NCBI RefSeq assembly: GCF_910596095.1
Contig: NC_056550.1
Coordinates: 12,274,501-12,338,500 of the forward strand
Origin: Thunnus maccoyii
Lineage: Eukaryota; Chordata; Actinopteri; Scombriformes; Scombridae
Direction of reading: 5' to 3'
Length of the DNA: 64,000 nt
Part shown: positions 1 through 64,000 of the stretch, in pieces
How the letters are laid out: each line of letters opens with the position of its first letter
How positions within the stretch are numbered: the first letter of the stretch is position 1
Translations under genes and position numbers: made by a program
The notes under the pieces: generated by a model
What the model saw: only the letters and a program-made list of their open reading frames with translations
What the model was told of the DNA's origin: nothing
Databases searched by the model: none

Positions 1-640
1 TTTTACAACCCCAACAGTAGCGATGGGGACCGACTCACGCATGTACTCATAAAACTGGAGTTGCATCCAGGAACCTTCTATTTACTCTCATTGCCGGAAG
101 GGGGAGACAAAAGTTCTACACTGCATGTATAACATTTACCATGTTCACCATCTCAGTTTAGTGTGTTAGAATGCTAACATTTGCTTATTAGCACTAAACA
201 TAAAAAGTACACCAGGCTTATGGAAATGTCATTAGTTTTGCAGGTATTTGATTACAAACCAAAGTATTAGTCTTTTTGTTTTAAGTTGCTGATGGCACCA
301 CAGGAAACGTCAGGGTATTAATAAAGTCAGTAACATTTGTCAACTGGTGACCATAAATATCTGTATAAAATTTCCCAACTATCCATCCAATAGTTCACAT
401 ATTTCAGTCAGGACCAAAGTATTAGATGGACTGACAGAGCAACAGACTGTCATTGCCACCCCTAGAACCATGCTGCATGGCTGAAAAACTACAAATGTGA
501 TTCCAAAAATACAATAATAATTGGGTTTCAAATGTTATAATCAAAAATAAAATGGAGCAAAAGTAGAATGGTGTTCCACAATTGGGCCCGCTGAATACAT
601 ACAGTATTAAAAAATCTGACGATGCACTACAACAGGCAAA

Positions 641-718
641 GGTTTTTGTATGAGTGTGTGCCACTGTGTGTATACAGTGGGTGGGGTCTCCACGGTGATA
701 TGTGGTAATACAAAAACC
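641..718 (+). other. DH segment 1 (type A) with 12-RSS on both sides
   Basis: The 5' RSS has nonamer GGTTTTTGT (641-649), a 12-bp spacer and heptamer CACTGTG (662-668). The 22-bp D core is 669-690. The 3' RSS has heptamer CACGGTG (691-697, one base off CACAGTG), a 12-bp spacer and nonamer ACAAAAACC (710-718). The two-sided 12-bp spacing is diagnostic of a heavy-chain D. This unit has no type B partner D downstream. Confidence 0.9.
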
Positions 719-1938
719 TGTCCTGAACTGAACTGAAGCACAGAGTCACTGCACCTCAAGAAAAAGCAGATATTCACAACATCAGACCATTTCACAAAAT
801 CATTAGACACTGAAGAAAGATAATATTCAATTCAATAGTGGAAGGATACATTTTAAATTCAGTTTTACCCTGAAAAAACATGAAAATCATAACAAGCTAA
901 TTATTTTTCTTTTGCTCTGTATCAGAAAATATAATTCATTTCACATAGTGAAAAACCAACACATAATTTAATTTTTGTCTATTTACAATTAATTTGATGT
1001 CAATTTATTGACAGTATGTTTTAAATGTGAGTCAATGGTCATAAATTAGATTTAAAGATTTAATTATCACAATAACCACTATTACTACCGATAACTTTAA
1101 TTGTACTTCTATCTGTATCTGGTGTCTGTGGCAACATTCCTGCATCGACCAGCAATGATTGATTTGCCAGAGCTGAAGGCCGCCCATAGAGCATGTGCAA
1201 CAGAGACTTCCGCTGGCCAAGCCAGCTAACTTCCAGTTTAGCCCTCCGCTAACTTGAGGGATAAAATAATTTAATTGTGCAGCTCTTCTAGACTTTCCAA
1301 ATGTTATTGGACCAGATTGATTACATTCTGACAGTGAAATGAATCATTAAATGGGGGTTGTGATGCTCAAAACAATTTATCCATGCAATACAGACAAAAG
1401 TTCCACACTGCAGGTTTAAGCATAACATTTACCATGTTCACCATCTCAGTTTAGTTTGTTAGAATTTTAACATTTGCTAATTAGCACTAAACATAAAAAG
1501 TACACGAGGCTGATGGAAATGTCATTAGTTTTGCAGGTATTTGATCACAAACCAAAGTATTGGTCCTTTTTTTTAAAAAACTTGCAGGTGGCACCACAGG
1601 AAACATCAAGGTATTAACAAAGTCAGTAGCATTTATCAAGTGGTGACAATAAATATCTGTATAAAATTTCCCGACCATCCATCCAGTAGTTGTTAACATA
1701 TCTCAGTCAGGACCAAAGTAGTAGATGGACTGACAGAGCAGCAGACTGTCATTGCCACCCCTAGAACCATGCTGCATGGCTGAAAAACTACAAATGTGAT
1801 TCCAAAAATACAATAATAATTGGGTTTCAAATGTTATAATCAAAAATAAAATGGAGTTTGGTAGAATGGTGTTTCACGATTAGGCCTGCTGAATACATAC
1901 AGTATTAAAAAAACTGACGATGCACTACATCAGGCAAA

Positions 1939-2011
1939 GGTTTTTGTATGAGTGTGTGCCACTGTGTGTATACGTGGGGTACCCACAGTGATATGTGGTA
2001 ATACAAAAACC
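1939..2011 (+). other. DH segment 2 (type A) with 12-RSS on both sides
   Basis: Nonamer GGTTTTTGT (1939-1947), 12-bp spacer, heptamer CACTGTG (1960-1966), D core TGTATACGTGGGGTACC (1967-1983), heptamer CACAGTG (1984-1990), 12-bp spacer, nonamer ACAAAAACC (2003-2011). All four signal elements are consensus, so this should be a fully usable D. Confidence 0.93.
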
Positions 2012-2709
2012 TGTCCTGGACTGAACTGAAGCACTGAGTCACCGCGCTTCAAGAAAAAGAGCAGATATTCACAAAATCATTAGACACTGAAGAAAGACAA
2101 TATTCAATTCAATAGTGGAAGGATAAATCTTAAATTCAGTTTTACCCTGAAAAAACTTGAAAATCATAACAAGCTAATTATTTTTCTCTTGCTCTGTATT
2201 AGCAAATATAATTTATTTCACATACTGAAAAACAAACATGAATTTTATTTTTTGTCCATTTACAGTTAATTTGATGTCAAGTTATTGACAGTGTGTTTTA
2301 AATGTGAGTTAATGGTCATAAATTAAAGATTTAATTATCACAATAACCACTATTACTACCGATAACTTTAAGTGTACTTCTATACTAAGACACATGCAGT
2401 GTTGAACTAAAGACAAAACTTTGTGTTAACTCACCAAACCTTTGGATGATTTCTCTGAAAAATATACTGAGAATTTATTCTCTAAATTGTAGACCTGTTT
2501 TCAGTAATATGTACAACATGGCCAAATAAAAATTAAATAATAACAATAATAATGATAACAAACAGTCATTTTATAATCATCAGGGAACTTTTGTACTACT
2601 GATTTCTTTCACATGAATTGATCTTAACATTGCGTGTTAAACTAGAATTAAAAACATTGTAGTTTAAGGTAAAAGCATTTGGTGGTGTGATAGCCAGTGT
2701 ACAGGGTGG

Positions 2710-2777
2710 AATATTTGTAAAGGGTTGTAACACTGTGCAATATGACAGCCACTTTGATACCTGCTATGACAAAAACC
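2710..2777 (+). other. DH segment 3 (type B), weak 3' heptamer
   Basis: Nonamer AATATTTGT (2710-2718), 12-bp spacer, heptamer CACTGTG (2731-2737), 12-bp D core CAATATGACAGC (2738-2749), heptamer CACTTTG (2750-2756), 12-bp spacer, nonamer ACAAAAACC (2769-2777). The 3' heptamer departs from CACAGTG at two central positions. Joining to J is therefore probably inefficient. Confidence 0.85.
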
Positions 2778-3060
2778 TCCTGAAAAGAAATGCTGTGTAT
2801 GGTGCTGATACAGAAACATATGTGTCCAACAAAACTCTTTTTTCAGGAAAAGCAGAGGTGTTTAAAGATTGACAATAACACATTGTGTCAGGACATCATG
2901 AACTTAAATGATACAGTTTATTTAACACACAGAGGATCAATTAAATATTCATAAGTCAAGACTCTATAGCTAGCAGCTGTGTGAAGCTGTGGTTTTTTGA
3001 GCTAAATGGTAATGTTGGCATGCTAACATACTCACAATGGTATTATCAACATGCTGATGT

Positions 3061-3592
3061 TAAAACTGGAGTGCAGGACTTTTATATATACATAAACGTC
3101 TGTTACATTCAAGCCCTTGCCAAATGAGTTCATATAATGCTGATTAAGCTTGTCATCACCAGGTAAATCTCTCTTTATTTCGCAGTAGACCATAGTTTTT
3201 AATCTGGTGTTAGTGGCGACATTCCCGCATCAACCAGCAATGATTGATTTGCCAGAGCTGAAGGCCGCCCATAGAGTCTGTGCACCAGAGACTTCCTTCA
3301 GCCAAGCCAGCTAAGTTCCGGTTTAGCCCTCCGCTAACTTGAGGGATAAAATAATTTATTCGTGTGGCTCTTCTAGACTTTCCGAATGTTATCAGACCAA
3401 ATGGATCAAATTCTGATCGTGAAACAAGTCATTTCATGGGGGTTGTGACACGCAAAACAATTTATCCACGTTTTACAGCCGCAAAAGTAGCGATGGGGAC
3501 TAGTTCACGCATGTACTCATAAAACTGGAGTTGCAGGAACCTACTATTTACTCTCATTGCCAGAAGGGGGAGACAAAAGTTCTACACTGCAT
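3061..3592. mobile_element. MITE-like segment inside D unit
   Basis: The ends are imperfect inverted repeats: GGAGTGCAGGACTTTTA at the left, and the reverse complement of the right end carries GCAGTGTAGAACTTTTG. The same segment recurs at about 5299-5872. Its right part lies at 1-125. An internally deleted form lies near 1100-1413. It is missing at the equivalent place near 8041. This pattern suggests a short non-autonomous DNA transposon carried along with the D-unit duplications. The family is not assigned. Confidence 0.45.
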
Positions 3593-4064
3593 GTATAACA
3601 TTTACCATGTTCACCATCTCAGTTTAGTGTGGTAGAATGCTAACATTTGCTAATTAGCACTAAACATAAAGTACATGAGGCTGATGGGCATGTCATTAGT
3701 TTTGTAGGTATTTGATCAAAAAGTATTGGTCTTTTTTTAAAAAACTCTCTGATGGCACACAAGAACCATCAGGGTATTAACAAAATCAGTAGGGGACCAT
3801 AAATATTTGTATAAAATTTCCCGACCATTCAGTCAGGACCAAAGTAGTAGATAGACTGACGAAGCAACAGACCGTCATTGCCACCCCTAGAGCCATGCTG
3901 CATGGCTGAAAGAGTGCAAATGTGATTTCCAAAAATACAACAATAAGGAGGTTTCAAGGGGTATAATTAAAAATAAAATGGAGCAAAATTAGAATGGTGT
4001 TTCACGATTGGGCCTGCTGAATACATACAGCATAAAAAATTGACGATGCACTTCATCAGGCAAA

Positions 4065-4143
4065 GGTTTTTGTATGAGTGTGTGTCACTGTGTGTATACA
4101 GTGGGGTGGGGTACCCACAGTGATATGTGGTAATACAAAAACC
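4065..4143 (+). other. DH segment 4 (type A) with 12-RSS on both sides
   Basis: Nonamer GGTTTTTGT (4065-4073), 12-bp spacer, heptamer CACTGTG (4086-4092), 23-bp G-rich D core (4093-4115), heptamer CACAGTG (4116-4122), 12-bp spacer, nonamer ACAAAAACC (4135-4143). This is the longest D core in the array and all signals are consensus. Confidence 0.93.
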
Positions 4144-4946
4144 TGTCCTGAACTGAACTGAAGCACAGAGTCACTGCGCCTCAAGAAAAAGAGCAGATAT
4201 TCACAAAATCATTAGACACTGAAGAAAGATAATATTCAATTCAATAGTGGAAGGATACATTTTGAATTCAGTTCAAACAAGCTAATTATTTTTCTCTTGC
4301 TCTGTATCAGAAAATATAATTTATTTCACATGGTGAAAAACCAATATAAAATTTAATTTTTGTCTATTTACAATTAATTTGATGTCAAGTTATTGACAGT
4401 ATGTTTTAAATGTGAGTTAATGGTCATAAATTAAAGATTTAATTATCACAATAACCACTATTACTACCGATAACTTTAAGTGTACTTCTATACTAAGACA
4501 CATGCAGTGTTGAACTAAAGACAAAACTTTGTGTTAACTCACCAAACCTTTGGATGATTTCTCTGAAAAATATATAGAGTATGAAATATGTATCATCATT
4601 TCAGATATTGTTAATATTCTTTTTGTTTATCAAACAATTTCCAAAATTAGGTGGATGTCATTTGCCCATGATTTTACTGCACAATATACACCAATAACTA
4701 TGTTTATATGTATTTTTATTCTCTGAATTGTAGACTTGTTTTCAGGAATATGTACAACATGGCCAAATAAAAATTAAATAATAACAATAATAATGATAAT
4801 AAACAGTCATTTCACAATCATCAGGGAGCTTTTGCACTGCTCAATTCACATGAATTGATCTTGACATTACTTGTTAAACTGGAATGACAAACATTGTAGT
4901 TTAAGGTAAAAGCATTTGGTGGTGTGATAGCCAGTGTACAGGATGG

Positions 4947-5014
4947 AGTATTTGTAAAGGGTTGTAACACTGTGCAATATGACGGCCACAGTGATACCTG
5001 CTATGACAAAAACC
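4947..5014 (+). other. DH segment 5 (type B) with 12-RSS on both sides
   Basis: Nonamer AGTATTTGT (4947-4955), 12-bp spacer, heptamer CACTGTG (4968-4974), D core CAATATGACGGC (4975-4986), consensus heptamer CACAGTG (4987-4993), 12-bp spacer, nonamer ACAAAAACC (5006-5014). The 3' signal is intact here, unlike in its paralogue DH3. Confidence 0.92.
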
Positions 5015-5298
5015 TTCTGAAAAGAAATGCTCTGTGTATGGAGCTGATGCAGAAACATATGTGTCCAACAAAACTCTTTTTTCAGGAAAAGCAGAGATGT
5101 TTAAAGACTGACAATAACACATTATGTCAGGACACCATGAACTTAAAAGTGATAGTTTCTTTAACACATAGAGCATCAATTAAATATTCATAAGACAAGA
5201 CTCTACAGCTAGCAGCTGTGTGAAGCTGTGGTGTTTCTAGCTAATCGGTAATGTTGGCATGCTAACATACTCACAATGGCAATACTAACATGTTGATG

Positions 5299-5872
5299 TT
5301 AAAGCTGGAGTGCTGGACTTTTACATGTAAATGAACGTCAGTTACATTCAAGCCCATGCCGAACAAGTTCATACAATGCTGATTAAGCTTATCACCGCCA
5401 GGTAAATCTCTATATTTCACAGTAGACTGTAGGTTGTAATCTGGTGTCTGTGGCAACATTCCCGCACTGGCTCACCAGTAGTGATGCATTTTATGTCAAC
5501 CAGCAATGATTGATTTACCAGAGCTGAAGGCCGCCCATAAAGCATGTGCACCAGAGACTTCCGCCAGCCAAGCCAGCTAACTTCCGGTTTAGCCCTTTGC
5601 TAACTTGAGGGATAAAATAATTTAATTGTGCGGCTCTTCTAGACTTTCCGAATGTTATCGGACCCAATTGATCAAATTCTGATAATGAAACGAATCACTT
5701 CATGGGGGTTGTGACACTCAAAACAATTCATCCACATTATACAGCCCCAACAGTAGTGATGGGGACCGACTCACGCATGTGCTCATAAAACTGGAGTTGC
5801 ATCCAGGAACCTACTATTTACTCTCATTGCCAGAAGGGGGAGACAAAAGTTCTACACTGCATGTATAACATT
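5299..5872. mobile_element. MITE-like segment, second full copy
   Basis: This is the paralogue of the segment at 3061-3592, in the same position relative to a type B D (here DH5). It has the same imperfect inverted ends. Its presence between D units and not inside D cores means it changes spacing only. Confidence 0.45.
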
Positions 5873-6143
5873 TACCATGTTCACCATCTCAGTTTAGTGT
5901 GTTAGAATGCTAACATTTGCTAATTAGCACTAAACAAAAAGTAAATGAGGCTGATGAGAATGTCATTAGTTTTGCAGGTATTTGATCACAAACCGAAGTA
6001 TTGTTCTTTGTTTTTTTTTTAAACTTGCTGACGGCACCACAGGAAACGTCAGGGTATTAACAAAGTCAGTAGCATTTATCAACTGGTGATCATAAATATC
6101 TGTATAAAATTTCCCAACTATCCATCCAGTAGTTGTTAACATA

Positions 6144-6534
6144 TGTAATGACCCCTCTGCTCCACTAAGTGCTCCTGCGTTCCATTTGCTGGTTTCCTTT
6201 TTGTCTTGCAGGATCCGGGGCAGGATGGAGGATCGTCATCGCCATCATGAGCCACACCTGAGCCCGGTGTGGTCGTGACTGTAAAGCTTGGCTGCCTACA
6301 GAGTTTCTCTCTCCTCCTTCATCATGCCTCATCCATTCTGAGCGCGGCGCGGCACGGCTGTTTTTGTTTTTGGTTGCCGACACGCACACATCCACACATG
6401 CCTACATTACTGATTACTGACTTCCATGTTTTTTCCGTTCTTATTTATCATTTTGTAAATAAACACTTATCTTAAGTTACAAAACTCATCTGGTTTCCCA
6501 TATTTTGTCGCAGCCTATGAGCCGGGCTGTGACA
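6144..6534. mobile_element. Solo LTR with 4-bp target duplication
   Basis: The 391-bp insertion begins TGTAATGACC and ends GCTGTGACA, the TG...CA form of an LTR. It is flanked on both sides by CATA (6140-6143 and 6535-6538). It contains an AATAAA near 6457. The paralogous D unit near 1697 has the uninterrupted sequence CATATCTC, which is the empty site. No internal retrovirus or retrotransposon coding region is present. Confidence 0.8.
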
Positions 6535-6776
6535 CATATCTCATTCAGGACCAAAGTAGTAGATGGACTGATGGAGCAACAGGCAGACATTGCCTTCTCT
6601 AGAACCATGCTGCAAGGCTAAAAATGTGCAAATGCGATTTTCCAAAAATACAGCAATAGTCAGGTTTCAAATGTTATAATCAAAAATAAAATGGAGCAAA
6701 AGTAGAGGTATTTCACGATTAGGCCTGCTGAATACATACAGTATTAAAAAACTGACGATGCACTACATCAGGCAAA

Positions 6777-6849
6777 GGTTTTTGTATGAGTGTGTGCCAC
6801 TGTGTGTATACGGGGGGTACCCACAGTGATATGTGGTAATACAAAAACC
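6777..6849 (+). other. DH segment 6 (type A) with 12-RSS on both sides
   Basis: Nonamer GGTTTTTGT (6777-6785), 12-bp spacer, heptamer CACTGTG (6798-6804), D core TGTATACGGGGGGTACC (6805-6821), heptamer CACAGTG (6822-6828), 12-bp spacer, nonamer ACAAAAACC (6841-6849). The core differs from DH2 by one base. A solo LTR sits about 240 bp upstream. Confidence 0.93.
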
Positions 6850-7545
6850 TGTCCTGAACTGAAATGAAGCACTGAGTCACTGCACATAAAGAAAAAGAGC
6901 AGATATTCACAAAATCAGACCATTTCACAAAATCATAAGACATTGAAGAAAGATAATATTCAATTCAATAGTGGAAGGATACATTTTAAATTCAGTTTTA
7001 CCCTGAAAAAACATGAAAATCATAACAAGTTAATTATTTTTCTTTTGCTCTGTATCAGCAAATATAATTTATTTCACATACTGAAAAACAAACATGAATT
7101 TTATTTTTTGTCCATTTTCAGTTAATTTGATGTCAATTTATTGACAGTGTGTTTTAAATGTGAGTTAATGGTCATAAATTAAAGATTTAATTATCACAAT
7201 AACCACTACTACTATCGATAACTTAAATTGTACCTCTAAACTAAGACACATGCAGTGTTAAACTAAAGATGACAAACACTTTGTGTTAACTCACCAAACC
7301 TTTAGATGATTTCTCTGAAGAATATACTTAGTATGAAATATGTATCATCATGTCAGAGATTATTAATCTTCTTTTATGCTACAGTAGTTTTGTTTATCAA
7401 ACAAATTCCAAGATTAGGTGGATGTCATTTGCCCATGATTTTACTGCACACTATATACCAATAATTATGTTTTTATGTGTTTTTATTCTCTGAATTGTAG
7501 ACCTGTTTTCAGGAATAAGTACAACATGGCCAAATGAAAACAAAA

Positions 7546-7548
<3 letters not shown>

Positions 7549-7576
<28 letters not shown>

Positions 7577-7578
7577 AA
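7549..7578 (+). repeat. (GAA)n microsatellite
   Basis: About nine tandem AGA/GAA units lie between D units. Confidence 0.9.
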
Positions 7579-7721
7579 ATAGTCATTTTACAATCATCAG
7601 GGAACTTTTGCACTACTGATTTCTCTCACATGAATTGATCTTGACATTACTTGTTAAATTAAAATGAGAAACATTGTATTTTAAGGCAATTCAATGGTGT
7701 GATAGCCAGTGTACAGGGTGG

Positions 7722-7789
7722 AGTTTTTGTAAAAGGTTGTAACACTGTGCAGTATGGCAACCACAGTGATACATTCTATGACAAAAACT
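7722..7789 (+). other. DH segment 7 (type B) with 12-RSS on both sides
   Basis: Nonamer AGTTTTTGT (7722-7730), 12-bp spacer, heptamer CACTGTG (7743-7749), D core CAGTATGGCAAC (7750-7761), heptamer CACAGTG (7762-7768), 12-bp spacer, nonamer ACAAAAACT (7781-7789). Confidence 0.92.
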
Positions 7790-8896
7790 TCCTGAAAAGG
7801 AAATGCTATTTATGGCGCTGATACAGAAACGTACATGTCCAACAAAACTCTTTTTTAGGAAAAACAGAAATATCATCATGAACTTAAAAGTGATACAATT
7901 TCTTGAACACACAGAGGATCAACTGAATATTGATAAGACAAGAGTGTACAGCTAGCAGCTGTGTGAAACTGTGGTGCTTTGAGTTAAATGGTAATGTTGG
8001 CATGCTAACATATTCACAATGGCAATATCGACATACTGATGTTCATTATGTATAATGTTCACCTTGTTCACCATCTCAGTTTAGTGTGTTAGAATGCTCA
8101 GATATGTTAATAAGCACTAAACACAAAGTAATGTGCACGAGGCTGATGGGAGTGTCATAATCGATCATTGATACAGTCATCATTGATACAGAGTCATTTT
8201 GATTATGCATGTTCTGCTTGGTACAGTGATTTGACAGCTTAACTTTTTTTTTTTTTTAATGTGGGAGTTATTTTTATTTGTTAAATTGTGGTGATGTGTT
8301 TTTGGATCTCAGGTTTGATTTGTTTTAGTTTTTATGTTGACTGTCTTGTGCTTCTTTGTGATTTCTTTGTCTTTTAACATCTTGGGACCATGTTGGAGAT
8401 AAGTATTTTCATTTTAACATGTTATCCTTTGGATTTTTGCTAATCTTTAAATAAAATCAATCAATCAGTCAAATTAGTTTTGCAGTTGTTTGATTACAAA
8501 CAAAGTATTGGTCAAATTAAACTTTGACCTGCTGGTCGCACTCCAGGAAATATCAGGGGATCCACAAAGTCATTAGGATTAATCGTCTGGGGACCATGAA
8601 TGTCAAAAATTTCATGGCTGTCCATCCTGTAGGTGTTAAGATATTTCAGTCTGGACCAAAGTAGTGGACAGACTGACGTAGTAACAGACCGAACAACCCA
8701 TATTGCCACCCCCAGAGCCATATCGCATGACTAAAAATGACCAAAGTGTAACTGATGTGATTTTCAAAAACACAGCAATGTCTAGGTTTCAAGTGGTATA
8801 ATTTAAAACAAAGAGGAGCAAAAGTAGTATGGTGTTTCATTGGCCCAGCTGAATACACACAGTACAAAAAACTGATGATGCATTACATCAGGCAAA

Positions 8897-8968
8897 GGTT
8901 TTTGTATGAATGTGTGCCATTGTGTATATGGGGGGACAGGCACAGTGATATGCGGTAATACAAAAAGA
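8897..8968 (+). other. DH segment 8 (type A), degraded RSS
   Basis: Nonamer GGTTTTTGT (8897-8905), 12-bp spacer, heptamer CATTGTG (8918-8924), D core TATATGGGGGGACAGG (8925-8940), heptamer CACAGTG (8941-8947), 12-bp spacer, nonamer ACAAAAAGA (8960-8968). The 5' heptamer and the end of the 3' nonamer are off consensus, so use may be reduced. Confidence 0.85.
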
Positions 8969-9627
8969 AAGATAGAGATAGAAGATAAAGACAGATAATA
9001 TTCAATGTAGTAGTGGAAGGATAAATTGAATTTATGATGAATTATATTTTTTTTTCGGGTTTTACCCAAAATAAACATGAAAAAACATAAAATTGATTTT
9101 TTTTGTCTATTTACAGTAAATTTGATGTCAGGTTATTAACACTATGTCTTAAATGTGAATTAATGGACACAAAGTAAGGATTTAATTATGACAATAACCA
9201 CTGTTGCTAACTTGAAGTGTAGTTCAATACTAAGAACAAAGTTAAACCAAAGATGACAACCCTGTTAGCTCACCAAATCTTTGGATGATATCCCTGAAAA
9301 AGTATGAAATATGTATCATCATGTCAGAGCCTATTGATCTTGTTTTGTGCTACAATAGTTTTGTGTCTCATTCAAATTAGATCGATGTCATTTGTCCATG
9401 TTTTGCTGCACAATGCATATCGACAACTATACTTATGTAAAGCCATTTTCAGGAATATGTACAACATGGCCAAATGAAAACACAAGTTATAATAATAAAA
9501 ACAACCGTCAGGGAATGTTTTCACTGTTGATTCCTTTCACATGATTTGAACTTAACATTACTTGTTAAACTAAGATGAAGGCAAGAGTATTTGTGTTGTG
9601 TGGTGTAATAGCCAGTGTGTAGAGTGG

Positions 9628-9698
9628 AGTTTTTGTACAGGGCTATATCATTGTGCCATACAGTAGCGGCCACAGTGATATATCCTATGACAAAAACC
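9628..9698 (+). other. DH segment 9 (type B), 5' heptamer variant
   Basis: Nonamer AGTTTTTGT (9628-9636), 12-bp spacer, heptamer CATTGTG (9649-9655), D core CCATACAGTAGCGGC (9656-9670), heptamer CACAGTG (9671-9677), 12-bp spacer, nonamer ACAAAAACC (9690-9698). Confidence 0.88.
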
Positions 9699-10055
9699 TC
9701 CTTCCACTGAAAAGGGAATGCTGTATACAGTGCTGAAACAGAAATCAACTGAGACTGCTCACTGCTGCCCATACATGTCCAACAAAACTCTTCTTTAAGA
9801 ATAATAATGTGATCTTACACAAAGGACATCATGAGCGTAAAAGTAAGTTTTCTTAACACGTAGAAGTATGTTAAAAATCGACAAAGTTAAACAAATCTGA
9901 AAACACAGCAATGGTTTCAAAGTGTAAAATTAGAAATAAAACTGGGCAAAAGTAGAAGGTGTTTCATGATTTCATAGTTTTACTGTGAAAAGTTACTGCA
10001 CATGATCCTGCTGAATACAGACAGTACAAAAACTGACCACACATTATCAGGCAAA

Positions 10056-10123
10056 GGTTTTTGTATGAGTATGTACCACTGTGTGGGGTGGCAGCCACAG
10101 TGATATATGATAATACAAAAATC
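10056..10123 (+). other. DH segment 10 (J-proximal) with 12-RSS on both sides
   Basis: Nonamer GGTTTTTGT (10056-10064), 12-bp spacer, heptamer CACTGTG (10077-10083), D core TGGGGTGGCAGC (10084-10095), heptamer CACAGTG (10096-10102), 12-bp spacer, nonamer ACAAAAATC (10115-10123). It is the last D seen. About 8.1 kb, including a DIRS element, separates it from JH1. Confidence 0.9.
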
Positions 10124-11770
10124 TGCCCTGAACTGAACTGAAGCAGAAAGTCCCTGTGCCTCAAGAATAAGAGAAGTTATTCTCAAAATCAATTTCCCAA
10201 AATCATTGGACACTGCTGAAATGTTCTAATGAATAGAATACTGGAAATTCTATTGTAAATTGCATTTATGAGGAATTGCAGATTTCTGAAAAAACTCTGA
10301 AAAAAATAGTGCCACCTCACCTCTCTTGCTTTGTAAGATACTGGATATATTTCACATACCCAAAGCAAACACAAAAACTTACAGTTAATTTAGTGTCAAT
10401 GAATTATGTATAATATGTTATGAATGTGAGTTTATGGTCATAAATTCAGGATCCAATAAGTATTTAATTGTCACATTCACAACTATTTGCCACCCATAAC
10501 TTTAAATGTACTTCCAAACTAAGAAACACAGTGTTTTACTCAAACATTGTAAAACTTACAGTAGAGATACTATCAAAATAGAGAGGAAAATGTTTGTACA
10601 TTTTGGACTTGTGGTTCTCAACATCCTTACTGGTTAATATTTATGTAACACACAGGAAACAATCTTCACCACAACAGGTGTTTCCGCATCCAGTTAACAA
10701 ACTGAAACTGACTGAAAGCCAAAGTCTCCTCCACAACTGATGATACAAGATACATTACAACAAAGCTGTCCAGAGAAACTATCTTGTCTTACTGGAGTTT
10801 TATGCTTTCAATATGATGATAATTGAACACTTCTGACAGAAAGCATTTGTTTATACTGTACCACAGCACAGTCTGAACTAGTACCATAATATTAAATTTA
10901 AATGAAGAGTATGTTGATTATCAAACAGGAAGTGATTGATTGTAACACACTTCATACAACTGTAAAACATTCATTACATTAAACTTAATCTATCCTCACA
11001 ATACATCATTAAAAATTCATTCTATAACTGGAGACGGAGGCTGGAAGGTCAGGTTAGCAGCATCTATTCAGGCTACATTCTTTGTAGAAATATGTGAACA
11101 AAAAATATCAGAAGGAAAAGATGATTTCAAAACTTCTGTATTAAATGCTCCATTCAAAAAATGGGAAATTTCCATCTGAAAAAGTGAGCACCAGGTTGCA
11201 GCATTAGATATTATGTATTCATGTTATAATAGCATTCTCATTATTTTGATATACCATTACATTCAAAGTTACCCTCCAGACGTACAAGAATTCTCTACTT
11301 TGATTAATAATTTGTGTCTAAAAGTTTTATAGTGGAGTTCCTTTGCTAATGGCAGAAGACATTGTTAGATTTTAATTAAATGGTTCAATCAACTCATTAA
11401 AATAACTTATCCTTCCTTTCCTTCTCTGACAAATCCTAAGTAAATATGCAAATATTGTTCATTTCAAAAGTTTGTGGGACACAAGATGTTTCCTACTTCA
11501 CTTAAAAGTCTATTCAAGTTTCCACATCACATCTGTGCAAGATGCATACTGGACCACGATTGGCTCCAAACTAGTTGTGATGTCACAGTCACATCATGCT
11601 CTTAAGTACATGTTATAAACTCAGATTTAAGCTGAAATCAAACATTTCTATATGAGAAGAAACCTCTAATTATAGCAAGATATTTTGGAATGTCTTTATT
11701 ACAACTGTTAACTTTTGTGATGCAGGGATTCCCCCAACAAATTGGTTTGCGGCCTCCTGTCTGATTACAT
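10124..11770. other. Non-coding spacer after the D array
   Basis: This AT-rich stretch has no exon or RSS that I can support. A perfect octamer ATGCAAAT lies at 11446-11453, about 6.7 kb upstream of JH1. The tail of the reverse-strand DIRS element begins near the right end. Confidence 0.6.
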
Positions 11771-14700
11771 CCATTGACCATGTGAGAACAGCACTATGTA
11801 GGAGGCCACTCAACCCAGCAGTGTTCCTGCCAACAGATGCTGTGGAAAACCCCAATAATGCAGGTCCTCCTGCACTAATGGAGGAATGTTCACCAAGTGG
11901 TGCTTGTGCCTCTTGGGATCCAATAACAATGGCCATCTAAGTAGAACAAGACCCCGATGCCTCAGTCACATAGCGGTTGCAGTGCCGGGTCCACACATTT
12001 GCTGAACATGCGGGGAGCCAGGGAGTAGCCAAACGGTAGCCTATTGTACTCATAGGCTATCCTCTTGAAGGTGAAACGCAGGAACTTCCTGTGTTTCGGC
12101 ACCACCTCGACGTGAAAATAAGCATCTTTCAGGTTGATGGTGGTGAATCAGTTCCCTGGTTGAACCAGTTCCAGCAATCTCCTGATGGTCAGCATGTGGA
12201 ACGTCTTTCTGGCGATGCATTGGTGGGTTTGGTCTGAAACCTCCCATCTTCTTGGGCACTAGGAAGTACTGTCATGAGTGGGAATGATCGAGACAGCCTG
12301 TTTCAATAACAGGTCCTGGATCTCTTTGGAGAGAAAATCCATCTCCTCTTGGAAGGATAGATTTATCTCCTTGATGCCCGAGAATGGAGCAGGAACACGG
12401 CAGAACTGGAGAAAATAACCCAGTCTTAGTGTTTTGTCCATCCAATCCGCCAACATGCAGCTGTGACAGCATTCCTCATAAAACTGCGACAAAAGATGGG
12501 CGGTCAGCTGGGGGGCAGCAAACAGGAAGCTGTGATATTCCGATTCGGCCCTTTCCGCTGCCAAACCTTCCATAAATGGATGTTTGGCCCATGGGGGGGC
12601 CAACATTTAAAGGGCTGAGCTGACGGAGTGGTCCATGAACACCGTTAGCTGCCTCAACACAGCGTCAGATTTTGTGTTGATGCCTCCGTCACCCTCTGTA
12701 TTTCCCACAGAAATAACCGGAGGGGAGTGGAGCAGACTCCGTGTCTCCTCTTTTCGATCTGTGAGCGGGCCTGAGGCATTATTCTCTAAGAAGTCAGTGT
12801 GTCAGTGTGTGGGTGTGAGGTGTTATTCCGGTGTGAGTATATAACACCACTTGCTGCATCACCGTTTCCTGGGGAAACGCGCTGCGCTGGCTGGTCCGAG
12901 AAATAATGATACCAGCGAGTGCAGCGAGACTCACATCTGCTTTTGAGTGTTGCTATGTCGGGCGGGATGTGCGTTTTTCTCACCACATCATGCCTAACAT
13001 AGCGCTCATTAATGCGCTCAGCGCTGGGATTTTATCAGTTAGCACCATCTGCAGCTGAATAAAGCCTCCCACCGTCTGCTTCTCTGACAGAGAGAAGAGA
13101 TGCAGGGGCACCAGCAGAGTAAGTGTTTACAGCATTATTATGCAGACTCTGTGACCGGCTGGATGAAGCAGGCTGAGCTGTTATCATCCCAGCGTCACAG
13201 AGTTCCAGAGAGGTGGAGAAGGGGAAGATGGAGGATTGCGATCTTTGGAAAATGTTTTTATTAAAACATTTTCAACATTAAACACATAACTTGAACAGTG
13301 GTGGGAGGGGGCGGTGAACTCCGAGGGCACATACGGCAGGTGGGGGGGTTGTTGAACATAGCCTACGCTGATGTGACACTGTCTTCCACTAACAGTCATT
13401 TCGGTGCCATTGACTTTCCCCAAGCATAAGACAACTTCAGCAGGGGTCTGTCTGCACTCCTACGGCTGCTCCACGGTCGCGGGAGGCCCAGTGCTGCAGT
13501 GTCTCTGTCGAGGTGGTGTGGGAGGTGGCCGAAGCAGCAGGGGCTAACAGTGCTTTGCCCTGCCTGCATGCTCTCCTTCTTGCCATGGCGTTATGGCAAT
13601 GCGCCTCGTCTCCTCCCTAGTTTGAAGAAAGTGCGAGCAGCAGATGACAGTTCAGCTACGCCTTCTCTTCTTCCAGCGTCTTTAAGCGCTGACTCAGAGG
13701 AGATGGATCTGAAGAGACTGTCTGGAGCTATGGGAGCTCCTAGGATGTCCTCTCTGTCCTTCCTCAGTAGAGGGGTGTGTCCCAGCCACACGTGACGTGA
13801 GCCTACTGTGGCAAGCAACATCAATCGCCCCGCGGCACTCGCAACATCCATAATGAGGTTGTTAATCTGACCGATGGACAAAAAAAAACAGCTTGTTCTG
13901 CTGAGGAGGGGGCGTGCAGTGGTGTATTTGCCGCCGTGACGCCCAATACACACAGATTGTTTGTAGGGGTGTGCCCGAATACAAATACATTATTCAGCGA
14001 AGCACAAATAATGGGTTTTTACGAATATTAATTTCATACAAATATTTTAAAAATGATATGTTTTTGGGAAGAAAAAAGAAATGTGTTAAATATCAGCGTG
14101 CAGGTCAGAGATAAAGCTGACACAAGCGAAGGGGACTCTCAAGGGACTCTTCATAACCTATTGTTTCCCTTCTCCTTTCCACAAAGTTAGGTTGTAAAAA
14201 ATAGGCAATAAATGAAAATGGCAAAGTGATAATCGCCTTTGAAGTTCTTCTCTACACTTTATATGCTGTGTTGTCTCTTTGTTATGGGTGTATAAATAAG
14301 TAGAGGTCTGTCTGCACATTTGCAACGCCCTTGGTTTTAGCTCAGTAGTCAGCACAGTCATCTATGATCTGGAAGACTGGAGCTCAAGAGCCGGTGTGGG
14401 GACCTCCCTCATAAAATAGTTTGTTCATAAACGCTTATTTTAACACTTTAATATCCTGAAATTAAAAACCTAATAAAAAGAAAAACTGTATTTTTGCACC
14501 TATTTACACTTTTATTCAAATACAAATACAAATATAAATAATTTTGCTGCCTCAATAAATATAGATACTAATACAAATACTGGGCTCTCTGCACATCCCT
14601 AATTGTTTGCTGCCAAGGCCAGCTGCGCACCCAGCCAGAATATTTTCGCAAAATAGACCAACATGTTTCCGTCCTGCATCAGCGGAGGCGGAGGCTTTCT

Positions 14701-15561
14701 GGCCGCTGCCCAGCCAGCCAAGTGGGGAATCAGGAGGGTTGTGAGGGCCTCTTCCAGGGGGGGCACATGGGGACAGCCTGTCTCCATGTGTCCCTGCACT
14801 CTCAGGAAGGATACCAGTCCCACTACTGGTGACTTCATTTTCAATGGCTCCTTCCAGGACACATAGACGCAGTGCCAGATGTCCGGGAGAGGAGGCGAAA
14901 CAAAGGTGAGCTGAGCAGGATGAGCCAGGCCTTAAAATCCTTCACGGGGCTGGCTGACCGATTTTGGCGGGATGGGGGAGGGGCGCGGGGAGCCCAACAT
15001 GCTCCACTGCTGTGGTCATAATCTTCGGGAAATTATGGCGAACTGAAGTCAGCAGCAGATTTTTCGTAAGGTAAGCAAAGTTGTCAGAGAGGCTGCACGG
15101 AGAGTCACTCAAGTCACAGCGGAGTGAGACATCACACAGCCAAAAATGTTCCCACCGTTTCTGGCGTTGAAAAGAGGGAGTGCCTGGCAGTGCACGCAGG
15201 GTGGTGGCTGCATCATGCCACTCTCTGCATGGTCATGCCCGAGGCACTCAAAACAGAATTGATGCCCGGCAGCGGTTGTGATGAGACCGGGGCACGATGG
15301 GCAGGAACAAGCTTGTAGCGGCGACTCCATCCATGGAGAAGTAAGATCAGTAGCTGATTTCGCCATCACTGAAGAAAAGAGGATAGTGAGCAGCAGTGAG
15401 ACACTGCTTATATAGTGTACGAGACACACGTAATCGTTAGGCTCGTCCTGATTGGCTGACTACATATATGCAAATTTCAGTGGGCAATTGTGTGCATGTG
15501 ATTGGAGAACAGTATTACCCATAGAGTCCAGTAGAGGGAAGAGCCTTTGTGAGATAGAACA
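11770..15561 (-). mobile_element. DIRS-like retrotransposon copy A (truncated)
   Basis: On the minus strand the order is inverted terminal repeat (about 15561-15390), gag-like region, then reverse transcriptase (RT; about 12606-12050) and the start of the RNase H region. The tyrosine-recombinase end is missing, because homology to copy B stops near 11775. The RT part contains the block FLSKEIQDLLLKQ and a PKKMGGFRPN-type motif close to the LVPKKTGG motif of copies B and C. Frames are broken, so it is dead. A hAT-type element is inserted at 13964-14601. The insertion sits between the D array and the J cluster. Confidence 0.8.
13964..14601 (+). mobile_element. hAT-type non-autonomous element, copy 1
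   Basis: The ends are TAGGGGTGTGC (13964) and GCACATCCCTA (14591-14601), an inverted repeat with one mismatch. Perfect 8-bp target duplications ATTGTTTG flank it (13956-13963 and 14602-14609), which is the hAT signature. It has no transposase frame. Near 14333-14401 it carries a tRNA-like block with an A-box-like TAGCTCAGTAGT. Related copies lie at 45843-46434 and 54721-55450. Confidence 0.85.
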
Positions 15562-18190
15562 ACAGCGCTGCCTTTGGGGCTCTATATGTACAGATGTCAC
15601 CACATTTCAATAAATATAAATGTATTCAAATGAACAGAATCGGTCTATGTTAAATTTCATTAAACTATATAACTGTTTGGATTTTTATTATAGCTACATT
15701 ACAGACTGAATAACATAATTTACTGCATCTCTCTGTCAATGAGGTTATTTTTTTGTCAGAAAAAAAGTGTTAGTGGAGCTTTGAGTTGAGATTATTTTGT
15801 CACATTACAGTCAGGTAGTTGTGTTGAAGCTGAGTTGCTGCTGTCAGCAGGCAGAATACCTGAACTGTGTCCTCTCGTCTTCGGAAGTTTGTAATCCCAA
15901 GTCGAACTTGCGAAGTCCAAACTAGCAAGTGCACGAGTCAGAACTTGGCGCACTTGGTTTTGAGAAAGGTCCAGTGAGATACACACACAGGGGACAGACA
16001 AGACAAGAGACAACAGTTGGAGAAATAAGCGAGTCACAGAAAAGTAAATTCACATGGCGTGATTTAAAAAGAAAAAAGAAGACAGTGATAACAAAGCTTT
16101 TAATCAAGAATGGACAGACTCTTACGCGTACATTCTTCCCACAGGCAGTTCATAACCAGTATGTCTCATATATTCTAAACATATTGATTATTAAAAGCAG
16201 AGATATGACACGCCGCTACAAGACAAAGCACAAATCTTTTGAGCAAACATACCCATTCAAATCCGAACTGAAGGCACAGCAAACAATCTAAGAGCCTAAA
16301 ATGACCAATCCACTTTATTTTAAGATGTACATTTTTCAAAAGCTCTGTTATGTATTTTATTTTTAAATGCAGCCCTTATTTTATAATTTAGATTTCCTAG
16401 CTATAAACCTGCAAACTATACACTGTATATGGTTAATAGTTTTATTTCATAGATGAAATAAGTCATAAAATAAGTCATTGTCAGCTCCAGGCAAAGTAAA
16501 GAGGGCCCCCAAAGAAAATCTTGTCTAGGGCCCCCTGTTGTCTAGAGCTGGACCTGCTAATTTTGTTTAACCTTGTTTGTAGTTCCTTTTATGTCTTTAA
16601 TTCAGTGGAGCTGAGTGCTAGTCTACTGGGGAGGATAGTCACCCTGGGTGAGGTCCCTTCGGATCCCGTGTTTAGGTTGCTGTGACTGCACTTGTGGTGA
16701 GTATGTGGTAGCACCCCTCAACACATTAGCGTAGCCTGCCACCCCATTTACCAGTCATACACCAGTACGTATACCAGTACGTATACCAGTAGTACACTTA
16801 GACCTATAATGGTAAAAGATTTAAATTATATTTTAAAATAGTTTTGTAATAAAAGAATACTTTTACCACTTCTTAACTCTATATTGTGTTTTACCACTAA
16901 CTCCTTTGTCTTTCCAGCAACATTTTCCAGTTTCCTCATTTGATTGAATAAAAAAATATGTTTGAAGCATGTCTCTGTCCCCTCAGTGAACGAGTCTATG
17001 TGCCTTGATTAATTATGAACTCGAGGTTATTGATATTTGGTAATACCCATTTCCCAGTCATACATATTTCCTGGGGTGAAATTCCCCAGATGGCATAGTT
17101 GGCCTTCTGTCTCATTCACCTATCAAAGTTCTCTCCTCCACACCAGCAAAAAACATTCATTTCAGATGCCAGATCCAAAAAGGAAGCACAAACAGCAAGA
17201 AAATTTACCAGCAATCTTTCAGATGTTCCCTGATCGCCAGCTAGCAGCTATAATGTAACCTAGACAATCACAACATCAACAAAAATATTTTTTCCAATAT
17301 CACAATATGGCACATGTATTCAAATTTATGTATAAATGCACTCAGCTGTGCTTCACTGTTATTAGACCAAAGTGATGAACAAACCTGGATTCTTCTGTAA
17401 TTTTTTACTGTTGATTTTGTTAAAACATGATATGATATCACCACTACACATTTCCACTAATAAAATATAGCAAATTATTGTTCAGTCCTAATGTTGAAAA
17501 TTATTTATAATTTATTATACAAACTTTTCATGTGTACACAGAGATCACAGAATGTTCAGTCATGAACAATAATTTAAATTCATGATTTCTGATCATGTTT
17601 CTTGATGATGACTGATCATGCTTACACATGGCATTTCATTTTATAATAGTATGGCACAATAACATGGTATTGTTGTCCCATAGAAATACAGAATAGTACC
17701 ATCATGGTAGTGACCAAATTACCATGCCAATTTTTTATGGTGTTACCATGTCTTTCCAGGTGCAATCTTTGCAATCACATTATAATCAGTTTATAACAGC
17801 AGTTATATCTAATTAATGTATAGGTGTGTATTCTTTACATTTATAAATCTTAATTTTGTTAGATAAATTTCACAGCCAGGCCTCAGTTAATGTCAGTAAG
17901 AAATAAATGTGCACACTTGAAATTAAATAACAATTATTATTATATCAAGCTTTATAATAATTTGGTTGAATCAAATTCATCTGCTTGTGTAAACTCCATG
18001 TGGCAGGAATTGGAGCTGTCAGGAGGCTTGATAAAGAGGAAGTTTCACTAACCGTTGGCAACACATATATAATTTTTTATAACTCAGACCACAGGAAATG
18101 ACTATCTCAAGGGGAAATGGTTAATAAATCATGCATTGGGAAATGCTTTGTCAATGAAATGTGCACTTTTCTTGGTTTAAACTGTTATTA
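15562..18190. other. D-J spacer without recognisable genes
   Basis: The stretch is AT-rich. A 120-codon open frame at 15929-16291 has no domain I recognise and is probably chance or a transposon remnant. Short direct repeats of CCAGTACGTATA occur near 16760-16785. No IgT/IgZ (tau/zeta) constant exon is seen between the D and J clusters. Confidence 0.6.
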
Positions 18191-18192
18191 CT

Positions 18193-18282
18193 GGTATTTG
18201 TATTAGAAGCAGATCATAATACATCACTGTGATGACTACTTTGACTACTGGGGAAAAGGGACCCAAGTCACAGTCACTTCTG
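18193..18282 (+). other. JH1 with 23-RSS
   Basis: Nonamer GGTATTTGT (18193-18201), 23-bp spacer, heptamer CACTGTG (18225-18231). The coding segment 18232-18282 encodes YFDYWGKGTQVTVTS and ends at a GTAAGT donor (18283). It is the D-proximal J. Confidence 0.95.
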
Positions 18283-18465
18283 GTAAGTAATAATCTAATT
18301 ATTTCAAGTAAAGACGACTCAATATTTGTCTGGTTTATCATTAACTTTATGTTGATATATTTTGTACTTAAACTGGTGTGTATTCTGAAGCGAAAACAAA
18401 GGAAGATCAGGGTAAAGTTTACTGAATAATTACAATAATCTTTTAGATGATACAAGCTGTAAAGT

Positions 18466-18555
18466 ATTTTTTGTACTAAAGTGCTATTGAAACCTGTCAC
18501 TGTGACAACTACTTTGACTACTGGGGAAAAGGAACAACAGTGACGGTCACAGCAG
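18466..18555 (+). other. JH2 with 23-RSS
   Basis: Nonamer ATTTTTTGT (18466-18474), 23-bp spacer, heptamer CACTGTG (18498-18504). The coding segment 18505-18555 encodes NYFDYWGKGTTVTVTA, then a GTAAAA donor. Confidence 0.95.
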
Positions 18556-18658
18556 GTAAAATAAGAAGTTTTTGTTTATAGAATGAAAATGTAATAATTG
18601 CATTGTTTAATATAGCATATTTAGTCTTTGGTGCCATCACTGGCATCTTTAAGGTGCT

Positions 18659-18748
18659 TGTTTTTGTATGTTGGATGTGTTGGCATATTACACTGTGACA
18701 GTCGTTTTGATTACTGGGGAAAAGGCACGATGGTTACAATTACATCAG
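18659..18748 (+). other. JH3 with 23-RSS
   Basis: Nonamer TGTTTTTGT (18659-18667), 23-bp spacer, heptamer CACTGTG (18691-18697). The coding segment 18698-18748 encodes RFDYWGKGTMVTITS, then a GTAAGT donor. Confidence 0.95.
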
Positions 18749-19021
18749 GTAAGTCAATCCTGTTTTCTTCTTAAATGTGTAAATTTTGATTTGAAAAATT
18801 GTTTATTTTTTTAAGAAGTCCAGTTGTGATCCTACACACTTAATTCATTTCTAGAATATGTTAAATGTGTCATAAACAGTAGACTCAGTTGAAACTTTGG
18901 TGGTGAAAATCATCTTTTGTTTCATCTTCTGAATCCAAATTTGCAAAAGCCGGGGAAAATATGTCAGAGGGTAGATTGTCATGAAATAAGCTTCCATGGA
19001 AAGTGTAGTTAGCTGGGAACA

Positions 19022-19111
19022 GGTTTTTGTATGCAGTGGTTAACAATTTGTTAGACTGTGACTATGCTTTTGACTACTGGGGGAAAGGCACGATGGTCAC
19101 CGTCACCTCAG
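19022..19111 (+). other. JH4 with 23-RSS (variant heptamer)
   Basis: Nonamer GGTTTTTGT (19022-19030), 23-bp spacer, heptamer GACTGTG (19054-19060). The coding segment 19061-19111 encodes YAFDYWGKGTMVTVTS, then a GTATGT donor. In RSS orientation the heptamer reads CACAGTC: the essential CAC is kept and the last base is changed. Confidence 0.93.
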
Positions 19112-19383
19112 GTATGTTCTTTTATTATTTCCGATTGAAGAAAGAAATTCCTAATCACATCATTAAAATATATATAATCATTTTCAGGTGGTCACAACTG
19201 TTGGCCAGTGATAAGACAGCCAACAGCATTTTGTAGCCTGACAAAGAACTGATCAAAAGTTTAAAACTCCTGACTGTTAACATAAGACAGTTAACATAAG
19301 TCTATCAACTGCTGTATATTTTAGTGTGATTTTAATTGTTTCCTGAATCACATTGTATGACATGAAGTAATGGGATAGTAATG

Positions 19384-19476
19384 GGTTTTTGTGAGAAGTG
19401 TGAATTGACTTACTTTACTGTGACAACTGGGCTTTTGACTACTGGGGAAAAGGCACTATGGTAACAGTAACATCAG
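19384..19476 (+). other. JH5 with 23-RSS (variant heptamer)
   Basis: Nonamer GGTTTTTGT (19384-19392), 23-bp spacer, heptamer TACTGTG (19416-19422). The 54-bp coding segment 19423-19476 encodes NWAFDYWGKGTMVTVTS, then a GTAAAA donor. Confidence 0.93.
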
Positions 19477-19740
19477 GTAAAATATGTACCATTTAAAATC
19501 TACAGCAGGATGTGTTTCAAACTTTGAAAAGTCATGTTTAAGTTATACTGTAACTTCTCAGTATTGTAAAGCAAAGTGTTTTTAACATGAGAAAAGTCAA
19601 AACAGCGATATTCTCAGTAGGATACGATGAAGGATATTTTTGGCAAATTTATATTTTGGTCGTTAAAGTGAATTTTATAACAAAACAGGGTTAATTAAAT
19701 GTAAAGGTTAACTTTTTACGCAGGCCATTAGTAGATGTAG

Positions 19741-19834
19741 CGTTTTTATACTAACAGTTAAGTAGATTCAGCACTGTGCTACTACGGTGCTTTTGACTAC
19801 TGGGGAAAGGGTACAACAGTAACTGTTTCATCAG
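19741..19834 (+). other. JH6 with 22-bp-spacer RSS
   Basis: Nonamer CGTTTTTAT (19741-19749, two mismatches), 22-bp spacer, heptamer CACTGTG (19772-19778). The 56-bp coding segment 19779-19834 encodes YYGAFDYWGKGTTVTVSS, then a GTAAGA donor. It is the longest J and the closest to Cmu. Its nonamer is the weakest of the six. Confidence 0.92.
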
Positions 19835-20355
19835 GTAAGAATACTCTTTGATCTCATAAATAATCGCTAAATCGAAACAAAAGAAATATGTTTTTGTGAC
19901 AAATTGTTCCTACTGATACTATAATGTGACTGCAATCAACACGGTCAGTTGATCGGTCGTTTATCCGTTTATCCGATCCGTGCTGCAATTTCAAAATTAC
20001 AAATAATTATTGTTTTAGATGTTGTTAAAGTTATGCATTGAAAGAGATTTACCTATTCTATATGGAATAACAAAATCACACAAATAATGTTATTTAGGTA
20101 TGTTAATCTTAGTGCAACATAAAATGTCTAAATAAATGGGATCGGGTGACAAAGGTCCGCGTATGGAGGGAACTTTATATTTCCAATTTCACCATTTAAA
20201 AAGGTAATGGTTTTCATGCTGTGCTTTGTTATACGACTGTATCAACTCAATTGTACATCTCTTTGTTGTAACCGGTTCTTGGTGAAAAATAACTTATGTT
20301 AAAATTAAATTTAATTTTGATATGTTAATTACATGTCTGCTTTTCCCCTCTTTAG
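19835..20355 (+). other. J-Cmu intron
   Basis: About 520 bp separate the JH6 donor from the Cmu1 acceptor (TTTAG at 20351-20355). I see no octamer or E-box cluster like the mammalian intronic mu enhancer, and no switch-like repeats. This agrees with what is known of teleost IGH, which does not class-switch by switch regions. Confidence 0.7.
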
Positions 20356-20658
20356 CCACACCACGTGCACCGACTCTGTTTCCCCTGGCACCATGTGGCT
20401 CTGGGACTGGAGACATGGTCACTCTTGGCTGCCTCGCCACCGAGTTCACACCCAGCTCAGTGACCTTCTCATGGACCAAAAGTGGGGCTGCCCTGACTGA
20501 CTTCATCCAGTATCCTCCAGTACAGAAAGGCGAATTTTATACGGGAGTCAGTGAAGCCCAAGTGAGGAGACAGGACTGGGAGGCAAAGCAACATTTTCAG
20601 TGTATTGTGACACATCCAGAGGGAACTGTTGAAGCCGAAATACCTCCGTATCAACCAC
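20356..20658 (+). CDS. ighm: Ig mu constant exon Cmu1
   Basis: First constant domain of IgM and, by alternative splicing, of IgD. The 303-bp exon starts after TTTAG. It completes a codon with the final G of the J segment (phase 1) and ends before GTAAGA. The domain shows the LAPC cysteine expected to bond the light chain, the intradomain pair GC...FQC and the core Trp in VTFSW. Frame and junctions agree with Cmu2 (P codon across the junction) and with Cdelta1. Confidence 0.96.
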
Positions 20659-21670
20659 GTAAGACTTATCCCATGTCATATATTATTACAAATTACTTTA
20701 AATAGTTGATATAGATATAGAATAGTTGAACTAGGGTTTTTAGCATGACAGTGTTGTTAACATATTTTATAACTGTGCAAAAAAATGTACATGCAGTTTG
20801 GGAATAATAACTGATTGATAATGTCATACTGGATTTAATTTAATTTTGTTTTTTTACAAAATCATTTGGTAACCTTATGTCAAATGACTAGTAAATAACT
20901 ATTCAAGTTACAAAACTCTTGCTGTTATAATAATTTTATAATAAATGTATTTATATAACACAATTCATCCAATAAATGCAGATCCGAGTGCTTTACCAGA
21001 TAAAATGAAAGACTAAAAGATCAGAAGGAAACAATAATAAAGTTATAAGTCAGTGTTATTGTTGTAGTTTGTCTATAGGCAGTTCATTACTATTACTTTG
21101 CTTTGTTGGTTTTCCTAAGAAACATTATTGGAGAACTGTCAAAATATTAAATAGTGTGACATAATCTCAGATATTTTTAATTGCAGAATCAGTAGGCCTA
21201 GCAGGCAAAACAAACAGTGAGGTGGAATAAAAAGGCTGAAGCTTGCTCATGTATATTCAGCTGCTGACTTTCTCTCAACTGTCCAAGAGCAGATTATTGC
21301 AAAGTGTTCTGCTTCTGTCCATCTATCTGCATAATAGTTCTTGTTCTTCTTGATCTCTGTCTGCTTTCACGTTCACTGTATGTTGTTAATTAACATTCAC
21401 TGTTCATAAAAAATGTTTAATCTGTGTTTGCTTGCCTGAACAGTCAATGTATATGCAGAAGCGAGCGTATACTGTCAAAAGTATGTTATAATTGTTTGTT
21501 TTTTTCCATGGAAATTTCCTTTTGACTCTTTCTGCACACTTGAGTTACAAGTTAATAATAATTTGAGGAGAGTAATCAGTATGTTCACGTATATATGCAA
21601 GTTGCATAACATACACTAGAAAAGTCTATAGATTAAATGGACATTGTAGCAAACTGTTCACCTCTGCTTC

Positions 21671-21728
<58 letters not shown>

Positions 21729-21784
21729 TATATATTATTCCTGGCTTCCGCATACATATATTTGTGTATATGTTTGTTTTTCAG
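20659..21784 (+). other. Cmu1-Cmu2 intron with (TA)n tract
   Basis: The 1126-bp intron is the longest between mu domain exons. A pure (TA)n microsatellite occupies about 21675-21735, within 110 bp of the Cmu2 acceptor. Length variation there could affect splicing, which is inference. Confidence 0.85.
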
Positions 21785-22123
21785 CGATTTTTCAGTTGCC
21801 AACTCTTAAAGTGTTGGCCTCCACTGATGATGGAAGCGAGGTTTCCTTCTCCTGCTTTGCCAAAGATTTCTCACCAAAAAAATATGAGATCAAATGGCTG
21901 AAAGATGACGGGGAAATCTTCAACAAACTAAATGAGACCATTATGGAAAGCCAGACCAACGATGGAAAGACACTGTACAGTGTAGCAAGTTTTCTCACGG
22001 TATCCACCGGGGACTTGATTACTCATTCCACTAAGTTTACATGTGAGTTTAAGGGGAAAAATGAAAACGGTGATGCATTTGTGAATTCAACTGTGACCTA
22101 CGGAGGGTCATGTTCTGGGTCAA
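21785..22123 (+). CDS. ighm: Ig mu constant exon Cmu2
   Basis: The 339-bp exon follows GTTTTTCAG and ends before GTGAGT. The domain has the pair SFSC...FTC, core Trp in IKWLKDD, and N-glycosylation sequons NET and NST. A second TTTTCAG at 21789-21795 would start in phase 0 and break the frame, so 21785 is chosen. The exon ends in a short GSCSGS stretch whose extra Cys may link two heavy chains (inference). Confidence 0.95.
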
Positions 22124-22237
22124 GTGAGTATATTTCTTTTTCTTTAAAAAATGATGTAAATTCAATTTCAATTCTAATGCTTTTGCAGCCATGTTCATTC
22201 AATAATTGTTAAATAATTCTTCACTCTACATAACCAG

Positions 22238-22549
22238 CTGGATGTGAAGTACCAGATGTGGAAGTAGAGATCAAAGGCCCCACAATGACGGACATGTTTG
22301 TAGAGAATAAAGGAACTTTAGTATGTCAAGTCAAGATAAACAAGCCACAGGTCACGAAGATTTTTTGGGAGGATGAGAATGGAAAGAGCATGATTGAAGA
22401 ATCAGTCCCCGCTGATGGATTTAAAGGCACAGTCAATGTTAAACTTGACATCACGTATGAAGAATGGACTGCTGGGAAAAAGCGTGTCTGCGTTGTTCAA
22501 CATACAAATTTTCTGGAACCAATAAAGAGAGTGTATGAAAGGAAGATTG
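22238..22549 (+). CDS. ighm: Ig mu constant exon Cmu3
   Basis: The 312-bp exon follows AACCAG and ends before GTAAGA in phase 1. It shows the pair LVC...RVC and Trp in IFWED. Its donor can join either Cmu4 (secreted form) or TM1 (membrane form) in the same frame, as in most teleosts. Confidence 0.95.
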
Positions 22550-22684
22550 GTAAGAAAACCACAATTTTATACTAAAATCCTATGTTTGACTCCCATTGCC
22601 ATTTTGTATATTTGTGTATATGATGTCATACAGTAGGTACTTTTGTCTGTGTCAAGAGGCCTAATTGTTTTCTCATGCTTGCAG

Positions 22685-23079
22685 TAGGACCTAAACAGCA
22701 TCCTTCGGTGTTCATGCTGCTTCCAGTAGAACAGGCTAAAAAAGACACGGTGACCCTGACTTGCTTTGTGAAAGGCTTCTACCCCAAGGAGGTGTTGGTG
22801 TCTTGGCTTGTTGATGATGTGCCAGCATCAGACACAAATTACGATTTCAGTACCACAAACCCTGTAGAGAGCAATGGATTCTATTCTGTCTATGGCCAGT
22901 TAACACTCAGCCTTCACGATTGGAAGGACAGTGACACGGTGTATAGCTGTGTAGTTTACCATGAATCTCTGAAAAACACAACTAAAGCCATCGTCAGGTC
23001 CTTTGCGCACGGATCATCTGCACAAACCAATCTGGTCAACCTCAACATGAACATCCCTGAAACGTGCAAGGCCCATTAG
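22685..23079 (+). CDS. ighm: Ig mu constant exon Cmu4 with secretory tail
   Basis: This exon encodes the last domain of secreted IgM, with LTC...YSC, Trp in VSWLVDD and an NTT sequon. A tail ending NIPETCKAH precedes the stop TAG (23077-23079). The penultimate-region Cys is the one used for polymerisation in secreted IgM. From my exon model the secreted constant region is 449 residues. No internal donor for a mammal-type Cmu4-TM1 splice is needed. Confidence 0.95.
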
Positions 23080-23180
23080 ATGTTATTTTGTGTTGCTGTG
23101 TCTTCTGCTGTTTGTTGTTTAATGTTTGTTGCTTGTGATATGACATTGTGTTTGTCTTGTTAATGCAGATTTAAAATCAA

Positions 23181-23186
23181 AATAAA
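23181..23186 (+). promoter_or_regulatory. Polyadenylation signal, secreted mu mRNA
   Basis: AATAAA lies about 100 bp after the secretory stop codon. Use of this site versus the one at 25400 decides between secreted and membrane IgM. Confidence 0.85.
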
Positions 23187-24048
23187 AAAAAAACACTTTG
23201 CAACTCTGTTGTTGTATGTCGCATGCATTTCATGTCTTTATTTAGAGCTACATGTTTATTGAATGTGTGCTGTCACGGTGTAATGCATCATAGATTAGGT
23301 GTAGATATCAGCATATTTGAGTTTTAAAGCATAGTGACATGACAGTATATCAGTTCATCAGTTATTACAACCTCTGATATTGTATTTACTAGAATAACAC
23401 CACATACACCCTACCACATTTAGGTAATAATTACATATTTTTAAAAACATGTGTTATATGTTCATGTTTATTTGTAGCTAGTTTATTAATATTGTCTCTG
23501 TGACTTGTCTTTGTGTACATGTGTTTCCTCTACTGGGTCTTGCACCCTCAACACAAGAGAGATGGTTGTCAAGGTCTGACTCAGTCGCTGTGGTCTCTCA
23601 GTCATATTATAACGATACTGATTCTCAAGCCAAGTAATGCATGCCACACCAATAATGGGGTCTTTCAAAAGCAATTCAGGATCTTTTTAGGGCCACTTTA
23701 ATTAACATAATCAACATTTTAGAAGGACACATTTGACGATTAGGCCTTATGGTACACTCATAATAATGTAATAAGTAATAAGATATATGCCAGAGCTGTT
23801 TTTTTTAAATTGTGTGTGTCTTTTTTATACTTGATACTTTTTTATGCTTTATAATTGATTGCGTGACTGACTGATTGATTCAATGATTGAATCCACTCTA
23901 ACCTGTGAGCTTATAGAATATATCATCCTACCAAGAGAAATAGAAGAAATAATAATTGAGATAATGAGGAATTAAATGGTCATTGTCTCATGAGCTATTG
24001 TTGAAAGCTGGGTGTGGATTTTCTCAAGTATTAATTGACATATTGCAG
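23187..24048 (+). other. Spacer between secretory 3' UTR and TM1
   Basis: About 860 bp of AT-rich sequence. I see no exon or recognisable motif. Confidence 0.6.
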
Positions 24049-24197
24049 TGCATCCAGATGAGGTGAACAACGATTGCGGCTATGCCACGGAGGCAGGAAA
24101 AGATCAAGAACAAGATGACATGGGGAGTACAGCCATCACTTTCATTCTTCTCTTCCTCATCACTCTGCTGTTCAGCATTGTAACCACTGCTTTCAAG
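24049..24197 (+). CDS. ighm: Ig mu membrane exon TM1
   Basis: The 149-bp exon follows TATTGCAG and ends before GTAATT. It starts in phase 1, so it splices in frame from Cmu3. It encodes an acidic extracellular linker (HPDEVNNDCGYATEAG, with one Cys), then a hydrophobic helix around AITFILLFLITLLFSIVTT, the membrane anchor of the B-cell receptor, and ends FK. Confidence 0.95.
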
Positions 24198-25249
24198 GTA
24201 ATTATGAGTTTATATGTTAGAGTTGTGCACAGATTTAACTCAACAAGAGAAAGACAACTGGGTAAATAATTTTATGGAAATAACTCAGATGGGTTGATAG
24301 AAGCCACCTTTTGTTGTCATTTTAAAAATGTAATAGTCATTGTAATGTTATCACATCACAACTACCAACTACACCTAAATGTCATAAATCATTATGAATG
24401 TTTGACAACATCTTATTGATGTAATAAATATTTTAATTGTCACTATTTACCCACTACATCACTCTTTTATTACATTACATTTTAGATTCTTGGAATAATT
24501 CTAAAAAGCAAAATCTCAATTATTGGTCATGTATTCATTTACAGGGGTTGGATACAATAACAGCAACGCCTGAACACTTTAATGCATTCAAGCATTACAA
24601 ACTTAAAATAAAAATCACATTTGTAAAGCATTAAGAGTTTACAGACTATGTATAGACTGAATCAACTGTGTAGTAACTAGTGGTATTTTGAGTCATACTT
24701 CAACGAAGATTTAACATCGCGAGCCCCTCAGTGACAATGTTTATTTCAGATTTGGGGGCTTTTATATTAAATTGCACTATGTCTTGCAGGTTTTATTTTT
24801 CTTGTGTGTTAAATTCTATCCCCAAATAGTTATTTTCTCATTAGTTAATTAAACTAAAAAAAATAAGTGCAGCAAACTACAACAGAAGCCAGTTGTAACA
24901 TTTTGTTTGTGCCATGCTTCGATGCATTTATTTTTCAAATCGTCAGGGAAAGAAATGGTGCAATGCCTCATGTAACAATAATTTTCTAAAAAAGTAGACC
25001 CAATGATGCATATGAAATCCAAAATAAATATTTAGATTCCAGCTGTAAATGTCTTCCATAAAAGCTCAGGCCAGATTGAGGATTCATGTTTATGATATTT
25101 AATGATGCAGCTTTATTTTAACTAGAGTATACATACATTAGTCATATAATACATTTGTAATAACTACACATTTAAATGGTGACAAGTAGTAAGTATGTGA
25201 TCGTTTTGATGCAGTGTTACTGATACATATTTCTTTCTTTTCTTTTCAG
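24198..25249 (+). other. Mu TM1-TM2 intron
   Basis: 1052 bp, AT-rich. No other feature seen. Confidence 0.7.
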
Positions 25250-25258
25250 GTCAAATGA
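25250..25258 (+). CDS. ighm: Ig mu membrane exon TM2 (cytoplasmic tail)
   Basis: After the acceptor TTTTCAG the exon reads GTC AAA TGA, adding V-K-stop. Together with TM1 this gives the short cytoplasmic tail KVK known for membrane IgM. The membrane constant region (Cmu1-3 plus TM) totals 370 residues. Confidence 0.92.
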   Translation, partial: VK

Positions 25259-25399
25259 AATGAGGTGAACTTTCTGTAAAAAAAAAAAAAAAAAAACAAC
25301 ATGTTTTCTTGCATTGTTTCTTACAATCTTAAAGTATTATGTAAGTAATCTCAATTGTCCTTTTTTCCAAGTTAATCACAATGTCTTTGTCTTTTTGAA

Positions 25400-25405
25400 A
25401 ATAAA
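25400..25405 (+). promoter_or_regulatory. Polyadenylation signal, membrane mu mRNA
   Basis: AATAAA lies about 140 bp after the TM2 stop codon. Confidence 0.8.
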
Positions 25406-25596
25406 TGTTTAAGTGAAGATAACCATTGATGTTGTTCCTCCAACTTTTGTCTCTCTTAAGAAAATGTTCTTATTATCTCTAGTTTTACTTTTAAACATTC
25501 ATTACATAATACTCATTACAGTATTATTTCTTCAGTTGTTTTTTTTTACTATTTTTTATTGTGTACATTTATCAGTTATGCTTGTCACCTCCCCAG

Positions 25597-25970
25597 CACC
25601 TGGAATCAGCAGACCATGTTCAACCCAATATGCAAATTGGGATTTAGTTCTCGAGTCTATTATTAATAGATTCGAGAACTAAAACCGTAAGCAAAGTCAC
25701 AAGGAGCCATGTAAAAGCTATGTGATGTGAAGATATGTAAACTGATATGAGACATTTAAATGTGCAATGTGTTTCTCTTACTGGCATAACCACACCTCAC
25801 ACCTGGTGTGTGTGATGCATCGTTGCTCTGTGCCGCGTTTCACTTCTGTATTTGGCACTTTTTTGGGACCTGGGTGTTACTCAATGCTTCCGCCTGCTGC
25901 TAACCCTAATCACTCTGCCCTGTCATGCTGCAACATACGCACAACAGACTTCCAGCCTTATCTCCACCTG
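25597..25970 (+). promoter_or_regulatory. Candidate 3' mu enhancer (octamer plus E-boxes)
   Basis: A perfect octamer ATGCAAAT lies at 25630-25637. Identical E-boxes CACCTG (mu-E5 type) lie at 25597-25602, 25800-25805 and 25965-25970. The position, between the mu membrane exons and Cdelta1, matches the place of the teleost E-mu-3' enhancer studied in catfish, where octamer and mu-E5 sites drive activity. Function here is inference. Confidence 0.55.
25643..25683. repeat. 41-bp near-perfect palindrome
   Basis: Twenty-base arms pair around a single central base (25663), with one G-T mismatch (25655/25671). It begins six bases after the octamer. It could form a cruciform or be a dimer-binding site. 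It could also be the relic of a small element. Confidence 0.85.
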
Positions 25971-26163
25971 ACTTTAAGATACCAAACACTGTAAACGTAC
26001 AACTCTGCCATCTAGCCTAAATACAAAGATATTACACTCAGAATTGTGACTACAATCTGAAGGTATGTATAATTAAAGAGATCAAATCAGCTAAAAATTT
26101 TTAAAATATCCAACAATGTGGAATAATACATGAAAATAAATAATAATCTCTTTTCTATTTCAG

Positions 26164-26475
26164 CACAAATTGTCTCTCCAAACATCACATTATACCCTGT
26201 TTGGGAAGGCGAATTCAGGACCTCAGCAGTCAAACTTGTTTGCACCATGAGTGAGTTCTTTCCAGACGCACTGAGTGTGACGTGGCAACAGGACAACCGA
26301 CCCTTAAACACTGGGCCAACCCAAAGGAAGCTGCAGAGTGTGGGAGAGGAGAAGACCTTCAGTTTAAGCAGTGAGATTGAGCCGAATAAGTCAGAGTGGG
26401 AAAAAGGCTCAAATTTTTCATGCAATTCTAGGCACAACGACAAAGACTTTACAAAATCCATAAGTATTTGTGAAA
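26164..26475 (+). CDS. ighd: Ig delta constant exon Cdelta1
   Basis: The 312-bp exon follows TATTTCAG and ends before GTAAGT. Phase 1 allows joining from the Cmu1 donor (P codon across the junction), giving the chimeric Cmu1-Cdelta1 start typical of teleost IgD. It shows LVC...FSC, Trp in VTWQQDN, and sequons NIT and NFS. Confidence 0.94.
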
Positions 26476-26603
26476 GTAAGTATGTACAGCTATTTTCACA
26501 GCACAATATGAAAATTGCTGACATATAGTTTTAATTTCAAAAATGTAATAAACTAAATTCAATGAGATTAACATTTTGGCCAAACACATTTTTTTTCTGG
26601 CAG

Positions 26604-26900
26604 TATACGGAAGAACTCCTCCTTCTATTCATGTGAAGCTTCCCAGCTTCAAGACAGTAATCATGGCAGCAACTGAGGTGACAGCAACTTGTGAGGTCCA
26701 CACTGTCTTTGATGCCAGCTTGACCTGGCTGATAGATGACAAACCTCTGCCCAGTGACCAAGTGAAGCAGGCCACAAACTCAACTCATATAATCAGCAGT
26801 CTGACAGTTTCCGTAAGTCAGTGGAAAGCGATGAAGCTTCTAAAATGTAAAGCTGAACATACATGCTTCTCATCCGCTGAGAAGACCATAAATGTTACAG
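26604..26900 (+). CDS. ighd: Cdelta2, unit 1 (diverged copy)
   Basis: The 297-bp Ig-domain exon follows CTGGCAG and ends before GTAAGA. It shows TATC...LLKC and Trp in LTWLIDD. It differs from all later delta2 copies at its start (YGRTPPSIHVKL), at VHTVFDAS and at WKAM. It lacks the NLT sequon present in the others. It is the unit least affected by homogenisation. Confidence 0.94.
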
Positions 26901-26994
26901 GTAAGAGGACTAGACAAAATATAAATCAGGTGTGTTTTGAGAGTGAAGGATCTAAAAGAGAACATTTGCTTTGTTTCTTGTTATTATCCTCCAG

Positions 26995-27309
26995 GGCCTC
27001 CAGTTACACATCCATCAGTGGAGATCAGGAGATTTCTCCCAGATATACTGAAAGGCAACAGAACTGTGCTTGAATGTTACATCACACAACTCTCCTCCAG
27101 TGATGTCTACGTCACTTTTCAGGCCGACAATGTTGACATCTCTGATAAACAGTTTGTTGATCTTCCTGAAGCCCCAGGCCCTCATTCAATCAGTAAATAC
27201 TTCACTGTCCCCCAAAACAACTGGTATAATACCGGAGGTTTCACCTGCACAGTGAATCTCGGCATCTCCAGCGACAAAATCCCGTCAAGAGCCATTGACA
27301 ATATTTCTG
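26995..27309 (+). CDS. ighd: Cdelta3, unit 1
   Basis: The 315-bp exon follows CCTCCAG and ends before GTGAGG. The Cys pair is LECY...FTC. The usual core Trp is replaced by Phe (VTFQADN). It carries sequons NRT and NIS. Variant residues are THPSV and DKIPSRAIDN. Confidence 0.94.
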
Positions 27310-27421
27310 GTGAGGGGAATTATTCTTCTTTCTCTTAGTGACAGCTGATATGATGTTGTTTTACACTTTATGAATCTGTAATAGATTGACTCAGTGATGC
27401 ATTGATCCATCTCTCATTCAG

Positions 27422-27706
27422 TGGATCCATCAGTGGAGCTCCTTCTACTTCCCAGTGAAGAGTCAGGATCACAGACACTCGTATGCTCTGGATGGGGATT
27501 CAACCCTCAAATTAAATGGCTTTCTGAGTCTCAGCAAAAAGCTCCATCAACTACTGACACCAGTGTGGCTGCAGATGGACGTGTAGCAGTAACCAGTCAA
27601 CTACGCGTCCCCAAAACAGAGTGGAAGACAGGGAAGGGCTTCACTTGTGAAGTGTCTGACGGGTCTCTGAATAAAAATGTCAGAAAGACCATCAGCTTCT
27701 GCTCAG
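27422..27706 (+). CDS. ighd: Cdelta4, unit 1
   Basis: The 285-bp exon follows CATTCAG and ends before GTAAAA. It shows LVC...FTC with Trp in IKWLSES. Variant residues are NVRKTISF, shared only with unit 2. Confidence 0.94.
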
Positions 27707-27943
27707 GTAAAATTAATTCAAACATAATCCATAATCAATTGAGTTCGAAAGGGCATCAGTGCAGGTAAAATTAGGTGGATAATGATTACCTCATCCTACT
27801 GTCAAAAAATTATTTTAACTGGATTTCAAGTATAATGTCAATATAATCTTAATACATAAAAATAGTTTTTCATGATGAAGTAGTTTAAACATGATTTGGT
27901 CTCGATTTATGATTTTTTTCTTTTCTGTACTTCACATTTTCAG

Positions 27944-28240
27944 CTCATTCAAGCAACCCTCCTTCCATTCATGTGAAGATCCCCAGCTTCAAGACAGTAA
28001 TCATGGCAGCAACTGAGGTGACAGCAACTTGTGAGGCCCAAACTGCCTTTGATGCCAACTTGACCTGGCTGATAGATGACAAACCTCTGCCCAGTGACCA
28101 AGTGAAGCAGGCCACAAACTCAACTCATATAATCAGCAGTCTGACAGTTTCCGTAAGTCAGTGGAAAACAATGAAGCTTCTAAAATGTAAAGCTGAACAT
28201 ACATGCTTCTCATCCGCTGAGAAGACCATAAATGTTACAG
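27944..28240 (+). CDS. ighd: Cdelta2, unit 2
   Basis: Acceptor TTTTCAG, donor GTAAGA. It is the first of six delta2 copies whose proteins are identical (AHSSNPPSIHVKI start, FDANLTW). Sequons are NLT, NST and NVT. Confidence 0.94.
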
Positions 28241-28334
28241 GTAAGAGGACTAGACAAAATATAAATCAGGTGTGTTTTGAGAGTGAAGGATCTAAAAGAG
28301 AACATTTGCTTTGTTTCTTGTTATTATCCTCCAG

Positions 28335-28649
28335 GGCCTCCAGTTACACATCCATCAGTGGAGATCAGGAGATTTCTCCCAGATATACTGAAAGGCAACA
28401 GAACTGTGCTTGAATGTTACATCACACAACTCTCCTCCAGTGATGTCTACGTCACTTTTCAGGCCGACAATGTTGACATCTCTGATAAACAGTTTGTTGA
28501 TCTTCCTGAAGCCCCAGGCCCTCATTCAATCAGTAAATACTTCACTGTCCCCCAAAACAACTGGTATAATACCGGAGGTTTCACCTGCACAGTGAATCTC
28601 GGCATCTCCAGCGCCAAAACCCAGTCAAGAGCCATTGACAATATTTCTG
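28335..28649 (+). CDS. ighd: Cdelta3, unit 2
   Basis: Same exon plan as unit 1. Variants are THPSV and AKTQSRAIDN. Core Trp replaced by Phe. Confidence 0.94.
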
Positions 28650-28761
28650 GTGAGGGGATTTATTCTTCTTTCTCTTAATGACAGCTGATATGATGTTGTT
28701 TTACACTTTATGAATCTGTAATAGATTGACTCAGTGATGCATTGATCCATCTCTCATTCAG

Positions 28762-29046
28762 TGGATCCATCAGTGGAGCTCCTTCTACTTCCCAGTGAAG
28801 AGTCAGGATCACAGACACTGGTATGCTCTGGATGGGGATTCAACCCTCAAATTAAATGGCTTTCTGAGTCTCAGCAAAAAGCTCCATCAACTACTGACAC
28901 CAGTGTGGCTGCAGATGGACGTGTAGCAGTAACCAGTCAACTACGCGTCCCCAAAACAGAGTGGAAGACAGGGAAGGGCTTCACTTGTGAAGTGTCTGAC
29001 GGGTCTCTGAATAAAAATGTCAGAAAGACCATCAGCTTCTGCTCAG
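28762..29046 (+). CDS. ighd: Cdelta4, unit 2
   Basis: Same plan. The protein equals unit 1 (NVRKTISF), but with the silent CTG in place of CTC in the TLVCS codons, as in units 3-5. Confidence 0.94.
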
Positions 29047-29283
29047 GTAAAATTAATTCAAACATAATCCATAATCAATTGAGTTCGAAAGGGCATCAGT
29101 GCAGGTAAAATTAGGTGGATAATGATTACCTCATCCTACTGTCAAAAAATTATTTTAACTGGATTTCAAGTATAATGTCAATATAATCTTAATACATAAA
29201 AATAGTTTTTCATGATGAAGTAGTTTAAACATGATTTGGTCTCGATTTATGATTTTTTTCTTTTCTGTACTTCACATTTTCAG

Positions 29284-29580
29284 CTCATTCAAGCAACCCT
29301 CCTTCCATTCATGTGAAGATCCCCAGCTTCAAGACAGTAATCATGGCAGCAACTGAGGTGACAGCAACTTGTGAGGCCCAAACTGCCTTTGATGCCAACT
29401 TGACCTGGCTGATAGATGACAAACCTCTGCCCAGTGACCAAGTGAAGCAGGCCACAAACTCAACTCATATAATCAGCAGTCTGACAGTTTCCGTAAGTCA
29501 GTGGAAAACAATGAAGCTTCTAAAATGTAAAGCTGAACATACATGCTTCTCATCCGCTGAGAAGACCATAAATGTTACAG
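29284..29580 (+). CDS. ighd: Cdelta2, unit 3
   Basis: Protein identical to unit 2 delta2, with the same splice sites. Confidence 0.94.
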
Positions 29581-29674
29581 GTAAGAGGACTAGACAAAAT
29601 ATAAATCAGGTGTGTTTTGAGAGTGAAGGATCTAAAAGAGAACATTTGCTTTGTTTCTTGTTATTATCCTCCAG

Positions 29675-29989
29675 GGCCTCCAGTTACACGTCCATCAGTG
29701 GAGATCAGGAGATTTCTCCCAGATATACTGAAAGGCAACAGAACTGTGCTTGAATGTTACATCACACAACTCTCCTCCAGTGATGTCTATGTCACTTTTC
29801 AGGCCGACAATGTTGACATCTCTGATAAACAGTTTGTTGATCTTCCTGAAGCCCCAGGCCCTCATTCAATCAGTAAATACTTCACTGTCCCCCAAAACAA
29901 CTGGTATAATACCGGAGGTTTCACCTGCACAGTGAATCTCGGCATCTCCAGCGCCAAAACCCAGTCAAGAGCCATTGACAATATTTCTG
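29675..29989 (+). CDS. ighd: Cdelta3, unit 3
   Basis: Variants are TRPSV and AKTQSRAIDN. A private silent change (TAT for TAC in VYV) marks this copy. Confidence 0.94.
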
Positions 29990-30101
29990 GTGAGGGGATT
30001 TATTCTTCTTTCTCTTAATGACAGCTGATATGATGTTGTTTTACACTTTATGAATCTGTAATAGATTGACTCAGTGATGCATTGATCCATCTCTCATTCA
30101 G

Positions 30102-30386
30102 TGGATCCATCAGTGGAGCTCCTTCTACTTCCCAGTGAAGAGTCAGGATCACAGACACTGGTATGCTCTGGATGGGGATTCAACCCTCAAATTAAATGGC
30201 TTTCTGAGTCTCAGCAAAAAGCTCCATCAACTACTGACACCAGTGTGGCTGCAGATGGACGTGTAGCAGTAACCAGTCAACTACGCGTCCCCAAAACAGA
30301 GTGGAAGACAGGGAAGGGCTTCACTTGTGAAGTGTCTGACGGGTCTCTGAATAAAAATGTCAGCAAGACCATCAGCCTTTGCTCAG
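30102..30386 (+). CDS. ighd: Cdelta4, unit 3
   Basis: First copy with NVSKTISL. Otherwise as unit 2. Confidence 0.94.
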
Positions 30387-30623
30387 GTAAAATTAATTCA
30401 AACATAATCCATAATCAATTGAGTTCGAAAGGGCATCAGTGCAGGTAAAATTAGGTGGATAATGATTACCTCATCCTACTGTCAAAAAATTATTTTAACT
30501 GGATTTCAAGTATAATGTCAATATAATCTTAATACATAAAAATAGTTTTTCATGATGAAGTAGTTTAAACATGATTTGGTCTCGATTTATGATTTTTTTC
30601 TTTTCTGTACTTCACATTTTCAG

Positions 30624-30920
30624 CTCATTCAAGCAACCCTCCTTCCATTCATGTGAAGATCCCCAGCTTCAAGACAGTAATCATGGCAGCAACTGAGGTG
30701 ACAGCAACTTGTGAGGCCCAAACTGCCTTTGATGCCAACTTGACCTGGCTGATAGATGACAAACCTCTGCCCAGTGACCAAGTGAAGCAGGCCACAAACT
30801 CAACTCATATAATCAGCAGTCTGACAGTTTCCGTAAGTCAGTGGAAAACAATGAAGCTTCTAAAATGTAAAGCTGAACATACATGCTTCTCATCCGCTGA
30901 GAAGACCATAAATGTTACAG
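30624..30920 (+). CDS. ighd: Cdelta2, unit 4
   Basis: Protein identical to unit 2 delta2. Confidence 0.94.
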
Positions 30921-31014
30921 GTAAGAGGACTAGACAAAATATAAATCAGGTGTGTTTTGAGAGTGAAGGATCTAAAAGAGAACATTTGCTTTGTTTCTTG
31001 TTATTATCCTCCAG

Positions 31015-31329
31015 GGCCTCCAGTTACACATCCATCAGTGGAGATCAGGAGATTTCTCCCAGATATACTGAAAGGCAACAGAACTGTGCTTGAATGTTAC
31101 ATCACACAACTCTCCTCCAGTGATGTCTACGTCACTTTTCAGGCCGACAATGTTGACATCTCTGATAAACAGTTTGTTGATCTTCCTGAAGCCCCAGGCC
31201 CTCATTCAATCAGTAAATACTTCACTGTCCCCCAAAACAACTGGTATAATACCGGAGGTTTCACCTGCACAGTGAATCTCGGCATCTCCAGCGCCAAAAC
31301 CCAGTCAAGAGCCATTGACAATATTTCTG
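31015..31329 (+). CDS. ighd: Cdelta3, unit 4
   Basis: Variants are THPSV (as units 1 and 2) and AKTQSRAIDN. Confidence 0.94.
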
Positions 31330-31441
31330 GTGAGGGGATTTATTCTTCTTTCTCTTAATGACAGCTGATATGATGTTGTTTTACACTTTATGAATCTGTA
31401 ATAGATTGACTCAGTGATGCATTGATCCATCTCTCATTCAG

Positions 31442-31726
31442 TGGATCCATCAGTGGAGCTCCTTCTACTTCCCAGTGAAGAGTCAGGATCACAGACACTG
31501 GTATGCTCTGGATGGGGATTCAACCCTCAAATTAAATGGCTTTCTGAGTCTCAGCAAAAAGCTCCATCAACTACTGACACCAGTGTGGCTGCAGATGGAC
31601 GTGTAGCAGTAACCAGTCAACTACGCGTCCCCAAAACAGAGTGGAAGACAGGGAAGGGCTTCACTTGTGAAGTGTCTGACGGGTCTCTGAATAAAAATGT
31701 CAGCAAGACCATCAGCCTTTGCTCAG
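31442..31726 (+). CDS. ighd: Cdelta4, unit 4
   Basis: NVSKTISL form, same protein as unit 3. Confidence 0.94.
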
Positions 31727-31963
31727 GTAAAATTAATTCAAACATAATCCATAATCAATTGAGTTCGAAAGGGCATCAGTGCAGGTAAAATTAGGTGGAT
31801 AATGATTACCTCATCCTACTGTCAAAAAATTATTTTAACTGGATTTCAAGTATAATGTCAATATAATCTTAATACATAAAAATAGTTTTTCATGATGAAG
31901 TAGTTTAAACATGATTTGGTCTCGATTTATGATTTTTTTCTTTTCTGTACTTCACATTTTCAG

Positions 31964-32260
31964 CTCATTCAAGCAACCCTCCTTCCATTCATGTGAAGAT
32001 CCCCAGCTTCAAGACAGTAATCATGGCAGCAACTGAGGTGACAGCAACTTGTGAGGCCCAAACTGCCTTTGATGCCAACTTGACCTGGCTGATAGATGAC
32101 AAACCTCTGCCCAGTGACCAAGTGAAGCAGGCCACAAACTCAACTCATATAATCAGCAGTCTGACAGTTTCCGTAAGTCAGTGGAAAACAATGAAGCTTC
32201 TAAAATGTAAAGCTGAACATACATGCTTCTCATCCGCTGAGAAGACCATAAATGTTACAG
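31964..32260 (+). CDS. ighd: Cdelta2, unit 5
   Basis: Protein identical to unit 2 delta2. Confidence 0.94.
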
Positions 32261-32354
32261 GTAAGAGGACTAGACAAAATATAAATCAGGTGTGTTTTGA
32301 GAGTGAAGGATCTAAAAGAGAACATTTGCTTTGTTTCTTGTTATTATCCTCCAG

Positions 32355-32669
32355 GGCCTCCAGTTACACGTCCATCAGTGGAGATCAGGAGATTTCTCCC
32401 AGATATACTGAAAGGCAACAGAACTGTGCTTGAATGTTACATCACACAACTCTCCTCCAGTGATGTCTACGTCACTTTTCAGGCCGACAATGTTGACATC
32501 TCTGATAAACAGTTTGTTGATCTTCCTGAAGCCCCAGGCCCTCATTCAATCAGTAAATACTTCACTGTCCCCCAAAACAACTGGTATAATACCGGAGGTT
32601 TCACCTGCACAGTGAATCTCGGCATCTCCAGCGCCAAAACCCAGTCAAGAGCCATTGACAATATTTCTG
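32355..32669 (+). CDS. ighd: Cdelta3, unit 5
   Basis: Variants are TRPSV and AKTQSRAIDN. Confidence 0.94.
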
Positions 32670-32781
32670 GTGAGGGGATTTATTCTTCTTTCTCTTAATG
32701 ACAGCTGATATGATGTTGTTTTACACTTTATGAATCTGTAATAGATTGACTCAGTGATGCATTGATCCATCTCTCATTCAG

Positions 32782-33066
32782 TGGATCCATCAGTGGAGCT
32801 CCTTCTACTTCCCAGTGAAGAGTCAGGATCACAGACACTGGTATGCTCTGGATGGGGATTCAACCCTCAAATTAAATGGCTTTCTGAGTCTCAGCAAAAA
32901 GCTCCATCAACTACTGACACCAGTGTGGCTGCAGATGGACGTGTAGCAGTAACCAGTCAACTACGCGTCCCCAAAACAGAGTGGAAGACAGGGAAGGGCT
33001 TCACTTGTGAAGTGTCTGACGGGTCTCTGAATAAAAATGTCAGCAAGACCACCAGCCTTTGCTCAG
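32782..33066 (+). CDS. ighd: Cdelta4, unit 5
   Basis: Private substitution NVSKTTSL (Ile to Thr). The following intron has a private T-to-C at about 33191. Confidence 0.94.
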
Positions 33067-33303
33067 GTAAAATTAATTCAAACATAATCCATAATCAATT
33101 GAGTTCGAAAGGGCATCAGTGCAGGTAAAATTAGGTGGATAATGATTACCTCATCCTACTGTCAAAAAATTATTTTAACTGGATTTCAAGCATAATGTCA
33201 ATATAATCTTAATACATAAAAATAGTTTTTCATGATGAAGTAGTTTAAACATGATTTGGTCTCGATTTATGATTTTTTTCTTTTCTGTACTTCACATTTT
33301 CAG

Positions 33304-33600
33304 CTCATTCAAGCAACCCTCCTTCCATTCATGTGAAGATCCCCAGCTTCAAGACAGTAATCATGGCAGCAACTGAGGTGACAGCAACTTGTGAGGCCCA
33401 AACTGCCTTTGATGCCAACTTGACCTGGCTGATAGATGACAAACCTCTGCCCAGTGACCAAGTGAAGCAGGCCACAAATTCAACTCATATAATCAGCAGT
33501 CTGACAGTTTCCGTAAGTCAGTGGAAAACAATGAAGCTTCTAAAATGTAAAGCTGAACATACATGCTTCTCATCCGCTGAGAAGACCATAAATGTTACAG
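33304..33600 (+). CDS. ighd: Cdelta2, unit 6
   Basis: Same protein as unit 2 delta2. The silent AAT for AAC in the NST sequon is shared only with unit 7. Confidence 0.94.
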
Positions 33601-33694
33601 GTAAGAGGACTAGACAAAATATAAATCAGGTGTGTTTTGAGAGTGAAGGATCTAAAAGAGAACATTTGCTTTGTTTCTTGTTATTATCCTCCAG

Positions 33695-34009
33695 GGCCTC
33701 CAGTTACACGTCCATCAGTGGAGATCAGGAGATTTCTCCCAGATATACTGAAAGGCAACAGAACTGTGCTTGAATGTTACATCACACAACTCTCCTCCAG
33801 TGATGTCTACGTCACTTTTCAGGCCGACAATGTTGACATCTCTGATAAACAGTTTGTTGATCTTCCTGAAGCCCCAGGCCCTCATTCAATCAGTAAATAC
33901 TTCACTGTCCCCCAAAACAACTGGTATAATACCGGAGGTTTCACCTGCACAGTGAATCTCGGCATCTCCAGCGACAAAACCCAGTCAAGAGCCATTGACA
34001 ATATTTCTG
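33695..34009 (+). CDS. ighd: Cdelta3, unit 6
   Basis: Variants are TRPSV and a hybrid end DKTQSRAIDN (D as in units 1 and 7, TQ as in units 2-5). Confidence 0.94.
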
Positions 34010-34121
34010 GTGAGGGGATTTATTCTTCTTTCTCTTAATGACAGCTGATATGATGTTGTTTTACACTTTATGAATCTGTAATAGATTGACTCAGTGATGC
34101 ATTGATCCATCTCTCATTCAG

Positions 34122-34406
34122 TGGATCCATCAGTGGAGCTCCTTCTACTTCCCAGTGAAGAGTCAGGATCACAGACACTCGTATGCTCTGGATGGGGATT
34201 CAACCCTCAAATTAAATGGCTTTCTGAGTCTCAGCAAAAAGCTCCATCAACTACTGACACCAGTGTGGCTGCAGATGGACGTGTAGCAGTAACTAGTCAA
34301 CTACGCGTCCCCAAAACAGAGTGGAAGACAGGGAAGGGCTTCACTTGTGAAGTGTCTGACGGGTCTCTGAATAAAAATGTCAGCAAGACCATCAGCCTTT
34401 GCTCAG
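34122..34406 (+). CDS. ighd: Cdelta4, unit 6
   Basis: NVSKTISL form. CTC in TLVCS as in units 1 and 7. A private silent ACT is present in VTSQL. Confidence 0.94.
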
Positions 34407-34643
34407 GTAAAATTAATTCAAACATAATCCATAATCAATTGAGTTCGAAAGGGCATCAGTGCAGGTAAAATTAGGTGGATAATGATTACCTCATCCTACT
34501 GTCAAAAAATTATTTTAACTGGATTTCAAGTATAATGTCAATATAATCTTAATACATAAAAATAGTTTTTCATGATGAAGTAGTTTAAACATGATTTGGT
34601 CTCGATTTATGATTTTTTTCTTTTCTGTACTTCACATTTTCAG

Positions 34644-34940
34644 CTCATTCAAGCAACCCTCCTTCCATTCATGTGAAGATCCCCAGCTTCAAGACAGTAA
34701 TCATGGCAGCAACTGAGGTGACAGCAACTTGTGAGGCCCAAACTGCCTTTGATGCCAACTTGACCTGGCTGATAGATGACAAACCTCTGCCCAGTGACCA
34801 AGTGAAGCAGGCCACAAATTCAACTCATATAATCAGCAGTCTGACAGTTTCCGTAAGTCAGTGGAAAACAATGAAGCTTCTAAAATGTAAAGCTGAACAT
34901 ACATGCTTCTCATCCGCTGAGAAGACCATAAATGTTACAG
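34644..34940 (+). CDS. ighd: Cdelta2, unit 7
   Basis: Same protein as unit 2 delta2. Shares the silent AAT with unit 6. Confidence 0.94.
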
Positions 34941-35034
34941 GTAAGAGGACTAGACAAAATATAAATCAGGTGTGTTTTGAGAGTGAAGGATCTAAAAGAG
35001 AACATTTGCTTTGTTTCTTGTTATTATCCTCCAG

Positions 35035-35349
35035 GGCCTCCAGTTACACGTCCATCAGTGGAGATCAGGAGATTTCTCCCAGATATACTGAAAGGCAACA
35101 GAACTGTGCTTGAATGTTACATCACACAACTCTCCTCCAGTGATGTCTACGTCACTTTTCAGGCCGACAATGTTGACATCTCTGATAAACAGTTTGTTGA
35201 TCTTCCTGAAGCCCCAGGCCCTCATTCAATCAGTAAATACTTCACTGTCCCCCAAAACAACTGGTATAATACCGGAGGTTTCACCTGCACAGTGAATCTC
35301 GGCTTCTCCGGCGACAAAATCCCGTCAAGATCCATTGGCAATATTTCTG
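35035..35349 (+). CDS. ighd: Cdelta3, unit 7 (edge variant)
   Basis: TRPSV. The C-terminus GFSGDKIPSRSIGN is unlike the inner copies but shares DKIPSR with unit 1. Core Trp replaced by Phe. Confidence 0.94.
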
Positions 35350-35461
35350 GTGAGGGGAATTATTCTTCTTTCTCTTAATGACAGCTGATATGATGTTGTT
35401 TTACCCTTTATGAATCTGTCATAGATTGACTCAGTGATGCATTGATCCATCTCTCATTCAG

Positions 35462-35746
35462 TGGATCCATCAGTGGAGCTCCTTCTACTTCCCAGTGAAG
35501 AGTCAGGATCACAGACACTCGTATGCTCTGGATGGGGATTCAACCCTCAAATTAAATGGCTTTCTGAGTCTCAGCAAAAAGCTCCATCAACTACTGACAC
35601 CAGTGTGGCTGCAGATGGACGTGTAGCAGTAACCAGTCAACTACGCGTCCCCAAAACAGAGTGGAAGACAGGGAAGGGCTTCACTTGTGAAATGTCTGAC
35701 GGGTATCTGAATAAAAATGTCAGCAAGACCATCAGCCTCTGCTCAG
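35462..35746 (+). CDS. ighd: Cdelta4, unit 7 (edge variant)
   Basis: Variants EMSDGYL and NVSKTISL. Array homology ends a few bases past its donor. Confidence 0.94.
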
Positions 35747-35906
35747 GTAAAATTAAAACATATTCCATAATCATATAGATGCATTAATTGTCAAATGAAT
35801 ACATTCACACTATTTCTGAATCATCCTTTAAAGAATCTGAGACATATGTTTCTCTTTACTCATTACTTGATGATTGCATTTCTCCCCCTTTAATGTCTTT
35901 TTTCAG

Positions 35907-36233
35907 TAACTCCACCATCATACCAGATAGTTGGTGTGTATATTTGGGGACCACCAGTCCAGCAGCTTCAGAACAAGGGAAAGGTGACTATCACCTGTCT
36001 TCTGGTTGGCCCTCATCTTAATGATTTCTCCATCACCTGGAAAGTAGGTGGGAAAAAATATTCTTCGAATGTGTATATGGAGCCACCAGTGAGTCACAGG
36101 AATGGGACAGAAACTTTGCAGAGTTTCCTCAATGTGTCAGCAGAGGATTGGCACACATATAAACAAGTGTCTTGTGAGGGAAAGCACAAATGTTCCAACC
36201 AGGGCTACGAGGACCATATCAGCAAAAGCAGAG
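35907..36233 (+). CDS. ighd: Ig delta constant exon Cdelta5
   Basis: The 327-bp exon follows TTTTTCAG and ends before GTATTG, phase 1. It shows ITC...VSC with Trp in ITWKVGG. Sequons are NGT and NVS. Near the end are two further Cys (KHKC) beyond the canonical pair. Single copy. Confidence 0.94.
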
Positions 36234-36451
36234 GTATTGTTATATGTAAAATGCATGAAGTTGATTCTTTACAATTCATTAGTGCTGTTTCTGAATTTCT
36301 AGAGTTCAGCATATTTTAAGAAGACAAGATTGCATGAGAAACTCAACAGCTAAAAATTATATTCTCTATGATGCTGAATGTGACTAAATGATGAGATTGA
36401 AAGAGCCAAAATAGAAATATTTATTGTTGTCTTCTCTTTGTGTTTCTCAAG

Positions 36452-36769
36452 AGCTACATCCACCAACAGTGAAAATAATACAACCTACTGTCTCTGAGCT
36501 GTCTACGTCAGACATCCTCGCACTGGTTTGCCTAGTTTCTGGATTTTTCCCATCTAACATCATAGTGAACTGGGAGAAGGATGGCCATAGACTTCCATCA
36601 ACTCAGTACACTAACAGCCCTCTATGGAAATTAAATACAGGGAGCAGTTTTTCAATGAGCAGCAGACTAAACACATCTAAAACCAAGGACCAGGAATCAA
36701 CCTATTCTTGTGTTGTCAGACATGAGTCATCTGAAACGCCTTTTAAAAGCACCATAACGGATGTGTTTG
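36452..36769 (+). CDS. ighd: Ig delta constant exon Cdelta6
   Basis: The 318-bp exon follows TTCTCAAG and ends before GTGAGC. It shows LVC...YSC and Trp in VNWEKDG. Sequon NTS is present. Single copy. Confidence 0.94.
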
Positions 36770-36975
36770 GTGAGCAGAGACTTAACATTCAGCAAAATTG
36801 CAGTCCACTAGTGTTGTTAAAAATATCTTAAGAGTCTGTAATTCTTCCCGGTTTAGTGTTACTAAAAAGCAGTTGTTTTTTTCAAATTCCAAGAAGATTT
36901 TTTTCTTACTCTCCTACTTTATAAGTATTCCATGATTTTTCTTCCTCCATGACCATGTATGACTTTATTCTCCAG

Positions 36976-37263
36976 CCACTGTGACACCCACCCAACCTTC
37001 AGCCACCTTGGTCGAGGGCTCTGGTGAACTTGTGTGCCTGGTGTTCGGCTTCAGTCCTGCTTCCATTAACATCACTTGGTTCCTTGATGACACCAAGGAG
37101 CTGTTAGACTACAACACCAGCGAACCCCACAGAGGCCCAGACGGAAAGTTCAGCATCCGAAGTCGCCTTCGTCTGTCCCAATCCAACTGGTTGTCCGGGG
37201 CGGTCCACACCTGCAGGGTGACACATACAACCATCACTCTAGCCCTGAATATATCTAAACCAG
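36976..37263 (+). CDS. ighd: Ig delta constant exon Cdelta7
   Basis: The 288-bp exon follows TTCTCCAG and ends before GTGCCA. It shows LVC...HTC and Trp in ITWFLDD. Sequons are NIT, NTS and NIS. The donor is weak after GT (GTGCCA). Reading through it adds only G-A-S before a TAG at 37272-37274. Confidence 0.93.
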
Positions 37264-37387
37264 GTGCCAGTTAGTCCACTGATCCACATCTTTCTTGCAC
37301 ATTCATTTTTCACATACCTAACCACCTATTTCACACATTTGTGAGTCAGTAACAACACTGACAGATCTCATTTTAATTCTGTCACAG

Positions 37388-37536
37388 AAATCTTGGAGAA
37401 CTGCGGTTTCTTAGATGACATCATGCATGCTGATGTTAACCAGGACTTAGGAGTGGAAAGCTGGTATATGGCTTTCATGTTCCTCCTGTTTTTCCTCATC
37501 TCCATGGTCTATGGTGTCTTGGCTACCCTGATCAAG
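37388..37536 (+). CDS. ighd: Ig delta membrane exon TM1
   Basis: The 149-bp exon follows GTCACAG and ends before GTGAGA, the same length as the mu TM1 exon. It encodes an acidic linker (EILENCGFLDDIMHADVNQD) with one Cys and then a hydrophobic segment from WYMAFMFLLFFLISM to YGVLATLIK. Confidence 0.94.
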
Positions 37537-37776
37537 GTGAGATACAGGAGCTGAAGTACTTTTGATATTTTAAGGTAATCTCACTGTACAGTATGTAATC
37601 TCACTTGTATGGTTTTGTTATCTCTGCAATTTTTACTATTGTCATTATTCTAAACTTTATCAATATTAATATTTTTCAGTAGTTTGAACTGAACTTTTTT
37701 TTTAATATACTTTTATACAAGACAAAACTTTCACCAGATCCTGACACATTCCCTGTTTTTTTTTTCTTCCTTTTAG

Positions 37777-37785
37777 ACTAAATGA
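37777..37785 (+). CDS. ighd: Ig delta membrane exon TM2
   Basis: After CTTTTAG the exon reads ACT AAA TGA (T-K-stop), giving a short tail KTK. Confidence 0.9.
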   Translation, partial: TK

Positions 37786-38118
37786 TGACGACCACAGGAC
37801 AACTCAAATTTTATGATCTCAATGTGGACTTTTGACAGCACATGGCCAGAAAAGTTCTGGTGAACTCATTTTCATTTTGTTGTTTTTTTCTCTCATTTCA
37901 GTATATAGAATTTGTTGATACTATATTGATTTCTTTTTATGTTTCAGTTTTATAGTTGGTGTGGCATGTATATTAGTAATTCATGTGTGTAAGAAAGAAG
38001 GAAACAACAACAAAATATAAATATAAATATAAATGAAGCTGTAAATTCTGACTTTGAAATTCAAATATCAATGTCACAAACAAATATTCTATCACTAGAT
38101 CTTTTCTTGCATTTAGAA

Positions 38119-38179
38119 AATAAAGATTCAAATATGAACAACAATGTTTGTCACGATTTTCCTCATGGATTCCAATAAA
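38119..38179 (+). promoter_or_regulatory. Polyadenylation signals, delta mRNA
   Basis: AATAAA occurs at 38119-38124 and again at 38174-38179, about 335 and 390 bp after the stop codon. The 3' UTR would be 37786 to about 38200. Confidence 0.7.
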
Positions 38180-38199
38180 ACAAATTATATATACTGCAA

Positions 38200-39474
38200 T
38201 AAAACTGTATTTATTCCTCAGTGATATACTTGATACTACAGTATACCCTTTCACAATAACAACACCCCCTGCATTATTCAGATTGTCCACAAGAGGGAGA
38301 CAAAGATTTAAATGCAGCAGTGGTGACTTGCCACCCCTATGTGAAAAACTAGATGTGTAGTAATTTGAAGATGCTGACAGGTCTGAACTGGACTTACTGA
38401 AGAGTATACAGAGGTACATTCACTTGAAAACACAAACAGAGACTCTTTTTTTTATCTCTTCTCCTTTCCATCCATACGCAGAGACTCTGTAAATGTGTGC
38501 ACACTCTGTCTTTGAGTTAGAGCTGCGTGTTTGTGTCTGCATTTGTGTACCTTGTGGGTTTAAAGGAATTCACATCTGGGAGGGATGAAACTAAGCACAT
38601 CCAGACTTACTATTGGCTACCTCTGGAGTGATCTGGCACTGTGTGTGCCCCGATTGGCTGGGGACACCATGGCAGACAGCCCAAATCTGTGATGCTGTTG
38701 CTGGGATGGAGTCACAGCATGCTGCTGCCAGTCTAAGTGCCAAGAGGCCGGCAATAGGGAAGCAGGGCACCATGCCCAGCAGGCCGCCTGAGAGTGTCTC
38801 CCTGTCTAACACCCCTATACCCTCCCATCCTCTTATGCCAAGCCCCCCTCCCACTAGGTCCTTGCTTGACCCCATCGGTGTGTCCATATAAACCAGGGAC
38901 AAGTCACAACCAAACAGCCTCACAAGTACGGAAGAACTACTTTCTCTCTATAACTACTATTGAGGCACCACTGAGCCACAAACTGCCCAGTGGCTACAGT
39001 AGAAGGCTGTGGTTTTACTGAGCAGCTCCCAACATTAAATGTGTTGAATTAAATGTGAGGAATTGCAATGCTGAGACGAGCTTTACCTGATAAATAAAGA
39101 TTTGTTTCATATTATCTTATCTAATCTTATCTAGAGCTATAAGAGAGAGAAGCAGTCTGTTGAATATTCAGCTCTTTCTGTAACTTTCTGTTGTCACAAT
39201 ATAAGTTTAAAAGAAAATAAGTATGGCAAGAGAAATAGATGAGCAACACTTTGATCATCAATGAGTGAACATTGTCATTCAAATCTTCATTACTTTTTTA
39301 TTACTCTCGATCAGCTTGAATGATCAGCTTCATCTTCATAGCAGGCACTATTGAAATTGATGTTCATCTCAATTTTTCACACAAACAAGCAATAAAGTAA
39401 TTAAGGAGGGGAATCAATTGTCTCATATTTTAATAAAGGTAAGCCCAATTTAGAGGAAAATCTACAGAAGCACT
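38200..39474. other. Flank downstream of IGHD, unassigned
   Basis: From 38560 to 39110 the sequence is more GC-rich, with a TATA-like CATATAAACC near 38885 and AATAAA near 39092. That resembles an LTR or a small transcription unit, but I could not find matched ends. The overlapping opposite open frames at 38591-38923 have no recognisable domain. Confidence 0.4.
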
Positions 39475-39482
39475 GTAAAATG

Positions 39483-39815
39483 TACAGAAGCAACAAACAG
39501 TCAGTTAATCAATTACTCAATAAACTGAAAATTACAACTATTTTGATAATGAAATAATCATTCTGGTCATTTTTAAAGGAAAAATGCCAAACATTTGCTA
39601 TTTACAGCTTCTAAAATATGAGGATTTAAAAGTTATATGAGTCATATATGCTTGTAAACTGAATATATTAAGATTTTGGATTGTTGATCGGACAATCGCC
39701 TTGGGCTCTAAGAAATTATTTCACCATTTTCTGACATTTTGTGGACAAATTGATTAATCAAGAAAATAATTGGCAGATTGTTCAATAATTAAAATAACTG
39801 TTAGTTGCAACCCTA
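39483..39815 (-). mobile_element. Short hAT-type MITE (copy 1)
   Basis: It is flanked by GTAAAATG (39475-39482) and GTAAGATG (39816-39823), an 8-bp target duplication with one mismatch. One end reads AGTTGCAACCCTA. The same family is found at 63435-63742 in the opposite orientation. No coding capacity. Confidence 0.75.
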
Positions 39816-40186
39816 GTAAGATGAATTCATTAAATTAACAAATTAAGGGAAGGAAAAACAGCAAACTCCAACATAAACCTCATCACTCCACTTCAGTCTG
39901 GAGTCCACTTCTTGGAATCAGTACTTTATTTGTCCCTCTTGCCATAATAATGTGAAGTTATCACATAAAATATGCAAATAAATTTGTAAAAAGTATGAAC
40001 AACATAACCCCAATAAATAATAAACTAATGGAAAGCAGAGTAAGAGGCCTACAGATTTTTTTCTGGTAAACATTGAGTTCTGGTTGCATATACAGTGCTG
40101 TATGAACATCTCTTACATGACATGCCTCTAAAGAAGAACTAAAACACAGATCTTTACTCAGAACAAGAAAGAATCTCATACACATT

Positions 40187-40378
40187 GTTCTATCTCACAT
40201 AGGCTCCGCCTACAACTGAACTCTATGAGTAATACTCTCTTCCAATCACACACACACACACAATCGCCCACTGAAATTTGCATGTACGTAGCCACCTACG
40301 GACGCACCTACCGATTACATGAGTCTCGCACATTATATAAGCAGCATCTCACTGCTGCTCACTATCCTCTTTTCTTTA
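40187..40378 (+). repeat. DIRS copy B left inverted terminal repeat
   Basis: Its reverse complement matches about 47110-47279 with scattered differences. It contains ATTTGCAT (the octamer, reverse orientation) and a TATATAAG-like promoter element. Confidence 0.85.
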
Positions 40379-42273
40379 GCAACAGCGAAATCAGCTCACT
40401 GATCTTACCTCTCCAAGGATGAAGTAGTCGCTACAAGCTCATTCCTGCCTGTTGTGCCCCGGTCCCATCACCGCCGCCGACGGGCATCACTTCTGCTTCG
40501 AGTGCCTTGGACAGGATCACGCAGAGAGCCACATGATGCATCCACCACCCTGCACCACTTCATCAGGCCCTCCACCGCCACTGCCGCCTCAGCTGAGACT
40601 CGTGTGGCTTCTCTGATGGATGATGATGACAACCTCTCATCTGTCTCAGCAAATTCACTGACCTTCAGAAATTCACCGCCAACTTCAGTTCACCACAATT
40701 TTCCAAAGATTATGGCCATGGCGGTGGAGCGTGTTGGGGTCCCTTTGCCCCTCCCCAGCCATCCCACCAAAACCGGTCAGCTGGCTCCATGGGGGATTTT
40801 ACAGACCAACTAATCTGGCTCAACACACCTTTGTTTTGCCTCCTCTCTTTGGACATCTGGCAGTGTGTCAAAGTGTCCTGGAAGGAGCCAGTGAAAACGA
40901 AGTCACCAGTGGCAGGACTAGTATCCTTCCTGAGAGTGCTGGGCCACATGGAGAGAGGCTGTCCCGGTGTGCCGCCCCGGAAGATGCCCTTGTAGCCCTC
41001 TTGATTCCTCACTCGGTGGACTGGGTGGCAGCAGCCTGAAAGCCGTATCCAGGTTGGTGTGGCCCAAGCTGCATCAAGGAGCGTAGACAGACCCTTGCTG
41101 AAGCTGGCTTAGACTTGCGGAAAGTCAGCAGCACCATAATGACTGGATAGCTGAATGAAGAAAGTGTTTGCTCTGCTGGTGCCCCTGCATCTCTTCTCTC
41201 TGTCAGAGAAGCAGATAGCAGGAGGCTGTATTCAGCTGCAGACGGTGCTATCTGAAAACACACATCCTGCCCGACATAGCAACACTCAAAAGCAGATCTG
41301 TATCTCATTGTGCTAACTGGTACCGTTATTTCTCAGAGCAGCCAGTTCAGCGCGTCTCCGTGGGAAATGGTGATGCAGTGGGTGGCATTATGACCTCACA
41401 CAGGAATAATGCCTTGCACCCACACACTGACCGGAGTGAGAACGCTTCATATCTACTTAGTGTTAGCATTGTCTCCTGCTGTTTGTGCTGCCCTGCTTGG
41501 GACCGGCGTATAGAGCTCACCTCTCGGGGTTACATTAGCAAGGCCAGCAGCGCTACTTCCTTCTTGGAGAGTAATGCTACGGGCCCACTCACGGACTGAG
41601 GAGAGGAGACACCGAGTCTGTTCCACTCCCCTTGGTTATTTCTGGGGGAAATACGAAGGGTGACAGACGCACCAACACAAAATCCGATGCTGTGTTGAGG
41701 CAGCTGATGGTGATGCATTCATGGGCCGCTCCATCTGCTCAACCCTTTCAATGCCAGGCCCCCATGGGCCAAACTTTAATTTATGGAAGGTTTGGCAGTG
41801 GAAAGGGCCAAATTGGAATATCACAGCTTCCTGGCTGCTGCCCCCCAACTGACCACCCATCCTCTTAAGCAGTTTTACAAGGAATGGCGTCACAGCTGCA
41901 TGTTATCGGAGTGGATTGACAAAACACTGAGACTGGGTTATTCTCTCCAGTTCTGCTGTGTTCCTCCTCCGTTCTCTGGCATCAAGGAGATAAATCTATC
42001 TTCCCAAGAGGAGATAGATTTTCTCTCCGAAGAGATCCAGGACCTGTTATTGAAACAGGTTGTCTCTATCTTTCCCACTGACGACAGATAGAATGGGTTT
42101 TACTCTGCATACTTCCTGGTTCCTAAGAAAACAGGAGGTTTCAGACCCATTTTGGATCTCCGCATTCTGAACCAATGCATCGCCAGAAAGACATTACGCA
42201 TGCCCATCAGGAGATTGCTGGAACTGGTTCAATCAGATGACTGGTTCATCACCATCAACCTGAAAGTTGCTTC

Positions 42274-43226
42274 TGACAGTATAGCTCCCAAGTTGAGTAT
42301 TGAGTCCCTTTCATCAGCTGTTAGGTCAAACTTAAGAAATCTTGGTGTCATATTTGACCAGGCTATGCATTTTGATCAGCATGTTAAATCATTGACTCGT
42401 ACATGTTTTTTCCATCTACAAAATATCGCTAAACTCAAGTCCATCGTATTACAACTGGAACTAGAAATGATCATCCATGTGTTCATATCATCCCGTTTGG
42501 ACTGTTATAATTCAATTTTCACTTGTCTCAGCAAAGCATCTCTGAACCGGCTACAAATGGTCCAAAATGCAGCTGCAAGGCTGTTAACCAGGTCCAGCAG
42601 GATGACTCACATCTCTCCTATTTTAAGTTCTTTTCACTGGCTGCCCATTCATTTTAGGATTCATTTTAAGGTTCTTGCTATTACATATAGAGCCCTGCAT
42701 GGACAGGCTCCTGAGTACATCATGGACCTTATCCATCCCTACCTCGCCAGTAGGTCACTTAGGTCATCCAAACAGGACCTACTGGCCGTCCCCTCACTCG
42801 TGGCTGAAAACTAAAGGTGATCGTGCCTTTGCATTTGTGGCTCCAACGCTATGGAACTCTCTTCCTGTATATATACGATCAGCAGCCTCTATAGAAGTTT
42901 TTAAAAAACTATTGAAGACCCATCTTTTTAAATTGGCTTTTGTGTCTTCTTGAGTTGTCTGATTGGTGTGTGTGATGTGTAATGATCATTTTTTCATGTG
43001 TTTCTACTTGTGGTACCTTTTTTTTTATTTTAACTTGTGGCATATGTTTTTACTCTATGTATGTTTTTATAGTCTTATTTTCAACTCTTACTCCTGTGAA
43101 GCAAATTTAATTTCTGTGAAAGGTGCTATACTAAATAAACTTATTATTATTATTATTATTATTATTATCATTATTACTATCATTATTATTATTATTATCA
43201 TTATTACTATCATTACTATCATTATT
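42274..43226 (+). mobile_element. LINE-2 (L2) 3' fragment inserted in DIRS B RT
   Basis: The reading frame encodes the C-terminal part of an L2 ORF2, with the blocks LGVIFDQ, HWLPIHFRIHFK, YRALHGQAP and APTLWNSLP. It ends in AATAAA and a TTATTA repeat, the L2 tail. A stop at 42812-42814 breaks the frame. The DIRS RT continues on both sides (AACCTGAAAG at left, CATGTCAAGGTGG at right). This is a 5'-truncated insertion. Confidence 0.85.
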
Positions 43227-43235
43227 TTCATGTCA
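43141..43235 (+). repeat. (TTA)n microsatellite tail
   Basis: TTATTATTA repeats with occasional TCATTAC interruptions, at the 3' end of the L2 fragment. Confidence 0.9.
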
Positions 43236-45139
43236 AGGTGGAACTGAAACACAAGAAGTTCCTCCCCCTTCCAGGGGATAGCCTACAAGTACAACAGGCT
43301 ATCATTTGGCTACTCCCTCACTTCCTGCACATTCAGATGCGTGGACACAGTGCTACAACCTCTGTGTGATGGGGGCATGAAAGTCTTCTTCTACTTAGAT
43401 GACCTCATTGTCATGGCCAGGTCGAGAGAATACGTAGCCAAGTTCATGTTGCATCTAACCTGGTTAGGTTTTGCCATCAACTGGAAGAGCACCCCCAGCC
43501 ACACCAGCAGGCTGAGTATTTGGGAGTCCTGCTTGACTTGTTCAGGGTGCGGGTTGGATGGCCCTGCAGCAGACAGTCCTCAGATGGCAGCGGGGAGTGG
43601 CAGTGACAGCTTTGACTGTCATGCAGGCATTGGGGCTTATGGCAGGAGGCTATCCATTTGTTCCACAAGGGGTTCTGCACATGCGCCATCTGCAATGGTG
43701 GATCGCCAGCCTGCATTTGGATCCCAAGAGACACAAGCACTCCTTGGTGAACCCCCATCAGTGCAGGAGGACCTGCATTATTAGGGAACTCCACAGCATC
43801 TGTTGGCAGGAACATTGCTGGGTCAAGGCACCTCCTACATAGCGGTGTTCACAGATGTGTCCTTGATGGGATGGGGATACACCTGGCTGGGGAGAATGAT
43901 AGGTGGTGTGGCCTTCAGGGGAAAAGTGACGCATCAACCTCCTTGAGCTTCAGGTGATGCTCCTGGTTCTCCAACACTTCTTGACTCTGGTCAAGGGGAG
44001 ACACGTGTTGGTGAAAACAACCACACCACGGTTGCCTACATCAACAGGCGAGGCGAATTCTGATCTGCAGCCTTGTTGAAGATGGCTGAGGACCTGTTGG
44101 TGTGGGCCTCAGGGCACCTCGTGTCTCTGAGAGCCCTCCACATTCCGGGTCTGGAGAACAGGGGTGCCGTCCTCATGTCAAGAGGCAGATTTGGAACCAG
44201 TTCAGGAGAGTGGAAGTGTGGACGTGTTTGAACACATGCCAGGGCCAAGGATGCTGATTTATGCCTTTCCCACTCTTTGTCTCATTCCCCCGCTGCTGGA
44301 GAGAGTGAGACAAGAGCAGCTGTTAGTTATCCCGATAGTCCTGGACCGCCATTCAGCACCATGGTACACAGAGATGACCCAGATGTTGGCGGCCCAGCCC
44401 TGGTCCATCCTCCAAGTGTGGGGGGCTCTGTCCCAGGAGGCAGCCTTGATAGGTGCACTGGCCATGTTAGGTCAAACTCTCTTGAGAGGGACAGGATGAT
44501 GTGGGCAGGACTGTCTGCACAGGTGACGCAGACCATCCAGGTGGCAAGAGTGGGATCCATCATTGCTTGGTGCATGGCACAGTGTTTGGGATTCCAACAC
44601 TGGTGTGAGGAAAGGTGACCAGACCCCCTGAGATGTGCAGTGGGAGAGGTCCCGTCCTTTCTACAATATCTGGTAGATAAAGGGCTGTCCCATGCTACTG
44701 TTTAAGTGTATGTAGCAGCTGTTTCCTCCTGTCATGAGGGGTTTGGCGACAGACCTGTCTTTGCCCACCCCCTCGTGAAGCATTTCCTGCAAGGGGTTAG
44801 GAGACAACAGCTGGTGAGGCATGTCTCCACCCCCCAGTGGGAACTGCTGGTGGTGCTCGAGGCTCTAGTGAGTGATCCCTATGAACCTCTGGAGCGCTCC
44901 TCTTTGAAGGCATTGTCATTCAAGATAGCTTTGCTGCTTGCACTGACTTAAGCTAAGAGAGTAAGCGAGTTGGGCACACTGTCGGTTCACTTCAGTTGTT
45001 TGCTGCTTCATGGTGACCACAGTGGTGCTGCTCTCAGACCGAACCCCTCCTTTGCTCCTAAGAATATAAGGAGCTTGTTTAGGTCGAGAACTAATCAGAT
45101 AGAGGTGTTTTGTCCTCCACCCCATGCGGATGCTAGGGA

Positions 45140-46745
45140 GAGAAAACTGTACCTCTTGTGCCCAGTACGTGTGTTGGCATGTTATGTTGAATGAGAAAGA
45201 AAGAGCTGCCTAGCTAGTTGGCTTTACGAGTGCATCTCCCAAGCCTACAGGCAGGCGGCTAAGGAACCCCCCTACTGTGGTCTGAGTGCATTCCACGTGT
45301 GGTGTGGCAGCATCTACGGCCTTGTTCGGTGGGGTGAGTGTCAAGGACATGTGCACAGCGGCGTCCTGGTCTACGCCTTGTCCGTTCAAAGGTTCTATCT
45401 CTTGGACATGACGGGCTCCTTTTCAAGGTCCATGCTCACAGGTGCAACTCAGGACTTGTGAAAAGGGTGGTGTGTGTGTCAGTTGTGATTCACTTGACCC
45501 CCCTGGGCAATTATACACCAGTATTCTCCCATGATCCAAGATGACTCGGGAGAAGGGGTGTGCAGGTCGTTTGGTATATGACCTATGATCCCTGTGAGGT
45601 TAGGCCTTTTTTTCACCCAGCTGTGGTACACTAGGGGAGGCAAAATTGCATCGCTTGTGCCCAGTACATGCATTGGCATGTTATATTGAGCGCACAGCCC
45701 CCTTTCAGCGCATGTGCTATGGAGAGCGAGTGGCTGGCAAAGCCCTATCCAAGAAGTGCCTAGCTAGTTGGCTTTGTGAATGCATCTCCAAAGCTTACAT
45801 GCAGGTGTGTAAGGACCTCCCCCCTACTGTGGTATCTTATTCGGCAAAGCAAAAATAGTGGGTTTTTTTACGAATATTTATTTCGTACAAATATTTTTTA
45901 AATTATTTGTTTTCAGGAATTGAAAAAAAAAAGTCTAATGAGCTGAGCTACTGATACGTGTGAAGTGCTCTCAAGGAAGTTTCCATAACCTGTTGTTTCC
46001 CTTCTCCTTTCCACAAAGTTAGGTTGTAAAAAATAGGCAATAAATGAAAAGTGTAAAGCAATCGCCTTTGAAGTTCTTCTCTACACGTCACATGCTGTAC
46101 TGTCTCTGTGTTATGGGTGTATAAATACCTATAGGTCTATCTGCACAGCAGTGATGTGCTAGGTTTTAGCTCAGTAGTCACCACAGTCATCTATGATGTG
46201 GGAGACTCCAGTTCGAGACCCGGTGTGGGGACTCCCTTCATAAGCTTATTTATTCATGAGCACTTATTGTAACGCTTTAATTTTCTAAAATGAAAGTGTA
46301 ATAAAAACAAAAACAAAAACAGGGTTTTTAAGCCTATTTCCAGTTTTATTCTAATACAAATACAAATACAAATAATTTTGCTGCCTCAACAAATATAGAT
46401 ACAAATACAAATACTGGGCTCTCTGCACATCCCTAGTCCAAGCGCATTCCACAGGTGACGTGGCAATGTCTATGGCCTTGTTCAGTGGGTTGAGTGTCAA
46501 GGACATACGTATATCGGCATCCTGGTCTAAGTCTTGTCTGTTCATAAGGTTTTATCTCTTGGACATGACGGGCTCCTTTTTAAGGTCTGTGTTCACAGTT
46601 GCGACTCAGGACTTGTGAAAAGGGTGGAGTGTCAACTGTGGTACACCTGACCCCCCTGGGCCATTATACGCCTACATTCTTCCATGATCCAAGATGACTC
46701 GGGAAATGGGGTGTGCAGGGTGTTTGGTGTATGACCTATGACTCC
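45140..46745 (+). repeat. Partial tandem duplication of DIRS B recombinase region
   Basis: The stretch 45140-45630 is repeated at 45645-46745. Both carry a TGTGCCCAGTAC block, a GCCTAGCTAGTTGGCTTT block, a GACATGACGGGCTCC block and a CCATGATCCAAGATGACTCG block. The second copy is lengthened by a hAT element. Confidence 0.85.
45843..46434 (+). mobile_element. hAT-type non-autonomous element, copy 2 (5' end lost)
   Basis: It matches the element at 13964-14601 and ends with GCACATCCCTA (46424-46434). The expected TAGGG(G/A)TGTGC left end is missing. The tRNA-like block (46162-46231) has an A-box-like TAGCTCAGTAGT and a B-box-like GTTCGAGACC. Confidence 0.8.
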
Positions 46746-46939
46746 TGCAAGGTTAGGCCAAGTTTTCACCCAGCTCAGGTCCATGATAACTGGACTGGGT
46801 TGGGCCCCCTACTGCTCCACTTAAGCAGCTGGGATTATAAAGTAGCAGGAGGGCTGCAGTGACTTGCCTATAGCCGGGCAGGCTCAGTGAGGCAGATTGA
46901 TGATATGTCACAGCAGGGCGAACATCCGCCAGGCTTCGC

Positions 46940-47045
46940 CTACTGTACACATGGAGTCCAGTAGAGGGCGGAGACTGTGTGAGATAGAACAAAGTTTACA
47001 ATATTGTAATCCTAGTTCTATAAGCACAGGCGAAGCCTTCTACCT
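46940..47045 (+). repeat. DIRS internal complementary region (copy B)
   Basis: The left half resembles the element's left end in reverse complement (TGAGATAGAAC). The right half (CTAGTTCTATAAGCACAGGC) is complementary to its right end. This is the DIRS circular-junction structure used to restore ends during replication. Confidence 0.75.
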
Positions 47046-47279
47046 ATGGACCCTGCCACTCTTTCGACGTCCACTGAAGTGGTTTCGGATAATGAGCATC
47101 TGTACGACATTGCTTATATAGTGTGCGAGACACACATAATTGGTAGGTGTGTCCTGATTGGCTGGCTACGTACATGCAAATTTCAGTGGATAATTGCGTG
47201 GGTGTGATAGGAAGAGAATATTACCCATAGAGTCCAGTAGAGGGCTCTGCCTGTGCTTATAGAACTAGGGTTACAATAT

Positions 47280-49483
47280 CGTACCTTTCAGATCATCCAC
47301 TCAGTGCATGATATGAAAAAAAAAGCCTACGTGAGTGCAGATCTACTTTTGTCCTAATTCACTAACATGCCAGGGCTGTTTCAATCTCTAAATTACAACA
47401 CTAAATTCCATTTAGTTGCTTCACAGTTTCTGGGTCCTGTTGTTATGCATACTGGCTCACTGTCACACTGTCATGGCTTACTGGGACACTTGAATAGAAC
47501 AGATAGAACATAATTGATGTATTAATAACGCTTGTGCTTTTCCTTCTATGACCATGCAGTCAAAATTTCCGCTGTGGCCTTTTAACTGAAATGGCTCATA
47601 TCAGAAACTGTCTCATTTGCTTTCTCTTTCAGAAATTGCTTGTCTGAAAATGAATGCATACAATTAATAGCGAGATTTTAGTCAAACAATGCAATGAGGA
47701 CATGGCTTATGCCTATCCACCATGATTAAGAAAAGATTGAACCAACTGCAAATATTAGCAGTGTTAACCTAATGTTATAGCTCTTACAAGGCATTAGTAT
47801 TGATAATTCACCATTACATGAACCGAGACAAAACATTTAAACTTCAACTCCACTAATAACATACTCTCTAAAACAACAATTAAACAATTAAAAGTGACTC
47901 TCCACTTTCCCTTGCTGTAAGAGGAAAACTGTGACAAAAGCAACAAACTCCTCAACGGACAGGATCCGAGTATGTGACTGTTAAAATTTCTTTCTTCCAT
48001 ATTTTACTTTTTCTATTTTCCAGGAATACTGCTTGACGGAGGAGGACTGCACACAGATTTGCTCATTTCATCATTCATCATTCTTCTTTATTCAAACAGC
48101 ATTGTGCTGAATCAAAGCCCAATGTTTCAGCATACACCTTCATCAGGGGCCAATCAGGAATAATGGGCTGAAAACTACTTTTTATACATTGTCAAACATC
48201 ACATAAGGCATCCTTTAGGATAATTATATCATTCAGTAAACAAGCCATCATCTGTACCACCTGTATTGCTGTATGTGTTTGCTTTACACATTGTAGCACC
48301 ATCTTGTGGTTAAATCAAAACAAATCAATCCAGCCAAGAGAACAAACAAAAAATCTAATTTCAGCAGAATTTCCAACAAATTGTGTCAAAGCTAAATAAT
48401 AACAGTTCAACTTAGATTGTAAGGAAGCACCTCTTCATTCAGTCCATGTGGCGATATTGTGTTTAATTGATATATTCAAAATGCTTCACTTCACCTATGT
48501 GGACAGGAGGGAGAGGGATGGGGTCAGACCAAGAATGATCTGCTGTTTTGAGGTGTGTAAGGAAGAGGAGGAAGATGAATGAATGATGATGAATGAAATA
48601 AAAGCAAATTATGACTATTCCAAACTTTTAAGGGCAGCCTTAATTCTTTTGACCAGCACTTACTGGCAATAATCAGCTTCATCTTGAGATCATAAGATAA
48701 GAACACTATCAACCATCTGGCATCTTCTGTTATTATGTTTGCTTCAGACTTACTTGCTTTTATAACAGAAAGACACATATCTTAGTATTCCTACAAGCAA
48801 AAAAGGCAAACACACCAAATTTATTAGGAAAAACAGCACCTAATTGTATTTGATTTTGCAGGTGACAACAAATTAATATATGAGTATTTCTTCCAAAACA
48901 GCTGTTTAACCATCTATAATCATTTGTGCTGAGATCACTCCAGGTTAAGACTACTCGGCTAATGTGTTGCCAAAGATGATAGAGTTGTATTTGTTTTTAC
49001 TCTCTTCAAATAAGTGCAGGGGTCTTTTTTATTTGTCCTTTCATTATCCTCTAGATGGTGGCAAAACTCCCACTATGGCTATTTATCTCTGGAGGACCCT
49101 TCAGAGTGTTGCTCCGCAATCAAAATATAAGGAGAGTAAGATGTTCTCTTTATATCTATGGTTCTCTTTCTGTGTCATATTATCTCTTCTGTTTTCTAAA
49201 AGTTAAACAGAGATTATAAGATATATCTATTTTTTCTCTTAATGTCTGTGTTTCTCACTTGCATCTTCCTTCAAGCCACAAGTACACTGTTAGACCATAA
49301 TGGATCTGACTCATGGAGTCACTTCTGTTGCTCAATAGGAAATTGTGGAATTGAAGTTTACCCTGTTGTACCCAAAATATTCTGGGAGATAATATCGATC
49401 TATATTTTGTAATGTAAAATGTAGCCTCTGTCATAACCGAGCATGTTTTTTAATATACAGCATGTGTATATGGTTTGATCACG
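47280..49483. other. Spacer between DIRS copies B and C
   Basis: Mostly AT-rich, no supported gene. Near 48115-48155 the reverse strand carries CCTGATGAAGG...GAAACATTGGG followed by a TGAATAAAG-like end, a motif common at the 3' ends of fish repeats. An exon-like 84-bp stretch with AG and GTAAG borders near 49053-49136 has no recognisable product. Confidence 0.4.
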
Positions 49484-52400
49484 GGACACGCCTACCGATT
49501 ACATGTGTCTCGCACCCTATATAAGTAGTGTCTCACTGCCGCTAACTATCCAAAACCACTTCAGCAGACGGTGAAGAAGCGGCAGGGTCCATAGGTAGAG
49601 GGCTCTTCCTGTGCTTACTGAACTAGGGTTATAATATCGTAACTTTCATTCTATCTCACACAAGCTCTAGGGTACAGTAGGCGGAGCCCGATGAATGTTA
49701 GCCCTGCTGTGACGTGTCAAAACTGCCTCATTTAGCTCAACCAGTGAGAGGTTATTTGTCGCGGCCCTCCTAATACTTTATAATCCCAGCAGCTTAAGCG
49801 GAGCAGTAAGGGGCCCCATCCAGTCCAAGTAACATGGACCTGAGCTGGGTGAAAACATCGTCTAACCTCGAAGGGGTCATAGGTCATACACCAAAGAATG
49901 CAGGTGTATAATTGCCCAGGGGGGCCGGGTGTACCACAGCTGACACTCACGCCACCCTTTTCTTGAGTCCTGAGTCGCACCTGTTATCAGGGACCTTGAA
50001 AAGAGAGAAGCACTGCTGCGGTCACCACAAAGCAGCAAACAGCTGGAGTGAACCGACAGGGTGCACAATTCATTTACTCTCTTAGCTGAGGTCAGTACAA
50101 GCAGCAAAGTTGTCTTGAATGATAACGCCTTCAGAGAGGAGCGCTCCAGAGGCTCATAGTGATCACTGTCTAGGACCTCGAGCACCACCGGCAGTTCCCA
50201 CTGGGGCGCAGAGACACGTATCATAGGCTGTTGTCTCCTAATCCCCTGCAAGAAACATTTTATGAAGGGATAGGCGAAGACAAGTCTGTTGCCCAAATGC
50301 TCATGACAGGAGGAAACAGCTGCTGCATACATTTTAATAGTGACATGAGACAGCCCCTTTTCTCCAGATACTGTAGAAAGGAGAAAACCTCTCCCATTGA
50401 ACATGTCAGGGGGTCCAGTCTCCTATCCTCTTACCAGCATTGACATCTCAACTACTTAGCCTTGTAGCATCCCCCCACACTTGGGGGATGGACCAGGGCT
50501 GGGTCCCCAACATCTGGGTCATCTCTGCGTAGCATGGTGCCGAACAGTGGTCCAGAGCTATAAGGATGACCATTACACGGTCGTCTCACTATCTTCAGCA
50601 GCAAGAGAATGAGATGAAGAGGGGGAAAGTTGTAAAGCAGCCCCCTTGGCCATGGCACATTCACCCCCAATGGTAGATCATCTTGCAGCGTCAGGGAGAA
50701 CCAGAGCAGGCAGTGGGTGTTGTTTCAACTGCCAAACAGGTCCACTTCTGCTCTCCCAAACTGGTTCCAAATCTGCTGCACCACCTCAGGGTGCAGCAGA
50801 GGGCTGCCTCTCAACATGAGGTCAGTGCCTCTGTTCTTCAGACCCAGAATGTGGAGGACTCTTCGAGACAGGAGGTGTTCTGAGGCCCACACCAACAGGT
50901 TTTCCGCCATCTTCAACAGGGCTGTGGATCAGGAGTCTGCCCTACCTGTTGATGTAGGCAACTGTGATGCGGTTGACTGTCAACAGATGCTGTGGGGACC
51001 CCCAGTAAAGCAGGTCCTCCTGCACTGATGGGGGAACATTCATCAAGCAGTGCTTGTGCCCCTTGGGATCCAAGCACAGGCCGGCGATCCACCGTTGTTG
51101 GTAGCATATGTGCAGGAGCCCCAGTGGAACAACTGGATGGCCCATCGCCATAAGCCCCAATGCCTGCATTACAGTCAAAGCTGTCACTGCCACTCCCCAC
51201 TGCAGTCTGAGAACTGCAAGCCGCAGGGCTGTATGTCTGGCTTCCAACAGAACAACCTGCAGCCTGAACGAGTCGAGCACGACTCCCAGATACTCTGCCT
51301 GCTGGTGTGGCTGGGGTGGTGCTCTTTTTCCAGTTGATGGCAAAACCTAACTTAGGTGCAGCACCAATCTGGCAGTGTGGAAAATGGCCCATTCTCTGGA
51401 CCTGGCCATGACAATGAGGTCATCTAAGTAGAAGAAAACCCTCATGCCACAGCGCGCAGCAGTTGTAGCACCGCATCCACACATTTGCCAAATGGTAGCC
51501 TGTTGTACTTGTAGGTTATCTGTGGAAGGCTAAGTGCAGGAACTTCCTGTGTTTTGTTGCCACCTCGATGTAAAAATAAGCATCTTTCAGGTTAATGGTG
51601 GTGAACCAGTCATCTGGTTGAACCAGTTCCAGCAATTTCCTTATGGTCAGCATGTGGAATGTCTTTCTGGCAATGCATTGGTTCAAAATGGGTCTGACAC
51701 CTCCTGTCTTCTTGGGAACCAGGAAGTGCACGGCATAAAACCCCTTCTGTCTGTCATGAGTGTGAACGATTGAGACAGCCTATTTCAGTAACAGGTCCTG
51801 GATCTTTTCTGAGAGAAAATCTATCCCCTCTTGGGAGTCTCAGTGTTTTGTCCATCCACTCCAATAAGACACAGCTGTGATGCCATTCCTCATAAAACTG
51901 CATCTGAGGATGAGCGGTCAGCTGGGGGGCAGCAGCCAGGAAGCTGTGATATTCTGATTTGGCCCTTTCCACGGCCAAACCTTCCATAAATGAAAGTTTG
52001 GCCCATGGCATCAAATTTGTGTCAGTGCGTCCGTCACCCTCCATATTTCCTGCAGAAATAACAGTACCAGCGAGCGCAGCCAGACTCAGATCTGCTTCTG
52101 AGTGTTGCTATGTTGGGCATGATGTGTGTTTTTCTCACCACATCACGCCTAACAGCACTGGGCTTTTTTCGGCTAGCACCGTCTGCAGCTGAATAAAGCC
52201 TCCTGCTATTTGCTTCTCTGATAGAGAGAAGAGACGCAGGGGCACCAGCAGAGCAAGTGCTTTCTGTATTACAAAGCCTCTGTGGCCAGCTGGACGAAGT
52301 AGGCTGAATTGCTGTCATCCCAGTGTCACAGAGAGCTGGAGAAGTGGAGAAGGGGAGGGTGGCGGGTTGTGCTCTTTGGAAAATGTAACATGTTTTTATT

Positions 52401-53860
52401 AAAACATTTTCAACATGTGAACACACACAATGAACTTGAGCAGTGGTGGGAGGGGGAAGTGAACTCCGCTGGCAAATCCAGGGGTGAGTTGTTGGACGTA
52501 GCCCGCACCAATGTGACACGCCCTCCCACTGACAGTCATTTCGGTGCCACTGACTTTCCCCAAGCATAAGCCAACTTCAGTGGGGGTCTGTCTGCACTCC
52601 TTACTGCAGATTGGGCTGATCCATGGTCACGTGCAGGCCATTGCTGTGGTGTCTCTGTTGAGGTGGTATGGGAGGTGGCTGAAGCAGCAGGGGCTGATGG
52701 TACTCTGCCCTGCCTGTGCATTCTCTTCCTCACCATGGCATTGCAGCAATGCACCTCGTCTCTTCTCTGGTTCGAAGAAGGCACCAGCGGCAGATGACAG
52801 CTCAGTTGTGCCTTCTCTTCTTCCAGCGTCTTTAAGCACTGAGTCATAGAGGAGATGAATCCAAAGAGACTGTCCAGAGTCCCAGCCACACGTGACATTA
52901 GCCTAATGTGGCAAGCCGCATCACTCACCCCGCAGCATTCGCAACACCCAGAACAAGGTTGTTAATCTTACCGATTGTGCTATCCAGAAATTCAACCTGT
53001 TCAGTCATGGAGGAGGCATGCAGTGGTGTATTTTCTGTTGCGATGCCCAACACACCCAGAATGTTCGCTGCCATGCCCAGCTGTGCGCCTGGCCATATGC
53101 CCGGCCGTAATATTTTCTTAAAATATTCCAGTATGTCTCTGTCCTGCATCAGCGGAAGCTGCAGCTTTTTTTGGCCACTGCCTTCGCCACCATGGCTATA
53201 ACCTTCAGGAAATCATGGCGAAATGAACTCGGCCACAGATTTCTGAAGGTCAGCTAAGTAGCTGAGACAGAAGAGAGGTTGTCATCATCATCCATCGGAG
53301 AAGCCGTATGCAGAGTCTCAGCTGAGGTGTCCGATGGCGGCAGAGGACCAAATGAAGAGGTGTGTTCATCTTCACTGCGGAAATCAATCTCGAGCTCCAA
53401 TTTCACTCTCGTCACAGTCGAGTGAGAGGTCACACAGCCAAAAATGTTCCCACCATTTCTGGAGTTGAACGGGAGTGAGTGCCTGGCAGTGCAGGCAGGG
53501 CAGTGGCTGCCTCATGTGGCTCTCTGTGTGGTCCCTTCCGAGGCACTTGAAGTAAAGTAATGTCTGGCTGCAGCGGCGATGAGACCAGGGCACAACAGGC
53601 AGGATCGAGCTTGGAGTGGCAACTCCATCCTTGGAGAGGAAAGATCAGTGAGCGGATTTCACCATCACCGAAGAAAAGAGGATAGTGAGCAGCAGTGAGA
53701 TGTTGCTTATATAGTGTGCGAGACACACGTAATAGGTAAGCGCGTCCTGACTGGCTGGCTACGTACATGCAAATTTCAGTGGGCGATTGTGTGCATGTGA
53801 TAGGACGAGAGTATTATCAATAGAGTCCAGTAGAGGGCAGAGCCTGTGTGAGATAGAACA
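49484..53860 (-). mobile_element. DIRS-like retrotransposon copy C (3' truncated)
   Basis: On the minus strand: inverted repeat (about 53860-53680), gag-like region (53149-52536), RT (about 52044-51400, with LVPKKTGG, INLKDAYF and YLDD), RNase H region (about 51390-50500), tyrosine recombinase (50404-49880, with TSAKRVNEL intact). The internal complementary region is at about 49690-49590. The outermost part of the far inverted repeat is missing. It lies tail to tail with copy B. The recombinase frame of 175 codons is the best preserved part of any copy here. Confidence 0.85.
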
Positions 53861-54712
53861 CATATAATACTGCAACAACAGCATCATTGTAAATGTTTGA
53901 TAAAAGAGTATTTCTGGGATAGCCACTGTCAAGTTTGGCTGGTTATACAATCAACAAGTGTGTAATTTGACATGTGCTGCATTAGCTTTTCTTGAAAACA
54001 TAATACAGAAAATCAGAACCGCAAAGTGGCACTGCTCTGAATGTCGCGCTAGTTCATTTTGTTCAAATGCATTTGAATGCTGAATACAGCAATTTTTAAG
54101 TGATTTCTATTAAAGCCTTGTTGTGGAAATTGTCTGAGAACACTAAACACACATATGAAATAATACACAAAACACTGCTGGGTTGAAGATTAAAAATTAT
54201 TATTGTACAATAAGGAGACAGAACACACAAAGATTTGCATTAGCTTGTTTCAATGAACAAAGGAAACCTAATCTATTATAGTGTCAGAAGGCCACAAGAT
54301 GTACTTCTACATATATGTGAGAGCCATCTTTCCCTAAGACACACAAGAAACCAAGGCCCCCAAACCATATGTGACCTTTGACCCATTGATGTGTTTTGCT
54401 TATTCTGAGACCCAGAATATCACCTTATTTGGGCCTAAGCCAGGATGGAAGGAGCCTCTCTCAATGACAGGCACACAGAAACAAAGAAAGGAACAATGAT
54501 CTTACTTCCTGTACATTAATTCTGTACATTAATATAATAAACCAATCATCTGGAAAGTCCATCTATCCTTATGAATATTCGGAAGAAGAAGCAAAAGATG
54601 AATTACCTGGCATAGATATTAAACCAAACTGATTTTTAATGTTTGCTTCTTTAGAGGTTCACTTTTTTCTTTTTTTATTTATCTTGAAGCTTTGCTATTG
54701 TATTTTTACTAA
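53861..54712. other. Spacer, no gene seen
   Basis: AT-rich. An octamer in reverse orientation (ATTTGCAT) lies at 54233-54240. Nothing else supported. Confidence 0.5.
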
Positions 54713-54720
54713 TCTTCTGT

Positions 54721-55450
54721 CAGGGTTGTGCAGAGGGCCCAGCATTTGTATTTGCATCTGTATTTGTTGAGGCAGCAAAACTATTTGTATTCTGTCCTGT
54801 TTTTGTTTTCAGTACACTTTTAAATTTAGAAAATTAAAGTGTTACAATAAGTGTTCATGAATAAACTACCTTACAAAGGAGGTCCCCACACCAGAGTCTC
54901 CCAGATCATAGACGACTGTGCTGACAACTGAGCTAAAACTTTATTCATCCCCTCATTGCAGACAGACCTCTACCTATTTATACACCCATAACACAGAGAC
55001 AGCACATCATGTGAAATGTAGGGAAGAACTTCAAAGGCGATAATTGCTTTGTATTTTTCATTTATTGCCTATTTTTTACAACCTAATTTTGTGAAAAGGA
55101 GAAGGGAAAAACAGTTATGGAGGGTCCCTTGGGAGCATTTTGTGTGTGTCAGTAGCTCAGCTTTATCTCTGGGGAACACCCCCAACTCTGGGAGTGATGT
55201 CCAAATTAGGAAATGTGTGTCATGTAGCAGGTGGATGTGACTCCCCTCGTTGAGACCCGCTGATAGCCATAACAGCGGAGCAGATGAGAGAGACGGAGAT
55301 AGCGATGTAACCGACCTGCGCACTGATATTTGACATGCTTTTTTTTCTCTTCCAGAAAACAAATAATTTTTAAAATATTTGTATGAAACAAATATTTGTA
55401 AAAAACCCACTGTTTGTGCTTTGCCGTATTTGTATTCAGGCACACCTCTA
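54721..55450 (-). mobile_element. hAT-type non-autonomous element, copy 3
   Basis: The ends are CAGGGTTGTGC and GCACACCTCTA. The flanking 8-mers are TCTTCTGT (54713-54720) and CCTTCTGT (55451-55458), seven of eight identical. It is in the opposite orientation to copies 1 and 2 and holds the tRNA-like block at about 54882-54939. Confidence 0.82.
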
Positions 55451-55458
55451 CCTTCTGT

Positions 55459-55990
55459 GGCACTGGAACACACTATACACCCTGATCAAATGACATGTAT
55501 CACAGGCTCTCAGTTTATTGATAATATTCAAAGACTGCTACATAGTATAACTTCTATCTACAGTCGGTGGAGAGAATTTTGCTTTAGCTTTGGCTGCACA
55601 AAAAGCCTTTCATTGGGTATAATGTTCATACTTGTTCCAGATATTTTATGAGCATGGTTTTGGCCCAAATTTTTTTAAAACACATATCTTATTTTCAACT
55701 AATCATGCAAGGTATGAATAATTGATCACTTATCATCATCTTACAACCTTTTGGTATTGATAGAGGAGTGCATCGATGCTGTCCTAAAGTACCCTTCTTT
55801 TTGCAATTAGTATTGAACCCTTTGCACAAATGATAAGATTAAACCCAATATTAAAGATATTAAAAATTGGTGATGAAGAGCATAAAATATTGTTGGATGA
55901 CATATTAATATGTCTTACAAATATATAATTCAATACCTTACCAAATGAATTGTATCAAGATTTGTGGAGGCATCCTTGCAAATCCCAAAA
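55459..55990 (+). pseudogene. L1-clade LINE ORF2 reverse-transcriptase remnant
   Basis: Across several frame breaks the + strand shows ordered L1 RT blocks: HPDQM near 55480, a QKAFHW block near 55600 (the KAFD region), EHGFGPNF near 55655, and IGDEEHKI followed by a DDIL block near 55870-55910, where the YADD catalytic motif would lie. Stops and frameshifts make it non-functional. The hAT copy 3 insertion abuts or interrupts its upstream part. Confidence 0.7.
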
Positions 55991-57428
55991 CTATAGTGCT
56001 GTAGGTAATCCCTGAGGATTGTAGACATTCATACTTATTAAATATTCTTTTGGTTACGGCAAGGCAAGGTTCAGCGAGGATGCCCCCTCCACAGTAGAAT
56101 GGACAGGCAGATTAAAGGAAGTGTATTGAATGAAAAGAAAAAATACTACAAACTGACACTACGGACAAAAATATTTTTAAAAAACAACTTTTCACCCACT
56201 CCTTAGAAATGATTTAGGCCCAAAAGTGAATGTTAAAACTGTTATTATGAATCCATCTACTTTTATTATTTATTCACCATTTATTTGCAAATTGTTATGA
56301 GTGATTTAAAAGAAAGAAATAACAAGATGAATTTGGTGTTGTCATAAGAGTTGTATTTTGTATCTTAAAGCTTCACTTGTGCATGCTATCTCACTGTCAT
56401 GGCTTAATGGGACAATTTAATGTAACAGAACCATCATTAATGATACTGGTAACTATGTTTATTCATACTGTGACAAGTTCTTATCTCTTTATTTCTCTTC
56501 TTTATTTCATCATGAGTTCTGTAAATTGTTCAGTAGTTGTTCCATTATTTGCTGATGATATATTTAGTAAACTTATTCAAATGCATGAATTAAATTGAGC
56601 TTTACGTAGTTATTCAAACTCACTCATATTTTAGGGTATACTTTAATCAAGAATTTAGTGACCACAGCTGCATCAACAATATTTTCACCCCTTGTGGACA
56701 TACAGTATAACAGACAAGCCCTCTGCCAATGAAACACATATACTGTACCAAGGACAGAACGAAACAACAGTAAGAAGTCTCTCTAACATGAGCATTGAAA
56801 ATGACCAGTAATAATAATCATCTTCATCATCTTCATCAACATCATCATCATTTCATTTCATTTATATAGCACTTTTCGAGCATAAGAATTAAGTGCTTTC
56901 CAGATTACCCTCCCCCCAATTCATGCATACATAGAAGAAATAGAAAAATTAGGCACATATACCGGATCTAGCAGCACTGAGCCCATACATAAAACAGATG
57001 AAAGTGCAAATTAAAAGAAACAATAACCTATGTAAACAAATATAATGCAAATAATTTAATAAATATTTTAATGATTGAAAGTGCACTTGTAATTTATTAG
57101 ATTTTCACTTTCTTTCTGCTCTCCTGCATGTTCTTTTAATATCTAAATGTCTTTCTTTATCCAGGGGGTTGCTCTTATTTTAACAGGGTTTTGCAAGGTG
57201 CAACCTTTTTCAGGGTGGACAGAAACAACTTATGAAAAGCATTTATATCTGAATAATATGTCAGCTTGGCACTATTAAAGAGGGGAATGAATAATACCAC
57301 TGTGCACTCATTCATAACAAGAAAATGCACAATTTGTCTATACCGCCGGAACCATAGTGTCAGACATGATGCACATGTGTATGACACAAATATACAAACT
57401 GTCTTAAAACAAAAATCAGGTGCATATA
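55991..57428. other. Spacer, no gene seen
   Basis: AT-rich. CAT/ATC microsatellite-like sequence occurs near 56820-56850, and a common fish repeat-like TTTATATAGCACTTTTC near 56859. No exon supported. Confidence 0.5.
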
Positions 57429-57833
57429 TGAACACTGAAAGAGGTTTTGCTTGCTGTAATCATTCCTCTTGTTCATACTGAGCGATTAAAGACTCCTTTC
57501 TAATCCGCTTTCAGTGTAAGTGATGGGGCACAAAAATCCACAATTCTTGTTTTGTGCAAGAATGTATTCCAAAGTTCCTCTGAAGCTAATACAGTATGAG
57601 TTTTCAGCAGTCTAGGAAATGCAGTCCAGGGAAACACAAAGAGGAATGGCTCAGATGGCTGGAGTCTCATATTTACACTAGATAAACTTTGGTGTACATT
57701 TTTGCACAAAACAAGGACTCTGGATTAATTGTCCACCATCACTCACATTGAAAGCGGATTATGAAGGGATCTTTAAATAGTCAGTATAATCAGGAGGAAT
57801 GATTACAGCAAGTTAAACCTGTTTCAGTGTTCA
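57429..57833. repeat. Long inverted repeat (foldback)
   Basis: The left arm (about 57429-57600) and right arm (about 57664-57833) are imperfect reverse complements. Both have a TTGCTGTAATCATTCCTC-like and an AATCCGCTTTCA-like block when read in the same sense. The loop is about 60 bp. It is either two head-to-head copies of a fish interspersed repeat or a foldback transposon. Confidence 0.8.
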
Positions 57834-58320
57834 TTTGGGCACCTCACTGTTTAAGACAGATTTGAAAAACTGAGTGAATCTATCCTTAAATTTTCCCATG
57901 ACATTGTATAGTATAAATAAGGTTTCTGTTTCACTCTGTTCTGCATAAGTCACAGGTTATTTATACTTTTTTCCATTTTAATATTGCTGCAGGCATGCTA
58001 TTTTGAAGACATTTATTCATAACTCCATTACTCCAGAGGTGAATTTATTTCTATGTGTAGCCTACTGTCGGCATATATGAAATATGTATGATGGTTGAAT
58101 ATCTGCTTTGCTTCCAGCTTCACATGGGTATGAATAAATGCATACAAGCATAGATGCACAGAAGAATGAATATTAATGCACAGTCACATAAATGGCCTTA
58201 CAGTTAGGCCTCAGTATACTTTGTAGGGCATTATAGATAATGTAACTCCGTGTTTTATAGCAAACTATCAGCCAGACACAGGTATGTACAGTATGTATAT
58301 GTATGTAGGTGTATAGCACC
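57834..58320. other. Spacer, no gene seen
   Basis: AT-rich sequence leading into the CpG-rich region. Nothing supported. Confidence 0.5.
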
Positions 58321-59950
58321 CTGCAATTTGCACGGTTTCACTGTTTACAGCCACCAAGGGCGCGGCTTTATCCCTACTTTATATGCGCGCAGCGAGTTCA
58401 CTCAAGTTAAATAAGTACACATACACACACGCGCGCGCGGCCTACTTTTCCCAAATCTATCGCTCATATGCAGAGAGAGAGAGGGAGAGAGAGGGGGGGA
58501 GAGAGCAACTCAAAGAGAGAGAGACGTTTCTCATTGCAGGCTGCTGCTGTTGCTGTGCCAATGCGCAAACAGTCTACGCCGTGGGATAGGTCTCCCCAAA
58601 TTGAGGCTGCGCTCGAAACGATCATGCGATTGAATGACGAGCGCGTCATGCTTGTCTTCCTCCTCTTCTGTTCTGTGCGATCAGTGGCTCTGTGTTCCGC
58701 AATCCCCTGGGATACCGTACCGCCCTCGATGGCTCTGCTATCGGCGTCTCGCTCACACTGAATGGCTGCCTGGAGCAAGGGAAAGCGGGGAGAGAGAGCG
58801 CTGCGTCCCCTCCTTTGAACCAACGCTCCGCATCAACTTCCCAGCGAGGGGGGTGAGTGTCTTCTTGTCTGCCGTTGTGCGAGGCGTTCTGCCGGGGTCG
58901 TCTCAGGATCCACCGGCGGCGGCAGAGGAGGGGTGGGGGGTTGTATGAAGTGTGGGAGGGGAGAGGAGTCTGTGCCGGTGTCCTTAGTTAGCGCCGTGGG
59001 TTTGGGTTGAACGATCCAGTAGATACGGGACAATTAAAGTTTGGGGATAAGTAGGGGGTGATCCTAAACTTTCTTTACCCCAGCCTTTTCAAAAGACTGA
59101 AACGTTGCTTGTTATCGGCGTGGAGAGCGGCGTCTGTTGCTAAATCGTTACTTTCATGAAGGTCTTCTCACAAATATGCGAAAACGCGATGGCAGTCGGG
59201 TTTTTTGGCACGTCAGCCCTTGCGAGCGCCGGTTGTAAAGAATTGTGCCTTGTTGTGCCCCCCTCCCCTGCCGCCCCGCCCCCCCGCTCCGTGCCGCACT
59301 GGTTCCGTCTGGCTCGCCCTCAGCTGCTGCGTGTCCTGGGATGACCTGTTGATGTCGGTAGAATGGAGAATGGCAGGGGGAGCGATTTCCCCCATCACCA
59401 AAAAATTTAAATAAGCAACATTTTGGGCTTGACAACCGGCGTCGCCGCACCGCTACCTCGTCCACACAGGCAGTAAGTGTCATTGTTTATCTTTTGAGTG
59501 GGGGACTATCGCGGAAATGCTTGACATTGTGCAGCTGGGCTGAGTGTGCATGAGGTGGATGGTGCGCCGGGGCGAACCCAAAATATTTAACAGTGCTGTT
59601 AGCTTAGCCATTAGCCACCTCTATAGGCCTGCTGCGGATGGGAGAGGGCATCAAACGTTTCAGCGCTATCAGCCACAGGGGAAAGGAGGACACATAACGA
59701 CAGCCTAATACGCTGAAACTGTTTTAGATAAATGTATTGGAATGTCATTTCACAGGACGTCAACACTAACACACGGTCGCCCTCGCCGGGGTATCACCGG
59801 GGTTTGCTGCCAGCCTGTGTCGCCCCCCTCCCGGCGCCTCCCGGCTCCGCTGCCAGCAGACAGAGGAGAAGTCCCGGCTGCTAGACTGGCACACGGCGCG
59901 GTCCTATCTGTTCCCCCTATACCCGCCATCCTTTTAGGTTTAAACATTTC
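58320..59950 (+). promoter_or_regulatory. CpG-rich promoter-like region with first-exon donor
   Basis: Base composition changes abruptly to GC- and CpG-rich. A TATA-like TTTATATGCGCGC lies at about 58378, followed by a (GA)n tract (58470-58505), and a strong donor GG|GTGAGTGT at 58853. This fits a non-coding first exon (about 58410-58852) of a gene that extends to the right beyond the window. No coding sequence can be assigned and the gene is not identified. The strand is inferred from the TATA-donor order. Confidence 0.5.
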
Positions 59951-62126
59951 TGCACAGACATTTGAACACAGCTTCAGTAATAATGTATGGAGTTTAAGAA
60001 GTTTTGAGACGTTTGATGTCTGTGCTGATTTACCTATCCAGAGTCTTCCCTGTTAAGAATAATCCTGCATGTACTGTCTTGACTTGATAGGAGTAGCCTA
60101 CCACAGCCATGCAGGCATGGGCACTTGAGAAACCAGGAAATGCCTATAGAGGGAAAGCATTGTGTGCCAGCTGCACCAGTGACTCTACAGTAATCACCCT
60201 CATAGCAGTATAAAAGCCCTTGCTGTATTCAAACTGGATAAACTGGAAAGTTGTCAGACAATATAAGTTCCAAAATATGTTGACAGCCCTCCCATCATAA
60301 CATAACATAAGCCTTTTGAATGCGGGCGAACCATTCTTAAGGCTCAGTATGAAAAGTCTAAGGTCTTAAGTATGTTGCTTGTTTGACCTACATTCCTCTC
60401 TAGGCTGGTTGGTATGAGATCTAAGCCACAGGGGTCATTTCGGGTGGATTTCATTCTTTCACACTGGCTGCACTCTATATATTTAATAGAAGAAGAACCT
60501 GAGATGATCCCGTTCATCTCTGCAAGCCCCACAGCCCCTCCTTGCTACATAAAGACACACATGCAGACACACATACACACACACACACACGAGCACACAC
60601 AGTCACATTCTCTCTCACTGTCAGGGCAAACTGTGCAAACACACCCTGCTCTCAGCCCAGTGTTTGTGTGTCTTTATGTGCACGCATGTGTGCTTACTGC
60701 GGCTCGCCAAACTGTAAACAAGCAGTATTGTCTAATGCCTGTGTGTGAGTCAGTGTGCCTTTTGTGGGTTTGTTTGAGTTTGTGTGTGCGCATCTGTGTT
60801 TTAGTATGAGGGAGAGGGAGCTTGAGTGAGACGGAGACAAAGAGAGCATTTCTCTTTACCCTGGAGCTTGGCTAGGTCCCAAATGAAAGGCTTTGGATAT
60901 GATGGGGCGGCTCTCTCCAGCCCTCATCAGTCAGTCACACCAAAGTTAGTTGTATGCCTCTCACAGGGTGGGCTTCAATCAGTTTGTTCTCACAGTATCA
61001 GAGATTGTCTTTGTTTGGTATTGGTATTTTTCTGTGTGTGTGTTTGCTCAGCGTGCATTCATGCAACACTTTTAAGTGGTAAAGCATCCGTGTGAAAAGT
61101 AGCTTTATCTAGGCTATGCATGCACACTTGTGCAGTGCACCACTATATCCTCAGCTGTATGTATGTGAGAAATTTTATGACTGATATACTGCTTTATGTA
61201 AATGCTTATCTGTCTGATCTGTTGTATTCTTTGCTGTTATCTTGAGGGTAATATAGTAGATAGATAGACTTTATTGGTCCCCAAAGGGGAAACAACAATA
61301 GTCAACACATAAGAGAGAAAAAAAACATATAAAAACAAAGACAATCATGTGGGCTCAGAGGGCATATCATGCTTTTACATGTTAATCCCTGAATTCCTCC
61401 TCATGCCACTCTGTAGAATGAAAATTCAGAAACATAAAAGAATATATTTGGTATAATTTCTACATTGTGTCTTCACATATCCTATCACTGAATATGAAGC
61501 TACTGTATCTTACAGTATGAAGCAGAGGCCTGCAGACAGTGTTCATATCCACAGCAGAGGGAACATTGGTCCACTTACATTTAATATTGACAAAACATAA
61601 TATAGGAATCTTTGAGAGGGCGCAGGGCAAGGGGGTATGTTTGCCTTTCACTGTTTAGAAAAGTGAATGGAAACATGCTATGCGTTGTTTGTGTAGGCCA
61701 CACATTTGCACATAGAATAACAGAACTTGACCCAGTTATCTGAGGACACTGGATTTTATAGCTTGTAGAAGACAGAAAATAAAAAGGCTTTCACTGAGCC
61801 TGCTCCTGGCAATAACAACCACTGCACGGCTGAAGTGACGTATAGGATTAATGCAACGTAGATTATCCATGAATCCTTAAACAAAACTTTGTTTCGAATA
61901 TCAACGTCCTGTGAGCTGGACAGAAACTCTCGATAGGACTGTGTGAAGAAATATTTGCGGCCTATGTCAACTGGATATTCCAAGGGGTGTAATTTTTATT
62001 CAGAACTACTTTTCTTCAGAAAAGAGGCATTTCATTATGGATAATTTAGCCTATTAATGATAAAAATAGACTTCCATTGGATTTAATATGTGTTTAGAAA
62101 GACTGTCAACCATTTTATAGCGTCCA
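59951..62126. other. Probable intron or intergenic sequence
   Basis: A (CA)n tract lies at 60568-60600 with more CA/TG-rich sequence to 60800. A fish repeat-like stretch AGACTTTATTGGTCCCC lies near 61267. No exon supported. Confidence 0.5.
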
Positions 62127-62130
62127 TTAA

Positions 62131-62942
62131 AGGTAGAGTCAGTCAGTCTGGAGAATTTTTGATTGTTGATATTTGAACTAAACACACAAACAAATACACC
62201 CCTCCCTTTGTGCTCCTTCAGAAGCTCCGCCCCCCCAAATTCATGGACGCTCATTGCGAAGGCAATGACAAAAAAAGTAATAGAGCCACTTCTGTTTCTC
62301 TCGCACTGTATTTAAATTTACTGAACCAAAATAGTTTGCATGTCGGCTCCACAGGAAGAAATCAACAGTGTTTGTATTTATTGATTCACTGATGATTAAT
62401 AGGTTCAAAACACATACAGTGGGATATTAGTGTGATTTAAACAGCTGCCTGCTCAGATTACGCTTCACTAAACGCGACCAGAACAGACTCAGAGTGTAAA
62501 AAAAGGCGGGGGGGGTCTCCGTGAGACTGTCTCTGATTCAGTGTGCACTGATACATTTAATAAAATGGAAGTTTATCTGTTCAGTAAGAAAACACTTTCA
62601 ATGTGAATTGGCCACAACCTCTCTCTCTCCAGTTCGCCAGCCCTCCCCCACCATTCAACCAATGCTGGAGACGGGAGACCATCATGTCCTCACACAGACA
62701 GCTGCTCTGATGACTTCTCCCTGTCCTGTGTATGAACACCCCCTGTTGCTGATTGGCTGGAATAGTGTTGTGTGGCTCACTCCAAGCCACTGTGTTTACG
62801 TGCCCATTTACAGAGCCAGGGCTGCGTATGACCACCAAATTTTTTTTCAGCGCACACACAGAAGGGGCAGATAGCAGACCGCAATGAGATATTTGCTTAA
62901 TTTGACAAAAAGTGTATTGAATTGGAATCGCTGACTCTACCT
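62131..62942. mobile_element. TTAA-flanked DNA transposon (non-autonomous)
   Basis: The 812-bp element has inverted ends AGGTAGAGTCAG...CTGACTCTACCT. It is flanked on both sides by TTAA (62127-62130 and 62943-62946), the target choice of piggyBac-type elements. No transposase frame. Confidence 0.75.
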
Positions 62943-63434
62943 TTAATATAAGAGTCTGAGATTCCTCAGCTGTTTTGTTTTAGGTCTCTTCTCCTTGAGT
63001 CTTTTGTCATTTAACATTTCCATGTTATATTACACCTCCCCCTCCTCACATTACCTACTGATACCCCCCTCAAACCAAAGAAACAGTCCAGGATCAAACA
63101 GTTTTTGCCATTGTTCTGAATAGGCCTGGTCAAGTTATCGCACCAGGGATAAAGTACTGTAACCTGTGTATGAACAGGGTAATGACTGTATAGTTATTTT
63201 ATGGATAATCTCACAAAATCAGTCCTCATCAAACACATGCTGAGAACTGGTTGGGTACAAATGAGTTCTACCCATTGTTACTTCAACTTTAAGTGACAGC
63301 CTTTTGTGTCTTCCCTTTTCTTATCAAGTTTTTAGTTTGAATCTTTCCATGTCTTCTTGAACTCAACAAGATGGGGATCTGGCTGTGCAAGCTATGTTAA
63401 ATGACTGTATGGTTGACCCAAGTAAACAAATATC

Positions 63435-63742
63435 TAGCACTACAACTAACAGCAATTTTCATTATCGATTAATCTGTCGATTATTTACTCGATTAAACAA
63501 TTAGACATTTCAGAAAATGGTGTAAAATGTCAGTCACTGTTGTCTTAGTCCACAGCACAAAGATATCAGTTTACTATCATAGAGGACTAAAGAAACTAGA
63601 AAATATTCACATTTGAGCAGCTAGAAGAGAATTTGGGCATTTTTTCTTTAAAATGGACTTGATTTGTCATTTATCAAAATATTTGGCAATTAATTTTCTG
63701 CCGATTGACTAATCAATTAATCAACTGATCGTTGCAACTCTA
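63435..63742 (+). mobile_element. Short hAT-type MITE (copy 2)
   Basis: The 308-bp element is flanked by perfect 8-bp duplications CAAATATC (63427-63434 and 63743-63750). Its ends are TAGCACTACAAC and GTTGCAACTCTA. Same family as 39483-39815. No coding capacity. Confidence 0.85.
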
Positions 63743-64000
63743 CAAATATCCAACATTACAGTCAACCCTGTTGATGGGTGATGTGTATGTCATTAAATTT
63801 GCAGACCAAAGTTCTTATAAAAACAGAAAAAGTCTGGTACTTTCAAGTGAAGTTGAACCCATGTTTAATAACCAGTATTATACACAGAGTTTTATGTGTA
63901 TGGGGAATAACTTTGTCACTTATCTCTTTCTTGCACTCTTGTTTCTGTCTCTGTCTCTTTCCTAACAAGACCCTTTGGTGGTGTGCGTAGGCGCACCATG

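What the first reader, a model, noticed from the sequence alone, without database searches (positions are those of the whole stretch)
26604..35757. Seven delta2-delta3-delta4 cassettes at exact 1340-bp spacing
Seen directly: seven cassettes, introns as conserved as exons, no net indels between neighbours. Duplicated delta2-4 blocks are known in teleosts such as catfish and zebrafish, but seven copies is more than I know of. If all exons are used, the IgD constant region is about 2661 residues with 25 delta domains plus Cmu1. Near-identity of introns means the expansion or homogenisation is very recent.
Basis: partly seen in the sequence, partly recalled or inferred. Interest (0 to 1): 0.9.

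Follow-up and report, generated by a model that had tools for sequence, protein, structure and literature searches.

The report
Seven-cassette antibody (IgD) gene array
A tuna antibody gene carries seven near-identical copies of a three-domain block, so its IgD heavy chain could be about 2,660 amino acids long; the array is really in the sequence, but gene models of other fish have as many or more copies, so it is a good example of a known kind rather than a record.

Summary
Seven delta2-delta3-delta4 cassettes lie at 26604-35746, exactly 1340 bp apart with no indels. All 21 exons are open with compatible splice phases, and the predicted membrane IgD constant region is 2660 aa. A public record, 'uncharacterized protein LOC121883729 [Thunnus maccoyii]' (2571 aa), is letter-identical from delta1 to the end, all seven cassettes included. 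So the genome is southern bluefin tuna or near-identical.

Seven is not a record. Among 120 listed IgD-like proteins, 9 have at least seven complete cassettes; the maximum is nine, in Chelmon rostratus. Copies evolve in concert: in 21 of 24 species the cassettes form a species-specific clade, and both edge copies are the more divergent in 14 of 19 longer arrays. Tuna interior units differ by a mean of 0.34%, against 2.8% between this locus and its paralogue 0.75 Mb away, whose delta gene is broken and has lost the array.

Best reading: an in-frame coding tandem array that grows, shrinks and homogenises by unequal crossing-over or gene conversion. Array length in this individual and cassette use in mRNA remain unproven.

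The parts
20356..20658 (+). Cmu1 exon, predicted to be spliced to delta1 in IgD
   Evidence: Open phase 1-1 exon with AG/GT
21785..23079 (+). Cmu2-Cmu3-Cmu4 exons with secretory end
   Evidence: Spliced frame open; best protein hit is mu heavy chain of Scomber scombrus, 62%
26164..26475 (+). delta1 exon
   Evidence: AG/GT, open, C1-set domain E 2.5e-14
26604..27706 (+). cassette 1 (delta2 26604-26900, delta3 26995-27309, delta4 27422-27706); 5' delta2 divergent edge copy
27944..29046 (+). cassette 2
29284..30386 (+). cassette 3
30624..31726 (+). cassette 4
31964..33066 (+). cassette 5
33304..34406 (+). cassette 6
34644..35746 (+). cassette 7; 3' delta3 and delta4 carry edge variants
35907..36233 (+). 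delta5 exon
   Evidence: C1-set E 6.7e-12
36452..36769 (+). delta6 exon
   Evidence: C1-set E 4e-17
36976..37263 (+). delta7 exon; unspliced read-through would add Gly-Ala-Ser and then stop
   Evidence: C1-set E 2.5e-17; read-through
37388..37536 (+). transmembrane exon 1 of membrane IgD
   Evidence: same residues in P0121
37777..37785 (+). transmembrane exon 2 (two residues and stop)
   Evidence: protein end identical to P0121

Best explanation
This is the constant region of the intact mu-delta locus of a tuna (Thunnus maccoyii by protein identity). Its delta2-delta3-delta4 exon block has become a coding tandem array of seven copies. Every exon of the block is phase 1-1 and each unit adds 299 codons, so gain or loss of a whole unit keeps the frame and adds or removes a 299-residue piece of the IgD heavy chain. 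Mispaired recombination (unequal crossing-over) and gene conversion between units keep interior copies nearly identical, while the first and last units, which have a partner on one side only, keep older differences. If all exons are spliced in, membrane IgD has Cmu1 plus 25 delta domains, most likely a long, glycosylated stalk holding the antigen-binding part away from the B-cell surface. Shown here: the array, open frames, splice-compatible ends, concerted evolution across species, edge effect in tuna and in most but not all longer arrays. Inferred: the recombination mechanism, use of all cassettes, the stalk function.
For: Seven units, exact 1340 bp, all exons open. Public T. maccoyii protein model LOC121883729 identical from delta1 on. 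Seven of seven distinct delta domains match Pfam C1-set above its cut-off. Interior units differ by a mean of 4.6 per 1340 bp (0.34%, ten pairs), against 251 substitutions in 8916 aligned, almost wholly non-coding bp (2.8%; blocks 1.0-5.2%) between the two mu-delta loci. In 21 of 24 species the cassettes form one species-specific clade. Thunnus and Scomber cassettes are 70-73% identical between species, and at least 91.8% (Thunnus) and 96.3% (Scomber) within. Both edge units are less like the interior than interior units are to each other in 14 of 19 species with five or more cassettes. Neighbour sharing: units 1 and 2 alone share two delta4 variants, units 6 and 7 alone share one delta2 variant; units 1, 6 and 7 share two others, and the two edge units share several.
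Against: No reads and no cDNA could be examined. The public protein model may rest on prediction alone. In 5 of 19 species the edge pattern fails, and in 3 of 24 the cassettes are not monophyletic (Dicentrarchus, Pagrus, Sparus); the Siganus clade has support of only 0.66 and Halichoeres copies are as little as 61% alike. The other species' counts come from predicted gene models that may contain errors. The tree was rooted at its midpoint and the 24 species are my selection from 120 listed proteins. One variant (a delta3 site, G in units 3, 5, 6, 7 but A in 1, 2, 4) does not follow unit order.
Confidence: 0.85

Rival explanations
1. Assembly artefact: the true array is shorter or longer, because near-identical 1340 bp units were mis-joined or two haplotypes of different length were merged.
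For: Interior units differ at only 2-8 of 1340 sites. No reads available. The public protein model comes from an assembly that may be the same one, so it is not independent.
Against: All seven units are distinguishable and some variants are shared by neighbouring units, which a simple repeated mis-join would not give. Gene models of eight other species have seven to nine cassettes. The array is about 9.1 kb, within reach of long reads (general knowledge).
Confidence: 0.12
2. The array is real DNA but most cassettes are skipped: mature IgD uses one or a few, and the rest is tolerated neutral excess.
For: Phase 1-1 exons let any cassette be skipped in frame. One Siganus gene identifier is listed with models of five, six and seven cassettes (P0133, P0137, P0129). 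The review PMC5192425 (passages) reports sturgeon transcripts with 3-19 CH domains.
Against: All 21 exons are intact with AG/GT splice sites. Among units 2-6, changes are 5 non-synonymous and 5 synonymous where sites alone would give 3.3 to 1: a hint of constraint, but too few to prove, and over all seven units the ratio is 24 to 11. In killifish and platyfish all 12 IgD exons are expressed in series (PMC7287348, passages).
Confidence: 0.3
3. The cassettes are old and kept similar by purifying selection on protein sequence, not by recent homogenisation.
For: Exons are coding and all open.
Against: Introns and the 237 bp between cassettes are at least as conserved as exons (1 variable site in 443 bp among units 2-6), and cassettes cluster by species in 21 of 24.
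Confidence: 0.02

Closest known systems
Teleost IgD with repeated delta2-delta3-delta4 (catfish and salmon IgHA three copies, zebrafish and salmon IgHB four; PMC3570791, passages)
   Same: Same gene, same three-exon block, same order delta1-(2-3-4)n-5-6-7-TM, Cmu1 upstream for the chimeric chain
   Different: Seven copies here; interior copies nearly identical including introns
Predicted IgD genes of other fish (Chelmon rostratus nine; Channa argus, Sparus aurata and Embiotoca jacksoni eight; Dicentrarchus labrax, Siganus canaliculatus, Antennarius striatus and Halichoeres trimaculatus seven)
   Same: Same block and domain order, similar or larger copy number. The Channa model lacks delta5-7, the Halichoeres model lacks delta7, and several have no recognised Cmu1; doubled delta4 hits in some models were counted as one. 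These eight are listed as hemicentin-1-like (three) or uncharacterized (five), not as IgD
   Different: In most cases each array is its own species' clade; known to me as gene models only
Sturgeon IgD with up to eight (delta2-delta3) duplications in transcripts (review PMC5192425, passages)
   Same: Long IgD through tandem duplication of a domain block, seen in mRNA
   Different: Two-domain block, non-teleost
Channel catfish three mu-delta loci (PMC5192425, passages)
   Same: More than one mu-delta locus in one region, some parts pseudogenised
   Different: In catfish the extra mu genes are pseudogenes and the delta genes intact; here the second Cmu reads open and its delta gene is broken

Membership tests
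Teleost IgD heavy-chain constant gene | Lies directly 3' of Cmu on the same strand with shared JH segments | tested here: met
   Four JH-like segments with CACTGTG heptamers at 18225, 18498, 18691 and 19772, Cmu 20356-23079, delta from 26164
Teleost IgD heavy-chain constant gene | delta1 to delta7 C1-set domains in order, then transmembrane exons | tested here: met
   Seven of seven distinct domains match C1-set above cut-off; exon order and membrane exons
Teleost IgD heavy-chain constant gene | Cmu1 spliced to delta1 in mRNA (chimeric chain) | not testable with these tools
   Splice phases are compatible; no transcripts available; P0121 starts just before delta1 and lacks Cmu1
Teleost IgD heavy-chain constant gene | Tandem delta2-delta3-delta4 duplication (common, not universal) | tested here: met
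   Seven units
Coding tandem array under concerted evolution | Copies more alike within a species than between species | tested here: met
   21 of 24 species monophyletic; Thunnus-Scomber 70-73% against at least 91.8% within
Coding tandem array under concerted evolution | Non-coding parts homogenised too | tested here: met
   1 variable site in 443 non-coding bp among units 2-6; tuna only, other species tested as protein
Coding tandem array under concerted evolution | Edge copies more divergent than interior | tested here: met
   Met in tuna and in 14 of 19 species tested in all; not met in Channa, Dicentrarchus, Halichoeres, Pagrus, Myripristis
Coding tandem array under concerted evolution | Copy number varies between individuals | not testable with these tools
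   Only one assembly could be read

The most novel reading that the evidence does not exclude
The delta2-4 array behaves as a coding minisatellite of percomorph fish: copy number (one to nine seen) turns over fast enough that IgD heavy-chain length is polymorphic between individuals, even between the two alleles of one tuna, so one population would carry antibodies of the same class that differ by multiples of about 299 residues. In support, interior units differ by 0.34%, less than the 0.75% heterozygosity reported for the congener T. thynnus (PMC12186022, passages).
Probability: 0.45. Interest if true: 0.6.

Novelty: new member of a known kind. Interest (0 to 1): 0.35.

Why it matters
IgD function in fish is poorly understood, and its domain number is strikingly variable. 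A gene whose length changes by whole, in-frame, near-identical cassettes gives a natural experiment on what stalk length does in a B-cell receptor. The comparison shows that long IgD arrays recur in fish gene models, the longest of them under names that hide them (hemicentin-1-like, uncharacterized), although some shorter models do carry the symbol ighd or the name delta heavy chain. So the published range of 5-17 or 7-17 domains is probably too low.

Tried and rejected
Seven as a record copy number: rejected, since nine of 120 listed proteins (this one included) have seven or more complete cassettes and four of them have more than seven. Channel catfish as the source (suggested to me by the two loci and the genome size): rejected when the Cmu hits were other fish, Scomber best, and the IgD hit was T. 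maccoyii. Old copies kept by selection: rejected by intron identity. Homology between the inter-cassette intron and its neighbours: a 31-base stretch matches the start of the delta4-delta5 intron, nothing convincing in the delta1-delta2 intron. A sequence search of solved structures gave only antibody constant-domain matches among the 60 shown (judged by their molecule names), one of them named as an IgD heavy chain, 1zvo.

The length limits were therefore about 970-3085 aa, so longer IgD models would have been missed; only the 7982 candidates sharing most words were scored, and 120 of 161 matches were listed. Literature: 8 searches answered; judged from the listings, none showed a paper on tuna IgD or on a seven-cassette array. 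A targeted search on concerted evolution of IgD never ran, so I make no claim that this is not in print. The structure of the chain was not predicted.
Full report
OBSERVATION. A repeat search found seven copies with spacing 1340 six times. A script comparing 26001-36500 with the sequence 1340 bp further on gave 81% identity, against 26-28% at offsets 1337-1339 and 1341-1343. Homology between neighbours starts at about 26611 and ends at 35756. Units 2-6 differ from each other at 2 to 8 of 1340 sites (mean of ten pairs 4.6, 0.34%); unit 1 differs from units 2-6 at 18-24 sites counted from 26611. The variable sites of unit 1 cluster in 5' delta2, those of unit 7 in 3' delta3, the next intron and delta4.

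GENE STRUCTURE. The exon scan and splice model give Cmu1 20356-20658, delta1 26164-26475, seven cassettes (297 + 315 + 285 bp), delta5, delta6, delta7 and two membrane exons. The spliced frame is open for 2660 residues. Each of the seven distinct delta domains matches Pfam C1-set above its curated cut-off. The chain holds 48 N-glycosylation sequons, six of them in cassette 3. In delta3 the canonical Ig-fold tryptophan position appears to be phenylalanine (my reading of the sequence, not a structural test). delta7 could also be read through, adding Gly-Ala-Ser before a stop, which would allow a secreted form; this is inference.

SPECIES AND PUBLIC RECORD. The best Cmu relative is Scomber scombrus, 62%. 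The best IgD relative is P0121, 'uncharacterized protein LOC121883729 [Thunnus maccoyii]', 2571 aa, a cluster of four sequences. From delta1 to the end it is letter-identical to my model. The longest contig listed for it is 30,220,260 bases, while contig C18 here is 30,211,650, so I do not claim it is the same file. The record begins just before delta1 and does not include Cmu1.

HOW UNUSUAL IS SEVEN. I built profile HMMs for each domain and scanned the 120 listed proteins. Complete cassettes per protein: 0 in 2, 1 in 24, 2 in 37, 3 in 19, 4 in 13, 5 in 12, 6 in 4, 7 in 5, 8 in 3, 9 in 1. So 9 of 120 have seven or more. By species: Chelmon nine; Channa argus, Sparus and Embiotoca eight; Thunnus, Dicentrarchus, Siganus, Antennarius and Halichoeres seven. 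These are gene models; 161 proteins matched in all and only 120 were listed, and some species appear with more than one model. Published counts seen in passages: three to four copies in catfish, salmon and zebrafish and 7-17 delta domains (PMC3570791); 5-17 domains (PMC11223323); 17 exons in zebrafish called a record, and sturgeon transcripts of 3-19 CH domains with up to eight delta2-delta3 duplications (PMC5192425); two copies in killifish and platyfish, where the authors call such expansion common (PMC7287348).

CONCERTED EVOLUTION. I took 138 cassettes from 24 species, chosen by me among the 120 proteins, and built a FastTree LG tree rooted at the midpoint. In 21 of 24 species all cassettes form one clade (support 0.99-1.0 in 20, 0.66 in Siganus). 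The exceptions are Dicentrarchus, Pagrus and Sparus, where the first cassette is much more divergent than the rest. In 14 of 19 species with at least five cassettes both edge units are less like the interior than interior units are like each other; Channa, Dicentrarchus, Halichoeres, Pagrus and Myripristis do not fit. This pattern is expected of unequal crossing-over or conversion, where an edge unit has a partner on one side only.

SECOND LOCUS AND TIMING. The genome has a second copy of the JH-Cmu-Cdelta region at about C18:13047400-13061900, 0.75 Mb away on the same strand. Searches with Cmu3-4 and with delta5-TM found only these two loci, plus one short Cmu piece at C18:12263254-12263499 (that tool scores only its best candidates). 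The second Cmu reads open in the exons I aligned, but its delta gene has frame breaks in delta1, delta2, delta5 and delta6, and a deletion joins the start of delta3 to the end of delta4, so it has no array. Substitutions between the loci in seven stretches outside the constant exons (one of them includes the JH segments) sum to 251 in 8916 aligned bases, 2.8%, with blocks from 1.0 to 5.2% (nine short secondary matches of the first stretch were left out). Interior units at 0.34% are thus about eight times more alike, so homogenisation is much younger than the locus duplication. T. thynnus is reported to have 0.75% heterozygosity (PMC12186022, passages), so interior units are more alike than two alleles of a congener. 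Hence my prediction that array length is polymorphic.

SELECTION. Among units 2-6 there are 5 non-synonymous and 5 synonymous changes, with 3.3 to 1 expected from sites alone; over all seven units 24 and 11. This is compatible with weak constraint but too few to be firm.

FUNCTION. A long membrane IgD stalk is the simplest reading, but nothing here tests function or expression. The most likely alternative is that cassettes are partly skipped; annotated Siganus models under one gene identifier have five, six and seven cassettes.

VERDICT. A real, well-formed array; a new member of a known kind. The general result, long and mostly species-specific IgD arrays in fish gene models, the longest under names other than IgD, is the more interesting part.

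Noticed in passing
G000:C18:13047400-13061900 (L011, L012, L013): Second JH-Cmu-Cdelta locus: Cmu exons read open, delta gene is a pseudogene that lost the array by a deletion from delta3 to delta4. Its delta2 exon is only 85% identical to unit 1 (gaps counted), while the 11.4 kb alignment as a whole is 93.6%
   Followed up: partly
G000:C18:12263254-12263499 (L027): Short 95% identical piece of the Cmu3-Cmu4 stretch about 11 kb upstream of the window, probably a relic of another duplication
   Followed up: no
window 18225-19860: Four JH-like segments, each with a CACTGTG heptamer and a WGKG motif
   Followed up: partly
window 42092-52576: Five long open frames on both strands in stretches partly richer in G+C that look like reverse-transcriptase and recombinase pieces of retrotransposons (recognised by eye, not searched)
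   Followed up: no
P0168 (Larimichthys crocea), P0228 (Anabas testudineus): IgD-like models with other repeat patterns: mostly delta3-delta4 repeats in the first, delta1-delta2 repeats in the second
   Followed up: no
P0129, P0133, P0137 (Siganus canaliculatus): Three models under one gene identifier with seven, five and six cassettes, suggesting in-frame cassette skipping or annotation variants
   Followed up: no
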